From a virus, in the IMG/VR virus record IMGVR_UViG_3300029258_004337, positions 110,679-174,678 of that record: DNA of 64,000 nt, one strand, 5' to 3'. The notes under the pieces are model-generated. The model was given only the letters and a program-made list of their open reading frames with translations. It did not search any database and had not been told where the DNA came from. The position numbers and the translations under genes were made by a program. Of the stretch, positions 1 to 64,000 are shown piece after piece (the first letter of the stretch is position 1; every line of letters starts with the position of its first letter).

Positions 1-81
1 CTGCAGCTTGTAGATCTGGTGGCAGTAGGAGCCGCCGGTGTCCGCGAACTGGCCTGTGCGGACGAGGATGTAGGTCTTCAC
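1..81 (-). CDS. Hypothetical protein, 3' end outside the window
   Basis: Only the first 27 codons lie in the window. It starts with GTG at 81, preceded by GAAGGAG at a normal distance, and the GTGA overlaps the stop of the gene upstream, so translation is probably coupled. The visible N-terminus (VKTYILVRTGQFADTGGSYC) is not recognisable. Confidence 0.6.
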   Translation of the reverse strand, partial: MKTYILVRTGQFADTGGSYCHQIYKLQ

Positions 82-314
82 GAGAACTCCTTCTCGATGG
101 GAGGGATGAGGGGGGCGTGGACGGCGCACCGCGGTGCGGTCCGGCGAACGTGATCTTCGAGCTCGCCGTCCGTGAGCACGTCCCCGCACACCGCACACCG
201 GAGACGTCGGTCAGACGTCATCCAGTGGTGCGGCGGCGGGGCCGAGCCGCGGTCCTTCACCGCCTGGAGCCAGTGCCGGAGCTTCCGGTCCCAGCCGACG
301 AAGGGCTTGCTCAC
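78..314 (-). CDS. Small protein with a possible zinc-binding CxxC motif
   Basis: A 78-residue protein of unknown function. It has a Cys-Ala-Val-Cys-Gly motif around residues 41-45 followed by His-55, Cys-63 and His-66, a spacing that could hold one zinc ion. The start is ATG at 314, overlapping the stop of the gene upstream by 4 bases. It is a late member of the operon that begins at 2035. Confidence 0.65.
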   Translation of the reverse strand: MSKPFVGWDRKLRHWLQAVKDRGSAPPPHHWMTSDRRLRCAVCGDVLTDGELEDHVRRTAPRCAVHAPLIPPIEKEFS

Positions 315-1078
315 AGCATCCGCCCGCCGAGCGGGTTCGTGGCGAGCAGGGCGTTGTCCACGATGCCGGGCAGCATGGCGCGCTGCTCCTCCGTCACGAC
401 GACCTCGCCGGCGTCGATCTGACCCTGCATCTCGGCCTTGGCGGCGTTGAGCAGAGACGTCTTGACGACGTCCCCCTGCAGCGCGTCCGGGTTCTCGCGG
501 CGCGCGCGCTCGAGGGCGGCCACGCAGTAGGCGAGGACCTTGTCGTGGAAGACGTCGTTGTCGTACTGGCGAGGGGTGTCCTCCTCCACCTCGATCTCGC
601 CGTTGAGCTCCCGGATGTAGGCGGCGGTCTCCTCGACGGACAGCGAGCCCTCGGCGACGTCGACGACGAACACCTTCATCTCGAAGGGCGTCCCGTCGTC
701 ACGCTTCCGCTTGAGCTCCTGCATCCCCTCGAAGGTGACGCGCACCAGGTTGCCCGGCTGCACGTTGCCGGCGTCGATGGCCTGCACGATCTGGGTGCCC
801 GAGATCATGTGCGGGCGACTGAAGCCGTCGCCGACGGGGACGCCGATGATGACGACCTCGTACTGCCCGTGCTTGCCGTCGCGGACGGACTTGCCGATGT
901 AGTAGCCGACGAGGGTGGTTCCGGCGGCGGGGCGCCAGGTCTTGGGGCGCTCGATGCGGCGCCAGTTGATGGGTGCGGTCTGGTTCATGAGGGTCTCCTT
1001 CTGCGCCGCCCAGTGGGCGACGAGGTCGTCTGCGTAGTCGGGGTCGTCTGCAAGTCGCCGTAGGTCGAGGGTGCTCAT
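311..1078 (-). CDS. Possible OB-fold nucleic-acid-binding protein
   Basis: A 255-residue protein. The central part (about residues 45-150) is rich in short beta strands with the pattern P-x-x-G-T-x-L-x-G, then G-x-Y-x-V, then P-G-N-x-V-x-V-x-F-x-G, which resembles phage OB-fold single-strand DNA-binding-like proteins. The C-terminal third is helical and acidic. Start ATG at 1078 has GGAGG 5 bases upstream and overlaps the previous stop (ATGA). The OB-fold call is by pattern only. It is one of the larger proteins in this run of small genes, consistent with an abundant DNA-binding role, but that is inference. Confidence 0.5.
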   Translation of the reverse strand: MSTLDLRRLADDPDYADDLVAHWAAQKETLMNQTAPINWRRIERPKTWRPAAGTTLVGYYIGKSVRDGKHGQYEVVIIGVPVGDGFSRPHMISGTQIVQAIDAGNVQPGNLVRVTFEGMQELKRKRDDGTPFEMKVFVVDVAEGSLSVEETAAYIRELNGEIEVEEDTPRQYDNDVFHDKVLAYCVAALERARRENPDALQGDVVKTSLLNAAKAEMQGQIDAGEVVVTEEQRAMLPGIVDNALLATNPLGGRML

Positions 1079-1398
1079 GGGACCTCCGGCGGTGCGGTCC
1101 ACGCCTCTGCTGCGAGGGTGGCCTGTTGGAACTTCTCACTGAGCGACAGCCGAGCGTCGGCAGCGGCCTCGGTGAGAAGCTGTAGGTTGGTGAGGATCTC
1201 CACCTTGTGGCGGACAGGGACCGAGGTGAGCAGCCGGATGCCTACCCGGAGGCACCAGCCGTCGGGCTGGACGGTGTCGAAGGACACCTCGATGTCGCCC
1301 ACCGAGTAGGTGAACGGCACCAGGATCTGGTAGTCGCGGAGCTCGTCCTCGATGCCCGTGATGGCGTCGTTCATGCGGTCGAAGTCGAAGGCACCCAT
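1075..1398 (-). CDS. Hypothetical protein
   Basis: A 107-residue soluble protein, starting MGAFDFDRMNDAI. It has an apparent central beta region and a helical C-terminal half. No family recognised. The 4-base overlaps at both ends (start with the stop of the 1398-1775 gene, stop with the start of the next gene) show tight coupling. Confidence 0.6.
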   Translation of the reverse strand: MGAFDFDRMNDAITGIEDELRDYQILVPFTYSVGDIEVSFDTVQPDGWCLRVGIRLLTSVPVRHKVEILTNLQLLTEAAADARLSLSEKFQQATLAAEAWTAPPEVP

Positions 1399-1775
1399 CA
1401 GTGCTGGTGAGGGGTGATGGTGGGCCACCAGTCGCCTTCGCGCCCGGGGATCTGCACGAGCCGCCAGGGCCCGCCGCCGCCGCCATCGATGGCGACCCAC
1501 ATGTCGGTGAGCTGCTCCGAGCGGTGCTCGAGCAGGCTGGCGTGCGGCTCCTGGTTCGCGATGCCCCCGCTCTCCAGCATCGTCTGTTCCACCCGGAACA
1601 GCTGGACGTGGCAGGGGATGCCGAAGCACTGGGCGCTGGCGAACAGGAAGCCCGGCTCCTCGTCGTCGTAGGTGAGGGCCGTCAGCTCCTGGTAGAGGAC
1701 GTCGGCCAGGCTGTCGTCGGACGAGGGGCCCTTGCCGTCGTCCAGCTTGACGCGGACGTTGTCGAGGACGCCCAT
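1398..1775 (-). CDS. Hypothetical protein
   Basis: A 125-residue protein starting MGVLDNVRVKLDDGKG. Tryptophans and a Gly run (residues ~98-104) occur in the C-terminal half. No family recognised. ATG at 1775 overlaps the previous stop and its own TGA overlaps the next ATG. Neighbours suggest an accessory early or middle gene. Confidence 0.6.
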   Translation of the reverse strand: MGVLDNVRVKLDDGKGPSSDDSLADVLYQELTALTYDDEEPGFLFASAQCFGIPCHVQLFRVEQTMLESGGIANQEPHASLLEHRSEQLTDMWVAIDGGGGGPWRLVQIPGREGDWWPTITPHQH

Positions 1776-2035
1776 CAGCCGTGCCCCCAGTCGTCGACCA
1801 CGAACTTGCCGCTGACCGGCACGACGTCGGCGTTGGGGCTCTTGTACGCGACCGAGCCCGCGACGAGGGACACGGTGCGCACCTTGGTGACGCGGTCGGG
1901 GTGGCTGCTCTGGTTGGCGGTGACCATCCACACCGTCTCGCAGTTCTTGTGCGCGGGGAGGCGGAACGTGTCTCCCTGCTTGATGGTGTCGAGCTTGACG
2001 GTCCCGGGCGGGACGTTGGGACGAATGACGTGCAT
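1775..2035 (-). CDS. Hypothetical protein, first gene of its operon
   Basis: An 86-residue protein of unknown function, apparently all beta. ATG at 2035 has AGGAGG five bases upstream; an in-frame TTG at 2071 is possible but would sit on the promoter element. It is the first gene after the conserved CGCATAAG element at 2064-2082. Confidence 0.65.
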   Translation of the reverse strand: MHVIRPNVPPGTVKLDTIKQGDTFRLPAHKNCETVWMVTANQSSHPDRVTKVRTVSLVAGSVAYKSPNADVVPVSGKFVVDDWGHG

Positions 2036-2063
2036 CGATGCCTCCTGGGGGCCGAGTCGGGTG

Positions 2064-2082
2064 GCCTCCAAGTCCTTATGCG
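2064..2082 (-). promoter_or_regulatory. Conserved CGCATAAG element, copy 1 (putative phage promoter)
   Basis: Plus-strand GCCTCCAAGTCCTTATGCG, identical over 19 bases to the copies at 15283-15301 and 25611-25629. Read on the minus strand it gives CGCATAAGGACTTGGAGGC about 39 bases before the ATG at 2035. No shared -35 box is visible upstream. Confidence 0.7.
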
Positions 2083-2098
2083 TCCGTTCAGGCCGACC

Positions 2099-2127
2099 TT
2101 CCGTTGGGATCTACGGCGCGGTAGGCT
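2099..2127 (+). promoter_or_regulatory. Weak sigma70-like promoter candidate
   Basis: TTCCGT, a 17-base spacer, then TAGGCT, 21 bases before the ATG at 2148. The same TAGGCT hexamer lies upstream of the virion gene at 60139. The -35 match is poor, so this is tentative. Confidence 0.3.
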
Positions 2128-2147
2128 GCCCTCACGGAGGTCTGCTC

Positions 2148-2396
2148 ATGGAAGTCACGATCAAGGGTGCTACGGTGAGCAGCCTCCTCGCCCTACTGCT
2201 GGGAGGCGGGAGTGCCGCCGCCTACTTCGGTGGACCCTCCGACAACGAGGAAGCGTGCGAGGCCAAGCTGGCGCGCCTCGAGGGCGCGGTCGAGGTCCGC
2301 AAGGAGGCCCGTGCCGCGAAGGACGAAGCCCAGGATGCCGTCGAGCAGGCACTGGACTACTGCGAAGTGATGCTCACCCGCTGCGAGGAGAAGTGA
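2148..2396 (+). CDS. Small membrane-anchored coiled-coil protein
   Basis: An 82-residue protein with an N-terminal hydrophobic, Gly/Ala-rich segment (about residues 8-27) followed by a charged helix with heptad character. This is the shape of an inner-membrane spanin subunit or another tail-anchored coiled coil. ATG at 2148 has CACGGAGG upstream. The TGATG junction links it to the next gene, which also looks secreted. An i-spanin role is possible but not shown; a second candidate pair lies at 40461-41326. Confidence 0.55.
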   Translation: MEVTIKGATVSSLLALLLGGGSAAAYFGGPSDNEEACEAKLARLEGAVEVRKEARAAKDEAQDAVEQALDYCEVMLTRCEEK

Positions 2397-2770
2397 TGCG
2401 CCCCAGCTACGCCGTCATCGGCCCGCTCTTGTTCATGTTCTCGCTGCGCGTCTGCGACAGCGCACCGCCGGCGCATGCCCAAGCGCTGGACGAGCCTCCC
2501 GAGGACTGCTGGTGCCCACAGCCTCCGGAGTGCCCGCCCGAAGGCTTCATCCTGGTGCCCCTCCCGGAGCCCGCCCCTCCGGCAGCCATGAGGGCGGCTC
2601 CGCCCCCGGTGGCCGCTCCTGCTCCCGTTCTGATCGAGCCTCCTCTCCGTGAGGAGGTCGTCGAGCAGGGCATCGAGTACATCCAGCAGGCGCGCGCTGC
2701 GGTCAAGAAGGCCAAGGTGGCCGAGGCAGAAGCCGAAGAAGCTGAGGCCGAAGCAGGGAAGGCCGAGTAG
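2396..2770 (+). CDS. Secreted proline-rich protein with acidic Ala/Glu tail
   Basis: A 124-residue protein. Residues 1-30 look like a signal peptide ending near Ala-His-Ala-Gln-Ala. There follows a Cys/Pro-rich region (CWCPQPPECPP), a Pro/Ala linker and a C-terminal Ala-Glu-Lys helix of about 35 residues. It overlaps the membrane coiled-coil gene by one base. A proline-rich exported partner of a membrane coiled coil fits an outer spanin, but there is no clear lipobox (LRVC), so the assignment stays open. Confidence 0.5.
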   Translation: MRPSYAVIGPLLFMFSLRVCDSAPPAHAQALDEPPEDCWCPQPPECPPEGFILVPLPEPAPPAAMRAAPPPVAAPAPVLIEPPLREEVVEQGIEYIQQARAAVKKAKVAEAEAEEAEAEAGKAE

Positions 2771-2796
2771 CCGCCGACCCCGAAGGGCCGGCGGCT
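2769..2796. terminator. Hairpin between convergent genes
   Basis: AGCCGCCG and CGGCGGCT form a perfect 8-base-pair stem with a 12-base loop. It lies exactly between the stop of the plus gene (2770) and the stop of the minus gene (2801). There is no T-tract, so bidirectional termination is likely but not certain. Confidence 0.5.
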
Positions 2797-2800
2797 GGTG

Positions 2801-3118
2801 TCAGTAGACCCGGCACCGCCCCGCGGTGACGCGCCGGTCTTCTTCGATGCCGAACAGGGTGTTGTGCTTCACGATCAACGTGCCGATGGAGCCGCCGCAG
2901 CGCGCGCACCCGGCCTTCGACTCGGTGGTCCGGTCGTCGGGGTTGTGGCTGTCGCCGTAGCCGGCCACCTGCAGGTCCTGCGCCCTGCTGCACTCGCACT
3001 TGAACTTGGACGCCACCACGTACTCGCACTCGGGGAACGGCAGCGTGCACGAGCACGTTCTGCCGTCGTGGAGCTTGAGCGTGATGCTCTTGAGGCCAGC
3101 CTTCTCGACGTTGCTCAT
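2801..3118 (-). CDS. Cys-rich, probably zinc-binding protein
   Basis: A 105-residue protein with cysteine pairs CSC, CEC, CARC and a further Cys near the C-terminus (GRCRVY), which suggests one or two zinc sites. Function unknown. ATG at 3118 has AAGGAG upstream and overlaps the previous stop. It is the last gene of the long minus operon and ends 4 bases after the terminator-like hairpin. Confidence 0.6.
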   Translation of the reverse strand: MSNVEKAGLKSITLKLHDGRTCSCTLPFPECEYVVASKFKCECSRAQDLQVAGYGDSHNPDDRTTESKAGCARCGGSIGTLIVKHNTLFGIEEDRRVTAGRCRVY

Positions 3119-3477
3119 GCCGCACGCTCCTTGGCCGCAGCCACCTGCTCGTCCGTGGCGAACTCGAACCGGGAGGAGGTGCCCTCCGGTCCGGTGATGG
3201 TGACGGGGTTGAGCCGGAACAGCCCGCCGCCGGCGTAGTCGCAGGGACCCTCGCCCTCACCGCCCAGCGCCTCGCGGGTCTTGTCCGGAGGCATCGTGCG
3301 GCCGATGCAGGAGAAGGCGATCATGCCCTCGACGCCGGCATCGAGCCACTCCTGGACCTGGGTCACCACCCCGCACACGGGGCAGACGAACCACCACTGC
3401 TTGCGGTCGGCGCCGAAGCGCTCCTCTCCTTCCTTGAGCCAGTCCTCGTAGGGAAGCTCTCGTCGTTCGGTGTTCAT
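3115..3477 (-). CDS. Zinc-ribbon-like hypothetical protein
   Basis: A 120-residue protein with FVCPVCG near residue 35 and two later cysteines (SCIG and PCDYAGG), a four-Cys arrangement typical of a small treble clef or ribbon. The C-terminus is helical (DEQVAAAKERAA). Start ATG 3477 is set by overlap with the upstream stop. Function unknown. Confidence 0.6.
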   Translation of the reverse strand: MNTERRELPYEDWLKEGEERFGADRKQWWFVCPVCGVVTQVQEWLDAGVEGMIAFSCIGRTMPPDKTREALGGEGEGPCDYAGGGLFRLNPVTITGPEGTSSRFEFATDEQVAAAKERAA

Positions 3478-3914
3478 GCGGGGGTCTCCTTCTGACGGGA
3501 CGCCACCCATCGGGCGACGCAGCGGCGCACGAAGCTGGGCTCGGCGCCAGGGTTGGGGACACGCGGTCCTGGTCGGATGAGGGGCGCGACGTCCGCACTG
3601 TTGCGGTCGGCGGTGTCGGCGGCGAATGCCTCGCCCACCGCTCGGATCTCGGCGCACTCGCCCATCCAGTGCTTGCCGCTCTCGTCGAACGCCTCGATGG
3701 CGGCAGCGGTCCGGCTCAGGTCTGGCCAGTCCTCGTTGCCCACCTGGGGGATCTTCACGTTGTAGGCGTACGAGATGTAGAAGATCCGGCCCAGGCCGCC
3801 GTTGTTGATGAGGTGCTTCTCGCTGGTCGAGCCGCACACGGTGCAGGTGACGTCGCCGGAGACCAGCATCTCGAAGTCGTGACCGTTCTCGCAGTGGTAG
3901 GTGGCGAAGCTCAA
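3474..3914 (-). CDS. Hypothetical protein with N-terminal zinc ribbon, TTG start
   Basis: A 146-residue protein starting LSFATYHCENGHDFE. CENGH and, 15-20 residues later, CTVCG form a C-x4-H/C-x2-C ribbon like those of small regulatory zinc-ribbon proteins. The start is TTG at 3914: GAAGGAGG lies 4 bases upstream and the TTGA overlaps the previous stop. No ATG fits as well. The rest is unrecognised. Confidence 0.6.
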   Translation of the reverse strand: MSFATYHCENGHDFEMLVSGDVTCTVCGSTSEKHLINNGGLGRIFYISYAYNVKIPQVGNEDWPDLSRTAAAIEAFDESGKHWMGECAEIRAVGEAFAADTADRNSADVAPLIRPGPRVPNPGAEPSFVRRCVARWVASRQKETPA

Positions 3915-4087
3915 GAGCCCTCCTTCTGCATGGACGTCATGGCGTCCTTCAGGATCTCGTTGGCGGCAGCGCTCTTGTTGTCGAAGGTGCCCAGCCACTC
4001 TGCGACCTTCAGGTCGAGAGTCAGGCTGGTCTTGACCTTCCGCATCTTCTTCAGGCGCTCCCGCAGCGTCTCTTCCTTGCTCGACAT
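3911..4087 (-). CDS. Ribbon-helix-helix-like DNA-binding protein
   Basis: A 58-residue basic protein. After a Lys/Arg-rich N-terminus comes KTSLTLDLKVAEWLGTF, a short strand, then DNKSAAANEILKDAM, a second helix. The order strand-helix-helix with a small polar turn matches the Arc/CopG/MetJ ribbon-helix-helix fold, which binds operators as a dimer. ATG 4087 has GGGAGG 5 bases upstream. It could be a phage repressor of nearby promoters. Fold call by pattern, not by search. Confidence 0.55.
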   Translation of the reverse strand: MSSKEETLRERLKKMRKVKTSLTLDLKVAEWLGTFDNKSAAANEILKDAMTSMQKEGS

Positions 4088-4088
4088 G

Positions 4089-4334
4089 TCAGCCTCCCAG
4101 CGCGGCGCGCGCGACGGTGGCCGTCGAGATCTGCGTGTCGGGGTAGTCCTGACGCGCCTTCTCGATGTCCAGGTAGACAGGCATGAAGCCGACCCCGATG
4201 TCCTTCGTGTCCTCACCACGCCCGCCGGCGATGTGAGCTTCAGGAAACACCTGCAGTCCCGTCGGCTGCAGCGTCGTCTCGGACCAGGGCTGGAGCTTCA
4301 TCACCAGGTAGACGGTGATGCGGTCGTCAGACAT
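4089..4334 (-). CDS. Hypothetical protein
   Basis: An 81-residue protein with alternating beta-type residues at the N-terminus (DRITVYLVMKLQPW). No family recognised. ATG 4334 is preceded by GAAGGAG; its stop and the next ATG are separated by 1 base. Confidence 0.55.
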   Translation of the reverse strand: MSDDRITVYLVMKLQPWSETTLQPTGLQVFPEAHIAGGRGEDTKDIGVGFMPVYLDIEKARQDYPDTQISTATVARAALGG

Positions 4335-4572
4335 CGGGCTTCTCCTTCCAGCCAGCCGGCGGCACCCACTTCGGGAAGTGGTCCCCCTCCATGGGCACCA
4401 GGTACTGGCTCTGCTTCTCGGCGGAGCGGTGCCGCGGCGTCTCGAGGACCTCGGCCTCGACCCAGTGTGCTGGGTCGTCCTTCTCCTCGTCGGGCACCGG
4501 GTAGGGGCTGCCGGTGATGGCGCCCTTCCACATGAGGACGACGTCGCCTTCCTTCGGTCGCGGGATGCTCAC
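4327..4572 (-). CDS. Hypothetical protein, GTG start
   Basis: An 81-residue protein, VSIPRPKEGDVVLMWKG at the N-terminus, with several Trp and Pro. GTG at 4572 has GGAGG upstream and overlaps the stop of the previous gene (GTGA). Unknown function. Confidence 0.55.
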   Translation of the reverse strand: MSIPRPKEGDVVLMWKGAITGSPYPVPDEEKDDPAHWVEAEVLETPRHRSAEKQSQYLVPMEGDHFPKWVPPAGWKEKPDV

Positions 4573-4995
4573 GATGCCTCCAAGATGGGTGTGAGTCGGG
4601 TGTTCTCGGCGGCGATGCGCGCCATCAGCTGCTCGTTGTCGTGGCTCTTCACGGCGATGTCCAGCGCGCGCTCCGCCGTGGTGGGGGCCTTGTCGATGCT
4701 CCACTTCCCGAACGGCTCCACGCACTTGAGCAGCGGGGCCATGCCGCCGCCCCAGGTGTCGAGCTCGAGGAAGACGGTCTGGACATCGCCGCTGCCCATC
4801 ATCGCCCCGATGTTCTGCTCGTTGAGCAGGACGGCGTTGAGGTTGTTGGCCAGCGCCAGCCAGACGGCCCACGCCTTCGTCCCGAGCGGGGGCGGGTCGT
4901 TCGGGAGGTAGCCGTCGTCGCCGAGCGCCGACAGGAACAGGTCTCGAACGACGGCGGGCAGGGGGGATGGTCTCGATCAGCTTGCGGGTGGTCAT
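4569..4995 (-). CDS. Hypothetical protein interrupted by a +1 frameshift at a six-base homopolymer
   Basis: Translation from ATG 4995 (overlapping the previous stop, with GGAG upstream) gives MTTRKLIETIP and then leaves the coding frame at six C residues (plus-strand G6, 4961-4966). In the next frame the protein continues as LPAVVRDLFLSALGDDGYLP and runs to the stop at 4569. Upstream of the homopolymer that second frame is closed by a TGA and has no start, so the two parts belong together. The joined product would be about 141 residues. Either the sequence has one extra base, or the gene is frameshifted, by mutation or by programming. Confidence 0.55.
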
Positions 4996-5717
4996 GGAGG
5001 CGTCTCCAGGGAGGCTTCGTAGGTGGGTGCGCACACGTCGCAGATGCGGCGAGGCACGGAGTAGGCCCAGGTGCGGGCGGGGTCTTGGCGCGGCGTCCAG
5101 CCGCACCTGGCGCAGTAGGGGCCATGGAACGGAGCCAGGGCGTCCCCGATGTCGACCAGGACGTCGACCTTGGCGTCGTAGCCGGCGTTCTCGTCGGAGA
5201 GCACGGCCTGTGCCGCCTCGTACGCCCCCTCGAGCGCGGCGTGCATGAGGCGGAAGTAGTCGGTCGACTTCGCCGGAATCAGGTAGCGCTGGCGGATCTC
5301 GCGCCGGACCTGCATCAGCAGCTGGCCCAGGTGGTTCTCCCCGACGCCGGCGCAGACACCCCAGTAGGTGTCGCCCCAGCCGTTCCCCTCGACGAGATCC
5401 ATGTCGCCAGTGGCGAGGAGCTGCGTCTGGAGGACTTCGTGGTCTCCGAACTTCTGCCGGAGAAGGCCGAGCATCACGCCGAGCTTGACGTCCTCCCAGT
5501 CCGGTCGGATCTGGACCTTCTGGCCCAGGCGCTTGGCTCGCCCCGGCGTCCGTGCCGACCAGATGGCGTAGCGCGTGTCGTCGTCCGTCGTCTTGGCGGC
5601 TTGGTAGGCGTGCTCGACAGTGGGGTACTTGCGGTCGCTGCCGGGCAGGCGCACCACCGCGGGGGTGAAGTTCGAGAGGAACGCGTAGGCTCCCTTGAAC
5701 GAGGTGATGGCGGTCAT
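4992..5717 (-). CDS. NADAR-domain protein with C-terminal zinc knuckle
   Basis: A 241-residue protein. Residues about 5-145 carry the NADAR/YbiA signature: GAYAFLSNF (9-17), YPTVEHAYQAAK (31-42), then W-x-D-V-K-x-x-V-M (74-82) and GDTYWGVCAG (115-124). Members act on N-glycosidic bonds of ribosylated compounds: YbiA on riboflavin intermediates, and others remove ADP-ribose from guanine in DNA. Residues 150-200 are helical, and CARC (202-205) with CDVC (226-229) make a probable zinc site not typical of the minimal domain. ATG 5717 overlaps the previous stop. In a phage it may undo ADP-ribosylation by host defence toxins; that role is inference. Confidence 0.8.
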   Translation of the reverse strand: MTAITSFKGAYAFLSNFTPAVVRLPGSDRKYPTVEHAYQAAKTTDDDTRYAIWSARTPGRAKRLGQKVQIRPDWEDVKLGVMLGLLRQKFGDHEVLQTQLLATGDMDLVEGNGWGDTYWGVCAGVGENHLGQLLMQVRREIRQRYLIPAKSTDYFRLMHAALEGAYEAAQAVLSDENAGYDAKVDVLVDIGDALAPFHGPYCARCGWTPRQDPARTWAYSVPRRICDVCAPTYEASLETPP

Positions 5718-5908
5718 GGGGCCTCCGTAGGGCAGTCGCAGTGGGCGCGGGTGGGCCCCTTCTTGCCGAGGGTGCCGCCGCAGGCTTCGCACGTAGGCGT
5801 AGGTTCGCGGCCCAGCAGGGCGTCGAACAGGTGAACGACGCCCGTCTGGTCCTTCTTGGTGCTGTCGAAGGCGATCTCGAGAGACCTGCCCTTGCTCTTG
5901 GCCTTCAT
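5714..5908 (-). CDS. Small zinc-ribbon-like protein
   Basis: A 64-residue protein with CEACG (residues ~40-44) and C-D-C near the C-terminus, plausible for a single zinc site. The N-terminus is basic. GGGGAGAG lies upstream of ATG 5908. Function unknown; it is translationally coupled on both sides. Confidence 0.55.
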   Translation of the reverse strand: MKAKSKGRSLEIAFDSTKKDQTGVVHLFDALLGREPTPTCEACGGTLGKKGPTRAHCDCPTEAP

Positions 5909-6264
5909 CAGCTCTCCCCCCGCCAGGCTCGGTAGGCCTTGCCCCGGTCACCGACATGGATGCCCGGGTTCCTGCTCCCGATGGACAGTCCGGCGTCGAA
6001 CGCACGCTGCCGCTCGTCCTCGTGGAAGAAGCCGGCGCGGCGGAGGAACGCCTGCCCCACGGGGGAGCCGAGCCACTGCATGGCCGTTGCGACCACGAGC
6101 TCCTCCTCCGGGTTCGCCGGCAGCTGCTTGTTGGGGTCCGGACTGGTGAGGTACCCCGTGATGGCGCCGTCCCGGTTCACCTCCTTCCACGCGTCGTGCA
6201 CGCGCTTCTCGGCGGGGTTGCTCTTCAGGCGGCGGGCGTGCATTCCCTTGTTGACGGTGCTCAT
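5908..6264 (-). CDS. Hypothetical protein
   Basis: A 118-residue, mainly helical protein starting MSTVNKGMHARRLKSNPAEK. No domain recognised. ATG 6264 has CCGGAGG upstream and overlaps the preceding stop; its own TGA joins the next gene as TGATG. Confidence 0.55.
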   Translation of the reverse strand: MSTVNKGMHARRLKSNPAEKRVHDAWKEVNRDGAITGYLTSPDPNKQLPANPEEELVVATAMQWLGSPVGQAFLRRAGFFHEDERQRAFDAGLSIGSRNPGIHVGDRGKAYRAWRGES

Positions 6265-7301
6265 GAGGTCCTCCGGTCGAGGTCACCCAGCGGGTCCACG
6301 TGGCGAGGCAGGGACTCCTGCTTCTCGGCGTCGTCGTCCTGCAGGGTGGCGATGAGCTCGTCGAGGGTCAGGGTGCAGACCTCGTCGATCCAGTCGGCGA
6401 CGAAGTACAGGCGGTTGCTGCCCTCGAGCACGCCGAACAGGATGGGGTCCTTGCGGCGCTCGATCTCCGCGTCCGTCTCCAGCCACGACTTCCCTTCGGG
6501 GTCGAAGTGCAGGACGACGTAGTTGTCGAAGATGCAGAGCTCGTCGCAGCGCTTCTTCTTCTCCAGGACCTCGTCCGGGATGTGGCGCACGAAGTTCGCC
6601 ACCCAGTCGAGGCGCAGGCCCTTCTCGCACTTCCGCACGAACTCGCAGATCATGGCCTCCTCGAGGTAGGCCGCCTGGTCGATGGCCTTGAGCTGGAGCT
6701 CGGCCCGGACCACCTGCAGCTTGAACTCGAGCTCCTCCTTGAGCGCGACCTGCCCGGCCTCGGCGGCGCGGTCCAGGTAGGCCTCGACGCGGCGCGCGCC
6801 GTCGTCGAGCACCGCGAGCTCCTGGAGGCTGTTCTTGGAGCTCGCGAAGAACTCCTGCACGGTCCACTCCGGCACCCACTCGCCCAGGAGGCCGTCCATC
6901 GTGGTGGGGAGGCCGTCGCGCTGGCGGCGAGGGCTGATGGCGCGCAGGCAGCCGAACAGGAACCGCTGCCAGAAGGTGAGCTCGAACTGGCGCTCCATCA
7001 TGTCGTTGAGGTGGCTGGCGTCCCCGGGCTCCATCTGGCGCAGCATCCACTGGCGCCCTGAGATCGGGCTCCCGACCTCCGTGTTCATGGACTGCCGGGA
7101 GGCGCGGTGACGCGGGCGACGAACGCTCGATGCGCTCAGGGCACCTCCGAACATCATGGGTTCGCTGTTCCCGAAGCCTTCGGTGGCCTGGTCGTCTGCG
7201 GGTGCGGCGTGCTTGGGGAGGTTGCGGTCGACCTGGAACTTCTCGAAGATGCGCAGGCGCTCTCCGTCAGGGGTCAAGATCTGGTGGTTGGCACGGGACA
7301 T
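6261..7301 (-). CDS. Hypothetical protein with long helical region
   Basis: A 346-residue protein, one of the largest in this operon. The first ~75 residues are low-complexity. Residues ~100-250 are mostly charged helices with coiled-coil character, and the C-terminal 100 residues mix strands and acidic helices (DELIATLQDDDAEKQ). No enzyme motif seen. ATG 7301 is set by GAGAGG and the TGATG junction. Function unknown. Confidence 0.6.
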   Translation of the reverse strand: MSRANHQILTPDGERLRIFEKFQVDRNLPKHAAPADDQATEGFGNSEPMMFGGALSASSVRRPRHRASRQSMNTEVGSPISGRQWMLRQMEPGDASHLNDMMERQFELTFWQRFLFGCLRAISPRRQRDGLPTTMDGLLGEWVPEWTVQEFFASSKNSLQELAVLDDGARRVEAYLDRAAEAGQVALKEELEFKLQVVRAELQLKAIDQAAYLEEAMICEFVRKCEKGLRLDWVANFVRHIPDEVLEKKKRCDELCIFDNYVVLHFDPEGKSWLETDAEIERRKDPILFGVLEGSNRLYFVADWIDEVCTLTLDELIATLQDDDAEKQESLPRHVDPLGDLDRRTS

Positions 7302-7606
7302 CAGGTCCTCTCGGTGAGTGGGTTGGTGGCGGAGCGGAGCCGCCGGTGCTGACGGTCGAGGGGGTAGCCCTCTCGGTCCATGTTCTGGCTCCACGCCTTG
7401 GCGTGGCGGTCGAGGTAGGCCCCGAGGGCCTGGTCGTCGCGCGGCTCGTCTGCATGGCCCAGGAGCCGTCTCAGCTCCGGGGCGTGCTCACGGGTGAGCC
7501 GGTAGCAGTGGAAGTTGCCCCTGAGGGGCCTCCCCTCCCGCACGATGCCTGCACCCTGCAGGATGCAGTACACGTGGTAGGGGTCGGTCTCGGGAAGGTC
7601 GTTCAC
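7301..7606 (-). CDS. Hypothetical protein, GTG start
   Basis: A 101-residue protein starting VNDLPETDPYHVYCILQG, rich in Arg and His. GTG 7606 has GGGGGA upstream and the GTGA overlaps the previous stop. Unknown function. Confidence 0.55.
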   Translation of the reverse strand: MNDLPETDPYHVYCILQGAGIVREGRPLRGNFHCYRLTREHAPELRRLLGHADEPRDDQALGAYLDRHAKAWSQNMDREGYPLDRQHRRLRSATNPLTERT

Positions 7607-7806
7607 AGGATCCCCCAGGTGTGGGTTGCGGTGGGCTCGGTCTTGATCTGCTCGGAGATCGGCATCCCCTTGGGCCAGCACTTCGCTCGCACTGGGACGG
7701 TGAAGCCGATCTTCTCGTCGTGGAGGTGCTCGACCTCGGTGTGTCCGAGGTCGGACCCATTCTCGTGGGCCCACTTCTTGATGGCTTCGAGCTGCGGGGC
7801 GGTCAT
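7603..7806 (-). CDS. Hypothetical small protein
   Basis: A 67-residue protein (MTAPQLEAIKKWAHENGSDL...). ATG 7806 overlaps the previous stop (ATGA). No motif recognised. Confidence 0.5.
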   Translation of the reverse strand: MTAPQLEAIKKWAHENGSDLGHTEVEHLHDEKIGFTVPVRAKCWPKGMPISEQIKTEPTATHTWGIL

Positions 7807-8237
7807 GGGCTCTCCGGGGCCACGCGGGTGAAGAGCGCGACGTCCTCGACCTTGACGACGTCGCTGGACTCGATGCTGGACTCGATGCCCGTCACCACCA
7901 TCGTCTCCGGGTCGATGCCGTGCTCCTCGAAGGCGCGGTCCAGGGCGGCATCGAGCGCGCGGTCGTAGGCGTTCAGGCCTTCCTCGTCGCGCGCGTCCGG
8001 GTCGGGGAGGTCCTCGGCCTTGACGGTGGCCTGGAGCTTGTACTTCCAGCCGGGTCCGTACTGGGGCGTGTCCGGCATCGGGTCGAGGGCCTCCTTCCTG
8101 GTGCACTCGGGCCCGAAGCGGAGGCACACGATCTTGCCGGCGTCGGCGCTGTCCAGCGCGACGTTCTGGTAGATGGCCCAGGTGCCGCCTCGCTCCTTGA
8201 TGGTGCGGACGGTCTCGGCCTCGAGGGTGATGTTCAT
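7803..8237 (-). CDS. Hypothetical protein
   Basis: A 144-residue acidic protein with a C-terminal stretch rich in Ser, Glu and Val (TGIESSIESSDVVKVEDV). The middle has a helical segment of Asp/Ala/Leu. ATG 8237 has GGAGA upstream and overlaps the stop before it. Unknown function. Confidence 0.55.
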   Translation of the reverse strand: MNITLEAETVRTIKERGGTWAIYQNVALDSADAGKIVCLRFGPECTRKEALDPMPDTPQYGPGWKYKLQATVKAEDLPDPDARDEEGLNAYDRALDAALDRAFEEHGIDPETMVVTGIESSIESSDVVKVEDVALFTRVAPESP

Positions 8238-8878
8238 CGGGGGATCTCCAGCCCGTGCTTGCGGGCGTAGCGGGCGGCCGGAGCCAGCCCTGTGTCGGTG
8301 AAGCGGCCGATGAGCCGCCAGGCGTAGCAGTAGGCATCCCACATCTCGTCAGGCCAGTCCTCATCGTTGGAGACCAGCAGGCCTCGGTCGTAGGAGAGAT
8401 TCCTGAATCCGGGGTTCTCGTGCGGGAGGTCCAGCTTCTCGTGCACGAGTCTCCACGCCGCAGCGCGCGCCCGGAAGTCCTGTAGGCAGTCGACCGGGTA
8501 CTCGAGGTAGGTGCACTTCTTGTCGGAGTGAGGGCAGCCCCCGGGGTCTGCAGGCTTTGCCCCAACACTCCCGCCACGTACCCACGCCTCCCGGGCCCGG
8601 GAGGCCGCGAACCAACGAGAGAAGGACAGCAGAGCGCGGCCCAGATCGGGGTCCAGCGGCTTCCATCCGGAAGTGTCCCGGGTCCATGTGAGGGGGCTGC
8701 GGTTACCGTGAGCAGTCCACCGAAGGCGGAAGACTGGACGCTCTCGCAGGTTCCCGAGCGCCCACGTGTAGTGGGCGGCGTCGGGACGACACGATTCGCC
8801 CCAGCGGGCAGGGTCTTCCATGACGCGCAGGGTCTTCTCGTTGGAGTACAGACGGCCAGGAGAGGTGTCTATGCCCAT
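8234..8878 (-). CDS. Hypothetical protein with Cys-containing segment
   Basis: A 214-residue protein, Trp- and Arg-rich, with Cys-Pro-His-Ser-Asp-Lys-Lys-Cys in the middle and a helical C-terminus. ATG 8878 has GGAGG about 10 bases upstream and forms TGATG with the previous gene. No family recognised. Confidence 0.55.
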   Translation of the reverse strand: MGIDTSPGRLYSNEKTLRVMEDPARWGESCRPDAAHYTWALGNLRERPVFRLRWTAHGNRSPLTWTRDTSGWKPLDPDLGRALLSFSRWFAASRAREAWVRGGSVGAKPADPGGCPHSDKKCTYLEYPVDCLQDFRARAAAWRLVHEKLDLPHENPGFRNLSYDRGLLVSNDEDWPDEMWDAYCYAWRLIGRFTDTGLAPAARYARKHGLEIPR

Positions 8879-9393
8879 CAGTACAGGTCCTCCGAGTAGA
8901 GCTGCTCGGCACCGCCACGGCGGTGCACCTCGTCCCAGTTGAGCTGGTCGGCGGCCTTGGCGATCTGGAAGCCCTCGACCCGGTCGACCCAGCGGTTGTC
9001 GCTGGTGAGGAAGCCCTGCTTCTCGATCTTGCGGAAGTCGGGCCAGCTCGCGTCGCCCACCAGGTAGCCGGTGGCCGGGTAGATGGAGCTGTGGCGGTGG
9101 CCAGCCACGACGACGCCGTTGGGGACGTTCACCGGCTGGTGCGCGACCGTGGTCGCCGTCGGGTACCAGTTCGCCGCGCACAGGATGTAGGGCGGGTCGG
9201 GGTCTCCCTCCTCCTCGATCCAGCGCTCTTCGAGGCGTTCGCGCAGGGTCAGCGCGGCGTCGCCGGCGAGGGACAGGGGGAAGGAGGAGGCGACGTCCTC
9301 GAGGAACTCGTCTCGGTGCTCTTCAGGCAGGTCCTCGGCGACGTCGACGAGGGCGTCGGCCAGGCGGTCGATCTTCTTGGTGGTGGTGGTCAC
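8878..9393 (-). CDS. Hypothetical protein with a conserved phage-type C-terminal motif
   Basis: A 171-residue protein. The N-terminal 65 residues are helical. The C-terminal half reads VVVAGHRHSSIY, then IEKQGFLTSDNRWVDRVEG and FQIAKAADQL. The pattern G-x-R-H, Q-G-F-x-T, R-(F/W)-V-x-R-x-E-A/G, I-A-x-x-A-x-Q is one I know from short phage proteins of undefined function. GTG 9393 follows GAGGAG and overlaps the previous stop. Confidence 0.6.
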   Translation of the reverse strand: MTTTTKKIDRLADALVDVAEDLPEEHRDEFLEDVASSFPLSLAGDAALTLRERLEERWIEEEGDPDPPYILCAANWYPTATTVAHQPVNVPNGVVVAGHRHSSIYPATGYLVGDASWPDFRKIEKQGFLTSDNRWVDRVEGFQIAKAADQLNWDEVHRRGGAEQLYSEDLY

Positions 9394-9986
9394 GGGAGGT
9401 TCTCCTCGGCAGCGATGCGCGCCGCCTCTGTGTTGGGGTCGAGCAGTTGGGTGAGCTCGGCGTGCAGGTCCCGCACCTTCCGGGCGGTCGATGCGTTGAC
9501 CTGGTCCTTCTTGATCTGCAGGGCGGGGTGCCGGGCCGTGGATCCCAGGCGTCGAGCGAGCTCGGCCTTGCTCCACCCCCGCTTCAGCAGGTCGCGGAGC
9601 AGCCGCCACGTAGGCGCTGCGTCGATGCGGTCGCCGTCCAGGGGCTCCCGCTTCGTCGGGACAGCGAGGATGGCCTCGCTCGTCTCCTTGCGGCACTGGG
9701 TCTGGGTGCCTCCGCTGATCTTCTGCAGCGTGGAGTCTGCAACCCCGCACTGCGCGTGCACCCACCGGCGTCCGATGCCGAGCTTCGACAGCTTCAGCAG
9801 GTGGGTGCGCGCGGGGCCGGCGTCGACGAGCGGGTTGCCTCCGTGCCAGATCCGCTTCTTCATCATCGTGTGGTAGTAGGCGGTGTTTGCAGCCCTGCAA
9901 CTGTCGCAGCGACAGCCGCGGACGTACCTCGCCCGCGTGCCGTGCTCGAAGTGGCAGTCCGCGAGGCTGTCGTGTCGTGGGCTCAC
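9390..9986 (-). CDS. Cys-rich helix-turn-helix DNA-binding protein
   Basis: A 198-residue protein. Residues ~14-35 carry the HGTRARYVRGCRCDSCRAAN signature (His, then Cys-x-Cys-x2-Cys), common in actinobacterial phage and host regulators. It is followed by a first helix-turn-helix (VHAQCGVADSTLQKISGGTQ) and a second (GWSKAELARRLGSTARHPALQ) typical of XRE-like DNA binding. GTG 9986 has GGAGA upstream and overlaps the previous stop; a longer start at 10022 is less likely. It is probably a phage transcription regulator with unknown targets. Confidence 0.7.
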   Translation of the reverse strand: MSPRHDSLADCHFEHGTRARYVRGCRCDSCRAANTAYYHTMMKKRIWHGGNPLVDAGPARTHLLKLSKLGIGRRWVHAQCGVADSTLQKISGGTQTQCRKETSEAILAVPTKREPLDGDRIDAAPTWRLLRDLLKRGWSKAELARRLGSTARHPALQIKKDQVNASTARKVRDLHAELTQLLDPNTEAARIAAEENLP

Positions 9987-10465
9987 GGCGTCTCCGGCTT
10001 CTGCGGCACCCTCCCGCACCACGGGCAGCGCCTGATGTGAACGAAGCGACCCTCGACAGGGTCGTCCGCGTGGCGCAAGACCCAGATGCGGGCAGTGCCG
10101 CTCCAGACCTCAACAGGGATGCGCTCGACGATGACGCCGCGGTCGGCGATGGCTCGCTTCATCTCGCGGCAGCAGTAGCCTCGAGCGGCGTCCCCCTGCT
10201 TCCGCCGCTCCCGGCTGACGGCCTTCGTGCCCGTCAGCCCCCACTTCAGCGCGTGGTAGGTGCACGGCACGAAGCCGTCAGCGATGGCGTACCTCGGATC
10301 CAGCAGCTTGCGTACCCGGTACACCTTGCCGGTAGTGACTCCCGGCACGCGCATGACGAGGTCGAACGCCGCCTGGTCTGCGATGAACTGCGCGCGGCAG
10401 CAGGGAGGGAAGCCGTGCTTGGCCCCCTCCTGCCACTCCCGTCTCGCAGACTCACGAAGTCCCAT
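9983..10465 (-). CDS. Hypothetical Cys-rich protein
   Basis: A 160-residue basic protein with Cys pairs at PPCCRAQ, GYCCREM and C-terminal CPWCG, possibly binding zinc. ATG 10465 is preceded by GGAGG six bases upstream; it overlaps the end of the preceding gene by 14 bases. Function unknown. Confidence 0.55.
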   Translation of the reverse strand: MGLRESARREWQEGAKHGFPPCCRAQFIADQAAFDLVMRVPGVTTGKVYRVRKLLDPRYAIADGFVPCTYHALKWGLTGTKAVSRERRKQGDAARGYCCREMKRAIADRGVIVERIPVEVWSGTARIWVLRHADDPVEGRFVHIRRCPWCGRVPQKPETP

Positions 10466-10709
10466 GCACCACCTCCACCTTGACCTTCTTGGGGTAGCCT
10501 CGCATCGCCCGCCAGGGTCCTCCGGCGAAAGGGAGGCGTCCCCGATCGGTCCACGGGTACTGCCCCCACTGGATGTGCATCCCACCGCGCTTGGTGGCTG
10601 CCCGCTCGAGGTCGGGGGCCGACATCCCAGCCGCGAGCAAGAAGTCGAGCCCATGCACGAACCCGTTGACGTCTACGTCGAGCGAGCGGTACGCCTCCAG
10701 GGGCGTCAT
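10452..10709 (-). CDS. Hypothetical protein
   Basis: An 85-residue protein, MTPLEAYRSLDVDVNGFVHG at the N-terminus, with a basic, strand-rich C-terminus (KKVKVEVVHGTS). ATG 10709 overlaps the previous stop. Not recognised. Confidence 0.5.
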   Translation of the reverse strand: MTPLEAYRSLDVDVNGFVHGLDFLLAAGMSAPDLERAATKRGGMHIQWGQYPWTDRGRLPFAGGPWRAMRGYPKKVKVEVVHGTS

Positions 10710-11107
10710 GACAGGGCCCGCGCGACGCGCTCCAGCGCCTTGGCGTGATGCCACCCTGACGCCTCCCACCCGAGCCTCTCGGTGAAGACGAGGAGCGGGC
10801 GCCAGCTGTGGACGATGTTGCCTTCGCCGTCGATGGCGTGGGCCGTCCACAGGTCGTGCTTCAGCGAGACAGGGCGCACCTCCATCCTGGCGTGGATGAT
10901 GTGGCCCTCCCTCTGGACGCCGAACGGGTAGGGCACGTAGACCCTCATGCCCGGCACCAGGTCCTTGCTGCGCGTGAGGGGCCGGCACTCGCTGGCGGGC
11001 TTGTCTTCGCACGCCTTCAGGCAGAACGTACCGACGGCCTGCTCCGTGATGAACTCGTCGTCGGGCCAGGGGTCGCCGCCGCAGCGGGTGTGGACGTGGT
11101 CGCTCAT
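10706..11107 (-). CDS. Hypothetical protein
   Basis: A 133-residue protein with three Cys in the first 45 residues and a strand-rich middle (GMRVYVPYPFGVQREGHIIH). ATG 11107 follows GAGGAG; the spacing TGACCATG leaves 2 bases to the upstream stop. No domain recognised. Confidence 0.5.
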   Translation of the reverse strand: MSDHVHTRCGGDPWPDDEFITEQAVGTFCLKACEDKPASECRPLTRSKDLVPGMRVYVPYPFGVQREGHIIHARMEVRPVSLKHDLWTAHAIDGEGNIVHSWRPLLVFTERLGWEASGWHHAKALERVARALS

Positions 11108-11109
11108 GG

Positions 11110-11928
11110 TCAGGACTCCTCGGTGGAGGTGAGGTACTCGGTCAGGCGACCGTTCATGGAGATGCCCCAGCCGGTGCCGGGACGTGCGGGGCAGACCTGC
11201 TGCAGGACAGCCATCCGGCGTTCCGCCTCGCGGAAGCCATCCTCGACCCACTCCTTGGTGTTGTCGATGGCCTCATCGCCCTCGAGTGGTCCACCCATGG
11301 CGGCGACGGCGCGGTCGGCCAGGTCATCGAACAGGAGGACGAACAGCTGCTCGAACTCGGGGTACTCGGCCAGCAGCTTGGCGCGCTGAAGGGTGAGCGC
11401 TTCTCGCAGGCCCTCGGCGTCGTCGCCCTGGTGCCGGACGGTGACGCCGTAGTTGAGCGTGTGCGTGACCTTGGGCAGCATCTTGTCCATGAGACGGACG
11501 AAGCGCGCCTCGGGGACTTCCTGGGCCTCGTAGGCCTTGATGGCGTCCACCATCCAGGAGGCGACGTCGTGGAAGCGGTGCTCGATGCGCGCCAGTGCGC
11601 GAGCCTCCCGGGCGTCCTTCTCCTCCGCCGCGGCATCGTCGATGCGGTAGCTGGGCGTGTCGCCGGCGTAGCCTTCGACCAGGTCGTGCACGAGAGCGAA
11701 CCTCGTCACCTTCGGCACGTCCAGAAGCGGCAGATCCCACACCTCCGGTTCCGCGCCATTGAGCTCGATGGCGGCCGTGGTCGCCAGGAGCTGCAGCATG
11801 ACGGTGTGGTCGGAGTCGGTCTCGGGCCGGACCCCGTCGGGGTGGAAGGTGATGCGCTCGACGCGGCTGAACTGCATCGAGTAGTTGGCCAGCGCGATGA
11901 GGCCGGTGAGGAAGGGGTTGTCGTCCAT
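11110..11928 (-). CDS. HD-domain phosphohydrolase, YfbR/HDDC2-like
   Basis: A 272-residue protein with the metal site of the HD superfamily: His-41 (SDHTVML), His-81/Asp-82 (ALVHDLVEGYAGD) and Asp-148 (RLMDKML). The E-x4-G-D extension after HD is typical of 5'-deoxynucleotidases such as YfbR, which dephosphorylate deoxynucleoside monophosphates. A role in reshaping nucleotide pools fits the Nudix, dNMP kinase and ThyX-like genes elsewhere in the window. The last ~70 residues are an unrecognised extension. ATG 11928 overlaps the previous TGA by one base. Substrate not known. Confidence 0.75.
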   Translation of the reverse strand: MDDNPFLTGLIALANYSMQFSRVERITFHPDGVRPETDSDHTVMLQLLATTAAIELNGAEPEVWDLPLLDVPKVTRFALVHDLVEGYAGDTPSYRIDDAAAEEKDAREARALARIEHRFHDVASWMVDAIKAYEAQEVPEARFVRLMDKMLPKVTHTLNYGVTVRHQGDDAEGLREALTLQRAKLLAEYPEFEQLFVLLFDDLADRAVAAMGGPLEGDEAIDNTKEWVEDGFREAERRMAVLQQVCPARPGTGWGISMNGRLTEYLTSTEES

Positions 11929-12185
11929 CAGAAGTTCCCTTGGTAGCCGCCGGAGTCCCGGCGTCGAAGTTCGGTGAGGTGTTCGCGGTCGTAGGCCGCG
12001 TCGGAGTTGGCCTTGCTGAGCTGCTGCTCGAGCTGCTTGATGCGGGAGATGAGCTGGCCCCGCGACCAGTCGTCGAACCGGCCCAGGTCAGGCTTGAGCG
12101 GGCTCTCGGGTCCGGCGCCGGACGGCACGAGGTCTTCTCGCCCGACTGGGCCGTCGTCGGCAGCGAGACGGTCGTAGTCCCCCAT
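11928..12185 (-). CDS. Small coiled-coil protein
   Basis: An 85-residue acidic protein with a helix of heptad character (LISRIKQLEQQLSKANSDAA) in its second half. It has TGATG junctions with both neighbours. Function unknown. Confidence 0.5.
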   Translation of the reverse strand: MGDYDRLAADDGPVGREDLVPSGAGPESPLKPDLGRFDDWSRGQLISRIKQLEQQLSKANSDAAYDREHLTELRRRDSGGYQGNF

Positions 12186-12397
12186 CAGTCCCACCCCCGC
12201 TCGATGGCGAGCCACTCGGTGATGGTGATGGTGCCGGTGTCGCCCTCCTCCGGGATCTCGGAGCGGTCGATGACCTGGCTCAGCGGCAGCCACACCGGCT
12301 CGTCTCCGAGCTGCTCGCTGGAGATCTTGATCGAGGTGGGCCGCTCGTGCATCAGCAGGGCGTCGCAGATCTCGAAGGGTTCGTCTCGTCGTGCCAT
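12185..12397 (-). CDS. Hypothetical small protein
   Basis: A 70-residue acidic protein starting MARRDEPFEICDALLMHERP. Good GAGGAG seven bases before ATG 12397. It is preceded by a 59-base gap, the longest in this operon, in which I see no promoter. Confidence 0.55.
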   Translation of the reverse strand: MARRDEPFEICDALLMHERPTSIKISSEQLGDEPVWLPLSQVIDRSEIPEEGDTGTITITEWLAIERGWD

Positions 12398-12456
12398 CGT
12401 TCTTCTCCTCGGGTTGTGTCCCACAGAGCTCCCGCTCCGTGGGTAGGCGTAGCGGG

Positions 12457-13287
12457 TCACCAGGCGCTCTTCCGCTGCTCGCGGTAGCTGCGCCCCGCAT
12501 CGTCGGGGTCGTCCTCCCCTTCCCCGCGCTCCCAGGCGTCGAGGTGAGCGGCCGAGATGAGGTAGGAACGTCCGCCCTTCGGCCAGCGCCACGGGTCCGT
12601 CTGCTCCACCATCAGGTTCTCCGGGGTCGAGTAGTGCGCGAGCACCGTGAGGCTCACCTCGCCGCGCCGGATGACCTCGCCCTTCCGGCTGGGGTGGGCC
12701 TCCAGGAGGCAGGGCTCTGTCCAGTCCTCCCAGGGCCAGGTGATCTCGTAGGAGGTAGCCTCGCTGGCCAGGACCATGTCCTCGGCCCACGCGGTGACGT
12801 GGTCCTGCCCGTACAGGCAGTCGCAGCGGTCTTCGCGCTTCCCGTTGATGTAGACCTCGGCGTCGTAGACATCGCCGTTGCACCAGGCGGTGTAGATCTC
12901 GATCTCGGCGCGCGCGACTCCCTCCAGGTAGTTGGCCGCGTCATCCTCAACGACTGCGTCCAGGGCGTCGTCGTCGAGATGGAGAACGAGGACGCCGGCG
13001 ACGCGTGCTCCGTCCCACTGGTCGACGCTGCCGCCGGCGAGGAACCACCGGCAGCGGCCGTGCTCCTCGTAGGACAGGACGTAGGCCAGGCCGGCGTCGA
13101 ACTTGGCGCGGAGATCCTTGTTGAGGATGGTCGGGTTGCCCTCGTCGTCGGGGGGCCCGAGGCCGAGCTCCTCCGGGTCCTTGAACGAGGCGTGTCGCCG
13201 GTTGAAGGAGTAGACGATGAAGCGCCCGTCCTCGACGGGGTTCCGCTGGAAGGCGCAGTTGGTGACGTGGATGAGTGCGGCGGTCAT
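12457..13287 (-). CDS. Hypothetical protein
   Basis: A 276-residue acidic protein, Trp- and Tyr-rich, with a Cys-Asp-Cys motif in the middle (EDRCDCLYG). It looks globular with mixed strands and helices; no known motif. ATG 13287 has AAGGAG upstream and overlaps the previous stop. Confidence 0.6.
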   Translation of the reverse strand: MTAALIHVTNCAFQRNPVEDGRFIVYSFNRRHASFKDPEELGLGPPDDEGNPTILNKDLRAKFDAGLAYVLSYEEHGRCRWFLAGGSVDQWDGARVAGVLVLHLDDDALDAVVEDDAANYLEGVARAEIEIYTAWCNGDVYDAEVYINGKREDRCDCLYGQDHVTAWAEDMVLASEATSYEITWPWEDWTEPCLLEAHPSRKGEVIRRGEVSLTVLAHYSTPENLMVEQTDPWRWPKGGRSYLISAAHLDAWERGEGEDDPDDAGRSYREQRKSAW

Positions 13288-13730
13288 GGCGAGGGCTCCT
13301 TGAGGAGGGTGCGGAGGATCCGCGCAGCGCGCGGGTCGGCGTGGGCTTGGGCGACGATGTCCTTGGCGCGGCCCGTGGACTTGAGGAACTCGGCGAGCTG
13401 CCGGTACGTCCGGCTCTCTTCCTCAAAGCACTCCTGAACGAAGTTGATGGCGCAGTGAGCGGCGTCCTTCGCGTCCTCGCCCATGTCGTCGAGCTTGATG
13501 CGCTTGCCCCAGTTTCGGAAGCGGTGGACGAGGGCGTTGCCCCAGTCCCTGGCGTCGAGCTCGACGTGGAGCCCGATGCCGCAGCTGGGGTGGTAGGGAA
13601 CCCGGTTGAAGGACAGGGCCACGCGCCAGGGGCCTCGGTGCTCCCGCACCGAGTAGGGGCGGCTGTCCACCAGGAAGTAGCGGTCGGCACCCCCCTCGGG
13701 GTGGTCGAACAGGCGGAATCGTGCAGGCAT
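13284..13730 (-). CDS. Hypothetical protein
   Basis: A 148-residue protein with a strand-rich first half (FRLFDHPEGGADRYFLVDSR) and a helical second half. ATG 13730 has GGAGG six bases upstream and a TGATG junction. Not recognised. Confidence 0.55.
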   Translation of the reverse strand: MPARFRLFDHPEGGADRYFLVDSRPYSVREHRGPWRVALSFNRVPYHPSCGIGLHVELDARDWGNALVHRFRNWGKRIKLDDMGEDAKDAAHCAINFVQECFEEESRTYRQLAEFLKSTGRAKDIVAQAHADPRAARILRTLLKEPSP

Positions 13731-14059
13731 CAGTCCCCTCCAGGGTGGTCCGGGTGCTTCTTCATCGAGGCGGTGAGGTTGCGGATCCTGCGGCGCGTGG
13801 TCTCGGTGACGGCACCGGAGGCGAGCTCGGCGCGACGCGTGTACATCTCCCGCCAGGTGGAGCCGTCGGGCGGGAAGCCCGTGCTCCACTTCGCCTCGTG
13901 CACGCTGTCGACGGGGGCATCCGTGGTGTCCACGAAGGACGCCCCCACCAAGAGCTGGCCGCGGAACCGGTCGCCCACCTGCTTGACGAGGGCCGCGTTC
14001 ACGCAGGCAGTGGGGTAGGTGGCCACCGTGTCGATGACCTTCGTGTCGTTCCAGCTCAT
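13730..14059 (-). CDS. Hypothetical protein
   Basis: A 109-residue protein, MSWNDTKVIDTVATYPTACV at the N-terminus, basic helix near the C-terminus (TTRRRIRNLTASMKKH). ATG 14059 follows GGAGG closely and overlaps the previous stop. Unknown. Confidence 0.55.
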   Translation of the reverse strand: MSWNDTKVIDTVATYPTACVNAALVKQVGDRFRGQLLVGASFVDTTDAPVDSVHEAKWSTGFPPDGSTWREMYTRRAELASGAVTETTRRRIRNLTASMKKHPDHPGGD

Positions 14060-14514
14060 TCTTCCTCCGTTGCGGGGCCGAGGCGGAAGGGGTTCTCCAC
14101 GTGCTCCGCGACGCCGTCCGGCACCGGAAGCTCCTGCCCCTTCTTGAACCGCTTGGTGTCGAAGGGCGCTTCGAGGGGACCATCATCCCGCCAGCACACC
14201 CCGTGGCCCATCGAGCTCATCATCGCGCCGTGCGCCCATGCGGCGGGGTCTCGCTCGGCCTTGTGCAGGACGTAGAAGGGCGCCACGCCCCAGGCGTTCG
14301 TGTAGCTCTGGTAGACCTGGCCGGCGGTGATGAGCGCCTCCTCCCACGCCTCGCCGTTGCTGGGCGGGTCGTCGACGGTGGTCATCCAGTCCTGCCGCGC
14401 CCCCGCCGCCTGGTCGTCGGCGTCGAAGGCGTCGTCGGTGTCGTCGTGGGCGTCGGCCATCCAGCACACGTAGAGCGTGCGGGCCATGGCGACGCAGAGT
14501 TGGGTGTCGTTCAT
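14056..14514 (-). CDS. Hypothetical protein
   Basis: A 152-residue acidic protein with a helical N-terminal half (MNDTQLCVAMARTLYVCWMADA) and a DDTDDAFDADD run. ATG 14514 follows GGAGGA and overlaps the previous stop. No family recognised. Confidence 0.55.
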   Translation of the reverse strand: MNDTQLCVAMARTLYVCWMADAHDDTDDAFDADDQAAGARQDWMTTVDDPPSNGEAWEEALITAGQVYQSYTNAWGVAPFYVLHKAERDPAAWAHGAMMSSMGHGVCWRDDGPLEAPFDTKRFKKGQELPVPDGVAEHVENPFRLGPATEEE

Positions 14515-15251
14515 GCTTCCTCCGCCGAGACCTTCGGCGTGCCGGGCTCGTGGACGATGTGGTCGGGGTCGATGTCGGGGTCGACCTCGTGCAGGAGGCC
14601 GGTGACGTAGCGGGCGATGTCCTCGTCCTCGAGGTCTTCGTCCGCCCACCGGACGAGGGCGCGGTCCTGCACGCCCGCGACCGTGCGGGTGATGACGCCG
14701 GCGACGGTGGTCAGCGGCGCCGTGTAGCCGCGGCGGTAGAACTTCAGGAGGCGCAGCATGGAGCCGCCGGCGTCCTCGTGGCGCTTGGGCGCGAGGTACA
14801 CCAGCCGCTTGGCCGCGAGGTCGGCGTAGAAGTCGGAGTGGCACAGCGAGAACCAGGCCCCCTTCCCGCCGTTGGCCTTCTCCGCCCACCACAGGGCCGA
14901 GCACGCGATGGTGAAGTCGAACTCGGCCAGGCAGGCTGCCGCGCTGTCGTAGGTCCATCGATGGATGACCTGCACGGCCGGGCGGAAGCGGGTGATGGTG
15001 TAGGCGTTGTCGGTCTTCACCACCTTCTTCTTGCTGCTGCCCTGCAGCTGGCCCGCGACGACGCCGGCCACGTGGATGTCCTTGACGATCAGGTCGATGT
15101 CGTTGATGACCTCGCCGGCGACGACGGAGCGGATGAAGCCGCCGGTGAGGAACACCTCTTCTGGGTAGGCCTTGAGGACGTCGACGACCTCGGAAGGAAG
15201 GCGGCGGGTGATGCGCAGGACGTCGTAGTCCTGAAGGGCGTGGTCGAACAT
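14511..15251 (-). CDS. Nucleotidyltransferase, CCA-adding/poly(A)-polymerase head-like
   Basis: A 246-residue protein. LTGGFIRSVVAG (35-46) followed by INDIDLIV (49-56) matches G-G-x-x-R-x5-G...D-x-D of the class II nucleotidyltransferase head domain, with Asp-51 and Asp-53 as likely metal ligands. FDFTIACSA (111-119) supplies the third acidic strand and SMLRLLKFYRRGY (164-176) resembles the R-x-x-R-x2-K-F neck motif. It lacks the long tRNA-binding tail of CCA enzymes. It may modify tRNA, RNA or a nucleotide. First gene of the long minus operon, ATG 15251, 42 bases from the CGCATAAG element. Confidence 0.7.
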   Translation of the reverse strand: MFDHALQDYDVLRITRRLPSEVVDVLKAYPEEVFLTGGFIRSVVAGEVINDIDLIVKDIHVAGVVAGQLQGSSKKKVVKTDNAYTITRFRPAVQVIHRWTYDSAAACLAEFDFTIACSALWWAEKANGGKGAWFSLCHSDFYADLAAKRLVYLAPKRHEDAGGSMLRLLKFYRRGYTAPLTTVAGVITRTVAGVQDRALVRWADEDLEDEDIARYVTGLLHEVDPDIDPDHIVHEPGTPKVSAEEA

Positions 15252-15282
15252 GAGGGCTCCGGGAATGTGCTGAAGGCTCGCT

Positions 15283-15301
15283 GCCTCCAAGTCCTTATGC
15301 G
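15283..15301 (-). promoter_or_regulatory. Conserved CGCATAAG element, copy 2
   Basis: Exact 19-base match to the copy at 2064-2082. It is the only such element upstream of the 12.4-kb minus operon (15251 to 2801), so it probably drives all of it. Confidence 0.7.
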
Positions 15302-15406
15302 ACGTCTGCGGGCATTCCTACGCGCGTGGCAACGACCCCTCCTCGACTGATTCGTGGCTCAGTACCGGGTGAGGTTAGGGGAGCAGGAGCCCTCCAGGAG
15401 CCTTCC

Positions 15407-16123
15407 ATGAATTCCTTCGAGCACCTCGCCCCTCTCGCCACCCCCGGTCCCCTGCCTCACGATGGTGGGGCCTTCCGCGACCTCGTCGTGCTGCTGCACG
15501 GCAACAACCAGAACTCCGACTGGCACGGCAAGGACCTCGACGGTGATGGGGCCCAGGGCCACAAGGCCGAGCTGGTCCAGATGCTGCTCGATGCCGGGCA
15601 CGCGGTCCTGACACTCAAGTCGCCGGGAGACAACTGGGACGCCGTCGAGGACGGCGGACCCATCGTCGAGCCGGACGAGATCGAGCGGTACGTCATGCCG
15701 ATCGTCAACGCTGTCCGGGAGTTCCAGCTCCTGCGCCCCGACGTCCCGACGCACTGGATGGGCTTCAGCGCAGGCACGGTCGGCGCGAGCTGTGCCGTCA
15801 CCCGAGATCCGAACGCGGTGAGCCTGACCATGTTCTGTGGCACCGGACGGGTCCAGTTCATGGCCGAGGCCGGGCTGTCGCTACCCGTCTTCGTCGGCTA
15901 CGGCGGAGCAGACTCCACGTGGAAGCCGGACGCCATCGAGCGGGGACTTGCCCGGTGGGAGGGCCAGACGTCGGCCGTGCTGTACCGCTCCGACCGCGGC
16001 CGCACCAACAAGAAGTTCCACGACGGGAGTGGCACGGACCTCGGGTTCCTCCTGCCCTTGCAGCGCCACATCGCGCACCGCAAGTACTTCGGTCCTGCCC
16101 TCGAGCACGCCGGCCTTCGGTAG
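15407..16123 (+). CDS. Alpha/beta hydrolase (esterase-like)
   Basis: A 238-residue protein with VVLLHGNNQNS (27-37; oxyanion-loop HG), the nucleophile elbow GFSAG (119-123; Ser-121), VGYGGADS (163-170; likely acid Asp-169) and His-205 in KKFHDGSGTD. It resembles small phospholipase/carboxylesterase-type hydrolases. In phages of mycolic-acid hosts such folds act as lysin B, but there is no evidence here for that host. It is alone on the plus strand between two minus operons, with CAGGAG before ATG 15407 and a hairpin after the stop. The substrate is unknown. Confidence 0.7.
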   Translation: MNSFEHLAPLATPGPLPHDGGAFRDLVVLLHGNNQNSDWHGKDLDGDGAQGHKAELVQMLLDAGHAVLTLKSPGDNWDAVEDGGPIVEPDEIERYVMPIVNAVREFQLLRPDVPTHWMGFSAGTVGASCAVTRDPNAVSLTMFCGTGRVQFMAEAGLSLPVFVGYGGADSTWKPDAIERGLARWEGQTSAVLYRSDRGRTNKKFHDGSGTDLGFLLPLQRHIAHRKYFGPALEHAGLR

Positions 16124-16146
16124 CGAAGAGGAGCCGAGGGGCTGAC

Positions 16147-16172
16147 GCCCCGCCCCCGGTAGGGAGCGGGGC
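16147..16172. terminator. Hairpin between convergent genes
   Basis: GCCCCGC and GCGGGGC form a 7-base-pair GC-rich stem with a 12-base loop, between the plus hydrolase stop (16123) and the minus stop (16179). No T-tract. Confidence 0.45.
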
Positions 16173-16178
16173 GCGCTG

Positions 16179-16550
16179 TCACCCGCGAGCCAGGTGCGCG
16201 CGGATGTCGGAGCACAACATCTCGATGCCGGTCGTGACCTGGCTCTGCTCGTCGGCGATGAGCGCCTCGAGCACCGTGCTCAGGTCCGCATTCGTGAGGT
16301 AGTGCTTCAGCGCCTCGAGCGGGGAGCCCCACGTCGCCGCGCGCACGACCTCGGTCTCGCGCTGCACCAGGAGCACGTCATCGTAGCGCGTGCACTCGAT
16401 GTCACAGGAGGCTGGCACCTCGTCGACCCGCTCACCGCGGACGGTGATGAGGATGACGGGGCACTCCGATGCCTGCGCCTCGAGCTCGCGCTGGATGACG
16501 TCCCACAGGGCGCGGGACTCGGCGGGGATGGTGAACTTGGTGGGGGTCAT
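16179..16550 (-). CDS. Hypothetical protein
   Basis: A 123-residue protein, MTPTKFTIPAESRALWDVIQ at the N-terminus, with a strand-rich centre and helical C-terminus. ATG 16550 has GGAGA upstream and overlaps the previous stop. Unknown; last gene of the operon that starts at 20832. Confidence 0.55.
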   Translation of the reverse strand: MTPTKFTIPAESRALWDVIQRELEAQASECPVILITVRGERVDEVPASCDIECTRYDDVLLVQRETEVVRAATWGSPLEALKHYLTNADLSTVLEALIADEQSQVTTGIEMLCSDIRAHLARG

Positions 16551-17182
16551 GCGAGGTCTCCGAGGCGTTCGGGCAGCTTGCCCGTGTTCTGGATGTGCTT
16601 GCGCTCCGAGGTGGTGATCTCCTCGAGACGACGGATGCGGCCGTCCTCCACGATCGCCACCAGGCGGAGCGTGTCGGAGGGCGGGTGCTTGAGGTTGATG
16701 CGCTCGGGAGTGAGCTTGCGGACCGCGTTGCCGCGGCGCTTCCCCCGGAACAGGTGGACGCCCTTGCGGACGGTGTGGCTGATGAGGGTGACGCCGTCGT
16801 ACCCGGCCCACTGGAGCCAGCTGAGGGCCTCCTCCAGCATCGGGTCGTCCTCGGGGACGTACTTCTTCTTGGGGTCGGTCACCGGGACCTCCTTGGGCTT
16901 GATCCCGACGCGGATGACCTCGAAGTGGGAGCCCAAGCACGCGTGGAGCGTGTCCACGTAGGCCTGGGCTTCGTCCTTCTGCAGGAAGCGTCGGGTGTCG
17001 TAGGGGCGGATGTGTGGGTCGGCCAGCGCGCGAGCCGCGTAGGCGATCCACGACCCGTCGCGGTCGATGAAGCGGATCCAGGCGGCGTCGCCCCACCCCG
17101 CGGTTGGGACGGGGGGCGGCGGGAAGCGGTAGGCTCCGCTGGCGTAGAGCTCCTCGCGGGTCCAGGAGTCGGTGTGGGTCAT
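16547..17182 (-). CDS. Hypothetical protein
   Basis: A 211-residue basic protein. The N-terminal part has a Pro run (FPPPPVP) and aromatic residues; the second half has DPMLEEALSWLQWAGYDGVT and basic segments (FRGKRRGNAVRKL). No enzyme motif recognised. ATG 17182 follows GAGGAG and overlaps the previous stop. Confidence 0.55.
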   Translation of the reverse strand: MTHTDSWTREELYASGAYRFPPPPVPTAGWGDAAWIRFIDRDGSWIAYAARALADPHIRPYDTRRFLQKDEAQAYVDTLHACLGSHFEVIRVGIKPKEVPVTDPKKKYVPEDDPMLEEALSWLQWAGYDGVTLISHTVRKGVHLFRGKRRGNAVRKLTPERINLKHPPSDTLRLVAIVEDGRIRRLEEITTSERKHIQNTGKLPERLGDLA

Positions 17183-17562
17183 CGGGGACGCTCCTCGATG
17201 CAGAGTCCGTGGTCGAGGAAGGGCCAGCCGCTCCTCGTGTAGATCTGCGTGACGCCGACGGTGCCGCCGGCGTGGTTGGTGAAGTAGACGTTGAAGGAGC
17301 GCTGGCTGGGCTTCTTGTCTCCGTCGAGTGTCTCGACGGAGACCTTCCAGCTGGCCGGGATGCTGACGGACATGAACCCGAGATCGCACAGTCGCTTGTG
17401 GGCGTAGTCGACGAGGCGCTCGACCACGACGTCGGACACGGTCGCGTCCTGCGCTGTGAACACGTGCTTGGTGACCTTGTTGTCGAAGGTGAGCTCCGCG
17501 GGGCCGGTGGCCAGGAGGTGAACGTCGACCTCCTGGCCACCGGTGAGCGTGACGGTGGTCAC
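17179..17562 (-). CDS. Hypothetical protein, GTG start
   Basis: A 127-residue, mostly beta protein (VTTVTLTGGQEVDVHLL...). GTG 17562 follows GGGGGAGAA and overlaps the preceding TGA. No domain recognised. Confidence 0.55.
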   Translation of the reverse strand: MTTVTLTGGQEVDVHLLATGPAELTFDNKVTKHVFTAQDATVSDVVVERLVDYAHKRLCDLGFMSVSIPASWKVSVETLDGDKKPSQRSFNVYFTNHAGGTVGVTQIYTRSGWPFLDHGLCIEERPR

Positions 17563-18170
17563 TTCTCCCCCGGGAGCGGGCTGTGCTTGATGCGGTCGGC
17601 CCACAGGACGTCGGCGATGCGCTGCGCCTCGGACTGTGCGACCGCCACGTCGTGGTACCAGCGCAGCGGGGCGTCGGCGTCGTCGAAGCAGCCCCACCAG
17701 TGGTGCCGCTTGCCGCTGGCGATCTCGAGGATGAGCTTGTGAGGCCCTCGCCGGTAGCAGCTCGGCTGGTGCTCCAGGTGGAACCGCGCGCCGTCGCCGG
17801 CGTCGTAGTCGCCGATCTCGGCCACGCGGTAGTGCGGAGCCTTCGAGCGCCAGGCAAGGAGAGACGGGCGCGCATCCTCGGTGGTGAGGAAGTCGCCTTC
17901 CGCGCCGATGTCGAGCTTCATGCTCGCGGCGACCCTCGCCTCCGCGAACTTCGTGCCCTCGTCGGCCTGGATGCCCGTCAGGTGCGCGACCTTGGAGCCG
18001 AACATCACCATGGCCGGGTGGGCGCGGATGGCGTCGGTGTCGAGGCCGGCCTTGTTGAGGAACACGGCGCCGTCGCGCATGGCCCCGAGGACGGCGCTGA
18101 GGTTGCAGGCGTCCTGCACGACGATGGCGTCGGCGCACAGGTGCTTCTCGTGGGTGTAGCGGGTGTGCAT
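17559..18170 (-). CDS. Hypothetical protein
   Basis: A 203-residue protein with mixed secondary structure and a His/Trp-rich C-terminal part (GKRHHWWGCFDDADAPLRWY). ATG 18170 forms TGATG with the preceding gene. No family recognised. Confidence 0.55.
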   Translation of the reverse strand: MHTRYTHEKHLCADAIVVQDACNLSAVLGAMRDGAVFLNKAGLDTDAIRAHPAMVMFGSKVAHLTGIQADEGTKFAEARVAASMKLDIGAEGDFLTTEDARPSLLAWRSKAPHYRVAEIGDYDAGDGARFHLEHQPSCYRRGPHKLILEIASGKRHHWWGCFDDADAPLRWYHDVAVAQSEAQRIADVLWADRIKHSPLPGEK

Positions 18171-18367
18171 CAGGACTCCTTCGGGGTCTGGTCGATGTCG
18201 GCCTTGGCCGAGATGGTGTGGCCGCCGGTGGGCCGATCCATCCGGTCGTAGGTCGCGCTCGCGCTGAGGTGGACGTTCGTGACCTCGGCGTCGTCGAACT
18301 TCTGCTTCAGCAGAGCGGCGACGGCCTCCTTGAGGTCGGCTTCGGTGAGGGTGACGGTGAGCTTCAT
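18170..18367 (-). CDS. Hypothetical small protein
   Basis: A 65-residue protein, MKLTVTLTEADLKEAVAALL at the N-terminus: strand, helix, then strands, a compact alpha/beta unit. GGAGG lies 5 bases before ATG 18367. Unknown function. Confidence 0.55.
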   Translation of the reverse strand: MKLTVTLTEADLKEAVAALLKQKFDDAEVTNVHLSASATYDRMDRPTGGHTISAKADIDQTPKES

Positions 18368-18558
18368 GGGCGCCTCCAGGGCTGACGGGCCTGGGCTCGC
18401 TTGCCATCGGCCTTCGCGTCGTCGTTCGAGCTGGTGATGAGCCGGTAGAGGGCCTCGGCTTCCGCTTCGGTCAGCTTGGCCACGATGCTGCCGATCTCGG
18501 CCTGGTAGTGGCGGCCGCCGCGCTGTCGGCGCAGGAGTCTCTCGAGGTGCTGCTTCAC
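18364..18558 (-). CDS. Hypothetical small basic protein, GTG start
   Basis: A 64-residue Arg-rich, helical protein (VKQHLERLLRRQRGGRHYQ...). GTG 18558 follows GAGGAG and the GTGA overlaps the previous stop. The charge suggests nucleic-acid contact, but nothing more can be said. Confidence 0.5.
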   Translation of the reverse strand: MKQHLERLLRRQRGGRHYQAEIGSIVAKLTEAEAEALYRLITSSNDDAKADGKRAQARQPWRRP

Positions 18559-18782
18559 GGCGACTCCTCGGCGGAGCTGCGCCAGGTCCAGGAGACGCGC
18601 TCCTTGGCGGGGAGGCTGGCGTCGTAGGTACCCACAGGCTCCTGCTCGGGGTCCTTCAGCGCGCCCGGGTAGACGAAGCAGATGGGCCCGGTGGGCAGCT
18701 CGGTCGTCTCGGTACGGAAGGGCTGGTCCCCGCTGACGGTGAAGTGGTGGGTGTCGGGATCGATGACTTCGAGACGGATCAT
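18555..18782 (-). CDS. Hypothetical small protein
   Basis: A 75-residue protein, MIRLEVIDPDTHHFTVSGDQ at the N-terminus. GGAGG upstream of ATG 18782; overlaps the stop of the DUF2493-like gene. Unknown function. Confidence 0.5.
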   Translation of the reverse strand: MIRLEVIDPDTHHFTVSGDQPFRTETTELPTGPICFVYPGALKDPEQEPVGTYDASLPAKERVSWTWRSSAEESP

Positions 18783-19174
18783 GTGGCCTCCGGCCAGGTG
18801 TCGAGTTCGGGGTAGGGGGTCCAGGTGCGCACGCCGATGGCACGCGCCTGCTGCACCGCGTCGGCGGTGCCCCGCCCGCCGTGGACGTAGACCAGGAGGT
18901 CCACCTCGTAGGCAGGAAGGTCGATGAGGGTGGGGCTGAGCATCCAGCCGTTCCTGGCGATGCCGGCGCGCTTGCCCATGCGGTCCCACGGCGCGGGGAT
19001 GACGAGGTGCGGGACCTGGCGGGCCTCCGCCCACCGCTGGGCGCTGGTGTCAGCACCCTTCGCGCCGCCGAGGATGAGCAGGGTGATGCCGTCCCGCTCC
19101 TTGATCTCGTCCAGGGCCGTCCAGAGCGTCGCGCCGTCGTGGAACTTCCGGCCGCCCGAGACTGCGACGATCAT
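18779..19174 (-). CDS. DUF2493 / SLOG-fold (YspA-like) protein
   Basis: A 131-residue protein of full family length. It opens with a strand and VSGGRKFHDGATLWTALDEI, then LLILGGAKGADTSAQRWAEA, the GG-A-x-G-A-D motif of SLOG-fold nucleotide-binding proteins, then IPAPWDRMGKRAGIARNGWM and VYVHGGRGTADAVQQA. SLOG proteins bind nucleotide-derived ligands such as NAD or ADP-ribose metabolites. Phages often carry one, with no settled function. ATG 19174 overlaps the previous stop. Confidence 0.8.
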   Translation of the reverse strand: MIVAVSGGRKFHDGATLWTALDEIKERDGITLLILGGAKGADTSAQRWAEARQVPHLVIPAPWDRMGKRAGIARNGWMLSPTLIDLPAYEVDLLVYVHGGRGTADAVQQARAIGVRTWTPYPELDTWPEAT

Positions 19175-19734
19175 CGCGCCTCCCGGACGTGGGTGCGGTC
19201 CTCGGTGAAGAAGCGGCGCACGAACTCGCGGGCCTCGGCCTGCCGGGCCTCGAGCTCGACGACGTCGTAGCGGGTCAGCGTGCCCAGCGTTCCGCGCTGC
19301 CACTCGTTGTGGGCCAGCTTGCCGATGTAGAGCACGACGTCGAAGGTAGCGGTCATCACCTCGATGGCGCGCTGGCCCATGAACTTCGGGTAGTCCGTGT
19401 CGGGTCCGGGCGTCGCGCACCACGCCTTGTACATGGCGGCCATCACCTCGGCGTGGGTGGGCTTCGAGAAGTCCGGCTCCGGCGTCGTCAGGCGGTGTGC
19501 GAGCTCGCGGACGTGGGCGACGTACACGAAGTAGGGCAGGTCCTCGATGGGGGGACTGGCCCGGAACGCGCTGAAGTTCACGGGCTTGGAGAGCCCCTGG
19601 TTGGCGCCGGGCCCGTAGCCGATGTCCTTGAGGTGGTTCTCGACCCGGTCCATCTGCTCGAAGGCACGGATGATGACGAAGGTGGCGCGCGGTCCGAGGA
19701 CCTGCTCGACGGCTGCTTGCGTGGCTGGGGTCAT
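19171..19734 (-). CDS. Hypothetical helical protein
   Basis: A 187-residue protein, largely helical, with acidic and aromatic surface residues. No motif recognised. ATG 19734 has AGGAG eight bases upstream and overlaps the previous stop. Confidence 0.55.
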   Translation of the reverse strand: MTPATQAAVEQVLGPRATFVIIRAFEQMDRVENHLKDIGYGPGANQGLSKPVNFSAFRASPPIEDLPYFVYVAHVRELAHRLTTPEPDFSKPTHAEVMAAMYKAWCATPGPDTDYPKFMGQRAIEVMTATFDVVLYIGKLAHNEWQRGTLGTLTRYDVVELEARQAEAREFVRRFFTEDRTHVREAR

Positions 19735-20036
19735 GATGGGTTCTCCTGGGGGATGTCGGCGGGGTCGGCGCGCACGAAGGCGCCCGAACGGATGATGATG
19801 CTGCAGAAGCCGCGGTAGCTCCCGCTGGTGACGGTGCCGTTGCGGCTCACCATGTACTTGGCGCCCTCGCCGCCTCCGTCGCGGACCTGGAAGCGGCCGT
19901 TGCGGTAGACGAAGTGGACCTGGACGAGAACGCGCTGCGTGTGCTTCCGGTGCTCGTAGGTCTCTGGGTCGGGCCCGAACCAGCTCTGGCGCAAGATCAG
20001 CCACTCGCCCTTCTCGGGGGGCTTGGGGTAGGTCAT
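19731..20036 (-). CDS. Hypothetical protein
   Basis: A 101-residue basic, strand-rich protein (TQRVLVQVHFVYRNGRFQVR in the middle). ATG 20036 follows GGAGAG. It lies 28 bases after the stop of the first gene of the operon. Confidence 0.55.
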   Translation of the reverse strand: MTYPKPPEKGEWLILRQSWFGPDPETYEHRKHTQRVLVQVHFVYRNGRFQVRDGGGEGAKYMVSRNGTVTSGSYRGFCSIIIRSGAFVRADPADIPQENPS

Positions 20037-20064
20037 CTGTCACTCTCCGGGGGTGTTCTGGCGT

Positions 20065-20832
20065 TCAGGAACCTCCCCAGTCGGTGGGGGGCGCTCGAAA
20101 CGCGCGCCAGTCCATGCTCTCCGCAGCCGCTTGGGGGTCGTCGAGATCTTCGGCGCGCTGTACGAAGCCACCTCCGTCCACCGGCGGCCAGAGGTCGTGA
20201 GGGGTGCGGAAGGGCATCACGCCGTCCCCCCGCCACACGCCGTCAGGGCCTTCCGAGGCCCATCGGGTGGTGACGTGGTCGGGGCCGACGTGTGACACGA
20301 TCTCGTACGTGCCAGGCATCCTTCTGGAGGGGCACACATCCCCGACTCGGGGGTCCGCGGCCGGGTCCCGGGCAAGCGGTGAGATGTCGCCCCCGACGGC
20401 GTTGAGGGGGTCGATCTCGGGCGGCGGGACGTTCCGCGGCGTTGAGGGGGAGGCCCATATCCAGGGGAAGGGCAGGTCCTCCCCGAACTGGCGTGCCGTG
20501 ATGTCGACGGCGACGCGCCGCCCGTCAGGGTGCGGGAACACGGCGACGAAGTGAGGCGAGCCGGGGTAGCCCTCGCAGGCCTCGATCTGCCCGCTCCACG
20601 GCTCCGACACGGGGCTGAACCACTCCCGTCGCCAGAGCTCGAGGACCTCGCCCTCGAGGCCGAATTCCGCCATGAAGCCCACGACCTCGTGGCTGGCGTA
20701 CTCGCACAGGCCGGCACCGCCCGTGTCCTCGTTCAGGTCGACCCACTTGCTCCGCTTCTGCAGGAAGCGCTGGGTCAGCTCATGCAGGCGAAGGAAGAAG
20801 GGATCGGCGTCGACGGCGTCGCACTCGGACAT
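20065..20832 (-). CDS. Hypothetical protein, first gene of its operon
   Basis: A 255-residue protein. Residues 1-125 include CEYASHEVVGFMAEFGLEGE and then a strand pair with Trp, Asp and Phe, with a possible Cys/His/Asp order (C43, H48, then PHFVAVFPHPDGRRVAVDIT). This order resembles small papain-like or transglutaminase-type folds, but the evidence is thin. The C-terminal half is Pro-rich. ATG 20832 has CTGGAGG upstream and lies 24 bases from the CGCATAAG core. Confidence 0.55.
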   Translation of the reverse strand: MSECDAVDADPFFLRLHELTQRFLQKRSKWVDLNEDTGGAGLCEYASHEVVGFMAEFGLEGEVLELWRREWFSPVSEPWSGQIEACEGYPGSPHFVAVFPHPDGRRVAVDITARQFGEDLPFPWIWASPSTPRNVPPPEIDPLNAVGGDISPLARDPAADPRVGDVCPSRRMPGTYEIVSHVGPDHVTTRWASEGPDGVWRGDGVMPFRTPHDLWPPVDGGGFVQRAEDLDDPQAAAESMDWRAFRAPPTDWGGS

Positions 20833-20846
20833 TGGAACCTCCAGGT

Positions 20847-20863
20847 CTCCAAGTCCTTATGCG
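20847..20863 (-). promoter_or_regulatory. Conserved CGCATAAG element, copy 3
   Basis: CTCCAAGTCCTTATGCG on the plus strand, 17 of 17 bases matching the main consensus. It lies directly upstream of the minus operon 20832-16179. Confidence 0.7.
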
Positions 20864-20882
20864 ACGCCGCCTCGCCTCGATG

Positions 20883-21107
20883 TCAGTGGAACACGACCAT
20901 CTCGGCGCGCGCCATCCGGTCCAGCCGCTCCGAGAGGTGCTTCATGCGCGCCTCGATGACGAGGACCTCCAGCGGGCAGTCCGGGACAGCCTCGGACAGA
21001 TCGCGCAGCGTCGCGGCGGACTGGTTGAAGATGGACTCGTTGCGCACCTGCACCGCCGCGGAGATCCGCTCGGCTTGGGCAGGCAGCAGTGGCATCTCGT
21101 GGAACAT
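20883..21107 (-). CDS. Small helical protein, single-gene unit
   Basis: A 74-residue helical protein (MFHEMPLLPAQAERISAAVQ...). ATG 21107 has TAGGAGG upstream. It has its own copy of the CGCATAAG element 24 bases upstream and no minus gene directly coupled to it, so it seems to need separate control. Function unknown. Confidence 0.6.
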   Translation of the reverse strand: MFHEMPLLPAQAERISAAVQVRNESIFNQSAATLRDLSEAVPDCPLEVLVIEARMKHLSERLDRMARAEMVVFH

Positions 21108-21121
21108 GGGAACCTCCTAGC

Positions 21122-21138
21122 CTTCAACGACTTATGCG
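21122..21138 (-). promoter_or_regulatory. Conserved CGCATAAG element, copy 4 (variant)
   Basis: Plus-strand CTTCAACGACTTATGCG. The CTTATGCG core is intact while the flank differs at a few positions, which shows which bases matter most. Confidence 0.65.
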
Positions 21139-21148
21139 TCAGCCCGCG

Positions 21149-21178
21149 TTGGATTTGCACGCCCCCGCAGGCTACCGT
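21149..21178 (+). promoter_or_regulatory. Sigma70-like promoter candidate
   Basis: TTGGAT, an 18-base spacer, TACCGT, about 30 bases before the ATG at 21209. It diverges from the minus element at 21122-21138. Confidence 0.4.
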
Positions 21179-21208
21179 GATTCCAAGAACCTGGAATGGA
21201 GCAGCATC

Positions 21209-22129
21209 ATGGGCAACGGTCCGACCTCTCGTCTCGCGGGCCGCCGCCCGATCCGCCCTCCTCAGCTGGGCGGCATCGGTGCCGGCGACGCCGACATGCA
21301 GCGCGCCTCTGGCTCCGCGAACCCGGGCGTCGATGCCGCGATGGGTGGGATGAGCCCTGACGCGCAGCGGCAGGAGCTCGAGCAGCAGCAGAAGGCCGCC
21401 CAGGAGATCGAGGACACGCGCGTGTTCCTCATCGAGCTCATCAAGAGCGGCCGGTGGAAGCTGCCCGGCGAGGCCTCCACTCCAGCGAAGCAGGTGGAGT
21501 CCCTCGAGGGCGCCGACGACCGCATGCTCACCTACTGGATGGGGGAGTACGAGGCGTGGACGGCGCAGCAGAACGCGGTGCAGGACGAGAAGGACGAGGA
21601 GGTGGTCCGCCGCATGTTCCGCCTCGGTCCGGAGCACCCCGAGTACAAGTCCGTGCTGGACCAGGAGCGGAGGGCCGCCACCGAGGAAGGCCTCGTCCCG
21701 ATGGACTTCGCCCAGCTCATGATGAAGAACTACGTCGAGCAGACCATCCCGATCCGCGACGGCTTCTCCATCGTCCTCCGCTCGATCACGACTCGGCAGG
21801 GGCAGTGGCTCGAGCGCCTGGGCCGTGAGCGGCTGTCCCAGCACTCGCACCTGGAGCAGCAGCACACCTTCGCCCTCTGGCAGGTGGCGGTGTCCCTGCA
21901 GGCCTACGTCTCCGGGGGCCACCGCTCCGACGTCGGGCACGACCTCGAGTCGTTCCAGGGCGAGAACGAGTTCAAGGCGTTCGTCGCCGCGCTCGACGCG
22001 CGCATGGACCTCCTCGCGAACAAGCCCGAGGAGCTCTCGCACGACTTCATCACCCAGTACGTCTGGTTCTGCGGGCGCGTCCGCTCGCTCATCACCGGCG
22101 ACACGGTGAAGCGCCTGGGAAACTCCTAG
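21209..22129 (+). CDS. Tail assembly chaperone-like protein (upstream, G-like frame)
   Basis: A 306-residue protein. The N-terminal 45 residues are disordered and Gly/Ala-rich, then come charged helices. The last third (IPIRDGFSIVLRSITTRQGQ and following) has the strand-and-turn pattern seen in tail assembly chaperones. The strongest evidence is the end: the last sense codons contain G-GGA-AAC directly before the stop, and a second frame continues in -1, as in the G/GT pair of lambda and other long-tailed phages. ATG 21209 has GGAATGGAG upstream. The tape measure it would serve is far away (51128), which is unusual. Confidence 0.65.
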   Translation: MGNGPTSRLAGRRPIRPPQLGGIGAGDADMQRASGSANPGVDAAMGGMSPDAQRQELEQQQKAAQEIEDTRVFLIELIKSGRWKLPGEASTPAKQVESLEGADDRMLTYWMGEYEAWTAQQNAVQDEKDEEVVRRMFRLGPEHPEYKSVLDQERRAATEEGLVPMDFAQLMMKNYVEQTIPIRDGFSIVLRSITTRQGQWLERLGRERLSQHSHLEQQHTFALWQVAVSLQAYVSGGHRSDVGHDLESFQGENEFKAFVAALDARMDLLANKPEELSHDFITQYVWFCGRVRSLITGDTVKRLGNS

Positions 22130-22176
22130 AGACGCCGCTGGGCTGGGCTCAGGCCGAGCTCCTGTACGAGCGTCTC
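22117..22176 (+). promoter_or_regulatory. Programmed -1 frameshift signal: slippery GGGAAAC plus stem-loop
   Basis: GGGAAAC (22117-22123) is in the correct X-XXY-YYZ phase of the upstream gene, two codons before its TAG. Five bases later GAGACGC (22129-22135) can pair with GCGTCTC (22170-22176), a perfect 7-base-pair stem. Heptamer, spacer and stem are arranged as in known -1 signals; lambda uses GGGAAAG. Confidence 0.7.
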
Positions 22177-22581
22177 CTCCATCGATCCCACATCACGCCG
22201 CTCCAGGAGCGGCTGTGCATGGTGGTGAAGCTGCGGCAGTCCGCCATCGAGGCCGCCGCGCTGCAGACGCTCGCCTACGCCGGGGCGACCAAGGACAACC
22301 ACAAGGCCGTCCTCAGCTCCCTCGACCGCTACATGAACCTCCGCTTCCCCGGAATGGGCGGGCCCTCCAACGACGAGCAGCGTCGGATGCGCCAGGCGCG
22401 CGAGATGCTGGCCCGCGAGGTCGAGAAGGTCTACCTCATCGAGCCGTACAAGGGCGACGGCAAGGACCTCGTGTCGAAGGCGATGGAGAGCAGCCACCCC
22501 GAATTCGCGGCTGCAGCTCGGCAGGCCGTGGCCATCGACGCCAGGCAGGCGATCGCGGACAGGAAGGCCGGGAAGCGGTGA
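22123..22581 (+). CDS. Frameshift extension of the tail assembly chaperone (T-like frame)
   Basis: After a -1 shift the frame continues for 152 codons (LLETPLGWAQAELLYERLLH...) to TGA at 22581, giving a fusion of about 457 residues with the upstream gene. The extension is helical and basic. A separate start at ATG 22219 with CAGGAG upstream would give a 120-residue protein, but the coding pattern continues upstream of that ATG back to the slippery site. A chaperone fusion that binds the tape measure is the expected role. Confidence 0.65.
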   Translation, partial: LLETPLGWAQAELLYERLLHRSHITPLQERLCMVVKLRQSAIEAAALQTLAYAGATKDNHKAVLSSLDRYMNLRFPGMGGPSNDEQRRMRQAREMLAREVEKVYLIEPYKGDGKDLVSKAMESSHPEFAAAARQAVAIDARQAIADRKAGKR

Positions 22582-22583
22582 GG

Positions 22584-22835
22584 TCAGCCCTGGAGGGCTC
22601 TCTTGGCGTCCAGGGCGGCAGGAGCCAGCCACCCGACCCCGGAGCCTGTCAGGAGGCCGCGGAAGGCCCCTTTGCCGCGCCCGACGGCTGCGCCGAGCCC
22701 TGCGCCGATGACTCCGCCCACTGCGGGAGCGGCCAAGGCGGCGCGCTTCGTCCGGGACAGCTTCTTCTTCTTCGGCGGCAGAGCACTGCTCGCGGCCAGC
22801 TTCTCCATCTCTTCGACGAACGCGTCTTGCAGCAT
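22584..22835 (-). CDS. Small Gly/Ala-rich membrane or virion protein with ELEK-type N-terminus
   Basis: An 83-residue protein. Residues 1-15 (MLQDAFVEEMEKLAA) resemble the starts of the proteins at 59686 and 62391. There follows a Lys-rich stretch and a Gly/Ala hydrophobic segment with G-x3-G repeats (about 38-68). It stands alone on the minus strand between plus genes, with a weak CGAGGT before ATG 22835. It could be a virion-associated peptide or a membrane protein. Function unknown. Confidence 0.55.
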   Translation of the reverse strand: MLQDAFVEEMEKLAASSALPPKKKKLSRTKRAALAAPAVGGVIGAGLGAAVGRGKGAFRGLLTGSGVGWLAPAALDAKRALQG

Positions 22836-22886
22836 GAGGACCTCGTGGGTGCAGTCTACCGCACGCAGATCCGCCGTGCCCTAGCG

Positions 22887-22900
22887 TGGTAGGTTTGGTA
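22887..22900 (+). promoter_or_regulatory. Candidate operator, 14-base match to the 48-kb regulatory region
   Basis: TGGTAGGTTTGGTA, followed by GGTTATG; the half GGTAGGTT is repeated in tandem. The same 14 bases occur on the minus strand at 48095-48082, beside the gene of a small helix-turn-helix protein. It lies 29 bases before the RdgC-like start. Confidence 0.4.
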
Positions 22901-22928
22901 GGTTATGTGCCGTCCACCTGGAGGTCCG

Positions 22929-23549
22929 ATGTCCATCTTGTCCGGGAGCGCCACCTACCGACGCTTCACCCTCGAGTCCCCACCGTCGTTCGGCGAGGGG
23001 TGGCGCGACACCTACCGAGACCGGCTGCAGGCCATGAGCGCGAAGGAGCCGCGTCCGGGGTCGAAGGAGGCGACGGCAGGCTGGTGCATCTTCGACGATC
23101 GGGCCGGCACCGACTTCGATGACATGAACCGCTGGTTGATCGGCGTCGACCACATCGTCCTCGGCATGCGCGTGAAGAGCCGCAAGCTCCCGGCCGCCGA
23201 GCTCAAGGCCGAGCTCGCGAAGCGCATGAAGGCGTGGTGCGACGAGCGCGGCGTCGAGCGGTGCCCTCGCTCGGTGAAGAAGGAGCTCAAGGAGACCCTG
23301 GAGAACGAGTGGTTGGCGCAGACCATCCCGACGTCGACCGTCACCGAGCTGGTGTGGGACTACCACAACAACATCGCCTACTTCGCCTCCCTGTCGGACA
23401 ACGCCGGGGACACGGTGCGGCGCCTCTTCCACCGCACGTTCGGCCTGGTGCTCCGTCCGGAGTCGCCCCTGGACTGGGTCTCGGACGTGTTCACGCGGGA
23501 GGACCTCCTCTCCACCAGTCCCATCGCCGTCGCAGGAGGTGCCCAGTGA
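22929..23549 (+). CDS. RdgC-like recombination-associated protein
   Basis: A 206-residue protein, shorter than chromosomal RdgC (about 300). After a YRRF strand and a GWCIFDD segment it has the family-type pattern VLGMRVKSRKLPAAELKAEL, then SVKKELKETLENEWLAQTIP and a late Y-F-x-S-x-S-D-N-A-G-D-T-V-R-R-L-F-H-R-TFGL. RdgC forms a ring on double-stranded DNA and limits RecA action. Similar short versions occur in phages. CCTGGAGG precedes ATG 22929. The next gene overlaps (GTGA) and is probably its partner. Confidence 0.65.
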   Translation: MSILSGSATYRRFTLESPPSFGEGWRDTYRDRLQAMSAKEPRPGSKEATAGWCIFDDRAGTDFDDMNRWLIGVDHIVLGMRVKSRKLPAAELKAELAKRMKAWCDERGVERCPRSVKKELKETLENEWLAQTIPTSTVTELVWDYHNNIAYFASLSDNAGDTVRRLFHRTFGLVLRPESPLDWVSDVFTREDLLSTSPIAVAGGAQ

Positions 23550-24040
23550 GCGAGCCCACCCCCTTCCCGACCCACCTCGGGTCCGAGTTCCTCCTCTGGC
23601 TCTGGTGCATCGCCGACACCGAGTCGCACATGAACGTCTCCGGCCTGGGCGTGATCGACCTCTGGGTCGAGGATCGCATCGCGTTCCGACCCTCCGGGGG
23701 CTCGACCGCGACCGTCCTCGTCACCGCCGAGAACAGCGCGCAGGACACCGCGGCCTTCGCTGCCCTCTACGCAGGCAAGCGGGTGCAGCAGATCCGCCTC
23801 GGGCTGCGCCGCGACGAGCGCGAGTTCACGTTCACGCTGGACGAGAACCTCCACGTCCGGGCCCTCAAGCTGCCCTCCATCCTGTCCGAGGGAGCCGAGG
23901 AGGCTGTTCTGGACCGGATGCACCTCATCGACGAGGTCCAGACGGTCATCGTCCAGCTGTTCGTCAAGTTCGCCGCCCTACGTCGAGATCTGCCCCTGTT
24001 CAAGGAGCGCGTCGGTTCGTGGCTGAGCGCAGCGCAGTAG
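23546..24040 (+). CDS. Probable partner of the RdgC-like protein
   Basis: A 164-residue protein with LGSEFLLWLWCIAD near the N-terminus, a strand-rich middle with TAENSAQDTAAFAALYAGKR, then RLGLRRDEREFTFTLDENLH. I associate the pattern F-L-x-W-L-W, E-x..A-L-x-x-G-K-x with genes found next to short RdgC homologues, but cannot name a family. GTG 23546 follows GCAGGAGG and overlaps the RdgC-like stop, so the two are made together. Confidence 0.5.
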   Translation: MSEPTPFPTHLGSEFLLWLWCIADTESHMNVSGLGVIDLWVEDRIAFRPSGGSTATVLVTAENSAQDTAAFAALYAGKRVQQIRLGLRRDEREFTFTLDENLHVRALKLPSILSEGAEEAVLDRMHLIDEVQTVIVQLFVKFAALRRDLPLFKERVGSWLSAAQ

Positions 24041-24079
24041 GTCGTGCAAGGGTACGTCCGTGATCCACGGAGGTCCCTC

Positions 24080-24421
24080 ATGCCCGTCTACGAAGCTCTC
24101 GTCATCGCAGCTCTCTTCTGGATGTCCGTCATCCTGTTCTTGAGTGCGTCGGGCTTCGTGACGGTGCACGCGCTCATCCACTCGATCTACACCGCACGCG
24201 TCCTGTGGGCTTTCGATGGAGAGGGAGACCTGCGGGAAGGGCTCGTCGACGTCGGGGCGGAGTCCGTGGCCCGCCTTCTGACGGAGGGCCAGGACGTCCT
24301 GGCCCTCCGTCGATCCTACGACCTCGAGCACTGGCTGGCCGTCATCGCCTTCGGCTCGGGCTCCACCGCCTTCTTCGGGTGCCTGGCCGCCGTCTGCGCC
24401 CTGGCCCGCCACGGCGTCTGA
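24080..24421 (+). CDS. Integral membrane protein, two predicted spans
   Basis: A 113-residue protein with hydrophobic spans at about residues 5-30 and 88-110 separated by a charged loop of about 50 residues. CACGGAGG precedes ATG 24080. It could be a holin-type protein, but the long loop and the distance from the endolysin argue against that. Function unknown. Confidence 0.55.
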   Translation: MPVYEALVIAALFWMSVILFLSASGFVTVHALIHSIYTARVLWAFDGEGDLREGLVDVGAESVARLLTEGQDVLALRRSYDLEHWLAVIAFGSGSTAFFGCLAAVCALARHGV

Positions 24422-24427
24422 CGCTCC

Positions 24428-24724
24428 TCAGCGGCGCGGGAACACCCACACCGGTCCGAGGTCGAAGCAGAGGCCCTCCTCCTTGGCACGGAAGCACTCG
24501 GGGTCGACCCTGCACGCCTGCCAGAGATCCTCTCGCATGACGTAGAGCCTCCGCTCGAAGACCACCAGGCGCCATCCCTTGCTCATCCTCGACAGGAGCA
24601 GGCGGGCCGCCGAGTACCACGCCTCGACGGCGGGCCTCTTGGCGCGGCGCTCGTCCGGGCGCGGCACGCCCTTCGCTGGCTGGCGGCTGCGTCCCTTGTG
24701 CCTCTTGCTCCGCTTCTGTCCCAC
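24428..24724 (-). CDS. Small basic protein, GTG start
   Basis: A 98-residue protein. The first 35 residues are Lys/Arg-rich (VGQKRSKRHKGRSRQPAKG), then a helix and a strand-rich end. GTG 24724 has GGGAGG upstream, which decides this start over a longer frame. No CGCATAAG element is seen upstream. Possible nucleic-acid binding; unproven. Confidence 0.5.
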   Translation of the reverse strand: MGQKRSKRHKGRSRQPAKGVPRPDERRAKRPAVEAWYSAARLLLSRMSKGWRLVVFERRLYVMREDLWQACRVDPECFRAKEEGLCFDLGPVWVFPRR

Positions 24725-24818
24725 CGGACCTCCCGTTCGCCTCCACCCACAAGAACCTGTAGGCCGCAGAGTTCCGCCCCCACGGTGGCTTCTCCGCACT
24801 GTAGCCCTTTCCAAGAAG

Positions 24819-24848
24819 TTGCACTCGCGATAGTTCCCGGTGTACTCT
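24819..24848 (+). promoter_or_regulatory. Sigma70-like promoter candidate
   Basis: TTGCAC, an 18-base spacer, TACTCT (or GTACTC with 17). It is 32 bases before the GTG start at 24880. Confidence 0.4.
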
Positions 24849-24879
24849 CTCGGCAAGAACTGGTGGAGCGAGGTGAGGC

Positions 24880-25161
24880 GTGATCACCGAGCAGGACATC
24901 TCGGAGCTTCTCGACTACGGCGAGATCAGCCAGGAGGCGGCCCGCGCCCTCCGCATGCGGCTGTACATGAACCGTCGGGACGAAGTCCACCTGGAGCGGT
25001 CCAAGTCCATCCTCGAGGGGGACCTGCGGGCCCGCCATGAGATGGTGCGGACTTCGGGCGTCGACGAGGACGTTCCCTGCCTGGCGGCCAGCGGAGGCCC
25101 CTGCGTGTGCCGAAACTGCCGCGGCTGGCGTGGGTACAGCGAAGAAGGCGCGCAGACGTAG
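24880..25161 (+). CDS. Small helical protein with C-terminal Cys motif, GTG start
   Basis: A 93-residue protein: acidic and helical to residue ~60, then CLAASGGPCVCRNCRGW, four Cys that could bind zinc. GTG 24880 follows GGAGCGAGG. It stands alone between minus genes with its own promoter candidate and a hairpin after the stop. Unknown function. Confidence 0.55.
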   Translation: MITEQDISELLDYGEISQEAARALRMRLYMNRRDEVHLERSKSILEGDLRARHEMVRTSGVDEDVPCLAASGGPCVCRNCRGWRGYSEEGAQT

Positions 25162-25171
25162 GCCGGGCGCA

Positions 25172-25205
25172 CCCCGCCACGACGTCGAGGGACGTCGCGA
25201 CGGGG
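25172..25205. terminator. Hairpin between convergent genes
   Basis: Inner stem CGACGTC/GACGTCG (7 base pairs, loop GAGG) within an outer CCCCG/CGGGG pairing. It lies between the plus stop at 25161 and the minus stop at 25222. Confidence 0.5.
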
Positions 25206-25221
25206 CCGCCGGGCAGATTCG

Positions 25222-25572
25222 TCAGGTCAGCGAGTTCCGCAGGTCCTCCAGCCCTTCCGTGAGCAGCGTCGTCGAGCGACGCCCCCACAGGGCGGCCGCG
25301 TCCCGCATCGAGATCGGGTCGCACCCGTCGATGCCGTAGGCGGCTTCGACGACGGCGCGCTGCTCCGGGTCCAGCATCCGGAGCGCGCGCTCCAGGTCCG
25401 TGTCGAGGGACACCACATCGTCCGCCTCGATGACGAGGAGTCCGTCGATGATGGCCTCCTCGGCGGTCGCTGCCGTGTGGTCCGCGGTGATGATGCAGTC
25501 GAGGTCGATGCAGCCGAGCACGGCGATACTCGCCGCCTCCAGCTGGAGGAAGTCGTAGCGCAGGTCTTTCAA
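25222..25572 (-). CDS. Sigma-70 region 4-like protein
   Basis: A 116-residue protein, TTG start at 25572 with GGAG six bases upstream. Residues 60-83 (LERALRMLDPEQRAVVEAAY and GIDG) follow the region 4.1 pattern L-x-x-L-x-x-x-x-R-x-V-x-x-x-x-Y-G, and 86-112 (SMRDAAALWGRRSTTLLTEG then LEDLR) follow the 4.2 helix-turn-helix ending in A/G-x-x-x-L-R. Region 2 is missing; the first 55 residues are acidic and different. Such proteins can act as -35 readers, co-activators or antagonists of sigma. It lies directly under a CGCATAAG element of a bidirectional pair. Confidence 0.6.
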   Translation of the reverse strand: MKDLRYDFLQLEAASIAVLGCIDLDCIITADHTAATAEEAIIDGLLVIEADDVVSLDTDLERALRMLDPEQRAVVEAAYGIDGCDPISMRDAAALWGRRSTTLLTEGLEDLRNSLT

Positions 25573-25610
25573 GGTTCTCTCCGAGGGTGAGTGTTCTCCT
25601 GGAAGCCGTG

Positions 25611-25629
25611 GCCTCCAAGTCCTTATGCG
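25611..25629 (-). promoter_or_regulatory. Conserved CGCATAAG element, copy 5
   Basis: Exact 19-base match to copies 1 and 2. It drives the sigma region 4-like gene and faces copy 9 on the other strand 30 bases away. Confidence 0.7.
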
Positions 25630-25659
25630 AGCACGCCCTTCGCGATTTCACCGCATGCG

Positions 25660-25670
25660 CGCATAAGGGG
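25660..25670 (+). promoter_or_regulatory. Conserved CGCATAAG element, copy 9 (plus strand)
   Basis: CGCATAAGGGG in the plus orientation, about 46 bases before ATG 25713. With copy 5 it makes an inverted pair: CTTATGCG, 30 bases, CGCATAAG. Only the core and following GG are shared with the other copies. Confidence 0.6.
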
Positions 25671-25712
25671 AAGACAGCCGAGGCCTTCAACCCCCCTCAC
25701 CAGGAGACGACC

Positions 25713-26279
25713 ATGTCCCTCGTTCCTCTCTCCGACCTCCCGTCGGAGACTCCCGAGACCCTCGTCCGCGTCATCGCGGTGCTCGACGGTCACGCCTGCT
25801 CCACTCCCGACGTCGGCCTGTTCAGCACCGTCCGCGACGCCGCCGCCGCCGAGGACTGGACCGAGCGCCTGATGGACAGCTACGTCGGCGACAGCAAGGA
25901 CGACATCGCCACCGACTCGGAGTGCGAGGCGCGCGGCCGCGTCCTCTCCTCCATCGTCGAGGAGTCCAAGTTCCGGGCGCTGATGCCCGACGGCTTCTTC
26001 GATGACATCGACCTCGACAGCGACGTGGCCGGAGCCACCGAGTCGGACACGCTGTCCTGGCTGCACCAGGTCATGAGCAAGCTGGCCAACGGGCAGGTCG
26101 CCAAGCTCGCCATCCTGGCGGCGCTGGTGGACGAGCTCGAGGCGGCGACGGCGCACATCAACGAGATGCCCCACTTCACCAAGGTCACCGACGAGGACAG
26201 CGCCAAGGACTGGGCCTGCCAGCTCGTGGCCTGCCTCCGCGACGACGGCGCCGATGCCGTCCGCAAGGAGAGGGCGTGA
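25713..26279 (+). CDS. Hypothetical acidic helical protein
   Basis: A 188-residue acidic protein (many Asp/Glu), mostly helical. It is the first gene of the plus block 25713-33899. CAGGAG precedes ATG 25713 and its stop overlaps the Nudix start (TGATG). Not recognised. Confidence 0.6.
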   Translation: MSLVPLSDLPSETPETLVRVIAVLDGHACSTPDVGLFSTVRDAAAAEDWTERLMDSYVGDSKDDIATDSECEARGRVLSSIVEESKFRALMPDGFFDDIDLDSDVAGATESDTLSWLHQVMSKLANGQVAKLAILAALVDELEAATAHINEMPHFTKVTDEDSAKDWACQLVACLRDDGADAVRKERA

Positions 26280-26713
26280 TGCAGTACGTCGTCATCATCC
26301 CCGTCTTCGCGCACGAGGACGGGCACAAGTACGCGCTCGTGCACCTCAAGACCCACGGCCCGATGGGAGCCCAGGGCGTCAACGGCTTCGGCGGCAAGGT
26401 CGAAGAGGGAGAGACCATCACGATGGCGCTTCAGCGCGAGCAGCGCGAGGAGCTTCCCGGCCTTGGCGTCATGGAGTCCTGGTCCGAGCTCGGCACCATC
26501 TCGGGCGAGGGCTGGGAGGTCGTGTTCACCCGGGCCTACATCCCCGCACCGCCCCCTCGTCCGCTCGCCACCCCCGAGCTTCGTCGCTCCTTCGTCGTCC
26601 GGGACGACGAGCTCAACGACGTCGCCTGGAGGGTGCCGTGGGCCGAGAACTTCCTGCCGATGCTCCGCAAGGCGCTCGGCGTCATGCCCAAGCAGACCCT
26701 GGAGGGACCATGA
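26279..26713 (+). CDS. Nudix hydrolase
   Basis: A 144-residue protein with a complete Nudix box: G39-x5-E45-x7-R53-E54-x2-E57-E58 (GKVEEGETITMALQREQREE). Nudix enzymes cleave nucleoside diphosphates linked to another group and need Mg2+, held by the last glutamates. Likely substrates are damaged or modified nucleotides, NAD-type dinucleotides or RNA caps. ATG 26279 is chosen over the overlapping GTG 26276 for spacing from AAGGAG. It is coupled to the kinase gene that follows. Confidence 0.85.
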   Translation: MQYVVIIPVFAHEDGHKYALVHLKTHGPMGAQGVNGFGGKVEEGETITMALQREQREELPGLGVMESWSELGTISGEGWEVVFTRAYIPAPPPRPLATPELRRSFVVRDDELNDVAWRVPWAENFLPMLRKALGVMPKQTLEGP

Positions 26714-27330
26714 AGCTCGCCATCGTAGGCCGTGCTGGACACGGCAAGGACACCATCGGGGAGGCGGTCATCGCCCTCGGTGCGCAGCGGGTGGCCTTCG
26801 CCGACCCGATCAAGGAGATGGCCTGCACGGGCCTCGGCATCAGCCGAGAGGTTCTGTGGGGGCCTGCCGAGGTCAAGGAGCAGGTCGTCGAGCGCTACGG
26901 CGTCACGACGCGGCACATCCTGCAGACCCTCGGCACCGAGTGGGGGCGCAACTGCGTGGACCAGGACATCTGGGTCAAGCGCGCCATCGACCACACCATC
27001 CCGCAGTGGGAGTCCGCCGGCGTCCTGGACTTCGTGGTGACCGACGTGCGGTTCCTCAACGAGGCCGAGCTCCTGCGGGAGGCCGGGTTCGTGATCGTGC
27101 GCGTCGAGCGCCCCGGGTACGGTCCTTCGCCGACGACCTGGTGGGAGCGATGCCTCCATGCTGCGACGTTCGGCCTTCTGGGCCGGGTCGAGCACCAGTC
27201 CGAGTCCGAGCTCGCTCGCATCGAGGAGGACGTGAAGATCCTCAACGACGGGACCGTCGACGACCTCAAGCGCAAGGCTCGGGCCCTGGCGAACCGTGCT
27301 CGACGCGAGCACTGGCCGGAGGGGCGATGA
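26710..27330 (+). CDS. Deoxynucleoside monophosphate kinase-like protein
   Basis: A 206-residue P-loop kinase. GRAGHGKDT (7-15) is the nucleotide-binding loop, AFADPIKEMA follows, and ILQTLGTEWGRNCVDQDIWV (about 79-98) is characteristic of the phage T4 gene 1 type dNMP kinases. VTDVRFLNEAELLREAGFVI completes the fold. It would phosphorylate dNMPs for DNA synthesis. Start overlaps the Nudix stop (ATGA). Works in the same pathway as the ThyX-like and HD proteins. Confidence 0.8.
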   Translation: MKLAIVGRAGHGKDTIGEAVIALGAQRVAFADPIKEMACTGLGISREVLWGPAEVKEQVVERYGVTTRHILQTLGTEWGRNCVDQDIWVKRAIDHTIPQWESAGVLDFVVTDVRFLNEAELLREAGFVIVRVERPGYGPSPTTWWERCLHAATFGLLGRVEHQSESELARIEEDVKILNDGTVDDLKRKARALANRARREHWPEGR

Positions 27331-27587
27331 GCGACCCTCGCACCGAGATGCTGAAGCTGGCCGACCGCTTCGACGCCGCCGACAACCGCGAGGCCGGGGA
27401 CATGACCCGCCGCCTCGTGCAGGAGATGGACGTCGAGTACCAGGCTGCCTTGGACCGCATCATCCTGGGCAACTCCTTCGTCCTCGAGGTTGCAGATCCC
27501 GCCTCCCCCACGGGCACGCGCAAGACGCGCCTGGACCCGACCGCCGTCACCTTCCGCACGGAGCCCGACCATGAACGCTCAGGATGA
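27327..27587 (+). CDS. Hypothetical protein
   Basis: An 86-residue protein with a helical N-terminal half (MSDPRTEMLKLADRFDAADN). CCGGAGG precedes ATG 27327. It overlaps both neighbours. Unknown function. Confidence 0.55.
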   Translation: MSDPRTEMLKLADRFDAADNREAGDMTRRLVQEMDVEYQAALDRIILGNSFVLEVADPASPTGTRKTRLDPTAVTFRTEPDHERSG

Positions 27588-27999
27588 CCGAGCCAAGGCG
27601 AAGACCAAGGCGCTGCGGGACTACGTCGACGACCACATCGACGACGGGACCAAGACCCTGCTCCGCCTGGCGTGGTGGGACCTGTGGCACGGCCCCTTCT
27701 ACGCCGACAACCCCCCGGAGCCTGACGTGGGCTGGGAGACGTGGCCCGGGTTCTCCGAGGCCGTGGCCCAGATCAACGACGGCCTCATCAACGTGCCGCG
27801 CACGCTCTACATCGACCTCGACGCCCTGATCCTCTCGGAGGCAGCGCCGGAGGGGACCTGGGAGCACGACCCCGAGCACCCCGATGCCGACGAGGAGGGG
27901 GACGTCTGGTACGAGCCCGAGCTCGACCGAACCCTCCGCCTCGAGTGGCACGACATCAAGCGGCTGCTCTGGTCAGAGCTCGCCACCTACCTGGAGTGA
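27571..27999 (+). CDS. Hypothetical acidic protein
   Basis: A 142-residue protein, Trp-rich and acidic in the C-terminal half (EHPDADEEGDVWYEPELD). It overlaps the preceding gene by 17 bases, with CGGAG before ATG 27571. Not recognised. Confidence 0.55.
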   Translation: MNAQDDRAKAKTKALRDYVDDHIDDGTKTLLRLAWWDLWHGPFYADNPPEPDVGWETWPGFSEAVAQINDGLINVPRTLYIDLDALILSEAAPEGTWEHDPEHPDADEEGDVWYEPELDRTLRLEWHDIKRLLWSELATYLE

Positions 28000-28001
28000 T
28001 C

Positions 28002-28505
28002 ATGGACATGCAGTCCACCGAAGGCCGCCTCGCGGCCGCCCGCGAGCTGTTCGACGCCGCCATCGCAGGATGCGTCGAGAACGGCCCCATGCCGCAGGAG
28101 ATCCTGTACCTGTGGAGCCCACAGCGCCCCGACAACCTCTACACGCTCGTCATGCCCCCGTGCCGGACGCCCGGCATGCGGCCCAGCGCGGTCAAGGCGC
28201 TGGCGAAGGCCCACAAGGCCACCGTGGCGTTCCTCGTGCTCGAGGTGACCATGGAGCTCCGTCCCGTCATCCCCACGGACGAGGGCATCACGTTCGGCGA
28301 CGCCGCCGGCGACCCGGTCGATGCCCTCATGGGCGTCCTCCTCACGGGCGACGGCGACGCCACCTACCTGTCCGTTCGGAGCAGCGAGTCCGACATGTCC
28401 GAGGTCCAGGTGAAGGGCGAGCTCGTCGACGAGCCTGTCCCCTCGATGGGCAACCTCTCCAACCTCCTCCGCGTCGACCAGGCCGTCGGCGACATCTACC
28501 ACTGA
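28002..28505 (+). CDS. Hypothetical protein
   Basis: A 167-residue protein of mixed alpha/beta pattern: N-terminal helix, then strands around AKAHKATVAFLVLEVTMELR. CTGGAG precedes ATG 28002. No family recognised. Confidence 0.6.
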   Translation: MDMQSTEGRLAAARELFDAAIAGCVENGPMPQEILYLWSPQRPDNLYTLVMPPCRTPGMRPSAVKALAKAHKATVAFLVLEVTMELRPVIPTDEGITFGDAAGDPVDALMGVLLTGDGDATYLSVRSSESDMSEVQVKGELVDEPVPSMGNLSNLLRVDQAVGDIYH

Positions 28506-28512
28506 GGTCCTC

Positions 28513-29397
28513 ATGCAGATCACCTTCCCGCGCCCCTGGCGCTCCTTCCGTCACTGGCTCGAGGCCAAGGGCATCCACTGGCACGGCATCAACGAGAGCG
28601 CGCGCAACAAGCCCAAGGACGAGTTCCACTTCCCCTGGTACTACCGGTTCTTCCTGCACACGAGCGGGGACCGCACGTTCCGCTTCTCCTGGTGCGCGAA
28701 GAAGCAGTGGTGCCAGGCGGGCATCAGCCTGGGCTTCGACGACGACGGCGGCCTGTCCTGGAGCCTCACCTTCCCCTTCCTGGCCCTGTACGGCGGGATG
28801 GAGTGGCGCGGCGTCTACTCCGTGCTCCAGTGGGCGCACGACAAGGGCTTCACCCGCACCAAGTACAGCTCGTTCACCGTCCTCGCCTTCAGCATCCAGA
28901 ACGAGCAGTACGTGACCGACGGTCTGTACTTCGACCTGTGGTGGTCCTGGCGCATGCTCACCGACCCGGACGAGTCGAACTACGAGACCGACCCGTGGTG
29001 GGCCGAGGCCTGCGGCTCCCTGCTGTCCAAGACGTTCGGACCCGTGACGCAGCAGCGCCTCGCGACCACGGTCACCGACTACCCGGTGTCCTTCGTGATG
29101 GCCTCCTACGGGGAGGACCCGCGGCCCACCACCTACGAGGGCAAGGTCACCGTCGAGCACCTCCACCTGCACTGCCCCTGGATGCCGTGGGCGGACGAGG
29201 AGTGGCTCACGGCCGCGATCGAGATCGAGGAGCCGCCGGGCCACCCCGGCAAGGGCACCTGCGCCCACAACATCGACGACGACGCCATCTACGCCATCCA
29301 CAACATCAAGGTGGACTCCCTGGCATCGGCGCCCGACCAGGCCGTCCTCCACTACGTGAACGCGGTGCAGCGCAACCGCGACCGCTACCCCCTGTGA
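28513..29397 (+). CDS. Hypothetical aromatic-rich protein
   Basis: A 294-residue protein with unusually many Trp, Tyr and Phe, as in FRHWLEAKGIHWHG and FFLHTSGDRTFRFSWCAKK. It looks like a beta-rich globular protein. No motif recognised. GAGGT precedes ATG 28513. Confidence 0.6.
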   Translation: MQITFPRPWRSFRHWLEAKGIHWHGINESARNKPKDEFHFPWYYRFFLHTSGDRTFRFSWCAKKQWCQAGISLGFDDDGGLSWSLTFPFLALYGGMEWRGVYSVLQWAHDKGFTRTKYSSFTVLAFSIQNEQYVTDGLYFDLWWSWRMLTDPDESNYETDPWWAEACGSLLSKTFGPVTQQRLATTVTDYPVSFVMASYGEDPRPTTYEGKVTVEHLHLHCPWMPWADEEWLTAAIEIEEPPGHPGKGTCAHNIDDDAIYAIHNIKVDSLASAPDQAVLHYVNAVQRNRDRYPL

Positions 29398-29404
29398 GGT
29401 GACC

Positions 29405-30202
29405 ATGAGCAGCGAGATCCGCAAGCACGACCGCGTCCAGGCCGACGGCCGGTACGGGATCGTGACCCACATCGAGAGCCTCCTCGCGGACGTCGAGTTC
29501 AACGGCGACGGCGTGAAGCGCTACCCCGTGAAGGACCTGGAGCTGGTGGAGATCGCCATCCAGTTCACCGTCTACGGCACGGAGTTCCTCGTCTACGAGG
29601 ACCCGCCCAACGGCTGGAAGGAGTGGCATCGCGGCCTGGGCGACTACCGCTACGCCCGCGCGCGTCACCTCCGTCGAGACCGCGAGATCGAGGAGCACCT
29701 CGTCGAGCTCGCGCGCACCGAGCCGCAGCCCGAGGTCCTCATCGGAGAGTTCTCCGAGGCGAGGGAGGAGCCGGTCCTGATTCGCACCTTCTACGGGCCG
29801 CTCAAGAACGTGCCGCACGCCACCTTCCTGGTCTGTGACCTGCGCCACCACCTGTGCTCAGCCCGCTCTCCCTCGGCCTTCCTGGCCGAGAACGCGCCGT
29901 CCGTGCACGAGGTCTACTGGAGCGGCAACGTCGGCGCGCAGACCAAGCTCGCCTTCGTCTACGGCGCGGACTCGGAGCGGGAGGCCGTCGTGCACCACGA
30001 CCCGAAGCTGTGGCGGCCGAAGCGGTACGTGGCCGAGCTCCTGAAGCTCGTGGCGAAGTACGGGCCGGGAACCGTGATCTTCTTCGTGCACGCGAACAAG
30101 AAGGTCACCGTCACGGCCGACGGCTTCCAGAAGTGGCGCGACGCGTTCGACGCCCGCCCGGAGCGAGCTCTCGTCGATGCCCGCTTCCTCCTCGGGGCCT
30201 AG
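29405..30202 (+). CDS. Hypothetical protein
   Basis: A 265-residue protein. The first 50 residues (HDRVQADGRYGIVTHIESLL then a strand and V-K-x-L-E-L-V) resemble a small SH3-like or KOW-like barrel. The rest is mixed and basic near the end. TGAGGTGACC precedes ATG 29405. Unknown function. Confidence 0.55.
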   Translation: MSSEIRKHDRVQADGRYGIVTHIESLLADVEFNGDGVKRYPVKDLELVEIAIQFTVYGTEFLVYEDPPNGWKEWHRGLGDYRYARARHLRRDREIEEHLVELARTEPQPEVLIGEFSEAREEPVLIRTFYGPLKNVPHATFLVCDLRHHLCSARSPSAFLAENAPSVHEVYWSGNVGAQTKLAFVYGADSEREAVVHHDPKLWRPKRYVAELLKLVAKYGPGTVIFFVHANKKVTVTADGFQKWRDAFDARPERALVDARFLLGA

Positions 30203-30235
30203 CCCCACACCCATCACACCTACCTGGAGGCCTAC

Positions 30236-30628
30236 GTGCCCAGACCCACAGTTCGATTGAAGTGCCCCGCCGACGTCCACCACTCCCACGTCGAGCGGAC
30301 CGTCGAGTTCATCCACCGAGGCAAGGGAGGCGACGAAGACGCCGGCGGCCTCATCAACCTGCGCCGCGTCGACGACGGGTCCCTGCTCGTCAGCCTGTAC
30401 CGGTGCGACGGCCCAGTCGTCGTGCAGATCGGCAAGGACGTGCAGTACCAGCTCCCCCTCGACGGTCGGTGCGTCGGCACCACCCCGAACGTCGCCACGG
30501 AGGTGCACGGCCTGGTGCCGCTCCTCCGTTCCGTGCGACACCTCTACGGCGACCGCGTCTTCGACGAGATGGTCTCGCTCGCGCGCGCCGAGGAGGCGTC
30601 GGACGTGCAGGAGGACCTGGGCACATGA
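30236..30628 (+). CDS. Hypothetical protein, GTG start
   Basis: A 130-residue protein with strands in the middle (GSLLVSLYRCDGPVVVQIG) and an acidic helical end. GTG 30236 follows CTGGAGG. Its stop overlaps the next ATG. Not recognised. Confidence 0.55.
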   Translation: MPRPTVRLKCPADVHHSHVERTVEFIHRGKGGDEDAGGLINLRRVDDGSLLVSLYRCDGPVVVQIGKDVQYQLPLDGRCVGTTPNVATEVHGLVPLLRSVRHLYGDRVFDEMVSLARAEEASDVQEDLGT

Positions 30629-30906
30629 CGCTGAACAACCTCAAGATCTTGACCAGCGCAGGCGCTCTGCCCGGAGTCGCAACGATCAACCTCGAAGCGC
30701 CTCCCGAGTGCTGCGTGTCCTGGGACTACTCCGCGCCGCCCCCGCCCTCAGTGCCTCTGCTCGCCGGAGCCTCGTCCCCTTCCCTCCGCGGACAGTGGAG
30801 GTTCCGCGACGAGAGCGGAGAGGAGTGGACCGAGGCGACCCTGTGGAACCGGGAAGTGCTGCGCCGGCAAGGTGTCTCCCACCCGAACGACTCGAGGGTC
30901 ACATGA
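30625..30906 (+). CDS. Hypothetical protein
   Basis: A 93-residue protein with a Pro/Ser-rich middle (APPPPSVPLLAGASSPS) and an E-E-W-T-E-A-T-L-W segment near the end. ATG 30625 and its stop form ATGA overlaps with both neighbours. Unknown function. Confidence 0.5.
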   Translation: MTLNNLKILTSAGALPGVATINLEAPPECCVSWDYSAPPPPSVPLLAGASSPSLRGQWRFRDESGEEWTEATLWNREVLRRQGVSHPNDSRVT

Positions 30907-31160
30907 ACAAGAACATGGAACGCCTGCAGCTCTTCGAGAAGGTGCGTGTCGAAGAGCGCCGAGTGGAGGAGATCCTTCACGCCTACGCACGAGAAGTCCG
31001 GTCCCCCGTCCAGAATCCCGGCACGAGCCCTTCCGAGTTCTTGGAAGGGTGGAAGGACACCACCAACAAGTTGCGTACCGAACTCCAAGAGGCGCTAGAC
31101 TCCTTGGAAGAGGCACGTTCCAACATCTTGGGATACTGCTCCCGAGACCTGGAGGCATGA
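30903..31160 (+). CDS. Small coiled-coil protein
   Basis: An 85-residue protein with two charged helices (VRVEERRVEEILHAYAREVR and LRTELQEALDSLEEARSNIL) that could form a coiled coil. ATGA overlap upstream, TGATG-type overlap downstream. Unknown function. Confidence 0.55.
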   Translation: MNKNMERLQLFEKVRVEERRVEEILHAYAREVRSPVQNPGTSPSEFLEGWKDTTNKLRTELQEALDSLEEARSNILGYCSRDLEA

Positions 31161-31456
31161 TGAGTTCGATGAAGAAGGCCCGCCGCGGGACCAGCGGTCT
31201 GGGAGGTCAGCGCCGGCGCGACGCCGCCGCCGATGTCAGCTACGCGTTCGCCGCGCGCCAGTCGACGCTGGACCAGGTGCGGCGCACCAGCGGCATGATG
31301 ATGCTCAAGCGCGTCGACGGACAGCTTCGCTCCGTCCCGAACGAGACCGGCCAGTCGTACATCGACAGTGCCAACCAGCAGCTCGCGGAGGCGCAGCGGG
31401 AGCTCCGCAACGTCGGCCGGGACCCCGCGCGGGACTACCGGGCGGGACGAGCATGA
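31160..31456 (+). CDS. Small basic protein
   Basis: A 98-residue Arg-rich protein (MSSMKKARRGTSGLGGQRRR...). ATG 31160 is preferred to ATG 31157 because GGAGG would otherwise lie too close. Helical second half. Possibly nucleic-acid binding; no proof. Confidence 0.5.
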   Translation: MSSMKKARRGTSGLGGQRRRDAAADVSYAFAARQSTLDQVRRTSGMMMLKRVDGQLRSVPNETGQSYIDSANQQLAEAQRELRNVGRDPARDYRAGRA

Positions 31457-31935
31457 GCGGCCTCAAGGACCTGCAGGTCAACGCCCTCTACGTCTTCTAC
31501 ACCACGGACCCGGACGACCAGCGCATCGACAGCGCCTTCGTCGGGAAGCTCGTCGAGGAGACGAGCAACTTCCTCCGCGTGGAGAAGCTCTCGCTGTGCC
31601 CGACGGACGAGTCGCGGCCCGTCATCGGCATCGCCAAGGCGGACGTCGGGTACCGGGCGCACCCGCTCCCCACCGACACGTCGAACGTGTGGGAGGCCAT
31701 CCCGCAGCTGCTGGTGCCGCCCAAGGGCTGGCCGCAGTCCATCGAGACGGTGAAGGGCCTCGATCCCGATGCGAAGCCCATCGTCGTCGGCCGCATCAAC
31801 CCCAAGGGCGTCGGGCCCGGGGGCGTGCAGCTGACCGAGATCGACCTCAAGCAGAAGCATGTGGCCAAGCCGTTCCTTCCCGGACTGGCCCGGCTCATCT
31901 TCCAGGCGTTCCACTGGGAGACGCCGCTCAACTGA
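31453..31935 (+). CDS. Hypothetical protein
   Basis: A 160-residue alpha/beta protein; the N-terminus (LKDLQVNALYVFYTTDPDDQ) suggests a compact domain. ATG 31453 overlaps the previous stop. No family recognised. Confidence 0.6.
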   Translation: MSGLKDLQVNALYVFYTTDPDDQRIDSAFVGKLVEETSNFLRVEKLSLCPTDESRPVIGIAKADVGYRAHPLPTDTSNVWEAIPQLLVPPKGWPQSIETVKGLDPDAKPIVVGRINPKGVGPGGVQLTEIDLKQKHVAKPFLPGLARLIFQAFHWETPLN

Positions 31936-32005
31936 TGAACCGCCTGCGGCGGGGGGCCTCACGGTCCCCGCCGCAGCCGTGTTCGGCCTTCTTTCGCCCT
32001 GGGGA

Positions 32006-32422
32006 ATGAGCGTGAAGCACAAGGACATCGTGCCCGGACAGAGCTACGTCGGACGAGGCAACGACCGGACGACAAGAACCGTCCTGCTCGTTGGGACCGC
32101 CGACGACTGCGAAGTGCCGCCCGAGCACCAGAGGTTCTTGAAGCTCGACCAGCGGTTCGTCAAGTACAGCACCGCGGACGGGACCGTGTCGTGGGACACC
32201 CTGGTCTCCTTCGCGCAGTGGGCCACGTCCATCGACGCTGGATGGCCTCGCGAAGAGGGGGACCTCTTCGTCTCCGTCGTCGACGCGGGCATCAAGGTCA
32301 CCGTCGACGCTGTGCTCCACCCCGACAAGTCCGAGAAGCTCGCCCGATGGTTGCGTGATGCGGTCAGGGACAAGCGGCACTTCGACTCCGAACGCGACGA
32401 GGAAGACGAGGTGTTCCGATGA
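32006..32422 (+). CDS. Hypothetical protein
   Basis: A 138-residue acidic protein starting MSVKHKDIVPGQSYVGRGND, which looks like a small beta barrel, then helices. The Shine-Dalgarno sequence (CTGGGGA) is weak; the 70-base gap before it holds a short GC-rich region without a clear signal. Unknown function. Confidence 0.55.
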   Translation: MSVKHKDIVPGQSYVGRGNDRTTRTVLLVGTADDCEVPPEHQRFLKLDQRFVKYSTADGTVSWDTLVSFAQWATSIDAGWPREEGDLFVSVVDAGIKVTVDAVLHPDKSEKLARWLRDAVRDKRHFDSERDEEDEVFR

Positions 32423-32871
32423 AGAACGGCTTCTCCAAGGCGCTCCGCGCTGTCATCCAGAGGACGACCGGCACCGCCATCGGGCTGTCTCGGAAGCTCA
32501 AGGTGCCAAACAACACGCTCTCCACCTGGCTCCGCAGCAGCCACCACCCCCGCTCCGCGGTGATGGGCAAGGTCCTTCGGATCTTGCCGTTCACGCCGAA
32601 GGAGCGGGTGAGTGCCCTCGCCGACTTCTTCGGTGTGAAGGACCTTGCCGACCTCTCGATCATCGTGCCCGACGAGGACTTGGAGCGGTCGCACGAGGTC
32701 GCGCAGCAGTTTCACGAGGTCTACGAGGAGCTCGCGCCGAAGCACGGGTACGAGACCCGGGAGGACAGTCGCGTCCCTTGGGAGGATGTACCTGCCCAGA
32801 ACAGGGACCTCATGGTAGAGGTTGCACGCACGCTCTTGGAGCGTGGCGTCATCGTCGTACCCGCACCCTGA
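32419..32871 (+). CDS. XRE-like helix-turn-helix protein with RyR-like C-terminal domain
   Basis: A 150-residue protein. Residues ~15-55 (GTAIGLSRKLKVPNNTLSTW then LRSSHHPR) fit a XRE-type helix-turn-helix. The C-terminal 55 residues (FHEVYEELAPKHGYETREDS, then VPWEDVPAQNRDLMVEVART and LLERGV) resemble the RyR domain, a small module found in some phage proteins, with unknown ligand. It may be a regulator. ATG 32419 overlaps the previous stop. Confidence 0.55.
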   Translation: MKNGFSKALRAVIQRTTGTAIGLSRKLKVPNNTLSTWLRSSHHPRSAVMGKVLRILPFTPKERVSALADFFGVKDLADLSIIVPDEDLERSHEVAQQFHEVYEELAPKHGYETREDSRVPWEDVPAQNRDLMVEVARTLLERGVIVVPAP

Positions 32872-32882
32872 CCGGAGACATC

Positions 32883-33899
32883 ATGCTCGGAACCACCGTC
32901 CTCTTCCACGTCGCCCCCGACGTCGCCTACCCCGCCATCGTCACAGCCGTCTTCGACGGTCCAGACGGGCACCCCAACCTCAACCTGCAGGTCATCCTCG
33001 ACGGACCGAACGCCGTGCAGCACGGATTCTCCCTCGACGACGCGGCGCAGGGCATGTGCTGGAAGGGCACCGTGGCGTACGGAGACGGCGTCGGCTTCTG
33101 GTCGTGGTCCCCGCAGCCGGACCACGGCGACGAGGGCTTCAGCTACGACGACGTGTGCGAGGTGACGTCCATCTCCGTCGACGCCTTCAACGCTGGCATC
33201 CAGGCGGGGGACAGCCGGGAGGACGCCCTCGCCGCCGCTGTCGCCGCTGCCGTGGCTCACGGCCAGGTCATCGACCTCCGCGACGGAAGCGACGACGAGG
33301 ACGAGAACCCCGACGAGTACGCCGTCTACGTGAACTTCATCGTGGACATCTACGAGGCGCGCATCGCGGACGGCGACAGCCCCGAGGACGCGAAGTTCGC
33401 GGCCTGCGCGGCTGTGTGGGAGATGAACTCCGAGCAGGGCTGCTCCAACCCCGAGCCCGGCGACGAGGGCGCGGACGGGAACCCCCTCACCGTCCTGGAG
33501 TGGCTCAACGGCAACCTCGAGGACCCCTGCTGGCCCCTCGAGCCACGGCCCGAGGGCTCTCCGGGCACCGACCCGCAGGCGCCCATCCCGCCCGAGTACA
33601 CCTGGCAGGTGGTCGACAGCGGCCCCGACGGGGAGTTCTGGGGCTGGGGCCCGCCCGAGGGCGGCAGCGACTCCGGCTCCCCGCCCGCCATCCACGGCGA
33701 GGGCCGGAACGCCTACGAGCACCGCACCGGGCAGGGCTGGCCGTGGCCGGATCCGACCAGCCTGTGGTTCGAGAACGAGCGCGGGACGGCGCCCGACGGT
33801 CCGACGGGCAACGGCTGCACGGTGCCGCACGACTTCGACTTCGAGAACGTCCCGCACCCGATGCCGTGGACGCCCTGCTCGCCCCCTCCCCAGGACTGA
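32883..33899 (+). CDS. Hypothetical acidic protein, last gene of its block
   Basis: A 338-residue very acidic protein. Residues 100-170 contain a repeated unit: SVDAFNAGIQAGDSREDALA and, about 55 residues later, FIVDIYEARIADGDSPEDAK (pattern A/I-x-A-G/D-D-S-x-E-D-A). The last 120 residues are Gly/Pro/Trp-rich. Unknown function. A strong terminator hairpin follows. Confidence 0.6.
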   Translation: MLGTTVLFHVAPDVAYPAIVTAVFDGPDGHPNLNLQVILDGPNAVQHGFSLDDAAQGMCWKGTVAYGDGVGFWSWSPQPDHGDEGFSYDDVCEVTSISVDAFNAGIQAGDSREDALAAAVAAAVAHGQVIDLRDGSDDEDENPDEYAVYVNFIVDIYEARIADGDSPEDAKFAACAAVWEMNSEQGCSNPEPGDEGADGNPLTVLEWLNGNLEDPCWPLEPRPEGSPGTDPQAPIPPEYTWQVVDSGPDGEFWGWGPPEGGSDSGSPPAIHGEGRNAYEHRTGQGWPWPDPTSLWFENERGTAPDGPTGNGCTVPHDFDFENVPHPMPWTPCSPPPQD

Positions 33900-33923
33900 C
33901 GGCGAAGAAGGGCTGACGCCCTG

Positions 33924-33953
33924 GACGCCCGCCCCAGCGACGGGGCGGGCGTC
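33924..33953. terminator. Strong hairpin terminator between convergent blocks
   Basis: GACGCCCGCCCC and GGGGCGGGCGTC form a perfect 12-base-pair stem with a 6-base loop, followed by TTGCGTT on the plus strand. It separates plus stop 33899 from minus stop 33960. Confidence 0.75.
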
Positions 33954-33959
33954 TTGCGT

Positions 33960-34409
33960 TCACCACTCGAGAACCAGGCGGTCACCGACGGCGACCCAGC
34001 CGCCGGTGCGCGGCCCGAAGTCGAAGGCCGTGCCGAAGTCGGTGTAGACGTCGCCGCGGTAGCAGCTCGGGCAGTTCTCGACCTCGAGATAGCTGGCCAC
34101 TCCGTGGAACTCGCCCATGTCGGACGTCGGCCCCGAGTAGATGGTGCCGGCGGCCTCTGCGGTGACGCCCTCGTGGGTGAGCCCGAGGCGGGCTTCCCCG
34201 ACCCAGGCGCACGCATCGGTCTCCCACCGCCACTGCTGGACCTCGAGGGACATCCAGACGTCGTTCCCGTCCGGGTCCCGCGCCACCGCCACCCAGTCGT
34301 CGGGGGTGTAGATGTCGCAGCCCGGCGGCGGGCCGTCGGTCGTGAACCGCAGGAAGCCGTCCCCGTCGATGATGCACCCGGTCAGGAGCAGGCAGATCAG
34401 GCTACGCAT
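33960..34409 (-). CDS. Lipoprotein
   Basis: A 149-residue protein with a short signal peptide ending in the lipobox LLLTGC (lipidated Cys about residue 12). The mature part is beta-rich with Cys pairs (CDIY, DACAW, CPSCY), likely disulphides. GGGAGG precedes ATG 34409. Phage lipoproteins are often superinfection-exclusion or spanin proteins; either is possible. This gene favours a host that lipidates envelope proteins. Confidence 0.65.
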   Translation of the reverse strand: MRSLICLLLTGCIIDGDGFLRFTTDGPPPGCDIYTPDDWVAVARDPDGNDVWMSLEVQQWRWETDACAWVGEARLGLTHEGVTAEAAGTIYSGPTSDMGEFHGVASYLEVENCPSCYRGDVYTDFGTAFDFGPRTGGWVAVGDRLVLEW

Positions 34410-34824
34410 CGATGCCTCCCGGCAGGGTGTTGTCCACCACCAGGCGCAGACCTCCCTGAGCCCCTTGCGTGGGCTGGGTGAGGACCTGCTCGGAGGTCTC
34501 GAACACGAAGACGATCTGGTAGATCGCGATGAAGGGGATGGAGCAGCGCAGCAGCCGGTCGCCGAAGGAGAGGACGACGTGGAGCTGCTCGGGCCCGGCG
34601 GAGGGCGGCTCTCCGCGCCCATCCAGCGCCTCGTACGTGCCGGCGTCCAGCGCGATGACCACCATGTTCCGCTCGCGCGACGGGAACATGGGTCCACCCC
34701 ACGGGATGACGTTCAGGATCTCGGTGTTGAGCATCATCGCGAAGGGCAGGCGGTTCTCGACGGCGAACTGGAGGAGCCGCTGTGCCTCCTCGGACTGCTT
34801 GATCACGGGCTTGACGTCGGTCAT
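34402..34824 (-). CDS. SspB-like protein (ClpXP adaptor family) candidate
   Basis: A 140-residue protein. It opens with a helix (EEAQRLLQFAVENRLPFAMM), has NMVVIALDAGTYEALDG, then LHVVLSFGDRLLRCSIPFIA and IYQIVFVFETSE. This order of strands (I-V-L-N-x-S-x-x-A, then F-x-A-R-F-G-G, then V-P-x-x-x-x-x-x-I-Y-x) follows SspB, which delivers ssrA-tagged proteins to ClpXP. A phage version could redirect or block host proteolysis. Match is by pattern. ATG 34824 overlaps the previous stop. Confidence 0.5.
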   Translation of the reverse strand: MTDVKPVIKQSEEAQRLLQFAVENRLPFAMMLNTEILNVIPWGGPMFPSRERNMVVIALDAGTYEALDGRGEPPSAGPEQLHVVLSFGDRLLRCSIPFIAIYQIVFVFETSEQVLTQPTQGAQGGLRLVVDNTLPGGIDA

Positions 34825-35069
34825 GGGTTCTCCGTGGGGTTGGGGGCTTCCTGGATGCAGAAGCATCGGTCGCGGACGCATCCTCCGCTGGGGGAGTAGG
34901 CAGAGCCCCCGCAGCGGTCGAAGCAGGCCTCGACCTGCGCCACGCTGCTGCGGTGGCAGTAGACTCCTGGGCCCACGGTCGCGCCCAGGAGGAGCCCGAG
35001 CGCGACCAGGGTGAGGAGCCGGTCGTGGGTGTTGACCGGGTACACGGTGTTGAGGCGTTCGCCGCTCAC
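34821..35069 (-). CDS. Small membrane protein with Cys-rich tail, GTG start
   Basis: An 82-residue protein with one hydrophobic segment (LLTLVALGLLLGATVGPGVY, about 18-37) and seven Cys after it (CHRS, CFDRC, GGC, CFC). The Cys-rich part is probably outside the membrane. GTG 35069 has GGAGA upstream and overlaps the ThyX-like stop. Unknown function. Confidence 0.55.
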   Translation of the reverse strand: MSGERLNTVYPVNTHDRLLTLVALGLLLGATVGPGVYCHRSSVAQVEACFDRCGGSAYSPSGGCVRDRCFCIQEAPNPTENP

Positions 35070-36532
35070 AGGCTCTCCAGGTCGATGTCGTTGGTGAGCT
35101 GGGCCAGCGCCGACTGCGCCTGCGCCCGGTACTCGAAGTTGGTGCCGTGGGCCTTGGACCGCAGCTCCAGCATGTAGACCATGTCGCGGAGGCCTCCCTC
35201 GCCTTCCAGCAGGCTGGCCGCCCCCAGGGGCAGCGCCAGCATGGACAGGTAGTGCTCGCCCGCCTTGCGGAGCTCGCGGTAGACCTCGCCCGCGCGCTTC
35301 ATCAGGCCTTCGGTGTGCTCCTGCGCGTAGGCCGACTTCGGCTCGTAGTCGTGGTGAACGACCGGCGTGCCGCCGTAGATGGGCGCGAGGAGGGGCGTCA
35401 GGTTCCAGGGCATCATCGTCCGGTGCCGGTGCCAGTCGCGCGCGACCGCCAGGGAGCAGACCGTCGTGAACCGCGCGCGCGCGCGGTTGTGGCTCGGGTC
35501 GATGTAGCCGCCCTGGTCGCCACGCACGTAGGCCAGCCGGTGGTCGTGCTCGCCGTCGGTCGTCAGGCCGCAGTAGGTCATGGCGTCGAGCTTGCGCAGC
35601 TCGCGCAGGACCTCTCGGTGGTTCGTGCCCTGCTCCCAGAACAGCATGTGGCCCGGGACCCGCCGCCAGTTCTCGCTCTGGTCGTCGGGCGAGGTCAGCG
35701 CCGTCCGGAGGCTGTAGCCGCGCAGCGCTGGCAGCGCGTCGTTGTAGGCGGCCTCGATGGCCTCCCACACGGCGTAGGGCCGCTCGCTGTTGCCCTCGGA
35801 GGCCCGCCAGCAGTTGTAGGCGAGTGCCTGGGCGTTGCTGATCACGCGGCCCATGTCCCGGACGTTGGCGGCGTGGGCGAAGCCCGTCGCGATGGTTCCA
35901 GGCAGAGCCCAGCGCGCGCGGTCGTAGGCCGGACGGAAGGGCTCCTTGTCCGCGATGCCCAGGGCTTCCCGGTTCTTCGCGTTCGTCAGGTGGTCCTTCC
36001 ACCAGTCGACCTCGGCCGCGAACACCTGGAGCCACCGCTCGTGCAGCTCCGCCAGGGGCTCCACGTCGTCGGCCTCGAAGCACATCGGCCAGTCCTTGTA
36101 CGCCTTGGCGCGCGTGCTGAACTCCTGGCCCTTCACGAGCGGGCCGTCGAAGGACAGCCAGGCTGTGTACCAGGACACGCCCTCGACGAACACCGTCGGC
36201 GAGCCCGTGAGCTCCATGATGGAGCTGTGCCCGTAGTTGCCCACGAACTTGTCCATGAAGGTCTGGACGTACGGCGGGACGTGCACCGTCAGGACCTTCT
36301 CGGCCTTCGTGCGCCAGTAGGCGGCGTCGCGGCCGCGCTCGCGGGCCGATGCCTCGCGGTGCAGGCCGGGGAGCATCCCCTCGAGGATCTCGTCGTAGCG
36401 CAGGCGGACACCGCCCTTGGGCATGCGCGAGCTCATCGCGGCCAGCATGGCGCGGGTCTCGGGGCGCATGCGGTGGTCGAGGGACAGGACGGAGAAGCCG
36501 TCGTCGTGGTGGGTGTGCAGCAGGTCGGTCAT
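35066..36532 (-). CDS. Divergent flavin-dependent thymidylate synthase-like protein (ThyX-like)
   Basis: A 488-residue protein, about twice usual ThyX length. It has GHSSIMELT (101-109; ThyX G-H-x-S-x-x-E), STRAKAYKD (139-147), RARWALPGTIATGFAHAANV (205-224), then DWHRHRTMMP (366-375; ThyX R-H-R motif) and ELRSKAHGTNFEYRAQAQ near the end. The motifs look like two ThyX-type halves. ThyX makes dTMP using FAD and methylene-folate. The RHR motif lacks the usual S-x-N-E-x-S-x-R-Y tail, so activity may differ. ATG 36532 overlaps the previous stop. Confidence 0.7.
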   Translation of the reverse strand: MTDLLHTHHDDGFSVLSLDHRMRPETRAMLAAMSSRMPKGGVRLRYDEILEGMLPGLHREASARERGRDAAYWRTKAEKVLTVHVPPYVQTFMDKFVGNYGHSSIMELTGSPTVFVEGVSWYTAWLSFDGPLVKGQEFSTRAKAYKDWPMCFEADDVEPLAELHERWLQVFAAEVDWWKDHLTNAKNREALGIADKEPFRPAYDRARWALPGTIATGFAHAANVRDMGRVISNAQALAYNCWRASEGNSERPYAVWEAIEAAYNDALPALRGYSLRTALTSPDDQSENWRRVPGHMLFWEQGTNHREVLRELRKLDAMTYCGLTTDGEHDHRLAYVRGDQGGYIDPSHNRARARFTTVCSLAVARDWHRHRTMMPWNLTPLLAPIYGGTPVVHHDYEPKSAYAQEHTEGLMKRAGEVYRELRKAGEHYLSMLALPLGAASLLEGEGGLRDMVYMLELRSKAHGTNFEYRAQAQSALAQLTNDIDLESL

Positions 36533-37008
36533 GAGGGCTCCAGGGCGGTCAGCTGAGAGAGGGGAACTTCGGTAGGGAACTCGAGGACGGGGTCGTCGGG
36601 GTCGGGAGGCCAGGCCGGAAGGAACTGCCCGGTGTCGGGGTCCTTCCGCTTCTCGAACAGGCCCCGGTCGATGACGCGCGCGTGGATGCCGTACGCGGTC
36701 TCGAACCGGATGCTGTCCTCCTGCGGGTGCCCGTCGAACGGGATGCAGCCCGCCACGCACTCGCCGGTCTCGTCGTCGAGGCCGGCTCCGCACTCCAGGC
36801 AGGAGCTGTCGCTGCCGCTCATGCGGCTCGTGAACTCGTGGCGGGCTTCTTCGTCGCCCCAGCACTCCTCGAGGTCGTCGAGGTTGAGCCGCAGGTAGTA
36901 GCCCTCGCGGCGGCGGGAATGGGCGTCGAACCAGTAGACGAGAGTCCCAGCGTCGAACGGCCACCCTTCGGCGGCCGTGTGCTGGGAGATGGGTGTGTCA
37001 TCGGACAC
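36529..37008 (-). CDS. Hypothetical protein with four-Cys zinc site
   Basis: A 159-residue acidic protein with CLECG and, 11-15 residues later, C-x3-C (CVAGC), a probable zinc ribbon. The Shine-Dalgarno TGAGGTGACC is somewhat distant, so the start is less certain. Unknown function. Confidence 0.55.
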   Translation of the reverse strand: MSDDTPISQHTAAEGWPFDAGTLVYWFDAHSRRREGYYLRLNLDDLEECWGDEEARHEFTSRMSGSDSSCLECGAGLDDETGECVAGCIPFDGHPQEDSIRFETAYGIHARVIDRGLFEKRKDPDTGQFLPAWPPDPDDPVLEFPTEVPLSQLTALEPS

Positions 37009-37016
37009 AGGTCACC

Positions 37017-37385
37017 TCAGTATGGTAGGGGCGCGGGCAGCCAGACGGCGTACTGGCCCGCAAGGTCGGTGTAGAATCCGTTGCGCAGCTCCTTGCTGAT
37101 GCCGACCTCAATGAGGTTGTCCATCACTGTCTCGAGGAGCTGCTCGCGGTCTTGGTGCATGAGGTCGCTGTAGCGGTCACGGCCCATGTGCTCACGGACG
37201 GTGTCGGACAGGTCCGGGCGGTCAGCGAGCTCGTACGCGACGATGCGAGCGATCATCGCGTCCTGGGTCTCGTTGAGCCACAGCCACTCACGGATGTACT
37301 CGTAGGGCGTGGTGAGGTCTATCGTACCGTCGGCGCACACCACATTCACCGCAGCGTGCATCTCGTGCGGGACGTTCATGTACAT
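37017..37385 (-). CDS. Hypothetical helical protein, first gene of its operon
   Basis: A 122-residue protein, mostly helical after residue 25 (IREWLWLNETQDAMIARIVA...). GGGAGG precedes ATG 37385, and the CGCATAAG core lies only 17 bases upstream. Drives the operon down to 33960. Unknown function. Confidence 0.6.
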   Translation of the reverse strand: MYMNVPHEMHAAVNVVCADGTIDLTTPYEYIREWLWLNETQDAMIARIVAYELADRPDLSDTVREHMGRDRYSDLMHQDREQLLETVMDNLIEVGISKELRNGFYTDLAGQYAVWLPAPLPY

Positions 37386-37390
37386 GTAGG

Positions 37391-37410
37391 GCCTCCCAGG
37401 CCCTTATGCG
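37391..37410 (-). promoter_or_regulatory. Conserved CGCATAAG element, copy 6 (variant)
   Basis: Plus-strand GCCTCCCAGGCCCTTATGCG: core intact, flank similar with one extra base. It lies between the stop of the 37420-37701 gene and the start at 37385. Confidence 0.65.
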
Positions 37411-37419
37411 ACCCGGGAC

Positions 37420-37701
37420 CTACGGGGATGCAGAGGTCTCGACACGCCCCTCCAGTCGCAGGAGGGTGGCGTGGACGTACTTCATCTGGGTCTTCACCAC
37501 GGCGACGTCGTTCTCGATACGCCGCAGCGTCTCGGAATCACGCTCGGCCTGGTCATCCTTCTCCTCGGACAACCGCATGCGGTACTCGAGGTTCACCTGC
37601 CACAACGTCAGGCTCGGCACCGACGCGATGAACAGCGCGATGACGATGGTACGGACCCAGGCGGGCACGGTGATCGTGTCTGGCTTCTTCTCATCTGCCA
37701 T
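37420..37701 (-). CDS. Membrane-anchored coiled-coil protein, XhlA-like
   Basis: A 93-residue protein with one hydrophobic span (VRTIVIALFIASVPSLTLW, about 15-33) followed by a long charged helix (RIENDVAVVKTQMKYVHATL). The helix resembles haemolysin XhlA-type phage proteins, though those have the span at the other end. Alternatively an i-spanin. It overlaps the PAS protein gene by 11 bases and so is made with it. Confidence 0.5.
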   Translation of the reverse strand: MADEKKPDTITVPAWVRTIVIALFIASVPSLTLWQVNLEYRMRLSEEKDDQAERDSETLRRIENDVAVVKTQMKYVHATLLRLEGRVETSASP

Positions 37702-38383
37702 GCTCCACGACCTCCTTCGAGACCCGGTCCAGGGCAGTCTCCATGGACCGGAGCTGTGCACGCAACACCTGGAGATCCGACATCTCCATGCCGATCATGT
37801 AGTCGGCGGGGAGGCCCTCCGAGGCGTTGTCGAAGAGGTTGTGGTAGTTCAGGACCACATGACCATCGTCCACGGGCGTGATGGTGCTGTAGAAGTACCT
37901 CTGGGCGCCGTCCTTGGTCTTGAGCGCGGTGACGCCAACCGAGACCGGAGACCCGGAGTCTCGGGCGAACCGCACGAGATCTGCGTACTTCTCGCCGCCC
38001 TCGCTGTTCAGGGCAGGAAAGCACTCGAGCACGGGAGAGCCCTCGCACTCGCTGACCGCGTGCCCGATCACGGCATCCGCTGCTGGATTGCTGAACCCCA
38101 CCCGCCAGTCGGACAAGCTGTCTCCGTGCAGCCTCCACACGGTGTAGCCCACGTAGGAGTTGTCCACGATGACCTGGGGGTCCACAGCCAGGTCATCGTG
38201 ATCGTCCGAGGACAGAGGCTCTGCGGTGTCCTCGATATGGAAGCCCGCGACGCTCTTCTTGATGGCGCGGGTCCCTCCGGGCAGGGCGGCGAGGAGCACG
38301 GCACCGGCGAGCATGATGGCGACGGACCCCCACGCGCAGGCGTGGGTGAGTCCGGGGAGCAGGACGACGCGTCGGGTGTCCAT
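37691..38383 (-). CDS. Membrane protein with PAS-like sensor domain
   Basis: A 230-residue protein. Residues ~16-36 form one membrane span. Residues ~80-185 read like a PAS domain: DWRVGFSNPAADAVIGHAVS, CEGSPVLECFPAL, ARDSGSPVSVGVTAL, QRYFYSTITPVDDGHVVLNY. In sensors this is the N-P-A-A...E-x-F-P...G-x-P...D-G order. The C-terminal 40 residues are a coiled coil. No kinase or cyclase follows. It may sense a ligand or state of the cell envelope. ATG 38383 has GGAGG nine bases upstream. Confidence 0.6.
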   Translation of the reverse strand: MDTRRVVLLPGLTHACAWGSVAIMLAGAVLLAALPGGTRAIKKSVAGFHIEDTAEPLSSDDHDDLAVDPQVIVDNSYVGYTVWRLHGDSLSDWRVGFSNPAADAVIGHAVSECEGSPVLECFPALNSEGGEKYADLVRFARDSGSPVSVGVTALKTKDGAQRYFYSTITPVDDGHVVLNYHNLFDNASEGLPADYMIGMEMSDLQVLRAQLRSMETALDRVSKEVVEHGR

Positions 38384-38447
38384 GTGGAGCAGCCTCCAGG
38401 GGTCTTCGTCTACGTGTATACCCTGCAGAGCCTGCGGGACACGTAGG

Positions 38448-39665
38448 CTACGACACGCCCCACACCATTGCGAGCTGGTCCCGCGCTCTGGTGACGGCGG
38501 TGTAGATCATCCGACGACCCTCGTCCGGGCTCTCTCGGGTCCGGCGAAGCACGGCCCCGTCGACGACGACGCACACCCGCTCCCACTCCGAGCCCTGCGA
38601 GGCGTGGATGGTCAGAGCGAACCCGTGGTCGCAGTGAACCCACACCGGGTCTCGCTTCGCCCGCTTCTGCTTCCACTCGATGTAGTGGTTCTTGCTGCCG
38701 TTGAAGTAGTCCAGGTTGAGGAGGAAGGATCCTCGCTCGGTGTGGACGACCACGGCGTTGGCGCAGATGTCGGACACGGCGTGCTCGACCGCCTCGACGG
38801 TCACGACCTCGCCGTTCATGAGCTGGAGGTCGTGGTTGTTGACGCGAACCAGCAGACGGTCGCCGGGCACGACCGGGCCCTCCCGGTACAGGCCGAGCCC
38901 TTGGCGGATGTCGCGGTTGAGCTTGTGCCGCATGCGGTTCGTGTAGGTCAGGACCGTGGCGTCCAGGCCAGCCTTGTACTGGTCGAGGGTCCACTTCATC
39001 GCCGACTGGTACCCCCGGTAGACCTGCAGCTGGTCGCTGTCGTGCTCGTAGGTCTGGCTCCAGTCGTTGCCCCACCCCTCCCGGATGGCGGTGGCGTAGG
39101 CCAGGATGGGGTTGCCGTCCTGCTGGCGGTGGACCTTCGTGAGCTCGGCGTCGGGCTCCTCCATCGACGGCCCCCACGTGGGGGAGCCCGGCTTGGCCTT
39201 GGGGTCGACGGGCATGAGCTGCTCCTTGTCGCCGACGTAGAGGACCTGCGCGCGCGCCGGCAGGCTCTGGTGGATGTCGTTGTAGAGCTTGGGACCCACC
39301 ATCGAGGCCTCGTCGATGACCGCGAGCTGTCCCGGGCCGCACACGCCCTGGGGGCTGTGGAAGTGGAGTTCGCCGGTCGCCTTGTCCCGGGAGACCCGCG
39401 GGTAGAGGGCCTTGTGGACAGTCGAGCACGCACGCCCGGTGACCTCGGACAGGCGGAAGGCGGCCTTCCCCGTCGGTGCGAGCAGGGTGCATGCGCGCCC
39501 GAGCTCCTCCTCGACGATCTGGATGGTCGAGCGCATCAGGGTGGTCTTGCCGCAGCCGGCGGCGCCCACGAGGACGATGTCGGAGCCGACGGGGTTGCGG
39601 AGTAGGTCCAGGATGGTCTCCTGGGCGACCTCCTGGTCTGCCGAGAGCGTGATGGTCATGGTCAT
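38448..39665 (-). CDS. SF1B helicase, RecD/Dda-like
   Basis: A 405-residue protein with Walker A GAAGCGKT (34-41), LLAPTGKAAFRLSEVTG (motif Ia, 61-77), AVIDEASMVG (115-124; Walker B), GDKEQLMPVDP (motif III), TYTNRMRHKLNR, then ALTIHASQGSEW and YTAVTRAR (motifs V and VI). The order and length match single-domain 5'-3' helicases such as Dda, used in phage replication and recombination. ATG 39665 overlaps the preceding stop. Confidence 0.88.
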   Translation of the reverse strand: MTMTITLSADQEVAQETILDLLRNPVGSDIVLVGAAGCGKTTLMRSTIQIVEEELGRACTLLAPTGKAAFRLSEVTGRACSTVHKALYPRVSRDKATGELHFHSPQGVCGPGQLAVIDEASMVGPKLYNDIHQSLPARAQVLYVGDKEQLMPVDPKAKPGSPTWGPSMEEPDAELTKVHRQQDGNPILAYATAIREGWGNDWSQTYEHDSDQLQVYRGYQSAMKWTLDQYKAGLDATVLTYTNRMRHKLNRDIRQGLGLYREGPVVPGDRLLVRVNNHDLQLMNGEVVTVEAVEHAVSDICANAVVVHTERGSFLLNLDYFNGSKNHYIEWKQKRAKRDPVWVHCDHGFALTIHASQGSEWERVCVVVDGAVLRRTRESPDEGRRMIYTAVTRARDQLAMVWGVS

Positions 39666-40045
39666 TCGGAGGTCCTCTTCAGGTCGGGGAGCTTGCGGCG
39701 CACCGCGTCAGCTCGTGGGATGGTGGTTCGGTCGTAGATGTCATCGTCGGCCAGGAGCTCGCTGGCGAACGTCTGGTCCCAGGCTCGGCCGCCGTAGACG
39801 GGAGCGTCGAGGCCGCCAGGGTCGGCAGGCCTCCAGCCTTCTGGCCCGAGGTACCACCAGGACTTGTCCAGGTAGACCATGTCGCCGGGAGAGAGCTGGT
39901 GGATGCGCTGGAGGTGCTGCAGTTCCTTGGTGTCGGCCCCCAGCGCGCGGGACCTCCCGACGTAGGCGAGGCCGGCCTCTTCGTCGTAGGCGAACACCAT
40001 GTAGGGGATCCCCACGGTGCCGCCAGGGCTTCTTCGTCTGGCCAT
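39662..40045 (-). CDS. Hypothetical protein
   Basis: A 127-residue protein, basic N-terminus (MARRRSPGGTVG), strand-rich first half, helical end. CGGAGG precedes ATG 40045. It appears to open the 40045-37420 minus unit, but no CGCATAAG element is visible upstream. Unknown function. Confidence 0.55.
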   Translation of the reverse strand: MARRRSPGGTVGIPYMVFAYDEEAGLAYVGRSRALGADTKELQHLQRIHQLSPGDMVYLDKSWWYLGPEGWRPADPGGLDAPVYGGRAWDQTFASELLADDDIYDRTTIPRADAVRRKLPDLKRTSE

Positions 40046-40086
40046 AGCAGGCCTCCGTGCGTTAGCCTCCGGGCAGGAGGTCAGTG

Positions 40087-40458
40087 GTGTCTCAGGTTGC
40101 CGCCGTCACGAAGCCGTCTCCCCTCACCAGCAGGAAGTTCCTCAACCTCCTCCTGGCCGTGGTGACGTGGCCCGTGCTCATCATCTTCGGAGCGATGATG
40201 CAGGTGCACTACGTGCCCCTGACGGCGATGGTCATGACGCTGGGCTTCGTGCAGGTGTCTCACATCTTCGGGCAGTCGGCTGTCGACGTGTACGCGAAGA
40301 TGCCGGGGTCCCTCGCCTCTGCCGCCTCGGCGCCGCTGGAAACCGGATCCAGTCTGGCTGCCTCGGCAGTCGAGGCCCTCGAGGGCGTCCTCATCGACTG
40401 GGACGACGCGGAACCAGACCTGGATGACCCGGAGACCCCGGCCATCCTGATGGAGTAG
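40087..40458 (+). CDS. Holin-like membrane protein, GTG start
   Basis: A 123-residue protein with two hydrophobic spans (about residues 20-38 and 44-65) and a long acidic C-terminus (DWDDAEPDLDDPETP). A two-span protein of this size followed by small membrane proteins fits a class II holin. GTG 40087 (or 40084) follows GCAGGAGG. The endolysin is 5 kb downstream, so the lysis role is inference. Confidence 0.5.
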   Translation: MSQVAAVTKPSPLTSRKFLNLLLAVVTWPVLIIFGAMMQVHYVPLTAMVMTLGFVQVSHIFGQSAVDVYAKMPGSLASAASAPLETGSSLAASAVEALEGVLIDWDDAEPDLDDPETPAILME

Positions 40459-40460
40459 GC

Positions 40461-40817
40461 ATGGCCGTGCTCAAGGCGCTCGGGAAGTGGTGGTCGGGTC
40501 TGTCGACCCAGACCAAGATCATCGTCGTTCTCGCGGCGATCATCCTGCTGCTGGGCACGTTCCTCCTCGTCTCCGCCTTCGCTTCGCCTCGTGAGGCGGT
40601 GATCGTGACGGGCGGCGGGGCTGCAGTGCTCGAGGGCGTGCGCCGTCGAGCGAAGAACTTGGCCGAGGCCCAGCGGCAGGCGCAGGACGCGCAGGACGCC
40701 GCGGATGCGGGCAAGCGGGCCGCGGACGGTGGCTTGGGTGCTGTGGGACGAGAGCAAGACCGCATGGACCAAGCCAGTGACGACGCCGTGCGTGACGACG
40801 CGAACAGGCTCCTGTGA
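40461..40817 (+). CDS. Membrane-anchored coiled-coil protein, spanin-like candidate
   Basis: A 118-residue protein with one span (IIVVLAAIILLLGTFLLVSA, about 20-39), then a Gly-rich turn and a long charged helix (AEAQRQAQDAQDAADAGKRA). Inner-membrane spanins have this layout. Coupled to the next gene by TGATG. Confidence 0.5.
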   Translation: MAVLKALGKWWSGLSTQTKIIVVLAAIILLLGTFLLVSAFASPREAVIVTGGGAAVLEGVRRRAKNLAEAQRQAQDAQDAADAGKRAADGGLGAVGREQDRMDQASDDAVRDDANRLL

Positions 40818-41326
40818 TGCTCGCCCTACTGCTCTGCCTGTCCCTCTCTCACGCCCAAGACACGGCCCTCGATGAGCCGGTCGTCGACGACGCCAAGGTC
40901 GTTGGTCCTGTGGTCGAGGGGCAGGCCATCGAGGTCGTAGACGGCGACGACCGCTGGACCTTCCGGGTCGAGCGCAGGTACTGGCTCATCCGGGACGACG
41001 CGCTCCGCACCGCCCTCGCGAACGCGCGCGCCGTCCCCCAGCTGGAGCGGGCCCTCACCGAGTGCCGGGACGCGGCCATCGAGTGCGGGGTCTCCTCGGC
41101 GACGGCCTGGGCCACGATGAAGGAGCAGTTCGACACCGACACGGTGCAGATGGACTCTCTCCTGCAGCAGACCGCCACGCTCACGGTCGACCTCCGGGTC
41201 GCCGAGGCCGACCGAGACCGCTTCCGACGGCAGCGGAACGTCGCCTACATCGTCGTCGGCGGCATCGCTGCGGCGGTCCTGGTCGGCACCGGCGTCGGCC
41301 TCGGAGTCAGTCTCTCGACGCCATGA
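40817..41326 (+). CDS. Exported protein with C-terminal membrane span
   Basis: A 169-residue protein with a signal peptide (MLALLLCLSLSHAQD), a mixed domain with two Cys about 8 residues apart, a coiled-coil stretch (TLTVDLRVAEADRDRFRRQR) and a C-terminal span (AYIVVGGIAAAVLVGTGVGL). It may be a unimolecular spanin-like or other envelope protein. Its end overlaps the minus gene at 41307 by 20 bases. Confidence 0.5.
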   Translation: MLALLLCLSLSHAQDTALDEPVVDDAKVVGPVVEGQAIEVVDGDDRWTFRVERRYWLIRDDALRTALANARAVPQLERALTECRDAAIECGVSSATAWATMKEQFDTDTVQMDSLLQQTATLTVDLRVAEADRDRFRRQRNVAYIVVGGIAAAVLVGTGVGLGVSLSTP

Positions 41327-41579
41327 CCCGCTCGGCCACCAGGTCGAGGTCCGGGTGGTTCGCGAGCTCCGGGAACTGCCGGGCGAAGTCGGCCTCGTCG
41401 ACGAAGGTGTAGAAGGTGTCGGAGGGGTCTGGCGTGCCCTGGAACATGCTCACCCGGACCGTGCCGTGGACCAGGCAGAACGCCTGGTCCACGACGGCCT
41501 GGATGAAGGCCCCTCGAGCATCCGAGGCCTCGACCTCGACACCGCGGAGCGATCCGCCCCAGACGTAGAAGGTCGTCAC
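41307..41579 (-). CDS. Hypothetical protein, GTG start
   Basis: A 90-residue protein (TTFYVWGGSLRGVEVEASDA near the start). GTG 41579 overlaps the preceding stop. Last gene of the 44922-41307 operon; converges with the membrane-protein block. Unknown function. Confidence 0.5.
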   Translation of the reverse strand: MTTFYVWGGSLRGVEVEASDARGAFIQAVVDQAFCLVHGTVRVSMFQGTPDPSDTFYTFVDEADFARQFPELANHPDLDLVAERVMASRD

Positions 41580-41866
41580 CGCTTCTTCCGTCTCGCGTCC
41601 GACGCCTCGTGGACGCCGCGCTTCCAGCCCTGGTAGACGCCGAGGATCTGCTGCCCGAGGAGCTTGAGCTCCACGATCGGGTCCTCCGCCAGCGTCGTCG
41701 CGAACTTGCGGAACATGTCGGCCTTGGCCCAGCCGACGGCTTCGGTGCCGCCGACCATGCCCGAGGTCGTCAGGCTGCCGTCCTCATCCTCGACGAGCAG
41801 CATGAAGTTGGCGGCCTCGATGGTGTGCTCGGCGTCCCCGAGCTTCAGCGTGATGGTGGTCTTCAT
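41576..41866 (-). CDS. Hypothetical protein
   Basis: A 96-residue protein with strands at the start (MKTTITLKLGDAEHTIEAAN) and a basic C-terminus (DARRKKR). ATG 41866 overlaps the upstream stop. Unknown function. Confidence 0.55.
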   Translation of the reverse strand: MKTTITLKLGDAEHTIEAANFMLLVEDEDGSLTTSGMVGGTEAVGWAKADMFRKFATTLAEDPIVELKLLGQQILGVYQGWKRGVHEASDARRKKR

Positions 41867-42144
41867 GTGATTCCCAGGTCCTTCTTGATGGCGTTCAGGT
41901 GGGCGTACAGCGTCTGGCTGGTCTGCCGCTCCGCGAGGGTGGCGATCTCCTTCTTCTTCACACGGGAGCCGTCCTCGAGGTACTGCAGCAGGACGTCGAC
42001 CTTGGCCTTGAGCTCGATGACCTCCAGCGGGTTGACGTTGGCGCGCAGGCGCGTGTTGAGCATGTGGGCGGCCTTGGCCCGGTCGCCCCCGACGAGCTGA
42101 GTCAGCTCGTCGAGGACCTTCTCGGCCGTCTCGCCGGCGCTCAC
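41863..42144 (-). CDS. Hypothetical helical protein, GTG start
   Basis: A 93-residue, all-helical protein (EVIELKAKVDVLLQYLEDGS in the middle). The helical repeats with KKKEIATLAERQTSQTLYAH suggest a helix-turn-helix-like core. GTG 42144 overlaps the DUF932-like stop. Unknown function. Confidence 0.55.
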   Translation of the reverse strand: MSAGETAEKVLDELTQLVGGDRAKAAHMLNTRLRANVNPLEVIELKAKVDVLLQYLEDGSRVKKKEIATLAERQTSQTLYAHLNAIKKDLGIT

Positions 42145-43292
42145 GCGACCGCCAGGAGCTTGCCGGCGGCCATCTCGGCGTCGAGACGGTCCTCCTGCTT
42201 CTCCTGGTTCTGCGCCCACCAGCCCACGGCCTGGGACAGGCGGTACTGCGTCCGCCCGGGCGGCAGGGCCTCGACGGGCACGTCGCCGCCGTTGAACACC
42301 TCGGCGATCTCCTTGGCCTTCTTCACGCCGAACTGGCCCCGGAGCAGGTTCACCACGGACTCGGTCGAGCCGAGCTCCTTCTCGTGCGAGGCGGTGATGC
42401 GGCCCATCATGGCCTCGAGGGCGTCCTCGTTGAGGGTCTGGGACACGATGTCGCGGATGGCCGACATCAGTGCGTCCTGGACCTTCCCGTGCGTCTCGTG
42501 CGACAGGGCGATGCCCTCGATCATGCGCGAGCCGAGGTGGACCTTGCGGAGCTCCGACTCCATCGTCGCGAAGTTCGTGCACCACAGGCGCAGGGCGAAC
42601 ACGCGGATGTCGAGGGCGCCCGAGCCGTAGTCGCTGTTGCGGAACATGAGGCCCAGCGCGATGCGCTCGAAGCCGACGGGCGAGAAGATGCGGGGGAGCA
42701 TCACCTTGATGGCGTTCCGGACCTCCATCCGGTGCGTCATGATCGGCACGGCCCCCAGCTTCGTCGTCTCCTCGGCGAAGGCGGCCATCAGCGGACGGGT
42801 GTCCATGATGGCGTAGCGGTCGGAGAGCACGCCCTTGGCCTTGCCGTGGACGGCGCGGACGAGCACCTTGCCGTCGGAGCGCTCGTAGATCTCGTTGAGG
42901 TTGTGGGCGAGGAGGTCGCGCTGCCAGCGCGGACCCTGGGCCAGGTCGCGGCCGAAGCGGCTGGGGACGTTGATGGCTCCGCGGGTCATCAGCTGCCCGA
43001 CCGCGTGGTCGTGCAGCCCGTAGTCGCGGGCGACGTCGTCGTTGCCGAAGTGCATGCGCACCTCGTCGTTCTCCCCGACGTCGAAGCGGAGGCCTCGGGC
43101 GGCGAGCACGCTGTCCTCGCGGCCGGCGGCCTCGTGGTCGAGCGCATCGAGGAAGCCGGGGAGGTCGGCGCGGCCCTTGGCGAAGAGGGCCTGCATCTTG
43201 TCCTCGGCGTACTTGGCGGCCTCACGGGCCTGGTCTTCGTAGCTGACGCCGGGGGTGTGGTGGGTCATCGTACGGGGCATCGGGTCGGTCAT
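42141..43292 (-). CDS. DUF932-like phage/plasmid protein
   Basis: A 383-residue protein. VHGKAKGVLSDRYAIMDTRP (about 133-152) is the signature strand of the DUF932 / TIGR03299 family. Later regions (FRNSDYGSGALDIRVFALRL; helices to the end) fit its length. Members are common in phages and plasmids, are abundant in some infections, and have no firmly known role. TGGAG precedes ATG 43292. Confidence 0.7.
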   Translation of the reverse strand: MTDPMPRTMTHHTPGVSYEDQAREAAKYAEDKMQALFAKGRADLPGFLDALDHEAAGREDSVLAARGLRFDVGENDEVRMHFGNDDVARDYGLHDHAVGQLMTRGAINVPSRFGRDLAQGPRWQRDLLAHNLNEIYERSDGKVLVRAVHGKAKGVLSDRYAIMDTRPLMAAFAEETTKLGAVPIMTHRMEVRNAIKVMLPRIFSPVGFERIALGLMFRNSDYGSGALDIRVFALRLWCTNFATMESELRKVHLGSRMIEGIALSHETHGKVQDALMSAIRDIVSQTLNEDALEAMMGRITASHEKELGSTESVVNLLRGQFGVKKAKEIAEVFNGGDVPVEALPPGRTQYRLSQAVGWWAQNQEKQEDRLDAEMAAGKLLAVA

Positions 43293-43294
43293 GG

Positions 43295-43627
43295 TCACTC
43301 CACGAGGTGAGAGAGGTCGCGCTCGAATGAGGCGAGGCTGGTGTTGATGTCCTGGTAGGACTTGCGGCAGCCCGCGCGGATCTGCTTGATCTGCTCGGAC
43401 TTGAGGTAGATGTCGTCGCTGGCAGCGGTGATGATCCCCTTCTCCTTCTCGGAGATGATGTGAACGAAGGGGGACCCGCTGCGCTGCCCGTGCATGGGCC
43501 CCCCGATGAACTCGAACTCGACCCACGGACCGTCGTTGTCCACCGGCGTCACGTTGACGACGCGCACCGGGTGGAACACGGGTTCCGCTGTGAACTTCTT
43601 CCACTCGAGCAGGTAGGTGTCAGCCAC
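43295..43627 (-). CDS. Hypothetical protein, GTG start
   Basis: A 110-residue protein with strands (VVNVTPVDNDGPWVEFEFIG) then helices. GTG 43627 is seven bases from AGGAG and overlaps the upstream stop; GTG 43633 is an alternative but too close to it. Unknown function. Confidence 0.5.
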   Translation of the reverse strand: MADTYLLEWKKFTAEPVFHPVRVVNVTPVDNDGPWVEFEFIGGPMHGQRSGSPFVHIISEKEKGIITAASDDIYLKSEQIKQIRAGCRKSYQDINTSLASFERDLSHLVE

Positions 43628-44201
43628 GTCCACGCTCCTGGGTGATGAGGCCTTCGATGCCGGGCGGCAGGACGAAGGCTTGGTGAGGACCTCGGACGCG
43701 GCCGGTGCATGCCGGCAGGTCGGTGAGGTCACGGATGTGGTCAGGAAGAGGAGACCTCCCGTCCAGGCGGCTCGATCGGTAGACCGTCAGCGTCGAGGTC
43801 TCCGGCAGGTAGAGGGCGGCCCATCGCACGCGCTCCTCCGCCCCGTAGGCGGCGAGCTCGATGTTCATGGAGTCCGACGCCAAGATCTCCTCGGGGGAGT
43901 CCGTCCACAGGATCCAGTCGCCGGCGTCGACGAACAGGTGGGTCGGGTCGACCGGAAAGCAGCCGAGGTCCTGCAGGCGCAAGTCCATCTTGTGCTCGGC
44001 GTTGAAGTCCCGGAGGGCGGAGCGGAGGGCCACCCCGCTGACCTCGTCGATCTCCCACTTCTGGGCGACGTCGTAGATGGGCTTGAGCTTCTGGTGGTGA
44101 TCGAACGTCGCGCGGTCGATGGGGATGAGGGTGTGGGCCGCCCAGTCCAGCACGCCTTCGGTGCAGGGGTAGACGGCTACGTAGGGCGGTTCATCGGTCA
44201 T
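43620..44201 (-). CDS. Hypothetical protein
   Basis: A 193-residue protein of mixed pattern (GDWILWTDSPEEILASDSMN in the middle). It overlaps the preceding gene by 11 bases; the Shine-Dalgarno sequence is weak, which suggests dependence on translation of that gene. Unknown function. Confidence 0.55.
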   Translation of the reverse strand: MTDEPPYVAVYPCTEGVLDWAAHTLIPIDRATFDHHQKLKPIYDVAQKWEIDEVSGVALRSALRDFNAEHKMDLRLQDLGCFPVDPTHLFVDAGDWILWTDSPEEILASDSMNIELAAYGAEERVRWAALYLPETSTLTVYRSSRLDGRSPLPDHIRDLTDLPACTGRVRGPHQAFVLPPGIEGLITQERGRG

Positions 44202-44922
44202 GGAGCAGTCCCGCAGCATCGGCGATCTCGAGGGCGCCTTTGAGGATGTCCTTCGGGAGGACGTAGGTGGGGTGGGGTCCGTCGGTGTTGACGCCGCCCA
44301 CGCAGTCGGTGTGGTTCTTCGTCTCCCCGCAGTTCTGGATGTTGGGGGAGCAGTAGATGTAGACGCCGTCGTAGTCCCAGACGCAGATGAAGGCGTCGGG
44401 CTCGAGGACGGCCACGATGGCAGCGATCTCGTCGATGGTCTTCTCGACGGGCAGCTCCGCCACCACGTGGTCGAAGCGCTTCGACCGGATGTACATCCAG
44501 GCCCCTCCGCCGTCCATCGAGTAGACCGTGTCCCACAGCCACTCACACACGGAGTGGTCCACGAGGGCGTCGAACTTCTTGTGCTCGGGGGTCATGCCCC
44601 ACAGCCACTCTTCGATCTTGGCAGTCCACTCCCGGTGCATCGACCTGGCTACGGCCTCGGTGTAGATGCCCTCGTCGAGGCCCTCCAAGATGTTGTGGGC
44701 CTCGTTGATGAGCGGCTCGGCGATGAGGTTCGACACCGGACCGGCGTCGGTCATCTCGCAGAAGATGTCCATCAGGATCCCCTCGTCGTCATGGGGAAGA
44801 AACCCGACGCGGGGGAGCTGGCTCCCGTAGGGCAGGTCTACGCTGTCGTCCGCCAGGGACTCCCTGATGGCGTTCGTCAGCTCGCGCCGTCCCTCGGGGT
44901 GCGGCTGGTGGGGTACATACAT
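44191..44922 (-). CDS. Hypothetical protein, first gene of its operon
   Basis: A 243-residue acidic protein with helical N-terminal 110 residues, then strands (DAFICVWDYDGVYIYCSPNI) and a C-terminal helix. GAGGAG precedes ATG 44922, and the CGCATAAG core lies 20 bases upstream. No family recognised. Confidence 0.6.
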   Translation of the reverse strand: MYVPHQPHPEGRRELTNAIRESLADDSVDLPYGSQLPRVGFLPHDDEGILMDIFCEMTDAGPVSNLIAEPLINEAHNILEGLDEGIYTEAVARSMHREWTAKIEEWLWGMTPEHKKFDALVDHSVCEWLWDTVYSMDGGGAWMYIRSKRFDHVVAELPVEKTIDEIAAIVAVLEPDAFICVWDYDGVYIYCSPNIQNCGETKNHTDCVGGVNTDGPHPTYVLPKDILKGALEIADAAGLLHDR

Positions 44923-44940
44923 GAAGGTCTCCTCGTCAGG

Positions 44941-44950
44941 CTCTTATGCG
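44941..44950 (-). promoter_or_regulatory. Conserved CGCATAAG element, copy 7 (core only)
   Basis: Plus-strand CTCTTATGCG. Only the core is kept; the Shine-Dalgarno-like flank of other copies is absent here. It is the sole element upstream of the operon 44922-41307. Confidence 0.6.
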
Positions 44951-44971
44951 ACGGGTTCCGGGAGGTGGTTC

Positions 44972-45424
44972 GTGGTGTTCGTGTCGGTCTGCAGCAAGCT
45001 GCGCGCGCTCTCGGCGCACGTCATCTACATGTCGGTGCCGGACCTGAAGGACGGCAAGCCGGTCCTCCAGCTGAGGGGGTCAGCCCGGGGGCTCGACCTG
45101 TCGACGGCGGCGTGGGCCGGCAAGGCCAAGAAGGTGCTGCCGGTCACCGCCCTCCAGGTCACGAGCAAGACTCCCGCAGCGGCAGCGCGGTCGCTCGCCC
45201 TGAAGGAGAACGCCCTGGTGGACCAAGGCGGGCTGGCGGACCAGGCGTACACGCTGGTCCTGTTCCCCGAGTCCGTCGACCGAGGGGAGGACGGGTGGGT
45301 CCGCACCGTTCCGCTCGTCATCGTGAAGGGCGTGTTCACGGCACAGGACCGCGAGATCACGCCGGCGACCGGCAGGGTCACGAAGGCGGAGTTCCGTCCT
45401 CCGGCTGGTATGACGGGCACCTGA
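44972..45424 (+). CDS. Hypothetical protein, GTG start
   Basis: A 150-residue protein with a basic, hydrophobic first part (VVFVSVCSKLRALSAHVIYM) and a strand-rich second part. GTG 44972 has GGGAGG six bases upstream. It diverges from the minus operon 44922; its 3' end overlaps the minus gene at 45378 by 47 bases. Unknown function. Confidence 0.55.
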   Translation: MVFVSVCSKLRALSAHVIYMSVPDLKDGKPVLQLRGSARGLDLSTAAWAGKAKKVLPVTALQVTSKTPAAAARSLALKENALVDQGGLADQAYTLVLFPESVDRGEDGWVRTVPLVIVKGVFTAQDREITPATGRVTKAEFRPPAGMTGT

Positions 45425-45701
45425 AGACCTGCGTCTCGATGCTGGCACTGACGGCGTGGAACTCGCCCAGGTTCGACGCCGCACCGAAGTACGGGCACGA
45501 GATGGGCGAGTGCGCGCAGGACAGGCAGTTGGTGGTCGCCCAGTCCGTCCAGGACGCCAGGAGCTTCTGGACGCGCTCCCCGTTCGACAGGGCGTGGGCC
45601 AGCAGGGCGGCGGCATCGTCGCGAAGGCCCGCCGCAAGCAGCGCTTCGAGCACAAGGCGCTCGACTCCCTGCTGTGGTAGTACGTGGGTATCTCGTGGCA
45701 T
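45378..45701 (-). CDS. Hypothetical protein with Cys motif, divergent from the endolysin
   Basis: A 107-residue protein. The first 45 residues are helical (QGVERLVLEALLAAGLRDDA, then AAALLAHALSNG), then CLSCAHSPISCPYFG and, later, VFRCPSYQPE: four Cys in a ribbon-like spacing. ATG 45701 has a strong GAGGAG six bases upstream. Coding pattern is better than in overlapping plus frames. Unknown function. Confidence 0.6.
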   Translation of the reverse strand: MPRDTHVLPQQGVERLVLEALLAAGLRDDAAALLAHALSNGERVQKLLASWTDWATTNCLSCAHSPISCPYFGAASNLGEFHAVSASIETQVFRCPSYQPEDGTPPS

Positions 45702-45713
45702 CTGGAGCTCCTC
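45702..45713. promoter_or_regulatory. Twelve-base intergenic region with Shine-Dalgarno sequences on both strands
   Basis: CTGGAGCTCCTC, containing the palindrome GGAGCTCC. It is the whole space between ATG 45701 (minus) and GTG 45714 (plus). Each strand reads GGAG, six bases, start codon. Confidence 0.55.
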
Positions 45714-46640
45714 GTGAATGTCTTGGACAAGCCCTGCACGCACTTCCGGCGGAACAGGAACGGCAAGCCTTGGTTGATCGTCTTCCACTACGGCGCGACC
45801 TTCACGGCCTCGAAGACCTACAACGTCCTCCAGAGGCGCGGGGTCAGTGCGCACGGGACCATCGACCTCAACGGCGACCTCTGGCGTCACGTCGGGGACG
45901 AGCACACGGCCTGGCACGCGGGGGACGGGACCTTTGCTGGGTCGGTCGACATCAACGACGACTCCATCGGGTACGAGGTCGTCAACGTCGGCTACGGCCT
46001 GCCCATCCCCGAAGGCACCGACACCAAGGGGTGGTACGTCGACAAGTCGCAGAAGGGGAGGCCCCTCACCGCCTACCGGGTGGAGTCCTACAAGGACCGG
46101 AAGACCGGAGACAGGCGGAAGGTCTACGTCGGCATCTCGGAGCCGATGGGCCGCTACCCAGACCACCGGTCGAGTCACCGGAAGTACCTGTGGGCAGGGT
46201 ACACGCCGCACCAGCTCACCACGCTGATGCAGCTGCAGCGCGCCGACGTGGCCGCGCACCAGATCTTGCCCGAGTGCATCATCGGACACGAGCACTCGGC
46301 TCCTGGACGGAAGTCCGACCCTGGTCCGGCGTTCCAGCCGATGTGGGATGCGCTCGCCGCGGACTACAAGGCGTTCGCTCCCCACGTCAGCCCCGACCTC
46401 CTGGATATGGAGTTCGAGACCGAGCGGCGATGGAAGTGCGTCCAGTCCCACCTCAAGCGGATGGGCCTGTACCGCCTCCGCATCGACGGCGTCCTCGGTG
46501 ACGGGACGCGGAAGGGACTCGATGCTGCGCTCGAGAAGTACGCCTCGACGTACGGCCTGCCCAGCCTCGACACCACGGACCCCACGTGGGAGATCTGCAA
46601 CGCCCTCCGCAAGGTGCCGGGCTTCAAGCCTCCTCGGTAG
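45714..46640 (+). CDS. Endolysin: N-acetylmuramoyl-L-alanine amidase with peptidoglycan-binding domain
   Basis: A 308-residue protein. The Amidase_2 (AmpD/PGRP) domain spans about 15-215: zinc ligands His-25 (IVFHYG), His-192 (IIGHEH) and Asp-202 (GRKSDPG), with catalytic Glu-88 (IGYEVVN) and Lys-200 as in AmpD. Residues ~235-300 (RRWKCVQSHLKRMGLYRLRI, DGVLGDGTRKGL) match a PG_binding_1 domain. It cuts the amide bond between muramic acid and the stem peptide at lysis. No signal peptide, so a holin is needed. GTG 45714 is decided by CTGGAG six bases upstream. Confidence 0.9.
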   Translation: MNVLDKPCTHFRRNRNGKPWLIVFHYGATFTASKTYNVLQRRGVSAHGTIDLNGDLWRHVGDEHTAWHAGDGTFAGSVDINDDSIGYEVVNVGYGLPIPEGTDTKGWYVDKSQKGRPLTAYRVESYKDRKTGDRRKVYVGISEPMGRYPDHRSSHRKYLWAGYTPHQLTTLMQLQRADVAAHQILPECIIGHEHSAPGRKSDPGPAFQPMWDALAADYKAFAPHVSPDLLDMEFETERRWKCVQSHLKRMGLYRLRIDGVLGDGTRKGLDAALEKYASTYGLPSLDTTDPTWEICNALRKVPGFKPPR

Positions 46641-46962
46641 GCTCCTGCAGGACGATGAGCCGCCGGAGCTCGACCGACGCCTGGTGGTGCATGCGCCGCC
46701 TCTCGTGGAGACGGTCCAGAACCGACCGCAGCGCGTAGGCGAACGCCTCCTCGATCTCGCCCGGCGTCCTCATGAACGACTGCTGCCGTGGGGGGCCGCG
46801 CACGACGACGGTCGGCCCCCCGACGTCGATGGAGAGGATGCGCCTCTCCTCGAGCGCTGGCTTCTTCACGTACTCGACGTAGATGGTGTCCACGTCCCGC
46901 CCGACGGCGAGACCGGGGAGCGCCTCGTCGAGACGCTCCTTCAGGTCGTTGATCCAGCTCAC
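46624..46962 (-). CDS. Hypothetical protein, GTG start
   Basis: A 112-residue protein, SWINDLKERLDEALPGL at the start, strands in the middle, helical C-terminus. GAAGGAGG precedes GTG 46962, which overlaps the previous stop. Its end overlaps the endolysin by 17 bases. Unknown function. Confidence 0.55.
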   Translation of the reverse strand: MSWINDLKERLDEALPGLAVGRDVDTIYVEYVKKPALEERRILSIDVGGPTVVVRGPPRQQSFMRTPGEIEEAFAYALRSVLDRLHERRRMHHQASVELRRLIVLQEPTEEA

Positions 46963-48014
46963 GATGTCCCTCCTTCATGGTCGGGGAGGGCGGTGCCCTC
47001 GAAGTAGTCGATGAGGTTGTCCAGGGTGACGCCGCCTCGCTGTGCGGGGTTCCGCCCCATGCGCTTGGTCTCGGCCACGCGCGCTTGGACGCGCTTGTTG
47101 GCGTCCTCCTCCATGAGTTCCCACACGATCTCGGGGTTGAGGCCGGAGTGAGGGCACGTCGCCGTGCAGGTGCCGACGTGGTTCTTGTTGATGCCCGTCA
47201 GGTGCGTGCACGGCGGCTTGAGGATGCGCTTGTCCCGGTAGTCCTGCGTCTTGTCCGGGTCTTGCTCCCAGAGGCCGATGAGGCAGTTCACGCACACGTA
47301 CAGCCACCTGTTGTCGAGCAGCGCGCCTCGGACGCACCAGAGGGTCTCCTCGCAGACGCGGCAGGAGTGCGGCTTGCGGTCGATGACGGTCACCCGCGAG
47401 GGCTCCAGCAGCTCGTTGGACTCCGTGTACAGGTACGCCACGCCGTAGTCGTAGGTGGACGAGACGATGGGGTGGAGGCAGTACAGCCAGTCCCGCCCGT
47501 TCTTGGACAGCACCCACATGAGCGTGCACCACAGCACCCGCTCGATGACCCAGCCGGGTGGCGTGAAGGACTGGGAAGACGCCTGCTCGCGCGTCATCCC
47601 CTTCTCCCACATGTAGAAGCCCGACTCCCGGACGTAGCCGAGGGCCTCCTCCTGCTCGCGCGCGGAGAGGCCCGGGTCGTTGATGCGCGCGTCGAACTGG
47701 TTGCGTTCCGGCGCGTCCCGGAACAGCTCGATGTCGTCGGGGCTCAGCTCGGACTGGTCGTACTCGAAGACGAACGAGTAGGGCTCGTCCGTCTGGTAGA
47801 TGCCGGTGTTGCGCAAGATCCAGACCGCGTTCAGCTGGACCCACTCCAGGGTGGAGACGATGGTGATGGGGACGACGTGGTTCGGGAACTCCTCCACGTT
47901 GATGTCCCACACCGCGGCCATGAGGTCCTTCACGAAGTGCCAGGTACCAGGGTCGGGCCAGCGAGGATCTCGTCCGTCAGCGTACTGTGGGTCGGTCGGC
48001 TCAATCGAAAACAT
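46959..48014 (-). CDS. Hypothetical protein with several Cys/His clusters
   Basis: A 351-residue protein. The first 210 residues are Trp/Tyr-rich and globular. The later part has CRVCEETLWC, CVNCLIG, CTHL and CTATCPH, a set of at least eight Cys that could bind two zinc ions. No family recognised. GGAGAAACCC precedes ATG 48014; under copy 8 of the CGCATAAG element. Confidence 0.6.
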   Translation of the reverse strand: MFSIEPTDPQYADGRDPRWPDPGTWHFVKDLMAAVWDINVEEFPNHVVPITIVSTLEWVQLNAVWILRNTGIYQTDEPYSFVFEYDQSELSPDDIELFRDAPERNQFDARINDPGLSAREQEEALGYVRESGFYMWEKGMTREQASSQSFTPPGWVIERVLWCTLMWVLSKNGRDWLYCLHPIVSSTYDYGVAYLYTESNELLEPSRVTVIDRKPHSCRVCEETLWCVRGALLDNRWLYVCVNCLIGLWEQDPDKTQDYRDKRILKPPCTHLTGINKNHVGTCTATCPHSGLNPEIVWELMEEDANKRVQARVAETKRMGRNPAQRGGVTLDNLIDYFEGTALPDHEGGTS

Positions 48015-48047
48015 GGGTTTCTCCAGGATTCTGTCGGAGGTTCTCCG

Positions 48048-48064
48048 CTCCAACTCCTTATGCG
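48048..48064 (-). promoter_or_regulatory. Conserved CGCATAAG element, copy 8
   Basis: Plus-strand CTCCAACTCCTTATGCG, one mismatch to the main form. It lies 34 bases before ATG 48014. Confidence 0.7.
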
Positions 48065-48081
48065 ACTGAACTTTCCAGCCT

Positions 48082-48117
48082 TACCAAACCTACCAACGGC
48101 TTGACAGCCTCGGTAGG
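48082..48117. promoter_or_regulatory. Candidate operator of the divergent regulatory region
   Basis: CCTACC (48089-48094) and GGTAGG (48112-48117) form an inverted repeat spanning the -35 box TTGACA. The left half is part of the 14-base sequence shared with 22887-22900. A small helix-turn-helix gene follows directly, so autoregulation is plausible. Confidence 0.4.
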
Positions 48118-48130
48118 AGTGGGGCATACA
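48101..48130 (+). promoter_or_regulatory. Sigma70-like promoter for the virion module regulator
   Basis: TTGACA, 18 bases, CATACA. It is the best sigma70 match in the window. The ATG at 48137 is only 6 bases after the -10 box, so the transcript would be leaderless or nearly so. Confidence 0.55.
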
Positions 48131-48136
48131 GGCTCC

Positions 48137-48364
48137 ATGGCCGACCACCTTTCCGTCAAAGACGTGAGCAGCATCCTCGAGCTCAGCCCGACCACCGTCC
48201 GCCGCTTGGCCGACGCGGGTGAGCTGGGGCCGGTGATGCGCACGCCCGGCGGCAGAGGTGCCGGTCACCGTCGGTTCGATGCGGAGGCCGTGGAGGCCTA
48301 CCGCAAGAGCCGGGTCGACCCACCCACGAGCTCGGTTCCCGCGCTCGGCATCCAGTTCACGTAG
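48137..48364 (+). CDS. MerR/excisionase-type helix-turn-helix regulator
   Basis: A 75-residue protein: LSVKDVSSILELSPTTVRRL (5-24) is the helix-turn-helix, then GELGPVMRTPGG and GHRRFDAEAVEAYRKSR, the wing pattern H-R-R-F/Y of MerR-like and phage excisionase/Cox-like DNA-binding proteins. There is no ligand domain. It has no Shine-Dalgarno sequence, in line with a leaderless start. It may control its own promoter and the related site at 22887. Confidence 0.7.
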   Translation: MADHLSVKDVSSILELSPTTVRRLADAGELGPVMRTPGGRGAGHRRFDAEAVEAYRKSRVDPPTSSVPALGIQFT

Positions 48365-48374
48365 GGAGAGCGCA

Positions 48375-49418
48375 ATGGCGGAGAAGAAGTTCGGAGGTCT
48401 GCCCCGGCAGGCCGGAGTCTCGCTGATCGGCGGAGGCAACCCTCTGGTCCTCGACGGTAGCCGGGGGCGGCGGGGCCCGACTCCTGCTCCGCCGAAGAAG
48501 TCCAAGCGCCTGCTTCGGTCGGATCAGCGCAAGGTCCAGTACGAGATGCTCATGAGCCAGGACCGGCCGGAGGAGGCGCGCGCGCTCATGCGGGGAGCCC
48601 ACCCGGCCGCCCGGCGCAGCCGCCGCACGGACGATGCGCAGCACCTGGTCGACACCGGGCAGGCTCGCTCGGTCGACACTGGACAGCCCATCGCTCCCGG
48701 CTCGCCTGTGCCCCGCGTCGTCGCAGGTCCCCTGAGTCATCGCCAGGGCCCGACCCCCGACGCCTTCGTCTTCGTCTCGTCCGACGGCGCGTCCTACTCG
48801 CTGCCGAAGAGCATGGGCAACCCGAAGGACAAGGAGTCCATGTGGCGTGCTGGCATCACCAACTCGGTGAACGTCCTCATGCTCGCCCTCCGCGAGATCG
48901 GCGTCGGTGGGGACCCCATCGCAGTCTTCGACCAGTGCGGCGTCGCCCTCAAGGACATGCACGGCCAGTCCCTGTTCCCCATCCCCCCGGAGCTCCGCGG
49001 CGTCCGTCCGCAGTACGAGTACGTCGCCGAGCCGGAGCCCGAGGAGGAGGCGTTCGGGGACCAGCTCGACCACGGCGTCACGGCCGACTTCGGCGCTCCC
49101 GTCGAGGAGGTCCCGTTCGGTGAGGAGTTCTCTGATGTTGGCGACGCCGAGGCGGGCTTCGCCGCCGGCTTCGACAACTACGACGACGAGCACCTGGGAC
49201 CCTACGCCGACACCGTCGCTCCCGAGGTCCACCCCGTGGACCAGCTCAAGGCCACGCTTGCGGACATCGATCCCGCGCAGTTCGAGGCGGCCCTGGCCTC
49301 TCTCGGCCCGGAGCGGCTTCGGCAGCTCGGCTTCAACGTCGGCGACGACAGCGCCGACGTGGATGACGGCCAGCCCATCGACCCCGCGGGCTACGGCGAT
49401 CCGGAGGTCGAGGACTGA
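48375..49418 (+). CDS. Hypothetical protein, possible structural protein
   Basis: A 347-residue protein. The N-terminal 110 residues are basic and disordered with a small repeat (LVDTGQARSVDTGQPIAPGS). Residues 125-205 look globular (DAFVFVSSDGASYSLPKSMG...). The C-terminal 120 residues are very acidic, ending in DDSADVDDGQPIDPAGYGDP. GGGAG precedes ATG 48375. It opens the series of coupled genes leading to the tape measure. No family recognised. Confidence 0.55.
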   Translation: MAEKKFGGLPRQAGVSLIGGGNPLVLDGSRGRRGPTPAPPKKSKRLLRSDQRKVQYEMLMSQDRPEEARALMRGAHPAARRSRRTDDAQHLVDTGQARSVDTGQPIAPGSPVPRVVAGPLSHRQGPTPDAFVFVSSDGASYSLPKSMGNPKDKESMWRAGITNSVNVLMLALREIGVGGDPIAVFDQCGVALKDMHGQSLFPIPPELRGVRPQYEYVAEPEPEEEAFGDQLDHGVTADFGAPVEEVPFGEEFSDVGDAEAGFAAGFDNYDDEHLGPYADTVAPEVHPVDQLKATLADIDPAQFEAALASLGPERLRQLGFNVGDDSADVDDGQPIDPAGYGDPEVED

Positions 49419-49663
49419 TGGACGTCCAGCTCACCATCGCCGGCGGCCCCGTAGGGGGTAGCGTTCTCCTGGACCTCCGTCCGGTGGAGGCGTGGTGGGC
49501 TCGGCTCCAGGAGCGTGTGTCTGCGCTTCGTCTGCACGACCAGGGCGGACCTCGCCCTGGTGTCGCGCGCGCCAGGTGCGGGTGTCCCTGCGGCGCTGGT
49601 CCGGAGCGAGTGCTCACGGACGGCGTCGCGCGGTACTGCACGAGGTGCGGCGAGACCCACTGA
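49418..49663 (+). CDS. Hypothetical protein with four-Cys zinc site
   Basis: An 81-residue protein with CGCPC (residues ~54-58) and CTRCGETH at the C-terminus, probably one zinc ribbon. TGATG junctions on both sides. Confidence 0.55.
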   Translation: MDVQLTIAGGPVGGSVLLDLRPVEAWWARLQERVSALRLHDQGGPRPGVARARCGCPCGAGPERVLTDGVARYCTRCGETH

Positions 49664-50073
49664 TGCGGAGCACCGGGCGCGGGCGGGCGTCTTGGAGGCG
49701 TCAGTGGGACGTGCAGACGATAGCGCTTCACCCACGGCACGGATTCCGCCTCCTCGAGGCGAAGGCCGAGTACGTGAGGAGGAGCCGCAAGCTCGTTCTC
49801 ACGGTCTCGCTGCGCAAGCCGCGCGACGACTGCTTCGGCCCCGTCACGCAGCACAAGCGCCTCATCCGGTGGCCTGATGGCCGAGACATCCCTCTCGTCC
49901 GGAAGGCGGTCGCTCACGAGCTCGCCTTGATGCTGCGCCTCCTGGAGCAGCGGAAGTGGCCCGAGCCAGACGTGTACCTGGCACAGTGCAACCGCACCGG
50001 CATGGACATCGAGGACTTCAGCGAGAAGTTCTGCACGCTCTGCACCTTCCCCACATGCACGCTACGTGAGTAG
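49663..50073 (+). CDS. Hypothetical protein with C-terminal Cys cluster
   Basis: A 136-residue basic protein. Middle strands and helix (KLVLTVSLRKPRDDCF), then CNRT and CTLCTFPTC at the end, likely metal-binding. ATG 49663 overlaps the previous stop. Unknown function. Confidence 0.55.
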   Translation: MRSTGRGRASWRRQWDVQTIALHPRHGFRLLEAKAEYVRRSRKLVLTVSLRKPRDDCFGPVTQHKRLIRWPDGRDIPLVRKAVAHELALMLRLLEQRKWPEPDVYLAQCNRTGMDIEDFSEKFCTLCTFPTCTLRE

Positions 50074-50087
50074 CGGAGGATCTCCTG

Positions 50088-50690
50088 ATGGCGTTCGGCA
50101 TCACCACCTACAAGTCCAAGCTCATGGACGAGATCGACAAGGCCGCCGCGGACTCGCTGGCTCCCCTGTACACCCTCGACCTCATGATCGGCCGAGGGCC
50201 CGAGACGGGCAACCCAGCCGCAGGCATCTGGGTCTACCAAACCAAGGCCGGCGGAGACGAGGACCTCCTCTCATTCGATGATGCGCGCATGCGCGCCTAC
50301 TACGACCGCATGCGCGAGTCCGGCGCGGTGGCAGAGGAGCAGCAGGGCGACCCCATCCGCATCTCGACGAACGGGAACTACCTGGCCAACTCCGAGTCGG
50401 CGCTGCGGCACCTGCTGACCAAGTACAACTACAACTGCGAGGTCCGGGTCAAGGTCCCCTTGCTCCGCATCCAGTGGGTCATCCCCAAGGACAAGGTCGT
50501 CCAGATCCTGAACGACGGCACCTTCGCCGCGAAGATCAAGGAGATGCACGAGGCGCTGCACGAGGGCTTCAAGTGGGATCCCTGGCTGGGCGGAGCTCGC
50601 AAGGGCAAGGTCGGGGCCGCGGAGCACAAGAAGGCCTTCGGGAGTCAGCTGGGCAAGCAGTACCGCTTCAACCGCAAGGACAAGCCGTGA
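50088..50690 (+). CDS. Hypothetical protein of the tail region
   Basis: A 200-residue protein, MAFGITTYKSKLMDEIDKAA at the start, alpha/beta to residue 160, with a basic C-terminus. GCGGAGG precedes ATG 50088. Position just before the tape measure suggests a tail role, but no family is recognised. Confidence 0.55.
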   Translation: MAFGITTYKSKLMDEIDKAAADSLAPLYTLDLMIGRGPETGNPAAGIWVYQTKAGGDEDLLSFDDARMRAYYDRMRESGAVAEEQQGDPIRISTNGNYLANSESALRHLLTKYNYNCEVRVKVPLLRIQWVIPKDKVVQILNDGTFAAKIKEMHEALHEGFKWDPWLGGARKGKVGAAEHKKAFGSQLGKQYRFNRKDKP

Positions 50691-50962
50691 ACGTCCGAGA
50701 GGCCCAGTACGCCATCGAGACCCAGATCCACCGTCTGGCGGTGATCGAGGACCTGCTGGCCCACCTCGACGGCAAACCCATCCCCTCTCCCGTCGGCGAT
50801 GGGATGGTGCCGGACGAGCACACGCGGTACGTTCGGTCGCTCCTCGAGAAGGAGCAGCGGGCCTGCGAGGCCGAAGTACGCGACCTGGAGGAGCTGAATG
50901 TCGGAGAGCCCAAGCAAGGGAAGCTCGTTGTCCTCGACGGACATCGCAGGCCTGACCCCTGA
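50687..50962 (+). CDS. Small helical protein, GTG start
   Basis: A 91-residue helical protein (VNVREAQYAIETQIHRLAVI...). GTG 50687 overlaps the upstream stop, and its last 65 bases overlap the next gene. Unknown function. Confidence 0.5.
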   Translation: MNVREAQYAIETQIHRLAVIEDLLAHLDGKPIPSPVGDGMVPDEHTRYVRSLLEKEQRACEAEVRDLEELNVGEPKQGKLVVLDGHRRPDP

Positions 50963-51110
50963 GCAGATCCTCAAGGATGTCATCGACCCGCACCTCGACG
51001 CGTACAGCGCCTTCCTGCGGACCCAGGACGGGGAAGGTCTCGCTCCCTTCGAGCGTGAGATGCTGCGTGGGTTCCTCTACTGGGACCTGAAGGGACCGCC
51101 ATCCTCTTGA
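50898..51110 (+). CDS. Small protein upstream of the tape measure
   Basis: A 70-residue protein (MSESPSKGSSLSSTDIAGLT...). Strong GGAGG six bases before ATG 50898 supports it in spite of the 65-base overlap with the previous gene. Unknown function. Confidence 0.55.
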   Translation: MSESPSKGSSLSSTDIAGLTPEQILKDVIDPHLDAYSAFLRTQDGEGLAPFEREMLRGFLYWDLKGPPSS

Positions 51111-51127
51111 CGTGGTAGTAGTCGTCC

Positions 51128-54100
51128 ATGAACAACGGCGGCTACGCGACTCCAGGATCTACCATGCCCGCGCCGGGCATGGGCTTCAGCACGCCTGGCT
51201 TCTTCCAGGCGGGACTTGGCTCGGCCGGCTTCTTCGCCCCGAACAACCAGCGGTCTGCGGACCAGAGGTCGTCGCAGGCCCAGCTCGGCGCGCTAGGCGG
51301 CGGTGCCGCAGCCAACTTCTTGACCAGCACAGCCCCGGGCGCCATCGGGACGGGCGTCATGCTGGGCGGTGCTGCGGCACCCCTGTTCCGCGGGATCGGC
51401 ACCTCGATGGGCCGCCCCGGCATGGTCGGGTTCGCGCGAGCCCTCGATGCGATCGACCCCTTCACGTACGTCATGAAGGCGGGCGGCGCGGGGTTCCGGG
51501 CAGGCTCGTGGGCTGCAGGGAGGCAGGTCGGGGCCGGGATGCTAAGCGCGGGCGCGCGCGGCGTCATGGGTGGCTTGGTGGGCGGCGCCATGGGCGTCAC
51601 CGGCGTCGGCGCGATCATGGGGGCGGGGGCCTTCGCCGCCAGCTCGTATCTGTCCAACATGCGGGACGGTCAGCAGGCGTACCAGGACACGAAGATGCTG
51701 CTGGCCCAGCGCAGCGGCTCGATGTTCGGACGTCAGGTGGACCCGACCAACGGTATGGCTGTGGGAATGCAGCAGCAGTTCCGGTCCGCGGCACGTAGCC
51801 TCGGGACCGACAGCGGGACCGTGCGCGAGATCACCCGCTACCTGGACGACCAGGGCTACTTCAAGTCGGTCTCGGGCACGAAGGAGTTCAAGGAGAAGTT
51901 CGACAAGGCGCTGTCGACCATCAAGACCATCGCGAAGGAGATGCAGACGTCCATCGAGGACGCGACGCAGACCTTCAGCCAGATCCGCCAGCAGGGCTTC
52001 TACCAGGCCGCCGACGTGGGCGCCCAGGCCCTCAAGCAGGGCGCGTTGGCGGCGGCGACCGGACGCGATCCCTCCCAGGTGGCGGCGATGGGGGCCTACG
52101 GTGCCCAGACCGCACGACGCTACGGCATGCGCGGCCGCTTCGGCGCCGAGTTCATGCAGAACGTCCAGGCATCTGTCGACCTCGGCATGCGGAACGGCAG
52201 CATCTCGGAAGAGGCCGTCATGGAGGCCGGAGGCCCCGAGGCAGTGGCAGCACGCCTCGGGCAGGCCCAGATGCGCTTCCTCAAGGGCGCGCGCGGCCGG
52301 ATGATGATGGCCAACGCGATGGGGTCGGGCTCGGAGATGGACGTCGGACGCCTGACGAGCGTCGTCGGAGGCAACTCCAGCCTAGAGCAGCTCGTGACCC
52401 GGGCCGTCAACCGCGGGCTCGGAACGCTGCAGGCCACGGGGGGACGCGAGGCCCAAGAGAACTTCATGCAGTACGCCGGCATGGCGATGGTGAACTCGGC
52501 GCGCGCAGAGCGCGGACAGCTCGGCATGTCGACGGACCGGAAGGGCCTCATCCGCGGCCTGATGCACCAGGGCCTCGGCCGAGAGGAGGCGGGCCTCCTG
52601 CTCGACCAGAGCCTGAACATGGGCAACGTGCTGCGCGAGCAGCGCAACGAGTCCATGCGCATGCAGCAGGAAGCGGAGTTCGACCGGGTCGCCAAGCAGT
52701 ACAGCATCATCGCCAGGACGAAGGGCGCGTGGAAGGACAACATCTCGGACCCCGCCCGGTACATGGGTGCCCGGGTCGGCGAAGAGATGGACCAGCAGGC
52801 AGCCTCCTGGGGATCCTGGTGGAGCGGAAGGAACGAGGTCAGCATGGGCGGCACGTCGCAGGGCTACCTGCGACGCGGTGCGATGTTCGAGGGCCCTCGA
52901 GGTGCCGGGACGGCTCGCAGCCGTGCTCTCTTCGCGGCCCCCAGCATGAACGAGAGGTTCCTGGACGAGTACAGCGACTACGCCGTGACAGGCAACCAGG
53001 CGATGGTCGACTCGGTGATGGGCGGAGGCTCCTACTTCTCGCAGAACTCGGACCTGATGTCGGTCCAGGGACGCGTCTACGACAAGTCGGGCAGGGAGTA
53101 CTCCCAGGTCTCGGGCAACCAGTTCGCCCCGAAGAACGTCGCCGACCTCGACTTCCAGGCGCGCTTCGGGCGCAACAGCCGGGACGTGTCCGGTCAGGCG
53201 GCGGCAGGGCTGCGGAACCTGTCCACGACGCACCGCCTGGACGACGTGGTGGCCCGGAGCCGCACCACCGACATGAGCATGTCCGGACCGTTCGGCCTCG
53301 GGACGATGTTCGGGTTCGGAGGGCCCAGCGCGCGGGACACCGCGACGTGGGACTACGTGAACGCGCTCGAGGACGACCCTCTGAAGGCCGGGCTGCCCAG
53401 CACGCCCGAGGCCTACTCCCGCCTCCCCGGAGAGGAGAAGGCGCAGTACGAGGGGGCGATCTCGCGCGCGCTGCGCGGAACTGCACACGGCAAGGAGTAC
53501 GACAAGCTCGGGGTCGGGAGGAAGACCGCCTACCGGACGGACTCTGCTGCGGCGAGGAAGGCCTACGGCGAGGAGTTCGACAAGCTCGCCTCCGCCTGGG
53601 GCAGCCCTGTCGCGGGGAATTTCTACGGGAACACCGCTGACGAGCTCAAGCTCGCCACCGAGAAGAGCGGCGTGCAGAGGGAAGCCTTCGGGAAGGCGAT
53701 GGAAGTCGCGCTCTCCGAGAACCTGGACCAGGACGCGATGGAGAAGGCGCTGAAGGGCCTCGGGGCCTCCGGGATGACAGGGCAGGCCCTGACCCAGGCC
53801 CAGCAGCTGGTGGGGCACTACTCGTCCCTCACCGGGGATGCCCGCACGAAGGCCAGGGCCGGCGCCGCACGCCTGTTCGATGTCGGCGCGTCGCTCGAGT
53901 ACCAGCGGCTCACCGACCAGAGCAAGTCCATCACCAAGAACGCCTACCAGAGGTGGGTGGAGGGCAGCGGCGACCCGATGATCGACCGCGAGTTCGGCGC
54001 CGCCGGCGACGCGGTGCGGGCACTCGGCAAGGCATCGAGCGGGGGCACGCGCGAGGAGTACGTCGCGGCCTGGGAGGGAGTGCTCAAGCAGGTAGCCGCC

Positions 54101-54529
54101 GGCGGGATCAGCGCGGAGGAGAAGAAGAGCCTCTTCGACATCTCGGGCGGTCAGCTGGGGACTCTCGGCATGGCCAGCGACATCAACAGCGTCATCGACG
54201 AGAAGACGCGTGCAGCGAAGCTCAAGGAGTTCGGGTACAGCGATCAGGACATCGCGGCGGCGATGGGAAAGAGCGCAGACCAGGTGGTCGGCGACCTCAT
54301 GGCACGCGGCGACTTCTCGCCCGCCATGTACGACAACGGCACGGGGACGGGGAAGGGCGGCCGAACCACCGTGGAGGGCATGGAGTCCGACGTCTGGAAG
54401 CGCCAGACCGAGTTCGTGGTTGCCGTCGACGCCTTCCTCACCGCGTTCAAGTCGACCGGAGTGGGCAAGGAGATGCAGATGGACACCTACGGCGACGAGG
54501 TCGTCGGAGCGAACACGGTGCTCAAGTAG
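51128..54529 (+). CDS. Tail tape measure-like protein
   Basis: A 1133-residue protein, the longest in the window. It has a Gly/Ser/Met-rich N-terminus, a run of Gly/Ala hydrophobic segments (about 75-175, including GGLVGGAMGVTGVGAIMGAG), then long charged helices to the end. This composition (hydrophobic spans plus helices) is typical of tape measure proteins, which set tail length and help deliver DNA through the host membrane. No lysozyme or peptidase motif was seen in it. ATG 51128 has no good Shine-Dalgarno sequence. Tail and baseplate genes follow. Confidence 0.65.
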   Translation: MNNGGYATPGSTMPAPGMGFSTPGFFQAGLGSAGFFAPNNQRSADQRSSQAQLGALGGGAAANFLTSTAPGAIGTGVMLGGAAAPLFRGIGTSMGRPGMVGFARALDAIDPFTYVMKAGGAGFRAGSWAAGRQVGAGMLSAGARGVMGGLVGGAMGVTGVGAIMGAGAFAASSYLSNMRDGQQAYQDTKMLLAQRSGSMFGRQVDPTNGMAVGMQQQFRSAARSLGTDSGTVREITRYLDDQGYFKSVSGTKEFKEKFDKALSTIKTIAKEMQTSIEDATQTFSQIRQQGFYQAADVGAQALKQGALAAATGRDPSQVAAMGAYGAQTARRYGMRGRFGAEFMQNVQASVDLGMRNGSISEEAVMEAGGPEAVAARLGQAQMRFLKGARGRMMMANAMGSGSEMDVGRLTSVVGGNSSLEQLVTRAVNRGLGTLQATGGREAQENFMQYAGMAMVNSARAERGQLGMSTDRKGLIRGLMHQGLGREEAGLLLDQSLNMGNVLREQRNESMRMQQEAEFDRVAKQYSIIARTKGAWKDNISDPARYMGARVGEEMDQQAASWGSWWSGRNEVSMGGTSQGYLRRGAMFEGPRGAGTARSRALFAAPSMNERFLDEYSDYAVTGNQAMVDSVMGGGSYFSQNSDLMSVQGRVYDKSGREYSQVSGNQFAPKNVADLDFQARFGRNSRDVSGQAAAGLRNLSTTHRLDDVVARSRTTDMSMSGPFGLGTMFGFGGPSARDTATWDYVNALEDDPLKAGLPSTPEAYSRLPGEEKAQYEGAISRALRGTAHGKEYDKLGVGRKTAYRTDSAAARKAYGEEFDKLASAWGSPVAGNFYGNTADELKLATEKSGVQREAFGKAMEVALSENLDQDAMEKALKGLGASGMTGQALTQAQQLVGHYSSLTGDARTKARAGAARLFDVGASLEYQRLTDQSKSITKNAYQRWVEGSGDPMIDREFGAAGDAVRALGKASSGGTREEYVAAWEGVLKQVAAGGISAEEKKSLFDISGGQLGTLGMASDINSVIDEKTRAAKLKEFGYSDQDIAAAMGKSADQVVGDLMARGDFSPAMYDNGTGTGKGGRTTVEGMESDVWKRQTEFVVAVDAFLTAFKSTGVGKEMQMDTYGDEVVGANTVLK

Positions 54530-54544
54530 TCCGAGGAGGGTGGC

Positions 54545-54748
54545 ATGGCAGAGTCCAACAAGATCAGCGATCGGGGCGTCGTCAACGAGGAGGGCATCCT
54601 CCGGGTGGCGGAGTACGACCGCGTGGGCGAGCTGCGCCTCATGGACCACCTGGTCCGCATCGAGGCTGCGAACGTCTGGTTCGGCCGAGACATCGCCCCC
54701 GACCCGGTCCCCACTGACCTCCGTCGGACCGTCGTGGAGCCCAAGTGA
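54545..54748 (+). CDS. Small tail-module protein
   Basis: A 67-residue protein (MAESNKISDRGVVNEEGILR...). GAGGAGG precedes ATG 54545 and the stop overlaps the next GTG. Its place between the tape measure and baseplate proteins suggests a virion role. Not recognised. Confidence 0.55.
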   Translation: MAESNKISDRGVVNEEGILRVAEYDRVGELRLMDHLVRIEAANVWFGRDIAPDPVPTDLRRTVVEPK

Positions 54749-55659
54749 GCACCATCCTGTACCGCACTGACCCGTTCGAGCAGAGCCTTCCGGAGGTCGT
54801 CAGCCTCTTCAAGAAGAAGGACTCGCGTGGCGTGCGCCGTCCGCTGTACGGCTACGTGCCGAAGGCCGACAGGTTCGCCTCCCTGTCCCTGCGCCAGTCC
54901 GGTGCGGAGGGGAACCTCGTCCCCGTCTCCATGCCAGATCAGGCCGGACCTGCGGTCGAAGGGAAGGGGTGGTCCAACCACAACCACAACTTCCTCCTCA
55001 CCCAGGTGAGCCACGTCGAGTCCGAGAAGATGCAGATCGTCGAGACCTTCGGCGAGGACTTCGTGTTCTTCTTCGGTGAGCGCCCGCTGGTCCTGCAGGT
55101 TCAGGGCCTCCTGATGAACACCGCGGACTTCTCCTGGAAGCAGGAGTGGCTCTCGAACTACCGGAACTACCTGCGCGGCACCCGGTGCGTTCAGAACCGC
55201 ACGAGGGTCTACCTCAGCGTCGATGACCAGCTGTACTCCGGGTACGTCTTCGGCACGAGCGTGGCGGACGACTCCAAGCTCCCTCACGTCTGCCAGTTCA
55301 GCTTCAAGATGCTGGTCTTCAGCCACGTGGACGTCGGAAACGCTGTCGTCCGCTCCGTCGAGAACACGAGGCTCGTGGGCGATTCCTTGTACGTGGACTA
55401 CATCGAGGCCCCTCTCGAGGTCGAGAAGCTGTACTTCATCGACCCGATCACCGGGCAGTCGAGTCCCTTCGACCCCCAGCGGCTCACCGGCACCCCCTTC
55501 GCCTTGACCGCCTCCGACGCCATGCAGCGCGTCCAGGCGTGGTTCGAGGAGCTCGGCGAGGAGCGCCTCATGCGGGAGTCTCTCCTGTACCGGCGGCAGG
55601 CGTTCTACGGAGGAAGCGCGCGCGTCCCGGGCGGCGCCCTCCTGCGAAGTGACCAGTGA
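54745..55659 (+). CDS. Tail/baseplate structural protein
   Basis: A 304-residue protein. VLQVQGLLMNTADFSWKQEW, then NYRNYLRGTRCVQNRTRVYL and SGYVFGTSVADDSKLPHVCQFSFKM read like distal tail or baseplate proteins (a jelly-roll strand followed by the loop F-x-W-x..Y-x-x-Y-L-R-G-T). Such proteins sit at the tail tip. GTG 54745 overlaps the previous stop. Confidence 0.55.
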   Translation: MSTILYRTDPFEQSLPEVVSLFKKKDSRGVRRPLYGYVPKADRFASLSLRQSGAEGNLVPVSMPDQAGPAVEGKGWSNHNHNFLLTQVSHVESEKMQIVETFGEDFVFFFGERPLVLQVQGLLMNTADFSWKQEWLSNYRNYLRGTRCVQNRTRVYLSVDDQLYSGYVFGTSVADDSKLPHVCQFSFKMLVFSHVDVGNAVVRSVENTRLVGDSLYVDYIEAPLEVEKLYFIDPITGQSSPFDPQRLTGTPFALTASDAMQRVQAWFEELGEERLMRESLLYRRQAFYGGSARVPGGALLRSDQ

Positions 55660-58001
55660 GCTCTGCCGCCTACCTGAACCTGCGCGTCTTCCTCGAGGGC
55701 GTCGAGGTGCCGGCCATCGGTGCCCGGATCGTCGCCACCGCGGGCGTCCCCATCGCCTGCGAGGTGCGCCTGGTCGCGACGGACCCCATCTTCGACCTGA
55801 AGCCGCGCACCGCTGTCGCCGTCTGCGTCTTCGATGACGACAGGAGGGGGCACTCTTACGAGGGAGGCACCCAGAAGGAGCGCGCGAACCTCACGCTGGC
55901 GGACCTCCGCAACTACAAGTGCGGGTTCCTGGGCGAGCTCGCCGGCGTCAACTTCCAGAAGCAGCCCGGTCAGCGGGACGTGACCCTCGTGTTCCTGGCC
56001 CCGGACAACTACTGGGACTTCATCAAGCAGCACTACGTCAACTTCCGCAACGGCGGCATCGAGCTCATCGAGCTGGCCTTCCGAGGCGTCTCGCCCGACA
56101 AGGCCAAGTCCTTCGACGTCGCCGGCAAGGACCTGCACTCCAACCTGTTCAACTGGCTCTCGAAGAGCGAGAACGCGGAGGGCAACGACAACCTCTACCT
56201 GGGCGTCCATCGGACGCTCCGGGAGATGTGGTTCGCCGCCAACGACTGGTACGGCGGAGCCTTCAACCGTTGGCGCTACGGCGACCTGGTCGTGGGCGTG
56301 CCGCAGGACGAGACCGCGGCCAAGCTGTTCAAGCTCGACTTCTTCCAGAAGTACCTGTCCAACCGGGTCGGCGGAGGCGGCGGAGCCTACACGCTGGCCC
56401 AGATGATGCGCATGATGCTGGGCACGGTGTTCCACGACACCGTTGGGATCCCGTTCCCCTACCTGGACAAGGAGGGCCGTGCCCGGGGCTACGACCCGGA
56501 CGACGGCTCCGCGCTGTCGCGTCGTCTCATCAAGCGCGACGACGGGTGGGCCGACGCCACCCTCAACTACACGGCGATCGTGCCGCACGCGCCCTTCATG
56601 GCGCCTCCGGTCTGCAACATCGTCTTCCCGAACCAGTACAACATCGTCTCGCACAACCGGGACTTCCTGAACGAGCCCACCCGGATGTTCGTCCGCACCA
56701 GCTTGCTGCTGAACGGGGCACCCAACAAGTGGCTCACCGAGCGCTTCTACGCCCCGGACTTCGACTCCCTCGACGGCATGACCGTCAACGCGAAGAACGG
56801 GTCCTTCCTCGAGCGCATGGCGACGACCGTACTCCCTCACGAGCGGTGGACCGGGCTCAACCCGGTGGAGCACTGGCAGGACGACCTCAGCGCCTACGTC
56901 GCGAAGGGCCCTCGCCGCGACTACCTGTCGAAGCTGGCGGACTACAGCTTCTGGCTGGGCCGCTTCGCTCGCCGCACCATGAGCTTCACGGGGCCGCTGA
57001 ACCTCAACCTCGTGCCGGGCTTCCCGGCCGTCCTGATGTCTGACGTCTACTCGCCCCTGCACATGGCCAAGCACATCTTCGGGCACATGCACACCGTGGT
57101 GCACATGATCGACCAGCGCGGGGGCATCACGCAGGGGACCATCACCCACGCCAGGCACCACACGGAGGTCCTCGACTTCGACTCCGATGCTTCCACGCTG
57201 TCGGACGACGGGACGGGGGCGGACTACCGATCGCTGTCGACCCTGGTCGACAGAGGCACCGACGGGTTCCTGGACGACCGGTACGACGTCAAGCGCGTAG
57301 GTGCCGAGGTCTACGACCTGCTGCTCGGGTGCGAGAGCCTGTACGACCTCGGGGAGCGCCTTGCGGACCAGGTCGACACCGAGGCCGCGGAGGCCAACGT
57401 TCCTCTCGTCGTGGGAGGCGACAAGTTCTGGAAGGACATCGACGGCGACAAGCACCCGCTTCGCCGCGCCATCTGGGCTCTGGAGATCGCCTGGCGTCTC
57501 CAGAACGCCGAGGGCGGGGACCTGCGCAGCATGGCCCAGGAGGTCACCTGGAGGCCCAAGGCATCCCTCGTGGAGGTCCTGGGTCACCCGGACGCCACCG
57601 ACTCCGCCAACGACACCGACCTCGACCTGACCGACGTCTACGACGAGGAGGGGATCCCGGCGGAAGGGTTCCTGTCCTCTGCCTTCGACCCCGGCTCCTT
57701 CGCGGCCAAGCCCGCGGCCGACGGCGGCGGGGACGGGTACAAGGGCGTCGACTTCACCACCCGGACGAGGAAGACGGTGAAGGTCCGGCGCACCCTCCCC
57801 GCCGGCGAGACCATCGTGGACGCGAACGGGAAGACCATCGGCCCCTCGGACCGGGACCTGCAGTACGACGCCCAGTCCACCACGGAGACTGCGGTCGAGC
57901 ACGAGGTCGATGCCAGTTACAATCTGCAGGAGAGCGGGCTGATCCGGCGTCAGTGCGTGCAGGACTACGTGAAGAGCCTGGAGCTCCGGGGGTTGGGATG
58001 A
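55656..58001 (+). CDS. Large baseplate/tail hub-like protein
   Basis: A 781-residue protein. The N-terminus (LNLRVFLEGVEVPAIGARIV, then ATAGVPIACEVRLV) and a segment FTGPLNLNLVPGFPAVLMSD (about 450-469) resemble baseplate hub proteins of contractile or long tails, where a strand-rich domain binds the tape measure end. The rest is unrecognised. GTG 55656 overlaps the preceding stop. Confidence 0.55.
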   Translation: MSSAAYLNLRVFLEGVEVPAIGARIVATAGVPIACEVRLVATDPIFDLKPRTAVAVCVFDDDRRGHSYEGGTQKERANLTLADLRNYKCGFLGELAGVNFQKQPGQRDVTLVFLAPDNYWDFIKQHYVNFRNGGIELIELAFRGVSPDKAKSFDVAGKDLHSNLFNWLSKSENAEGNDNLYLGVHRTLREMWFAANDWYGGAFNRWRYGDLVVGVPQDETAAKLFKLDFFQKYLSNRVGGGGGAYTLAQMMRMMLGTVFHDTVGIPFPYLDKEGRARGYDPDDGSALSRRLIKRDDGWADATLNYTAIVPHAPFMAPPVCNIVFPNQYNIVSHNRDFLNEPTRMFVRTSLLLNGAPNKWLTERFYAPDFDSLDGMTVNAKNGSFLERMATTVLPHERWTGLNPVEHWQDDLSAYVAKGPRRDYLSKLADYSFWLGRFARRTMSFTGPLNLNLVPGFPAVLMSDVYSPLHMAKHIFGHMHTVVHMIDQRGGITQGTITHARHHTEVLDFDSDASTLSDDGTGADYRSLSTLVDRGTDGFLDDRYDVKRVGAEVYDLLLGCESLYDLGERLADQVDTEAAEANVPLVVGGDKFWKDIDGDKHPLRRAIWALEIAWRLQNAEGGDLRSMAQEVTWRPKASLVEVLGHPDATDSANDTDLDLTDVYDEEGIPAEGFLSSAFDPGSFAAKPAADGGGDGYKGVDFTTRTRKTVKVRRTLPAGETIVDANGKTIGPSDRDLQYDAQSTTETAVEHEVDASYNLQESGLIRRQCVQDYVKSLELRGLG

Positions 58002-59689
58002 TCGTCACGCCAGCCGGCTCGTACAGCACCGACGGGGACCTCACGAAGGTCGCCCGTGCCGGCCACTGGCGTCAGCTGGAGCCTGGAGAGACCGGACACG
58101 ACCAGACCGGCAACAAGGTCCGGGGCAAGACCTGGGTGGACGGGAACCTCAAGCCCAACATCAAGCCCTACGAGCACCAGGCAGACGCGCTCAAGACCAT
58201 CAAGACGCTGAAGCCCGGGAGGGGCATCATCCTCGCCCACGGCACCGGCACGGGGAAGACGCCCTCGGCGGTCATGGCGGTGGAGCAGCAGCGCAGCAGC
58301 ACGCAGGACCGCTCCCGTGCCCTCATCGTGGCCCCCGCCGGCCTCCGGGAGAACTTCCACGCGAGCGGCGTCCAGAAGTTCACGACATCGAGCTCGCAGA
58401 TCGTGGCCCGCCCCGAGCAGGTCAAGCCGGGAGTGGACTACACCGTAGTCTCCTACGCCGCGTTCCGAGAGAACCCGCAGGGCTTCATCGACGCGGTGAA
58501 GCCGACCATCGTGGTGGCCGACGAGTTCCACCGGGTCGCGAACCCGGAGAGCAAGGGGTTCAAGGCGTTCGAGGCCGTGCGGTCGCAGATCCCGCGCTTC
58601 GTGGGCCTCACCGCCTCCATCTCGCAGAACGACCCTGCCGACATCGCGCCGCTCCTCTCCCTGGCCAGAGGCGAGCCCATCGACCGGCAGAAGTTCCGTC
58701 GGCGGCACGTGCGCGACGTGAAGACGGACCAGAAGGGCATCTTCGGTGGCAAGATCACGCGCCCCGAGCTCAAGAAGGAGGGCGAGCTCTCCGCCCTGGT
58801 CGGCCGGTCGGTGCACTACGTCGAGGACCTGGACGCGGACAGCAAGCCCAGCTCGAGCATCGAGACCGTCGAGGTCCCGATGGCGGGGGAGCAGCTCAAG
58901 GTCTACCGACGCACGATGAAGGGCATCGACCCACGCACCCAGCAGCGTGCGATGTCCGGCCTGCTGCCCGGGGAGGAGAAGACCAACGTCTTGACGCGGC
59001 TCATGCTGGCCCGGAAGGCGAGCAACAGCCTCCACACCGTCATGCCCATGCCCCTCGAGGAGGCGGCGGAGAGGACGCCCAAGGTGAAGCGTCTGCTCGA
59101 CGACACCGTGAAGCACCTGTCGGACACGCCGGACGGCAAGGTGATCATCTACACGAACTTCGTGAAGGGGGGCGTCGACGTCGTGAGCGCGGGCCTGCGT
59201 GCTCGGGGCATCCCGTTCGGCATCTTCGCCGGCAAGAGCGTCCCGGGCATGACCGAGTCGGCCCGGCAGCAGGCCGTCACCGACTACCAGGCAGGCCGGA
59301 AGAAGGTGATCATCATCACAGGCGCAGGCGCCGAGGGCCTGTCCCTCGGCGACACGACCGCCGTGCACATGCTCGACGGCAGCTATAACCCCGAGCGCAA
59401 CAGCCAGGCCCAGGCCCGAGGCATCCGGGCCGGGGGCCAGTCTCATCGTCCCGTCGGCGAGCGGCACGTGAAGGTGCGGCGCTACGTGTCCACGGTCCCT
59501 CGAGGCTTCTGGCGGACCATCACCTTCCAGAAGGCGCCGCAGAGCGCGGACCAGTTCGTCTACAACACGGCGGCGCGGAAGGCGTCCGCCAACACCGACC
59601 TCCGCGCCGTCCTTGAGCGCAGGTCGCGTCACGAGTCCAAGGACAGAGACAGCGTCATGCACCGCATGTTCGCCCGGGAGCCCGCATGA
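57998..59689 (+). CDS. SF2 helicase, SNF2/DEAD-like, in the virion module
   Basis: A 563-residue protein. It has PYEHQADALKTI (57-68; Q-motif-like), Walker A AHGTGTGKT (80-88), VADEFHRV (173-180; DE-x-H), GLTAS (203-207; motif III), then TNFVKGG and GAGAEGLSLGDTTAVHMLDG, QAQARGIRAG (motifs V and VI). The layout is that of SNF2-type ATPases that move along double-stranded DNA. Its place between baseplate and capsid-associated genes, and its overlap with both, suggests late expression. GGGGGTTGGG precedes ATG 57998. Confidence 0.85.
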   Translation: MIVTPAGSYSTDGDLTKVARAGHWRQLEPGETGHDQTGNKVRGKTWVDGNLKPNIKPYEHQADALKTIKTLKPGRGIILAHGTGTGKTPSAVMAVEQQRSSTQDRSRALIVAPAGLRENFHASGVQKFTTSSSQIVARPEQVKPGVDYTVVSYAAFRENPQGFIDAVKPTIVVADEFHRVANPESKGFKAFEAVRSQIPRFVGLTASISQNDPADIAPLLSLARGEPIDRQKFRRRHVRDVKTDQKGIFGGKITRPELKKEGELSALVGRSVHYVEDLDADSKPSSSIETVEVPMAGEQLKVYRRTMKGIDPRTQQRAMSGLLPGEEKTNVLTRLMLARKASNSLHTVMPMPLEEAAERTPKVKRLLDDTVKHLSDTPDGKVIIYTNFVKGGVDVVSAGLRARGIPFGIFAGKSVPGMTESARQQAVTDYQAGRKKVIIITGAGAEGLSLGDTTAVHMLDGSYNPERNSQAQARGIRAGGQSHRPVGERHVKVRRYVSTVPRGFWRTITFQKAPQSADQFVYNTAARKASANTDLRAVLERRSRHESKDRDSVMHRMFAREPA

Positions 59690-60051
59690 ACGACGCCTAC
59701 ATCCAGGAGCTGGAGAAGCTCGCGGCCAAGGAGCCGGTGAAGCCTCGCATCCCGGCCGCAGCCAAGTTCTCGCCTCGCTGGTGGGCGGGCCTGGGCACGG
59801 CCGCTGCTGCCGCGTACGGGGTCGGCAAGCTCGGGCAGATCATGAAGCCTCCCGAGCTGCAGAAGAGGAAGGCCGCCGCCTACCGGATGGAGAAGCGTGC
59901 GGGCCGGCGTCCGAGAGGCATCAACCCCGTCTTCAACCTGCGGGGCAGGGAGAAGATGCGTCTGCGCGGCAAGTCGCTGGAAGCTCTCCTGGCCGAAGCG
60001 CAACGCAGGCGGCCTAACTCCCTGAGGAAGGACAAGCTCCTCGGTAGGTGA
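59686..60051 (+). CDS. Small basic protein with ELEK-type N-terminus
   Basis: A 121-residue protein starting MNDAYIQELEKLAAKEPVKP, then a hydrophobic Ala/Gly segment (WWAGLGTAAAAAYGVGKLGQ) and a strongly Arg/Lys-rich C-terminus. The start matches those at 22584 and 62391. Basic and late, it could be packaged with DNA. ATG 59686 overlaps the helicase stop. Confidence 0.6.
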   Translation: MNDAYIQELEKLAAKEPVKPRIPAAAKFSPRWWAGLGTAAAAAYGVGKLGQIMKPPELQKRKAAAYRMEKRAGRRPRGINPVFNLRGREKMRLRGKSLEALLAEAQRRRPNSLRKDKLLGR

Positions 60052-60077
60052 CACGAGGGCTCTCCTCACGTTAGGCT
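60048..60077 (+). promoter_or_regulatory. Sigma70-like promoter candidate
   Basis: GTGACA, 18 bases, TAGGCT, upstream of the structural-type gene at 60139. It starts in the stop region of the preceding gene. Confidence 0.4.
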
Positions 60078-60090
60078 TCCTGCGTCTCGA

Positions 60091-60109
60091 CGCGACCACC
60101 CCGGTCGCG
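60091..60109 (+). promoter_or_regulatory. 5' leader stem-loop
   Basis: CGCGACC and GGTCGCG form a 7-base-pair stem with a 5-base loop in the leader of the 60139 gene. It could stabilise a highly translated message or terminate upstream transcription. Confidence 0.4.
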
Positions 60110-60138
60110 GGACAGCAATTCCCGTCGAGGAGATTCTC

Positions 60139-60780
60139 ATGACGCGCCCGACCCCGCCCTACGGCTACCACCCCCTCCGAGGCCTCGTCGGCTTCGATCC
60201 CGACGCTCATGGCTTCTGGAAGAAGAACGACGCCGCGCTGCGCGACGCGACGCTGCGTGCCTACGCGGCGCGCACCGAGATCCTGGGCGGAGTGGCCGGC
60301 CTCACCGCCGGTGCCTCCCTCGCCGCCGATGCTCTGCACTTCGACTTCAGCAGCTCCTCGCTCGGCCAGGCCCGCGTCGAGGGCGTCGGGGTCCTCCTGG
60401 CTCCCGACGACGACGCCGACATCGACATGCTGACCGCCGGCGGCGAGGTGTCCCAGCCGATCAACCTCGACGGCTCCGATGCCAGTGGCGTCACGCTGGG
60501 TGCTGGCGAGAAGGTGGCTGGTGCGCTGATCTACACCAACAGCGACGGGTCGGGCGACGCCGTCGGCGCCAACATCTCCCACAAGGCGCTGCTCGTCCTG
60601 GGCACCCCGACCACGGGCGACACCACCCCCATCACCTCCCGGCAGATCCAGAACGCCCTCGACGCCTCGACCGGCGTGCACGACGGCTGGACCGCGTGGA
60701 TGTGGGCGGCCGCCTTCGAGTGGACGGACGCTCCCGCCCTCACCATCGTCCCGAACGTCGACAACCGCCTCGGCGTCTGA
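60139..60780 (+). CDS. Putative virion protein (decoration or minor structural)
   Basis: A 213-residue acidic protein. The first 55 residues are aromatic and helical, then a beta-rich part (DFSSSSLGQARVEGVGVLLA... ) with many Gly, Asp and Thr, as in surface virion proteins. A strong CGAGGAG before ATG 60139, its own promoter candidate, a leader hairpin and strong third-position C bias point to high late expression. No family recognised. Confidence 0.5.
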   Translation: MTRPTPPYGYHPLRGLVGFDPDAHGFWKKNDAALRDATLRAYAARTEILGGVAGLTAGASLAADALHFDFSSSSLGQARVEGVGVLLAPDDDADIDMLTAGGEVSQPINLDGSDASGVTLGAGEKVAGALIYTNSDGSGDAVGANISHKALLVLGTPTTGDTTPITSRQIQNALDASTGVHDGWTAWMWAAAFEWTDAPALTIVPNVDNRLGV

Positions 60781-60795
60781 TGCCTGGAGGGTCGC

Positions 60796-62394
60796 ATGGC
60801 CCTTCCGGTAGCGGAAGCGATGGTCAAGGTCGCTGAAGAGAAGCAGCGTAGCTACGCCCACAAGGCCGTGGCTGCGTTGCCTCTTGCGGCGGCGCAGGCG
60901 ATCGGCGACATCCCCAAGGGCGCCATCGAGAGGGGAACAGAGCAGGCGGCGATGGGCAAGAAGCCCCGCCTCAAGGACGCTCTCCGTCTCGGGAAGGCGA
61001 AGTCGATCAGCCGGCTCGGCGTAGGGGCCGTCACGACCCCGATGTTCCTCTCGGGCATCGAGGACCTGCAGAGCAAGGACAAGAAGAAGAAGCGGGAAGG
61101 CGCAGCCAAGGTGGTGGGCGCCGGAACCGCGTTCAGCGCCACCAAGGGCGGCCTCGAGGCGGCGATCGACAAGGGCATCAGGTCGCCCCAGGTCGGGAAG
61201 GCCGTGAAGGGCGCGTTCGGTGCGCGCATGGTCACCGGGGCGGCAGGGGGTCTCCTCACCGCCAAGGCCATCGCCAAGTCCCTGGACCGCAAGCCCAAGA
61301 GCGAGTCCCAGCGGAAGAAGGACGCCGTCAAGCCCTACGCGGTGGGCGGCGCCATCGGCCTTGCGGAGGGCGCGGGCGAGTCCGCGCTGGCCAAGGGCCT
61401 GCGCTCCAAGGGAGCACGTCGGGCGGCCATGTCCAAGGGCCTCGGACGTGCCGCCGGCGGCGTGGTCGGCACGGCGCTCCTGAAGGAGATCGCCAAGGCG
61501 GGCACCCGGAAGAAGGGCATGGAGAAGAAGGCCGCCGAGCAGATGGGCGACTCCTACGGGGCCTATCTGGCCGCCTACGAGTGGGCTGGCTCCCAGCCCA
61601 CTCACGTCGCAGCGAAGAAGGCGATGACGCTGTCGTCGGAGGCGCGCATGGGGCCGATGCGTCGGGCGACGTACCGAGGCATCGTCGACGGAGCTCAAGG
61701 AGCTCCTCCCGTAGCGCCCCAGCGCCCGGGCATCGCGGACGTCGCCGTCCTCGGCATGGTGCTCGGCGCTCCCCACCTCGCGCTCGAGGCCCTGGAAGGC
61801 TTGCCCGTCGACAAGCGAGACATCCTCCTCCGGGAAGGCATCGACCGGCTGGCGGTCTCCAAGGCCGTGTCGCTCCACCTGGGCGAGAAGGGATCCGAGG
61901 CGGCGCTGCCCGGGCAGATGTTCCTGGCCCCCGACTCCCCGGCCGGCGTAGCCGCTCACGAGCTCGGGCACGCGACGGCAGGGCGGGTACGTCAGGCGAC
62001 CATCGGCAGCCAGACCGCCCTCAAGGCCCACCGCGCAGCCGCCCTCACCTCGACTCTGCTGCCGCTGGCGGTCTTCCTCTCGACCACGGAGAAGGACTTC
62101 GCGACGCCCGAGGACGTTGAGGCGCGCGCGGCGTGGCTGGAGAGCATGGGCAAGATCTCGGCCCTGGTGGCCAGCCCGAAGCTCGCGGAGGAGGCGATGG
62201 CCTCCTACAAGGCCGCGCAGTACCTTCAGCGTGTGGGCGGCGACGTCGCCGGCGCGGGACGCAAAGTGCTCATGCACTCCCTGGCCCGGCAGATCCCCGC
62301 GTTCGCCACCTACGCCGCGCCTCTGGCGCTCCCCTTCGTTGCTGCAGGCCAGCTCCGCGCCAAGGCGCGGGAGGCCCGAGAGAGGTCCCGATGA
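60796..62394 (+). CDS. Membrane-type zinc metallopeptidase (HELGH) in the virion module
   Basis: A 532-residue protein. The N-terminal 250 residues are Ala/Gly/Lys-rich with hydrophobic stretches. Residues ~380-475 have GVAAHELGHATAG (H388-E-x-x-H392), a following helix pair with a hydrophobic span (LTSTLLPLAVFL) and KLAEEAMASYKAAQYL, where a glutamate could be the third zinc ligand. This order resembles YugP-like neutral zinc peptidases. It ends in a basic tail. Late position suggests a virion or lysis-linked protease. GGAGGG precedes ATG 60796. Confidence 0.6.
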   Translation: MALPVAEAMVKVAEEKQRSYAHKAVAALPLAAAQAIGDIPKGAIERGTEQAAMGKKPRLKDALRLGKAKSISRLGVGAVTTPMFLSGIEDLQSKDKKKKREGAAKVVGAGTAFSATKGGLEAAIDKGIRSPQVGKAVKGAFGARMVTGAAGGLLTAKAIAKSLDRKPKSESQRKKDAVKPYAVGGAIGLAEGAGESALAKGLRSKGARRAAMSKGLGRAAGGVVGTALLKEIAKAGTRKKGMEKKAAEQMGDSYGAYLAAYEWAGSQPTHVAAKKAMTLSSEARMGPMRRATYRGIVDGAQGAPPVAPQRPGIADVAVLGMVLGAPHLALEALEGLPVDKRDILLREGIDRLAVSKAVSLHLGEKGSEAALPGQMFLAPDSPAGVAAHELGHATAGRVRQATIGSQTALKAHRAAALTSTLLPLAVFLSTTEKDFATPEDVEARAAWLESMGKISALVASPKLAEEAMASYKAAQYLQRVGGDVAGAGRKVLMHSLARQIPAFATYAAPLALPFVAAGQLRAKAREARERSR

Positions 62395-62942
62395 TCGTCC
62401 CGCCCGACGCTGCCCCGTTCTTCCTCGCAGAGATGGAGAAGTGCGCCTCGTTCGCCAAGGTGCGCTCCGCCCAGGCCGCGCTCCGGGGAGCGGAGGCTGC
62501 GCACAGCCGGTTCAAGGCGGGGGCCGGCATGAGCCGGTGGAACCCCTTCTCCCAGGCGTGGACCGACGCCAAGAACGCCAAGACGAAGCTCAAGGGCGCG
62601 CGCGCGAAGTTCAAGAGCGAGGTCGGAGGAATCGAGGCCGATGCGCGCCGGCAGGCGGCCAACCTGGGCGACAACGCCGAGGCTGCTGCCACCGTGGGCG
62701 CCGCCCGGTGGGCTCGTCGAGGCGGGGACGTCTCGGCCATGAAGTCGCCCGCCGAGAAGGCCCAGGCCAAGGCGGCCGCCGAGGCGGCCAAGAAGAAGGC
62801 CGAGGAGGAGGCCCAGGCCAAGGCCCAGCAGGCGTCGGCCTCCAAGTTCCGCACGAAGGCTGGCGTAGGTCTCGGCGCAGCCGGCCTCGGGGCGCTCTAC
62901 CTCGGCACCCGTCCCAAGAAGACGCAGTCGATGGGGTACTGA
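62391..62942 (+). CDS. Ala/Lys-rich protein with ELEK-like N-terminus
   Basis: A 183-residue protein. PFFLAEMEKCASFAKVRSAQ near the start resembles the N-termini at 22584 and 59686. The middle is an Ala/Lys/Glu helix (AKAAAEAAKKKAEEEAQAKA) and the end has a short Gly/Ala segment (AGVGLGAAGLGALYLG). It may be a virion-internal protein. ATG 62391 overlaps the metallopeptidase stop. Confidence 0.55.
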   Translation: MIVPPDAAPFFLAEMEKCASFAKVRSAQAALRGAEAAHSRFKAGAGMSRWNPFSQAWTDAKNAKTKLKGARAKFKSEVGGIEADARRQAANLGDNAEAAATVGAARWARRGGDVSAMKSPAEKAQAKAAAEAAKKKAEEEAQAKAQQASASKFRTKAGVGLGAAGLGALYLGTRPKKTQSMGY

Positions 62943-62945
62943 CGC

Positions 62946-63731
62946 ATGGCGTGGTCCCGCAAGGAGAAGCTCCAGCAGGCCCAGCGAGACCTCGAGCTCT
63001 GGCAGGCGTGGAAAGAAGATCCCACGGAGGAGAAGCTGATCCCGCTCATGGAGCAGATCAGGCCTCTCATCCATCAGCGGGTGTCGAAGTACAGCACCAG
63101 CCCGGTCCCGGAGCCCGCGGTTCTGGCGGCGGCGCACCACCACGCCATGAAGGGCCTGCAGACCTACAAGCCTGGACACAACACCCAGCTGAAGTCGTGG
63201 GTCTACAAGTACCTCCAGGGCGTGCACTCCGACGTGTCGAAGCACGCCAACATCGGGCGCATCCCCTACCGGCGCAGCAGGCAGATCGGCCTGTTCCGAG
63301 AGGTCGTCTCCGGGCTCGAGGAGGAGCTCGGCCACGAGCCCGACACGCAGACCATCGCCGAGAGGATGAACACCAGCCTCGCGGAGGCCGGCAGGCTTCG
63401 AGCCACCAACCAGTGGACCCCCTCTCACGTGGACAAGATGCGCATCGACGTGAACCGGGCCGACCACATCGAGTCCTTGGCGGCCACCGAGCCGGACAAG
63501 CTCGAGGACATGCGCTCCGGAACCCAGCGCGAGATCATGCGGTACATCTACCAGGACCTCTCTCCGCGGGAGCGCACCGTCTTCGAGTACCAGCACGGCA
63601 TGTACGGGCGCCCCCAGCTCAACGGCACGCAGACGGCGAAGAAGATGGGCGTGAGCGCGCCCACGGTGTCGCGCATCCGGAACAGCATCCAGGGCAAGAT
63701 CGACGAGCGCATGAAGCGCCGGGGGATGTGA
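62946..63731 (+). CDS. Phage RNA polymerase sigma factor (sigma-70 family)
   Basis: A 261-residue protein. Residues 31-105 are region 2 (IRPLIHQRVSKYS... LQTYKPGHNTQLKSWVYKYL), 120-155 region 3-like (EELGHEPDTQTIAERMN) and 205-250 region 4 (LSPRERTVFEYQHGMYG, then NGTQTAKKMGVSAPTVSRIR as the helix-turn-helix). It redirects host RNA polymerase. Region 1 is absent, like other phage and FliA-type sigmas. It is the best candidate to read the CGCATAAG elements or late promoters. ATG 62946 is 3 bases after the previous stop. Confidence 0.85.
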   Translation: MAWSRKEKLQQAQRDLELWQAWKEDPTEEKLIPLMEQIRPLIHQRVSKYSTSPVPEPAVLAAAHHHAMKGLQTYKPGHNTQLKSWVYKYLQGVHSDVSKHANIGRIPYRRSRQIGLFREVVSGLEEELGHEPDTQTIAERMNTSLAEAGRLRATNQWTPSHVDKMRIDVNRADHIESLAATEPDKLEDMRSGTQREIMRYIYQDLSPRERTVFEYQHGMYGRPQLNGTQTAKKMGVSAPTVSRIRNSIQGKIDERMKRRGM

Positions 63732-63937
63732 TGCCGCTGTCTCCCGAGACCACCGCGCAGATGCAGGACACCGTCGCTGCCCTGGAGGAGTACCGCGTGG
63801 CCCGGGTCGCGGAGGTGGAGGCCGATGCGGACGCGCTGCGCCGCATCAAGCTGGGCACCCAGCAGGTCGTTCCAGACGTGGTAGAGGTAGCAGCAGATGA
63901 TGCGTCTGCCCTCCTCAACGAGGTCTTGAGCTCCTGA
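63731..63937 (+). CDS. Small acidic helical protein
   Basis: A 68-residue protein (MPLSPETTAQMQDTVAALEE...), all helical and acidic. TGATG junctions with the sigma gene and the next gene. It could be an anti-sigma or structural peptide; no evidence decides. Confidence 0.55.
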   Translation: MPLSPETTAQMQDTVAALEEYRVARVAEVEADADALRRIKLGTQQVVPDVVEVAADDASALLNEVLSS

Positions 63938-64000
63938 TGGCCACCTGCACGATCACCGGCACGTTCACGGACCAGGCGGAGGCACCCCTCGAGGGTGTCC
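63937..64000 (+). CDS. Beginning of a protein cut by the window end
   Basis: The first 21 codons (MATCTITGTFTDQAEAPLEG...) have the pattern I-T-G-x-x-x-D-x-x-x-x-P-L-x-G of carboxypeptidase-regulatory/Ig-like domains common in phage tail fibre and virion proteins. Too short to name. ATG 63937 overlaps the preceding stop by one base. Confidence 0.5.
   Translation, partial: MATCTITGTFTDQAEAPLEGV

Follow-up and report, generated by a model that had tools for sequence, protein, structure and literature searches.

In phages, frameshifts of the tail assembly chaperone genes are commonly looked for in the region immediately upstream of the tape measure gene, and the slippery heptamer of phage λ is GGGAAAG. 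The g-t frameshift is reported to be widely conserved in long-tailed phages with the exception of T4, and the same source gives G_GGA_AAC as the slip site of halovirus HCTV-1 (PMC5009743). In the published description of phage Adele, the chaperone gene lies directly upstream of the tape measure gene, with GTTTTT as the signal (PMC12846349), and in the deposited record of Bacillus phage G, gp181 and the two-piece gp182, which immediately precede the tape measure gene, carry the label tail assembly chaperone. As judged by titles and abstract openings, none of the papers listed in literature searches reports chaperone genes lying apart from the tape measure gene. The locus studied here is, with a probability that we estimate at about 0.9, a λ G/GT-type tail assembly chaperone pair in which a slip on G_GGA_AAC yields a 457-aa GT product.

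The window, i.e., the whole stretch of DNA analysed, comprises 64,000 nucleotides and corresponds to bases 110679-174678 of the 174,678-base IMG/VR virus record IMGVR_UViG_3300029258_004337 (G000). On its plus strand, an open reading frame beginning at ATG 21209 and ending at 22129 encodes a 306-aa product (P0001, hereafter G), a putative G-like tail assembly chaperone whose gene ends in CTG GGA AAC TCC TAG; GGGAAAC (22117-22123, plus strand) thus stands in the X_XXY_YYZ phase, and the zero-frame stop TAG (22127-22129) lies one codon past it. The T-like -1 frame (P0002, 22117-22581, plus strand, hereafter T) would be read after the slip from codon CTC at 22123 to 22578, with TGA as stop at 22579-22581, and its 152 codons would form the C-terminal part of a putative fusion of 457 residues (305+152 by translation). 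The first-pass annotation had placed GGGAAAC in the right phase at the end of a 306-codon gene, with a -1 frame open for 152 codons and a fusion of about 457 residues, and both the sequence and the translations bear this out.

The heptamer at this position exceeds chance. Among the 239 called genes of the record (54,439 codons), in-phase X_XXY_YYZ sites with A or T as Y occur three times, and only that at 22117-22123 falls within 5 codons of a stop; the chance expectation for such a heptamer followed by a -1 frame open for at least 140 codons is 0.023 events in the whole record. By codon preference, the -1 frame scores clearly positive past 22219 (log-odds 49.3); ahead of that position its score is close to neutral (2.5), the other two frames giving -21.7 and -28.1. 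G matches a single gene in the record. The pair is flanked by minus-strand genes on both sides and hence probably needs its own transcript; a sigma-70-like promoter was sought for it and not found, which says little because the phage has its own polymerase.

Relatives of the pair were identified by protein similarity, with the heptamer lying outside the peptide patterns used in the searches that found the first three contigs. A search with the -1 frame protein led to a single relative, present on the contigs G001 and G002 (loci L002/L003), which are identical over 600 compared bases from 6001 on and were counted as one lineage, and a two-row profile yielded a third lineage, G003 (L011). Both G002 and G003 retain GGGAAAC at the end of the upstream frame, their G proteins being 29-35% identical to that of the window; for the T proteins, identity is 32-36% along the full alignment and reaches 39-43% within the best segment. 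Given the encoded amino acids, the third-position chance of G_GGA_AAC is 0.049, 0.035 and 0.035 in these three lineages (68%, 42% and 52% GC), calculated as products of codon fractions, the last of which were drawn from 7 genes. Further, a tail tube profile built from the window phage, G002 and G003 brought four additional contigs, G004-G007. The G profile matches G005 (E 1.3e-17) and G007 (E 1.8e-10), as does the T profile (E 7.3e-8 and 3.2e-6, respectively), and neither profile matched the tube-bearing contig fragments G004 and G006. The G frame ends in ATA AAA AAT GGA TAG in G005 and in ATA AAA AAA TCA TAG in G007, i.e., with the heptamers A_AAA_AAT and A_AAA_AAA. Elsewhere, tblastn with the three G proteins and the window T against 50,697 phage records gave no match, nor did a single G protein against the viral contigs, from which the two- and three-row G and T profiles returned only G001-G003; the T and tube profiles gave no confirmed relative among the genome contigs.

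Cultured relatives were recognized through other genes of the record, whose sheath and tube match those of Salmonella phage Arash and Vibrio phages D69, D181 and D148, with further matches to Arash in terminase, portal, capsid, baseplate, sigma factor and RNA polymerase. When the Arash and D69 records were searched in the ordinary way, neither the profiles of G and T nor the tape-measure protein gave a match; the negatives of that search are weak, since the link emerged only by direct profile comparison. The profile of G against that of Arash and D69 gave P 1e-5, and among 210 proteins predicted from the parts of Arash and D69 compared, the best two for the G profile were Arash gp2 and D69_0002 (P 3e-4 each; third 0.024). 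The 3' ends of both genes, GCA AAT TTC TAA and TTA AAT TTC TAA, carry A_AAT_TTC, and the -1 frames that follow span 122 codons in Arash, where they hold gp3, and 117 codons in D69, where they hold 0003. For T, the profile comparison with Arash/D69 gave no match (P 0.34) and the true T frames of these phages fell outside the eight best of the 210; the likeness of T to them consists of the alignment of a short N-terminal stretch. Arash gp2/gp3 (L025:1622-2538) and D69 0002/0003 (L028:1536-2395), deposited as separate hypothetical genes, resemble frameshifted chaperone pairs. Two other candidates were rejected: VPHD69_0271, neither part of which is similar, and Arash gp242/gp243, which are both listed as virion proteins (PMC10585845) and show no profile similarity. 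VPHD69_0271 (L022:6616-7898), which is unrelated to G and has a gene homologue in Arash, has G_GGA_AAG ahead of its stop and about 160 open codons in the -1 frame.

In all seven lineages where the pair was found, the window included, an X_XXY_YYZ heptamer stands at most one codon from the same stop (GGGAAAC in 3, AAATTTC in 2, AAAAAAT in 1 and AAAAAAA in 1), and the -1 frames span 108-154 codons counted from the heptamer. The seven-row alignment has K2 and P7 as invariant residues, and the five uncultured lineages have a (G/S)WA(Q/R)A stretch in common. The comparison of homologues for GGGAAAC had been proposed in the first-pass annotation as a check, with lack of conservation as the outcome that would count against a frameshift; that outcome was not found, the other four of the seven lineages carrying a different slippery heptamer. 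Conservation of the heptamer in relatives found by protein similarity indicates, at the level of sequence comparison, that it is under selection.

The identity of the first product was addressed by family and structure searches. G had no family match in PHROG, Pfam or NCBIfam, and T gave only rows below the curated cut-off (Pfam Stork_head, NCBIfam small_w_EgtBD). An AlphaFold model of G from a three-row alignment reached a middling pLDDT of 66, and a Foldseek search of this model against the PDB gave no row at E 0.001 or better, the first row being the HK97 tail assembly chaperone 2ob9 (E 0.15). Among 283 PDB chains compared with VIA-align, the top row was YqbN 3klu (Z 6.9, rmsd 3.7, 92 aligned), which we take to be a prophage tail chaperone relative, followed by 2ob9 (Z 6.3, rmsd 3.7, 91 aligned) and 5ir0, of unknown function (Z 5.9, rmsd 4.9, 98 aligned), the next row scoring 4.6; a Z below 8 in this method can mean only a common arrangement and is no proof alone. 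In BFVD, the sole row under E 0.001 was an uncharacterized phage protein; phage G gp181 (E 0.014) and gp182 (E 0.028) and the tail assembly chaperones of Rhodococcus phage Finch and Brevibacterium phage Cantare (E 0.07 and 0.10) also appeared, the rows named chaperone standing among unnamed proteins and a baseplate hub subunit. On the weak fold match together with the remote homology to Arash gp2, we regard G as a probable tail assembly chaperone.

A real frameshift could also serve some other virion or assembly protein rather than a tail chaperone, a reading that agrees with the lack of a family match for G, with fold scores below 8, and with the G_GGA_AAG end and open -1 frame of the unrelated D69 gene described above. 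We consider it very unlikely: the pair comes after the tube in G002 and G003 and ahead of a tape-measure-like gene in Arash and D69, the three best VIA-align rows include YqbN and the HK97 tail chaperone, and the main text of the Arash paper, with a virion proteome table that begins at Gp004, makes no mention of Gp002 or Gp003 (PMC10585845). The words "frameshift", "chaperone" and "tape measure" are likewise absent from that main text (PMC10585845).

The tape measure gene was located by homology and synteny. The window gene at 51164-54529 (plus strand) encodes a 1121-aa putative tape measure protein (P0007), for which PHROG and NCBIfam gave no match and Pfam a sub-threshold row only, and a direct search of the viral contigs (including G001-G003) and phages gave no relative. 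On G004, a gene at the contig end is 39% identical to it (E 8.6e-62) and is followed by 70-aa and 301-aa genes, the window counterparts being a 67-aa gene (54545-54748, plus strand), with a 69-aa gene in the same place in Arash and D69, and a 304-aa gene (54745-55659, plus strand), a homologue of the Arash virion protein gp6. The profile of the G000 and G004 proteins matched that of Arash gp4 and D69_0004 (P 4.4e-9) and also a 1256-aa G005 protein (P 1e-4), whereas the controls against Arash and D69, ten other large proteins of the record and three shuffles, gave P 0.12 or worse. With the single sequence, D69_0004 and Arash gp4 ranked first among the 210 Arash/D69 proteins (P 0.014 and 0.020; third 0.024), though by a slight margin, and profiles were needed to make the link clear. 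Arash gp4, of 1097 aa, is reported as second by spectra in virions (1952), with a tail of 140 nm (PMC10585845), and the start of its gene overlaps the end of gp3 by 11 bases. From these comparisons, Arash gp4 and the homologous window gene are likely tape measure genes. An in-phase GGGAAAG also occurs in this window gene, 85 codons from the end and with 148 codons open in the -1 frame; it is probably there by chance. The 200-aa and 91-aa genes at 50088-50962, just before it, were considered as a second pair and rejected, since the 200-aa product has no similarity to G and its gene lacks the sought heptamer at its end.

In the record, the tube (81243-81992), the pair (131887-133259) and the tape measure gene (161842-165207) all lie on the plus strand. 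The tube gene is outside the window, 49.9 kb upstream of the pair, and the distance from the -1 stop at 22581 to ATG 51164 is 28.6 kb; the tube - pair - tape measure order on one strand is thus present, and adjacency to the tape measure gene is not. In G005, the tube (from 26608), the pair (47319-48370) and the tape-measure-like gene (54970-58740) are separated by gaps of 19.9 and 6.6 kb, and in Arash and D69 the pair immediately precedes the tape measure gene; taken as circular, these records place it about 13 and 23 kb past the tube. Judged where all three genes were seen, the order is kept in G000, G005 and, if circular, Arash and D69, with widely varying spacing. In G002 the pair lies 641 bases past the tube, followed by 10.4 kb without a called gene above 521 aa; in G003 it lies 962 bases past the tube, with 3.8 kb to the contig end, where the called genes are mostly on the minus strand; and in G007 the tube is near 87.5 kb on the plus strand and the pair at 160.8-159.6 kb on the minus strand, about 71 kb apart.

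The first-pass annotation had put the likely tape measure 28.5 kb from the pair, which agrees with the 28.6 kb measured to the gene homologous to Arash gp4. It had also described the genes between as of replication type, which is correct in part: among those tested, one matched PHROG 724 ("exonuclease recombination-associated"), others matched dNMP kinase, Thy1, an AAA_30/UvrD_C_2 helicase and an amidase, and four had no Pfam match. Its split tail module is more aptly described as a loss of adjacency, the customary order and strand of tube, pair and tape measure being retained and other genes filling the intervals of 50 kb and 29 kb.

The separation of the pair from the tail genes might in principle be an assembly artefact of a metagenomic contig, given a single IMG/VR record without reads and the position of the pair beside the tube in G002 and G003. 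This we hold to be less probable still than a product other than a chaperone: the independent contig G005 likewise shows the three genes apart, G007 has its pair far from the tube on the opposite strand, and on G002 no gene above 521 aa was called in the 10.4 kb past the pair. Further, neither G nor T matched in the 11.8 kb after the tube of G004 or elsewhere on that contig, in a search that also missed the Arash homologue.

Conservation within the -1 frame bears on where its translation begins. Among the three closest lineages, identity over residues 1-34 is 21/34 (window/G002), 24/34 (window/G003) and 20/34 (G002/G003), and over residues 35-110 it is 22/73, 22/73 and 33/73, respectively; the best-conserved part is therefore the first 34 residues, upstream of ATG 22219. 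This ATG opens an internal 120-aa frame (22219-22581, plus strand), a possible re-start with AGGAG at 22205-22209 nine nt upstream, and as codon 35 it is the first ATG, GTG or TTG after the preceding stop. The first such codon is an ATG at codon 34 in G002, and the -1 frame has a TTG at codon 16 and its first ATG at 49 in G003, and a TTG at codon 15 and an ATG at 23 in G005; as the first ATG differs in the latter two, the re-start is not conserved. In G002, G003, G005 and D69 the -1 frame is closed 2-6 codons upstream of the heptamer, which confines the crossing to about the heptamer itself. In G007 it stays open farther upstream and includes an ATG at codon -37 relative to the heptamer, and in Arash and D69 an ATG stands at codons 12 and 10, making a separate start possible in those three. 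That no frameshift occurs and that the second frame is a separate 120-aa protein made by re-initiation at ATG 22219 is the least probable of the alternatives, for the AGGAG, the ATG of G002 at the neighbouring codon, the ATGs of G007, Arash and D69 and the annotation of the latter two pairs as two genes are outweighed by the high conservation of the 34 residues ahead of the window ATG, by the inconstancy of the start, and by the retention of a slippery heptamer in all seven lineages despite changed letters. Use of the downstream frame only from ATG 22219, named in the first-pass annotation as evidence against a frameshift, is accordingly at odds with the conservation of its upstream part.

The possible stimulator is less clear. 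A hairpin at 22129-22176 (plus strand) has a 7-bp stem, GAGACGC (22129-22135) with GCGTCTC (22170-22176), 5 nt from the heptamer, and this stem is present in the predicted minimum-energy fold of 75 nt; however, it is an unproven candidate, with a z of -1.33 for the 75 nt and 19 of 200 shuffles folding at least as well. The fold of G003 contains another stem, of 9 bp (75 nt, z -2.45, 4/200 shuffles as good), and that of G002 a 6-bp one (z -0.93 for 50 nt and -0.10 for 75 nt); the GAGACGC/GCGTCTC pairing is lost in the consensus fold of all three. The stem and spacer reported in the first-pass annotation thus exist, although they are neither above chance nor conserved, and as a conserved stimulator this stem was rejected, its pairing being absent in the two closest relatives.

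By analogy with λ, the preferred reading of the locus as a G/GT-type pair would work as follows. Most ribosomes would end at TAG 22127 and release the 306-aa G, and a small fraction would slip back one base on G_GGA_AAC and produce the 457-aa GT. G would coat the tape measure protein, the T part of GT would recruit the tail tube subunit, and the G:GT ratio set by the slip rate would control tail assembly. The λ arrangement recognized at first reading is supported by the heptamers in seven lineages, by the weak chaperone fold and by the remote Arash/D69 homologues before a tape-measure-like gene. The pair stands alone on the plus strand among minus-strand genes and far from the tube and tape measure genes, which implies that its expression is arranged apart from theirs.

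The locus is of a known kind, a λ-type tail chaperone frameshift, and what is unusual is its distance from the tail genes and the turnover of the heptamer across the group, i.e., scarcely described large phages, Arash-like and with their own multisubunit RNA polymerase. Across this group, the pair lies beside the tape measure gene in Arash and D69, beside the tube in G002 and G003, between the two at a distance in G005 and G000, and on the other strand in G007. We see about even odds that the chaperone pair is a self-contained cassette, moved or pushed apart from the tail genes, with the slip itself rather than the operon fixing the G:GT ratio; the latter would follow from a -1 shift that is kept while the heptamer is exchanged. 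A search confined to the vicinity of the tape measure gene would miss the window pair, and in the Arash and D69 records the likely pairs are entered as separate genes. Across the seven lineages a slip signal persists while its heptamer and the gene position vary, which makes them a natural series for asking what is selected: the letters, the slip rate or the coupling to the tape measure. In addition, the profiles supply a first functional label for genes of a poorly annotated group.

Other features of the record were observed along the way. A 2067-aa gene at L006:5031-11234 (record 45031-51234) fuses RNA polymerase beta (residues 233-999) and beta' (1093-2041); Arash gp206 matches residues 1-1479 of the fusion and a second Arash gene, gp216, the remainder, both being reported in virions (PMC10585845), and the window phage likely has a fused, possibly packaged RNA polymerase. 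A sigma-70-like factor, below NCBIfam cut-offs, is encoded at 62946-63731 in the tail/baseplate cluster and is homologous to Arash gp10, which is listed in the virion table (PMC10585845). The motif GCA(T/C)AAG, mostly as CGCA(T/C)AAG and sometimes followed by GACTT, occurs 37 times in the record, with 17 intergenic copies, 13 of which stand 24-54 nt before a same-strand gene start (12 of the 13 on the minus strand; record 131540, 125978, 112759 and ten other places), and is a probable phage-specific promoter. The motif (E/D)(L/M)EK(I/L/V)A is found in 17 of the 239 called proteins of the record, 11 times in the first 40 residues, and in 8 of 61 proteins of G002, 7 times in the first 40 residues, both being raw counts; it is perhaps a packaging or cleavage signal.

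Compared with λ, the window G is without a sequence family match and the pair is not beside the tape measure gene, and G is presumably about twice as long as λ gpG. Both loci have overlapping frames, a G_GGA_AA heptamer close to the end of G for the -1 slip and a longer minor product, slip and product being predicted in our case, as described for λ (PMC5009743), and the window heptamer differs in ending in C, as reported for halovirus HCTV-1 (PMC5009743). Phage Adele resembles the group in a conserved -1 frameshift that, according to its description, public annotations show as separate genes, and differs in its GTTTTT signal and in its gene lying directly upstream of the tape measure gene (PMC12846349). 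In Bacillus phage G, gp181/gp182 share the two-piece, joined tail chaperone gene after the sheath and a weak fold resemblance, but stand directly before the tape measure gene and give products of 115 and 367 aa. The closest systems are Arash gp2/gp3 and D69 0002/0003, with a remote G homologue, an X_XXY_YYZ heptamer right before the stop and a -1 frame, in phages that belong to the same group as the record by sheath and tube (both) and by capsid, portal, terminase and RNA polymerase (Arash); these pairs differ in their AAATTTC heptamer, in their position directly before the tape-measure-like gene and in having been deposited without a frameshift.
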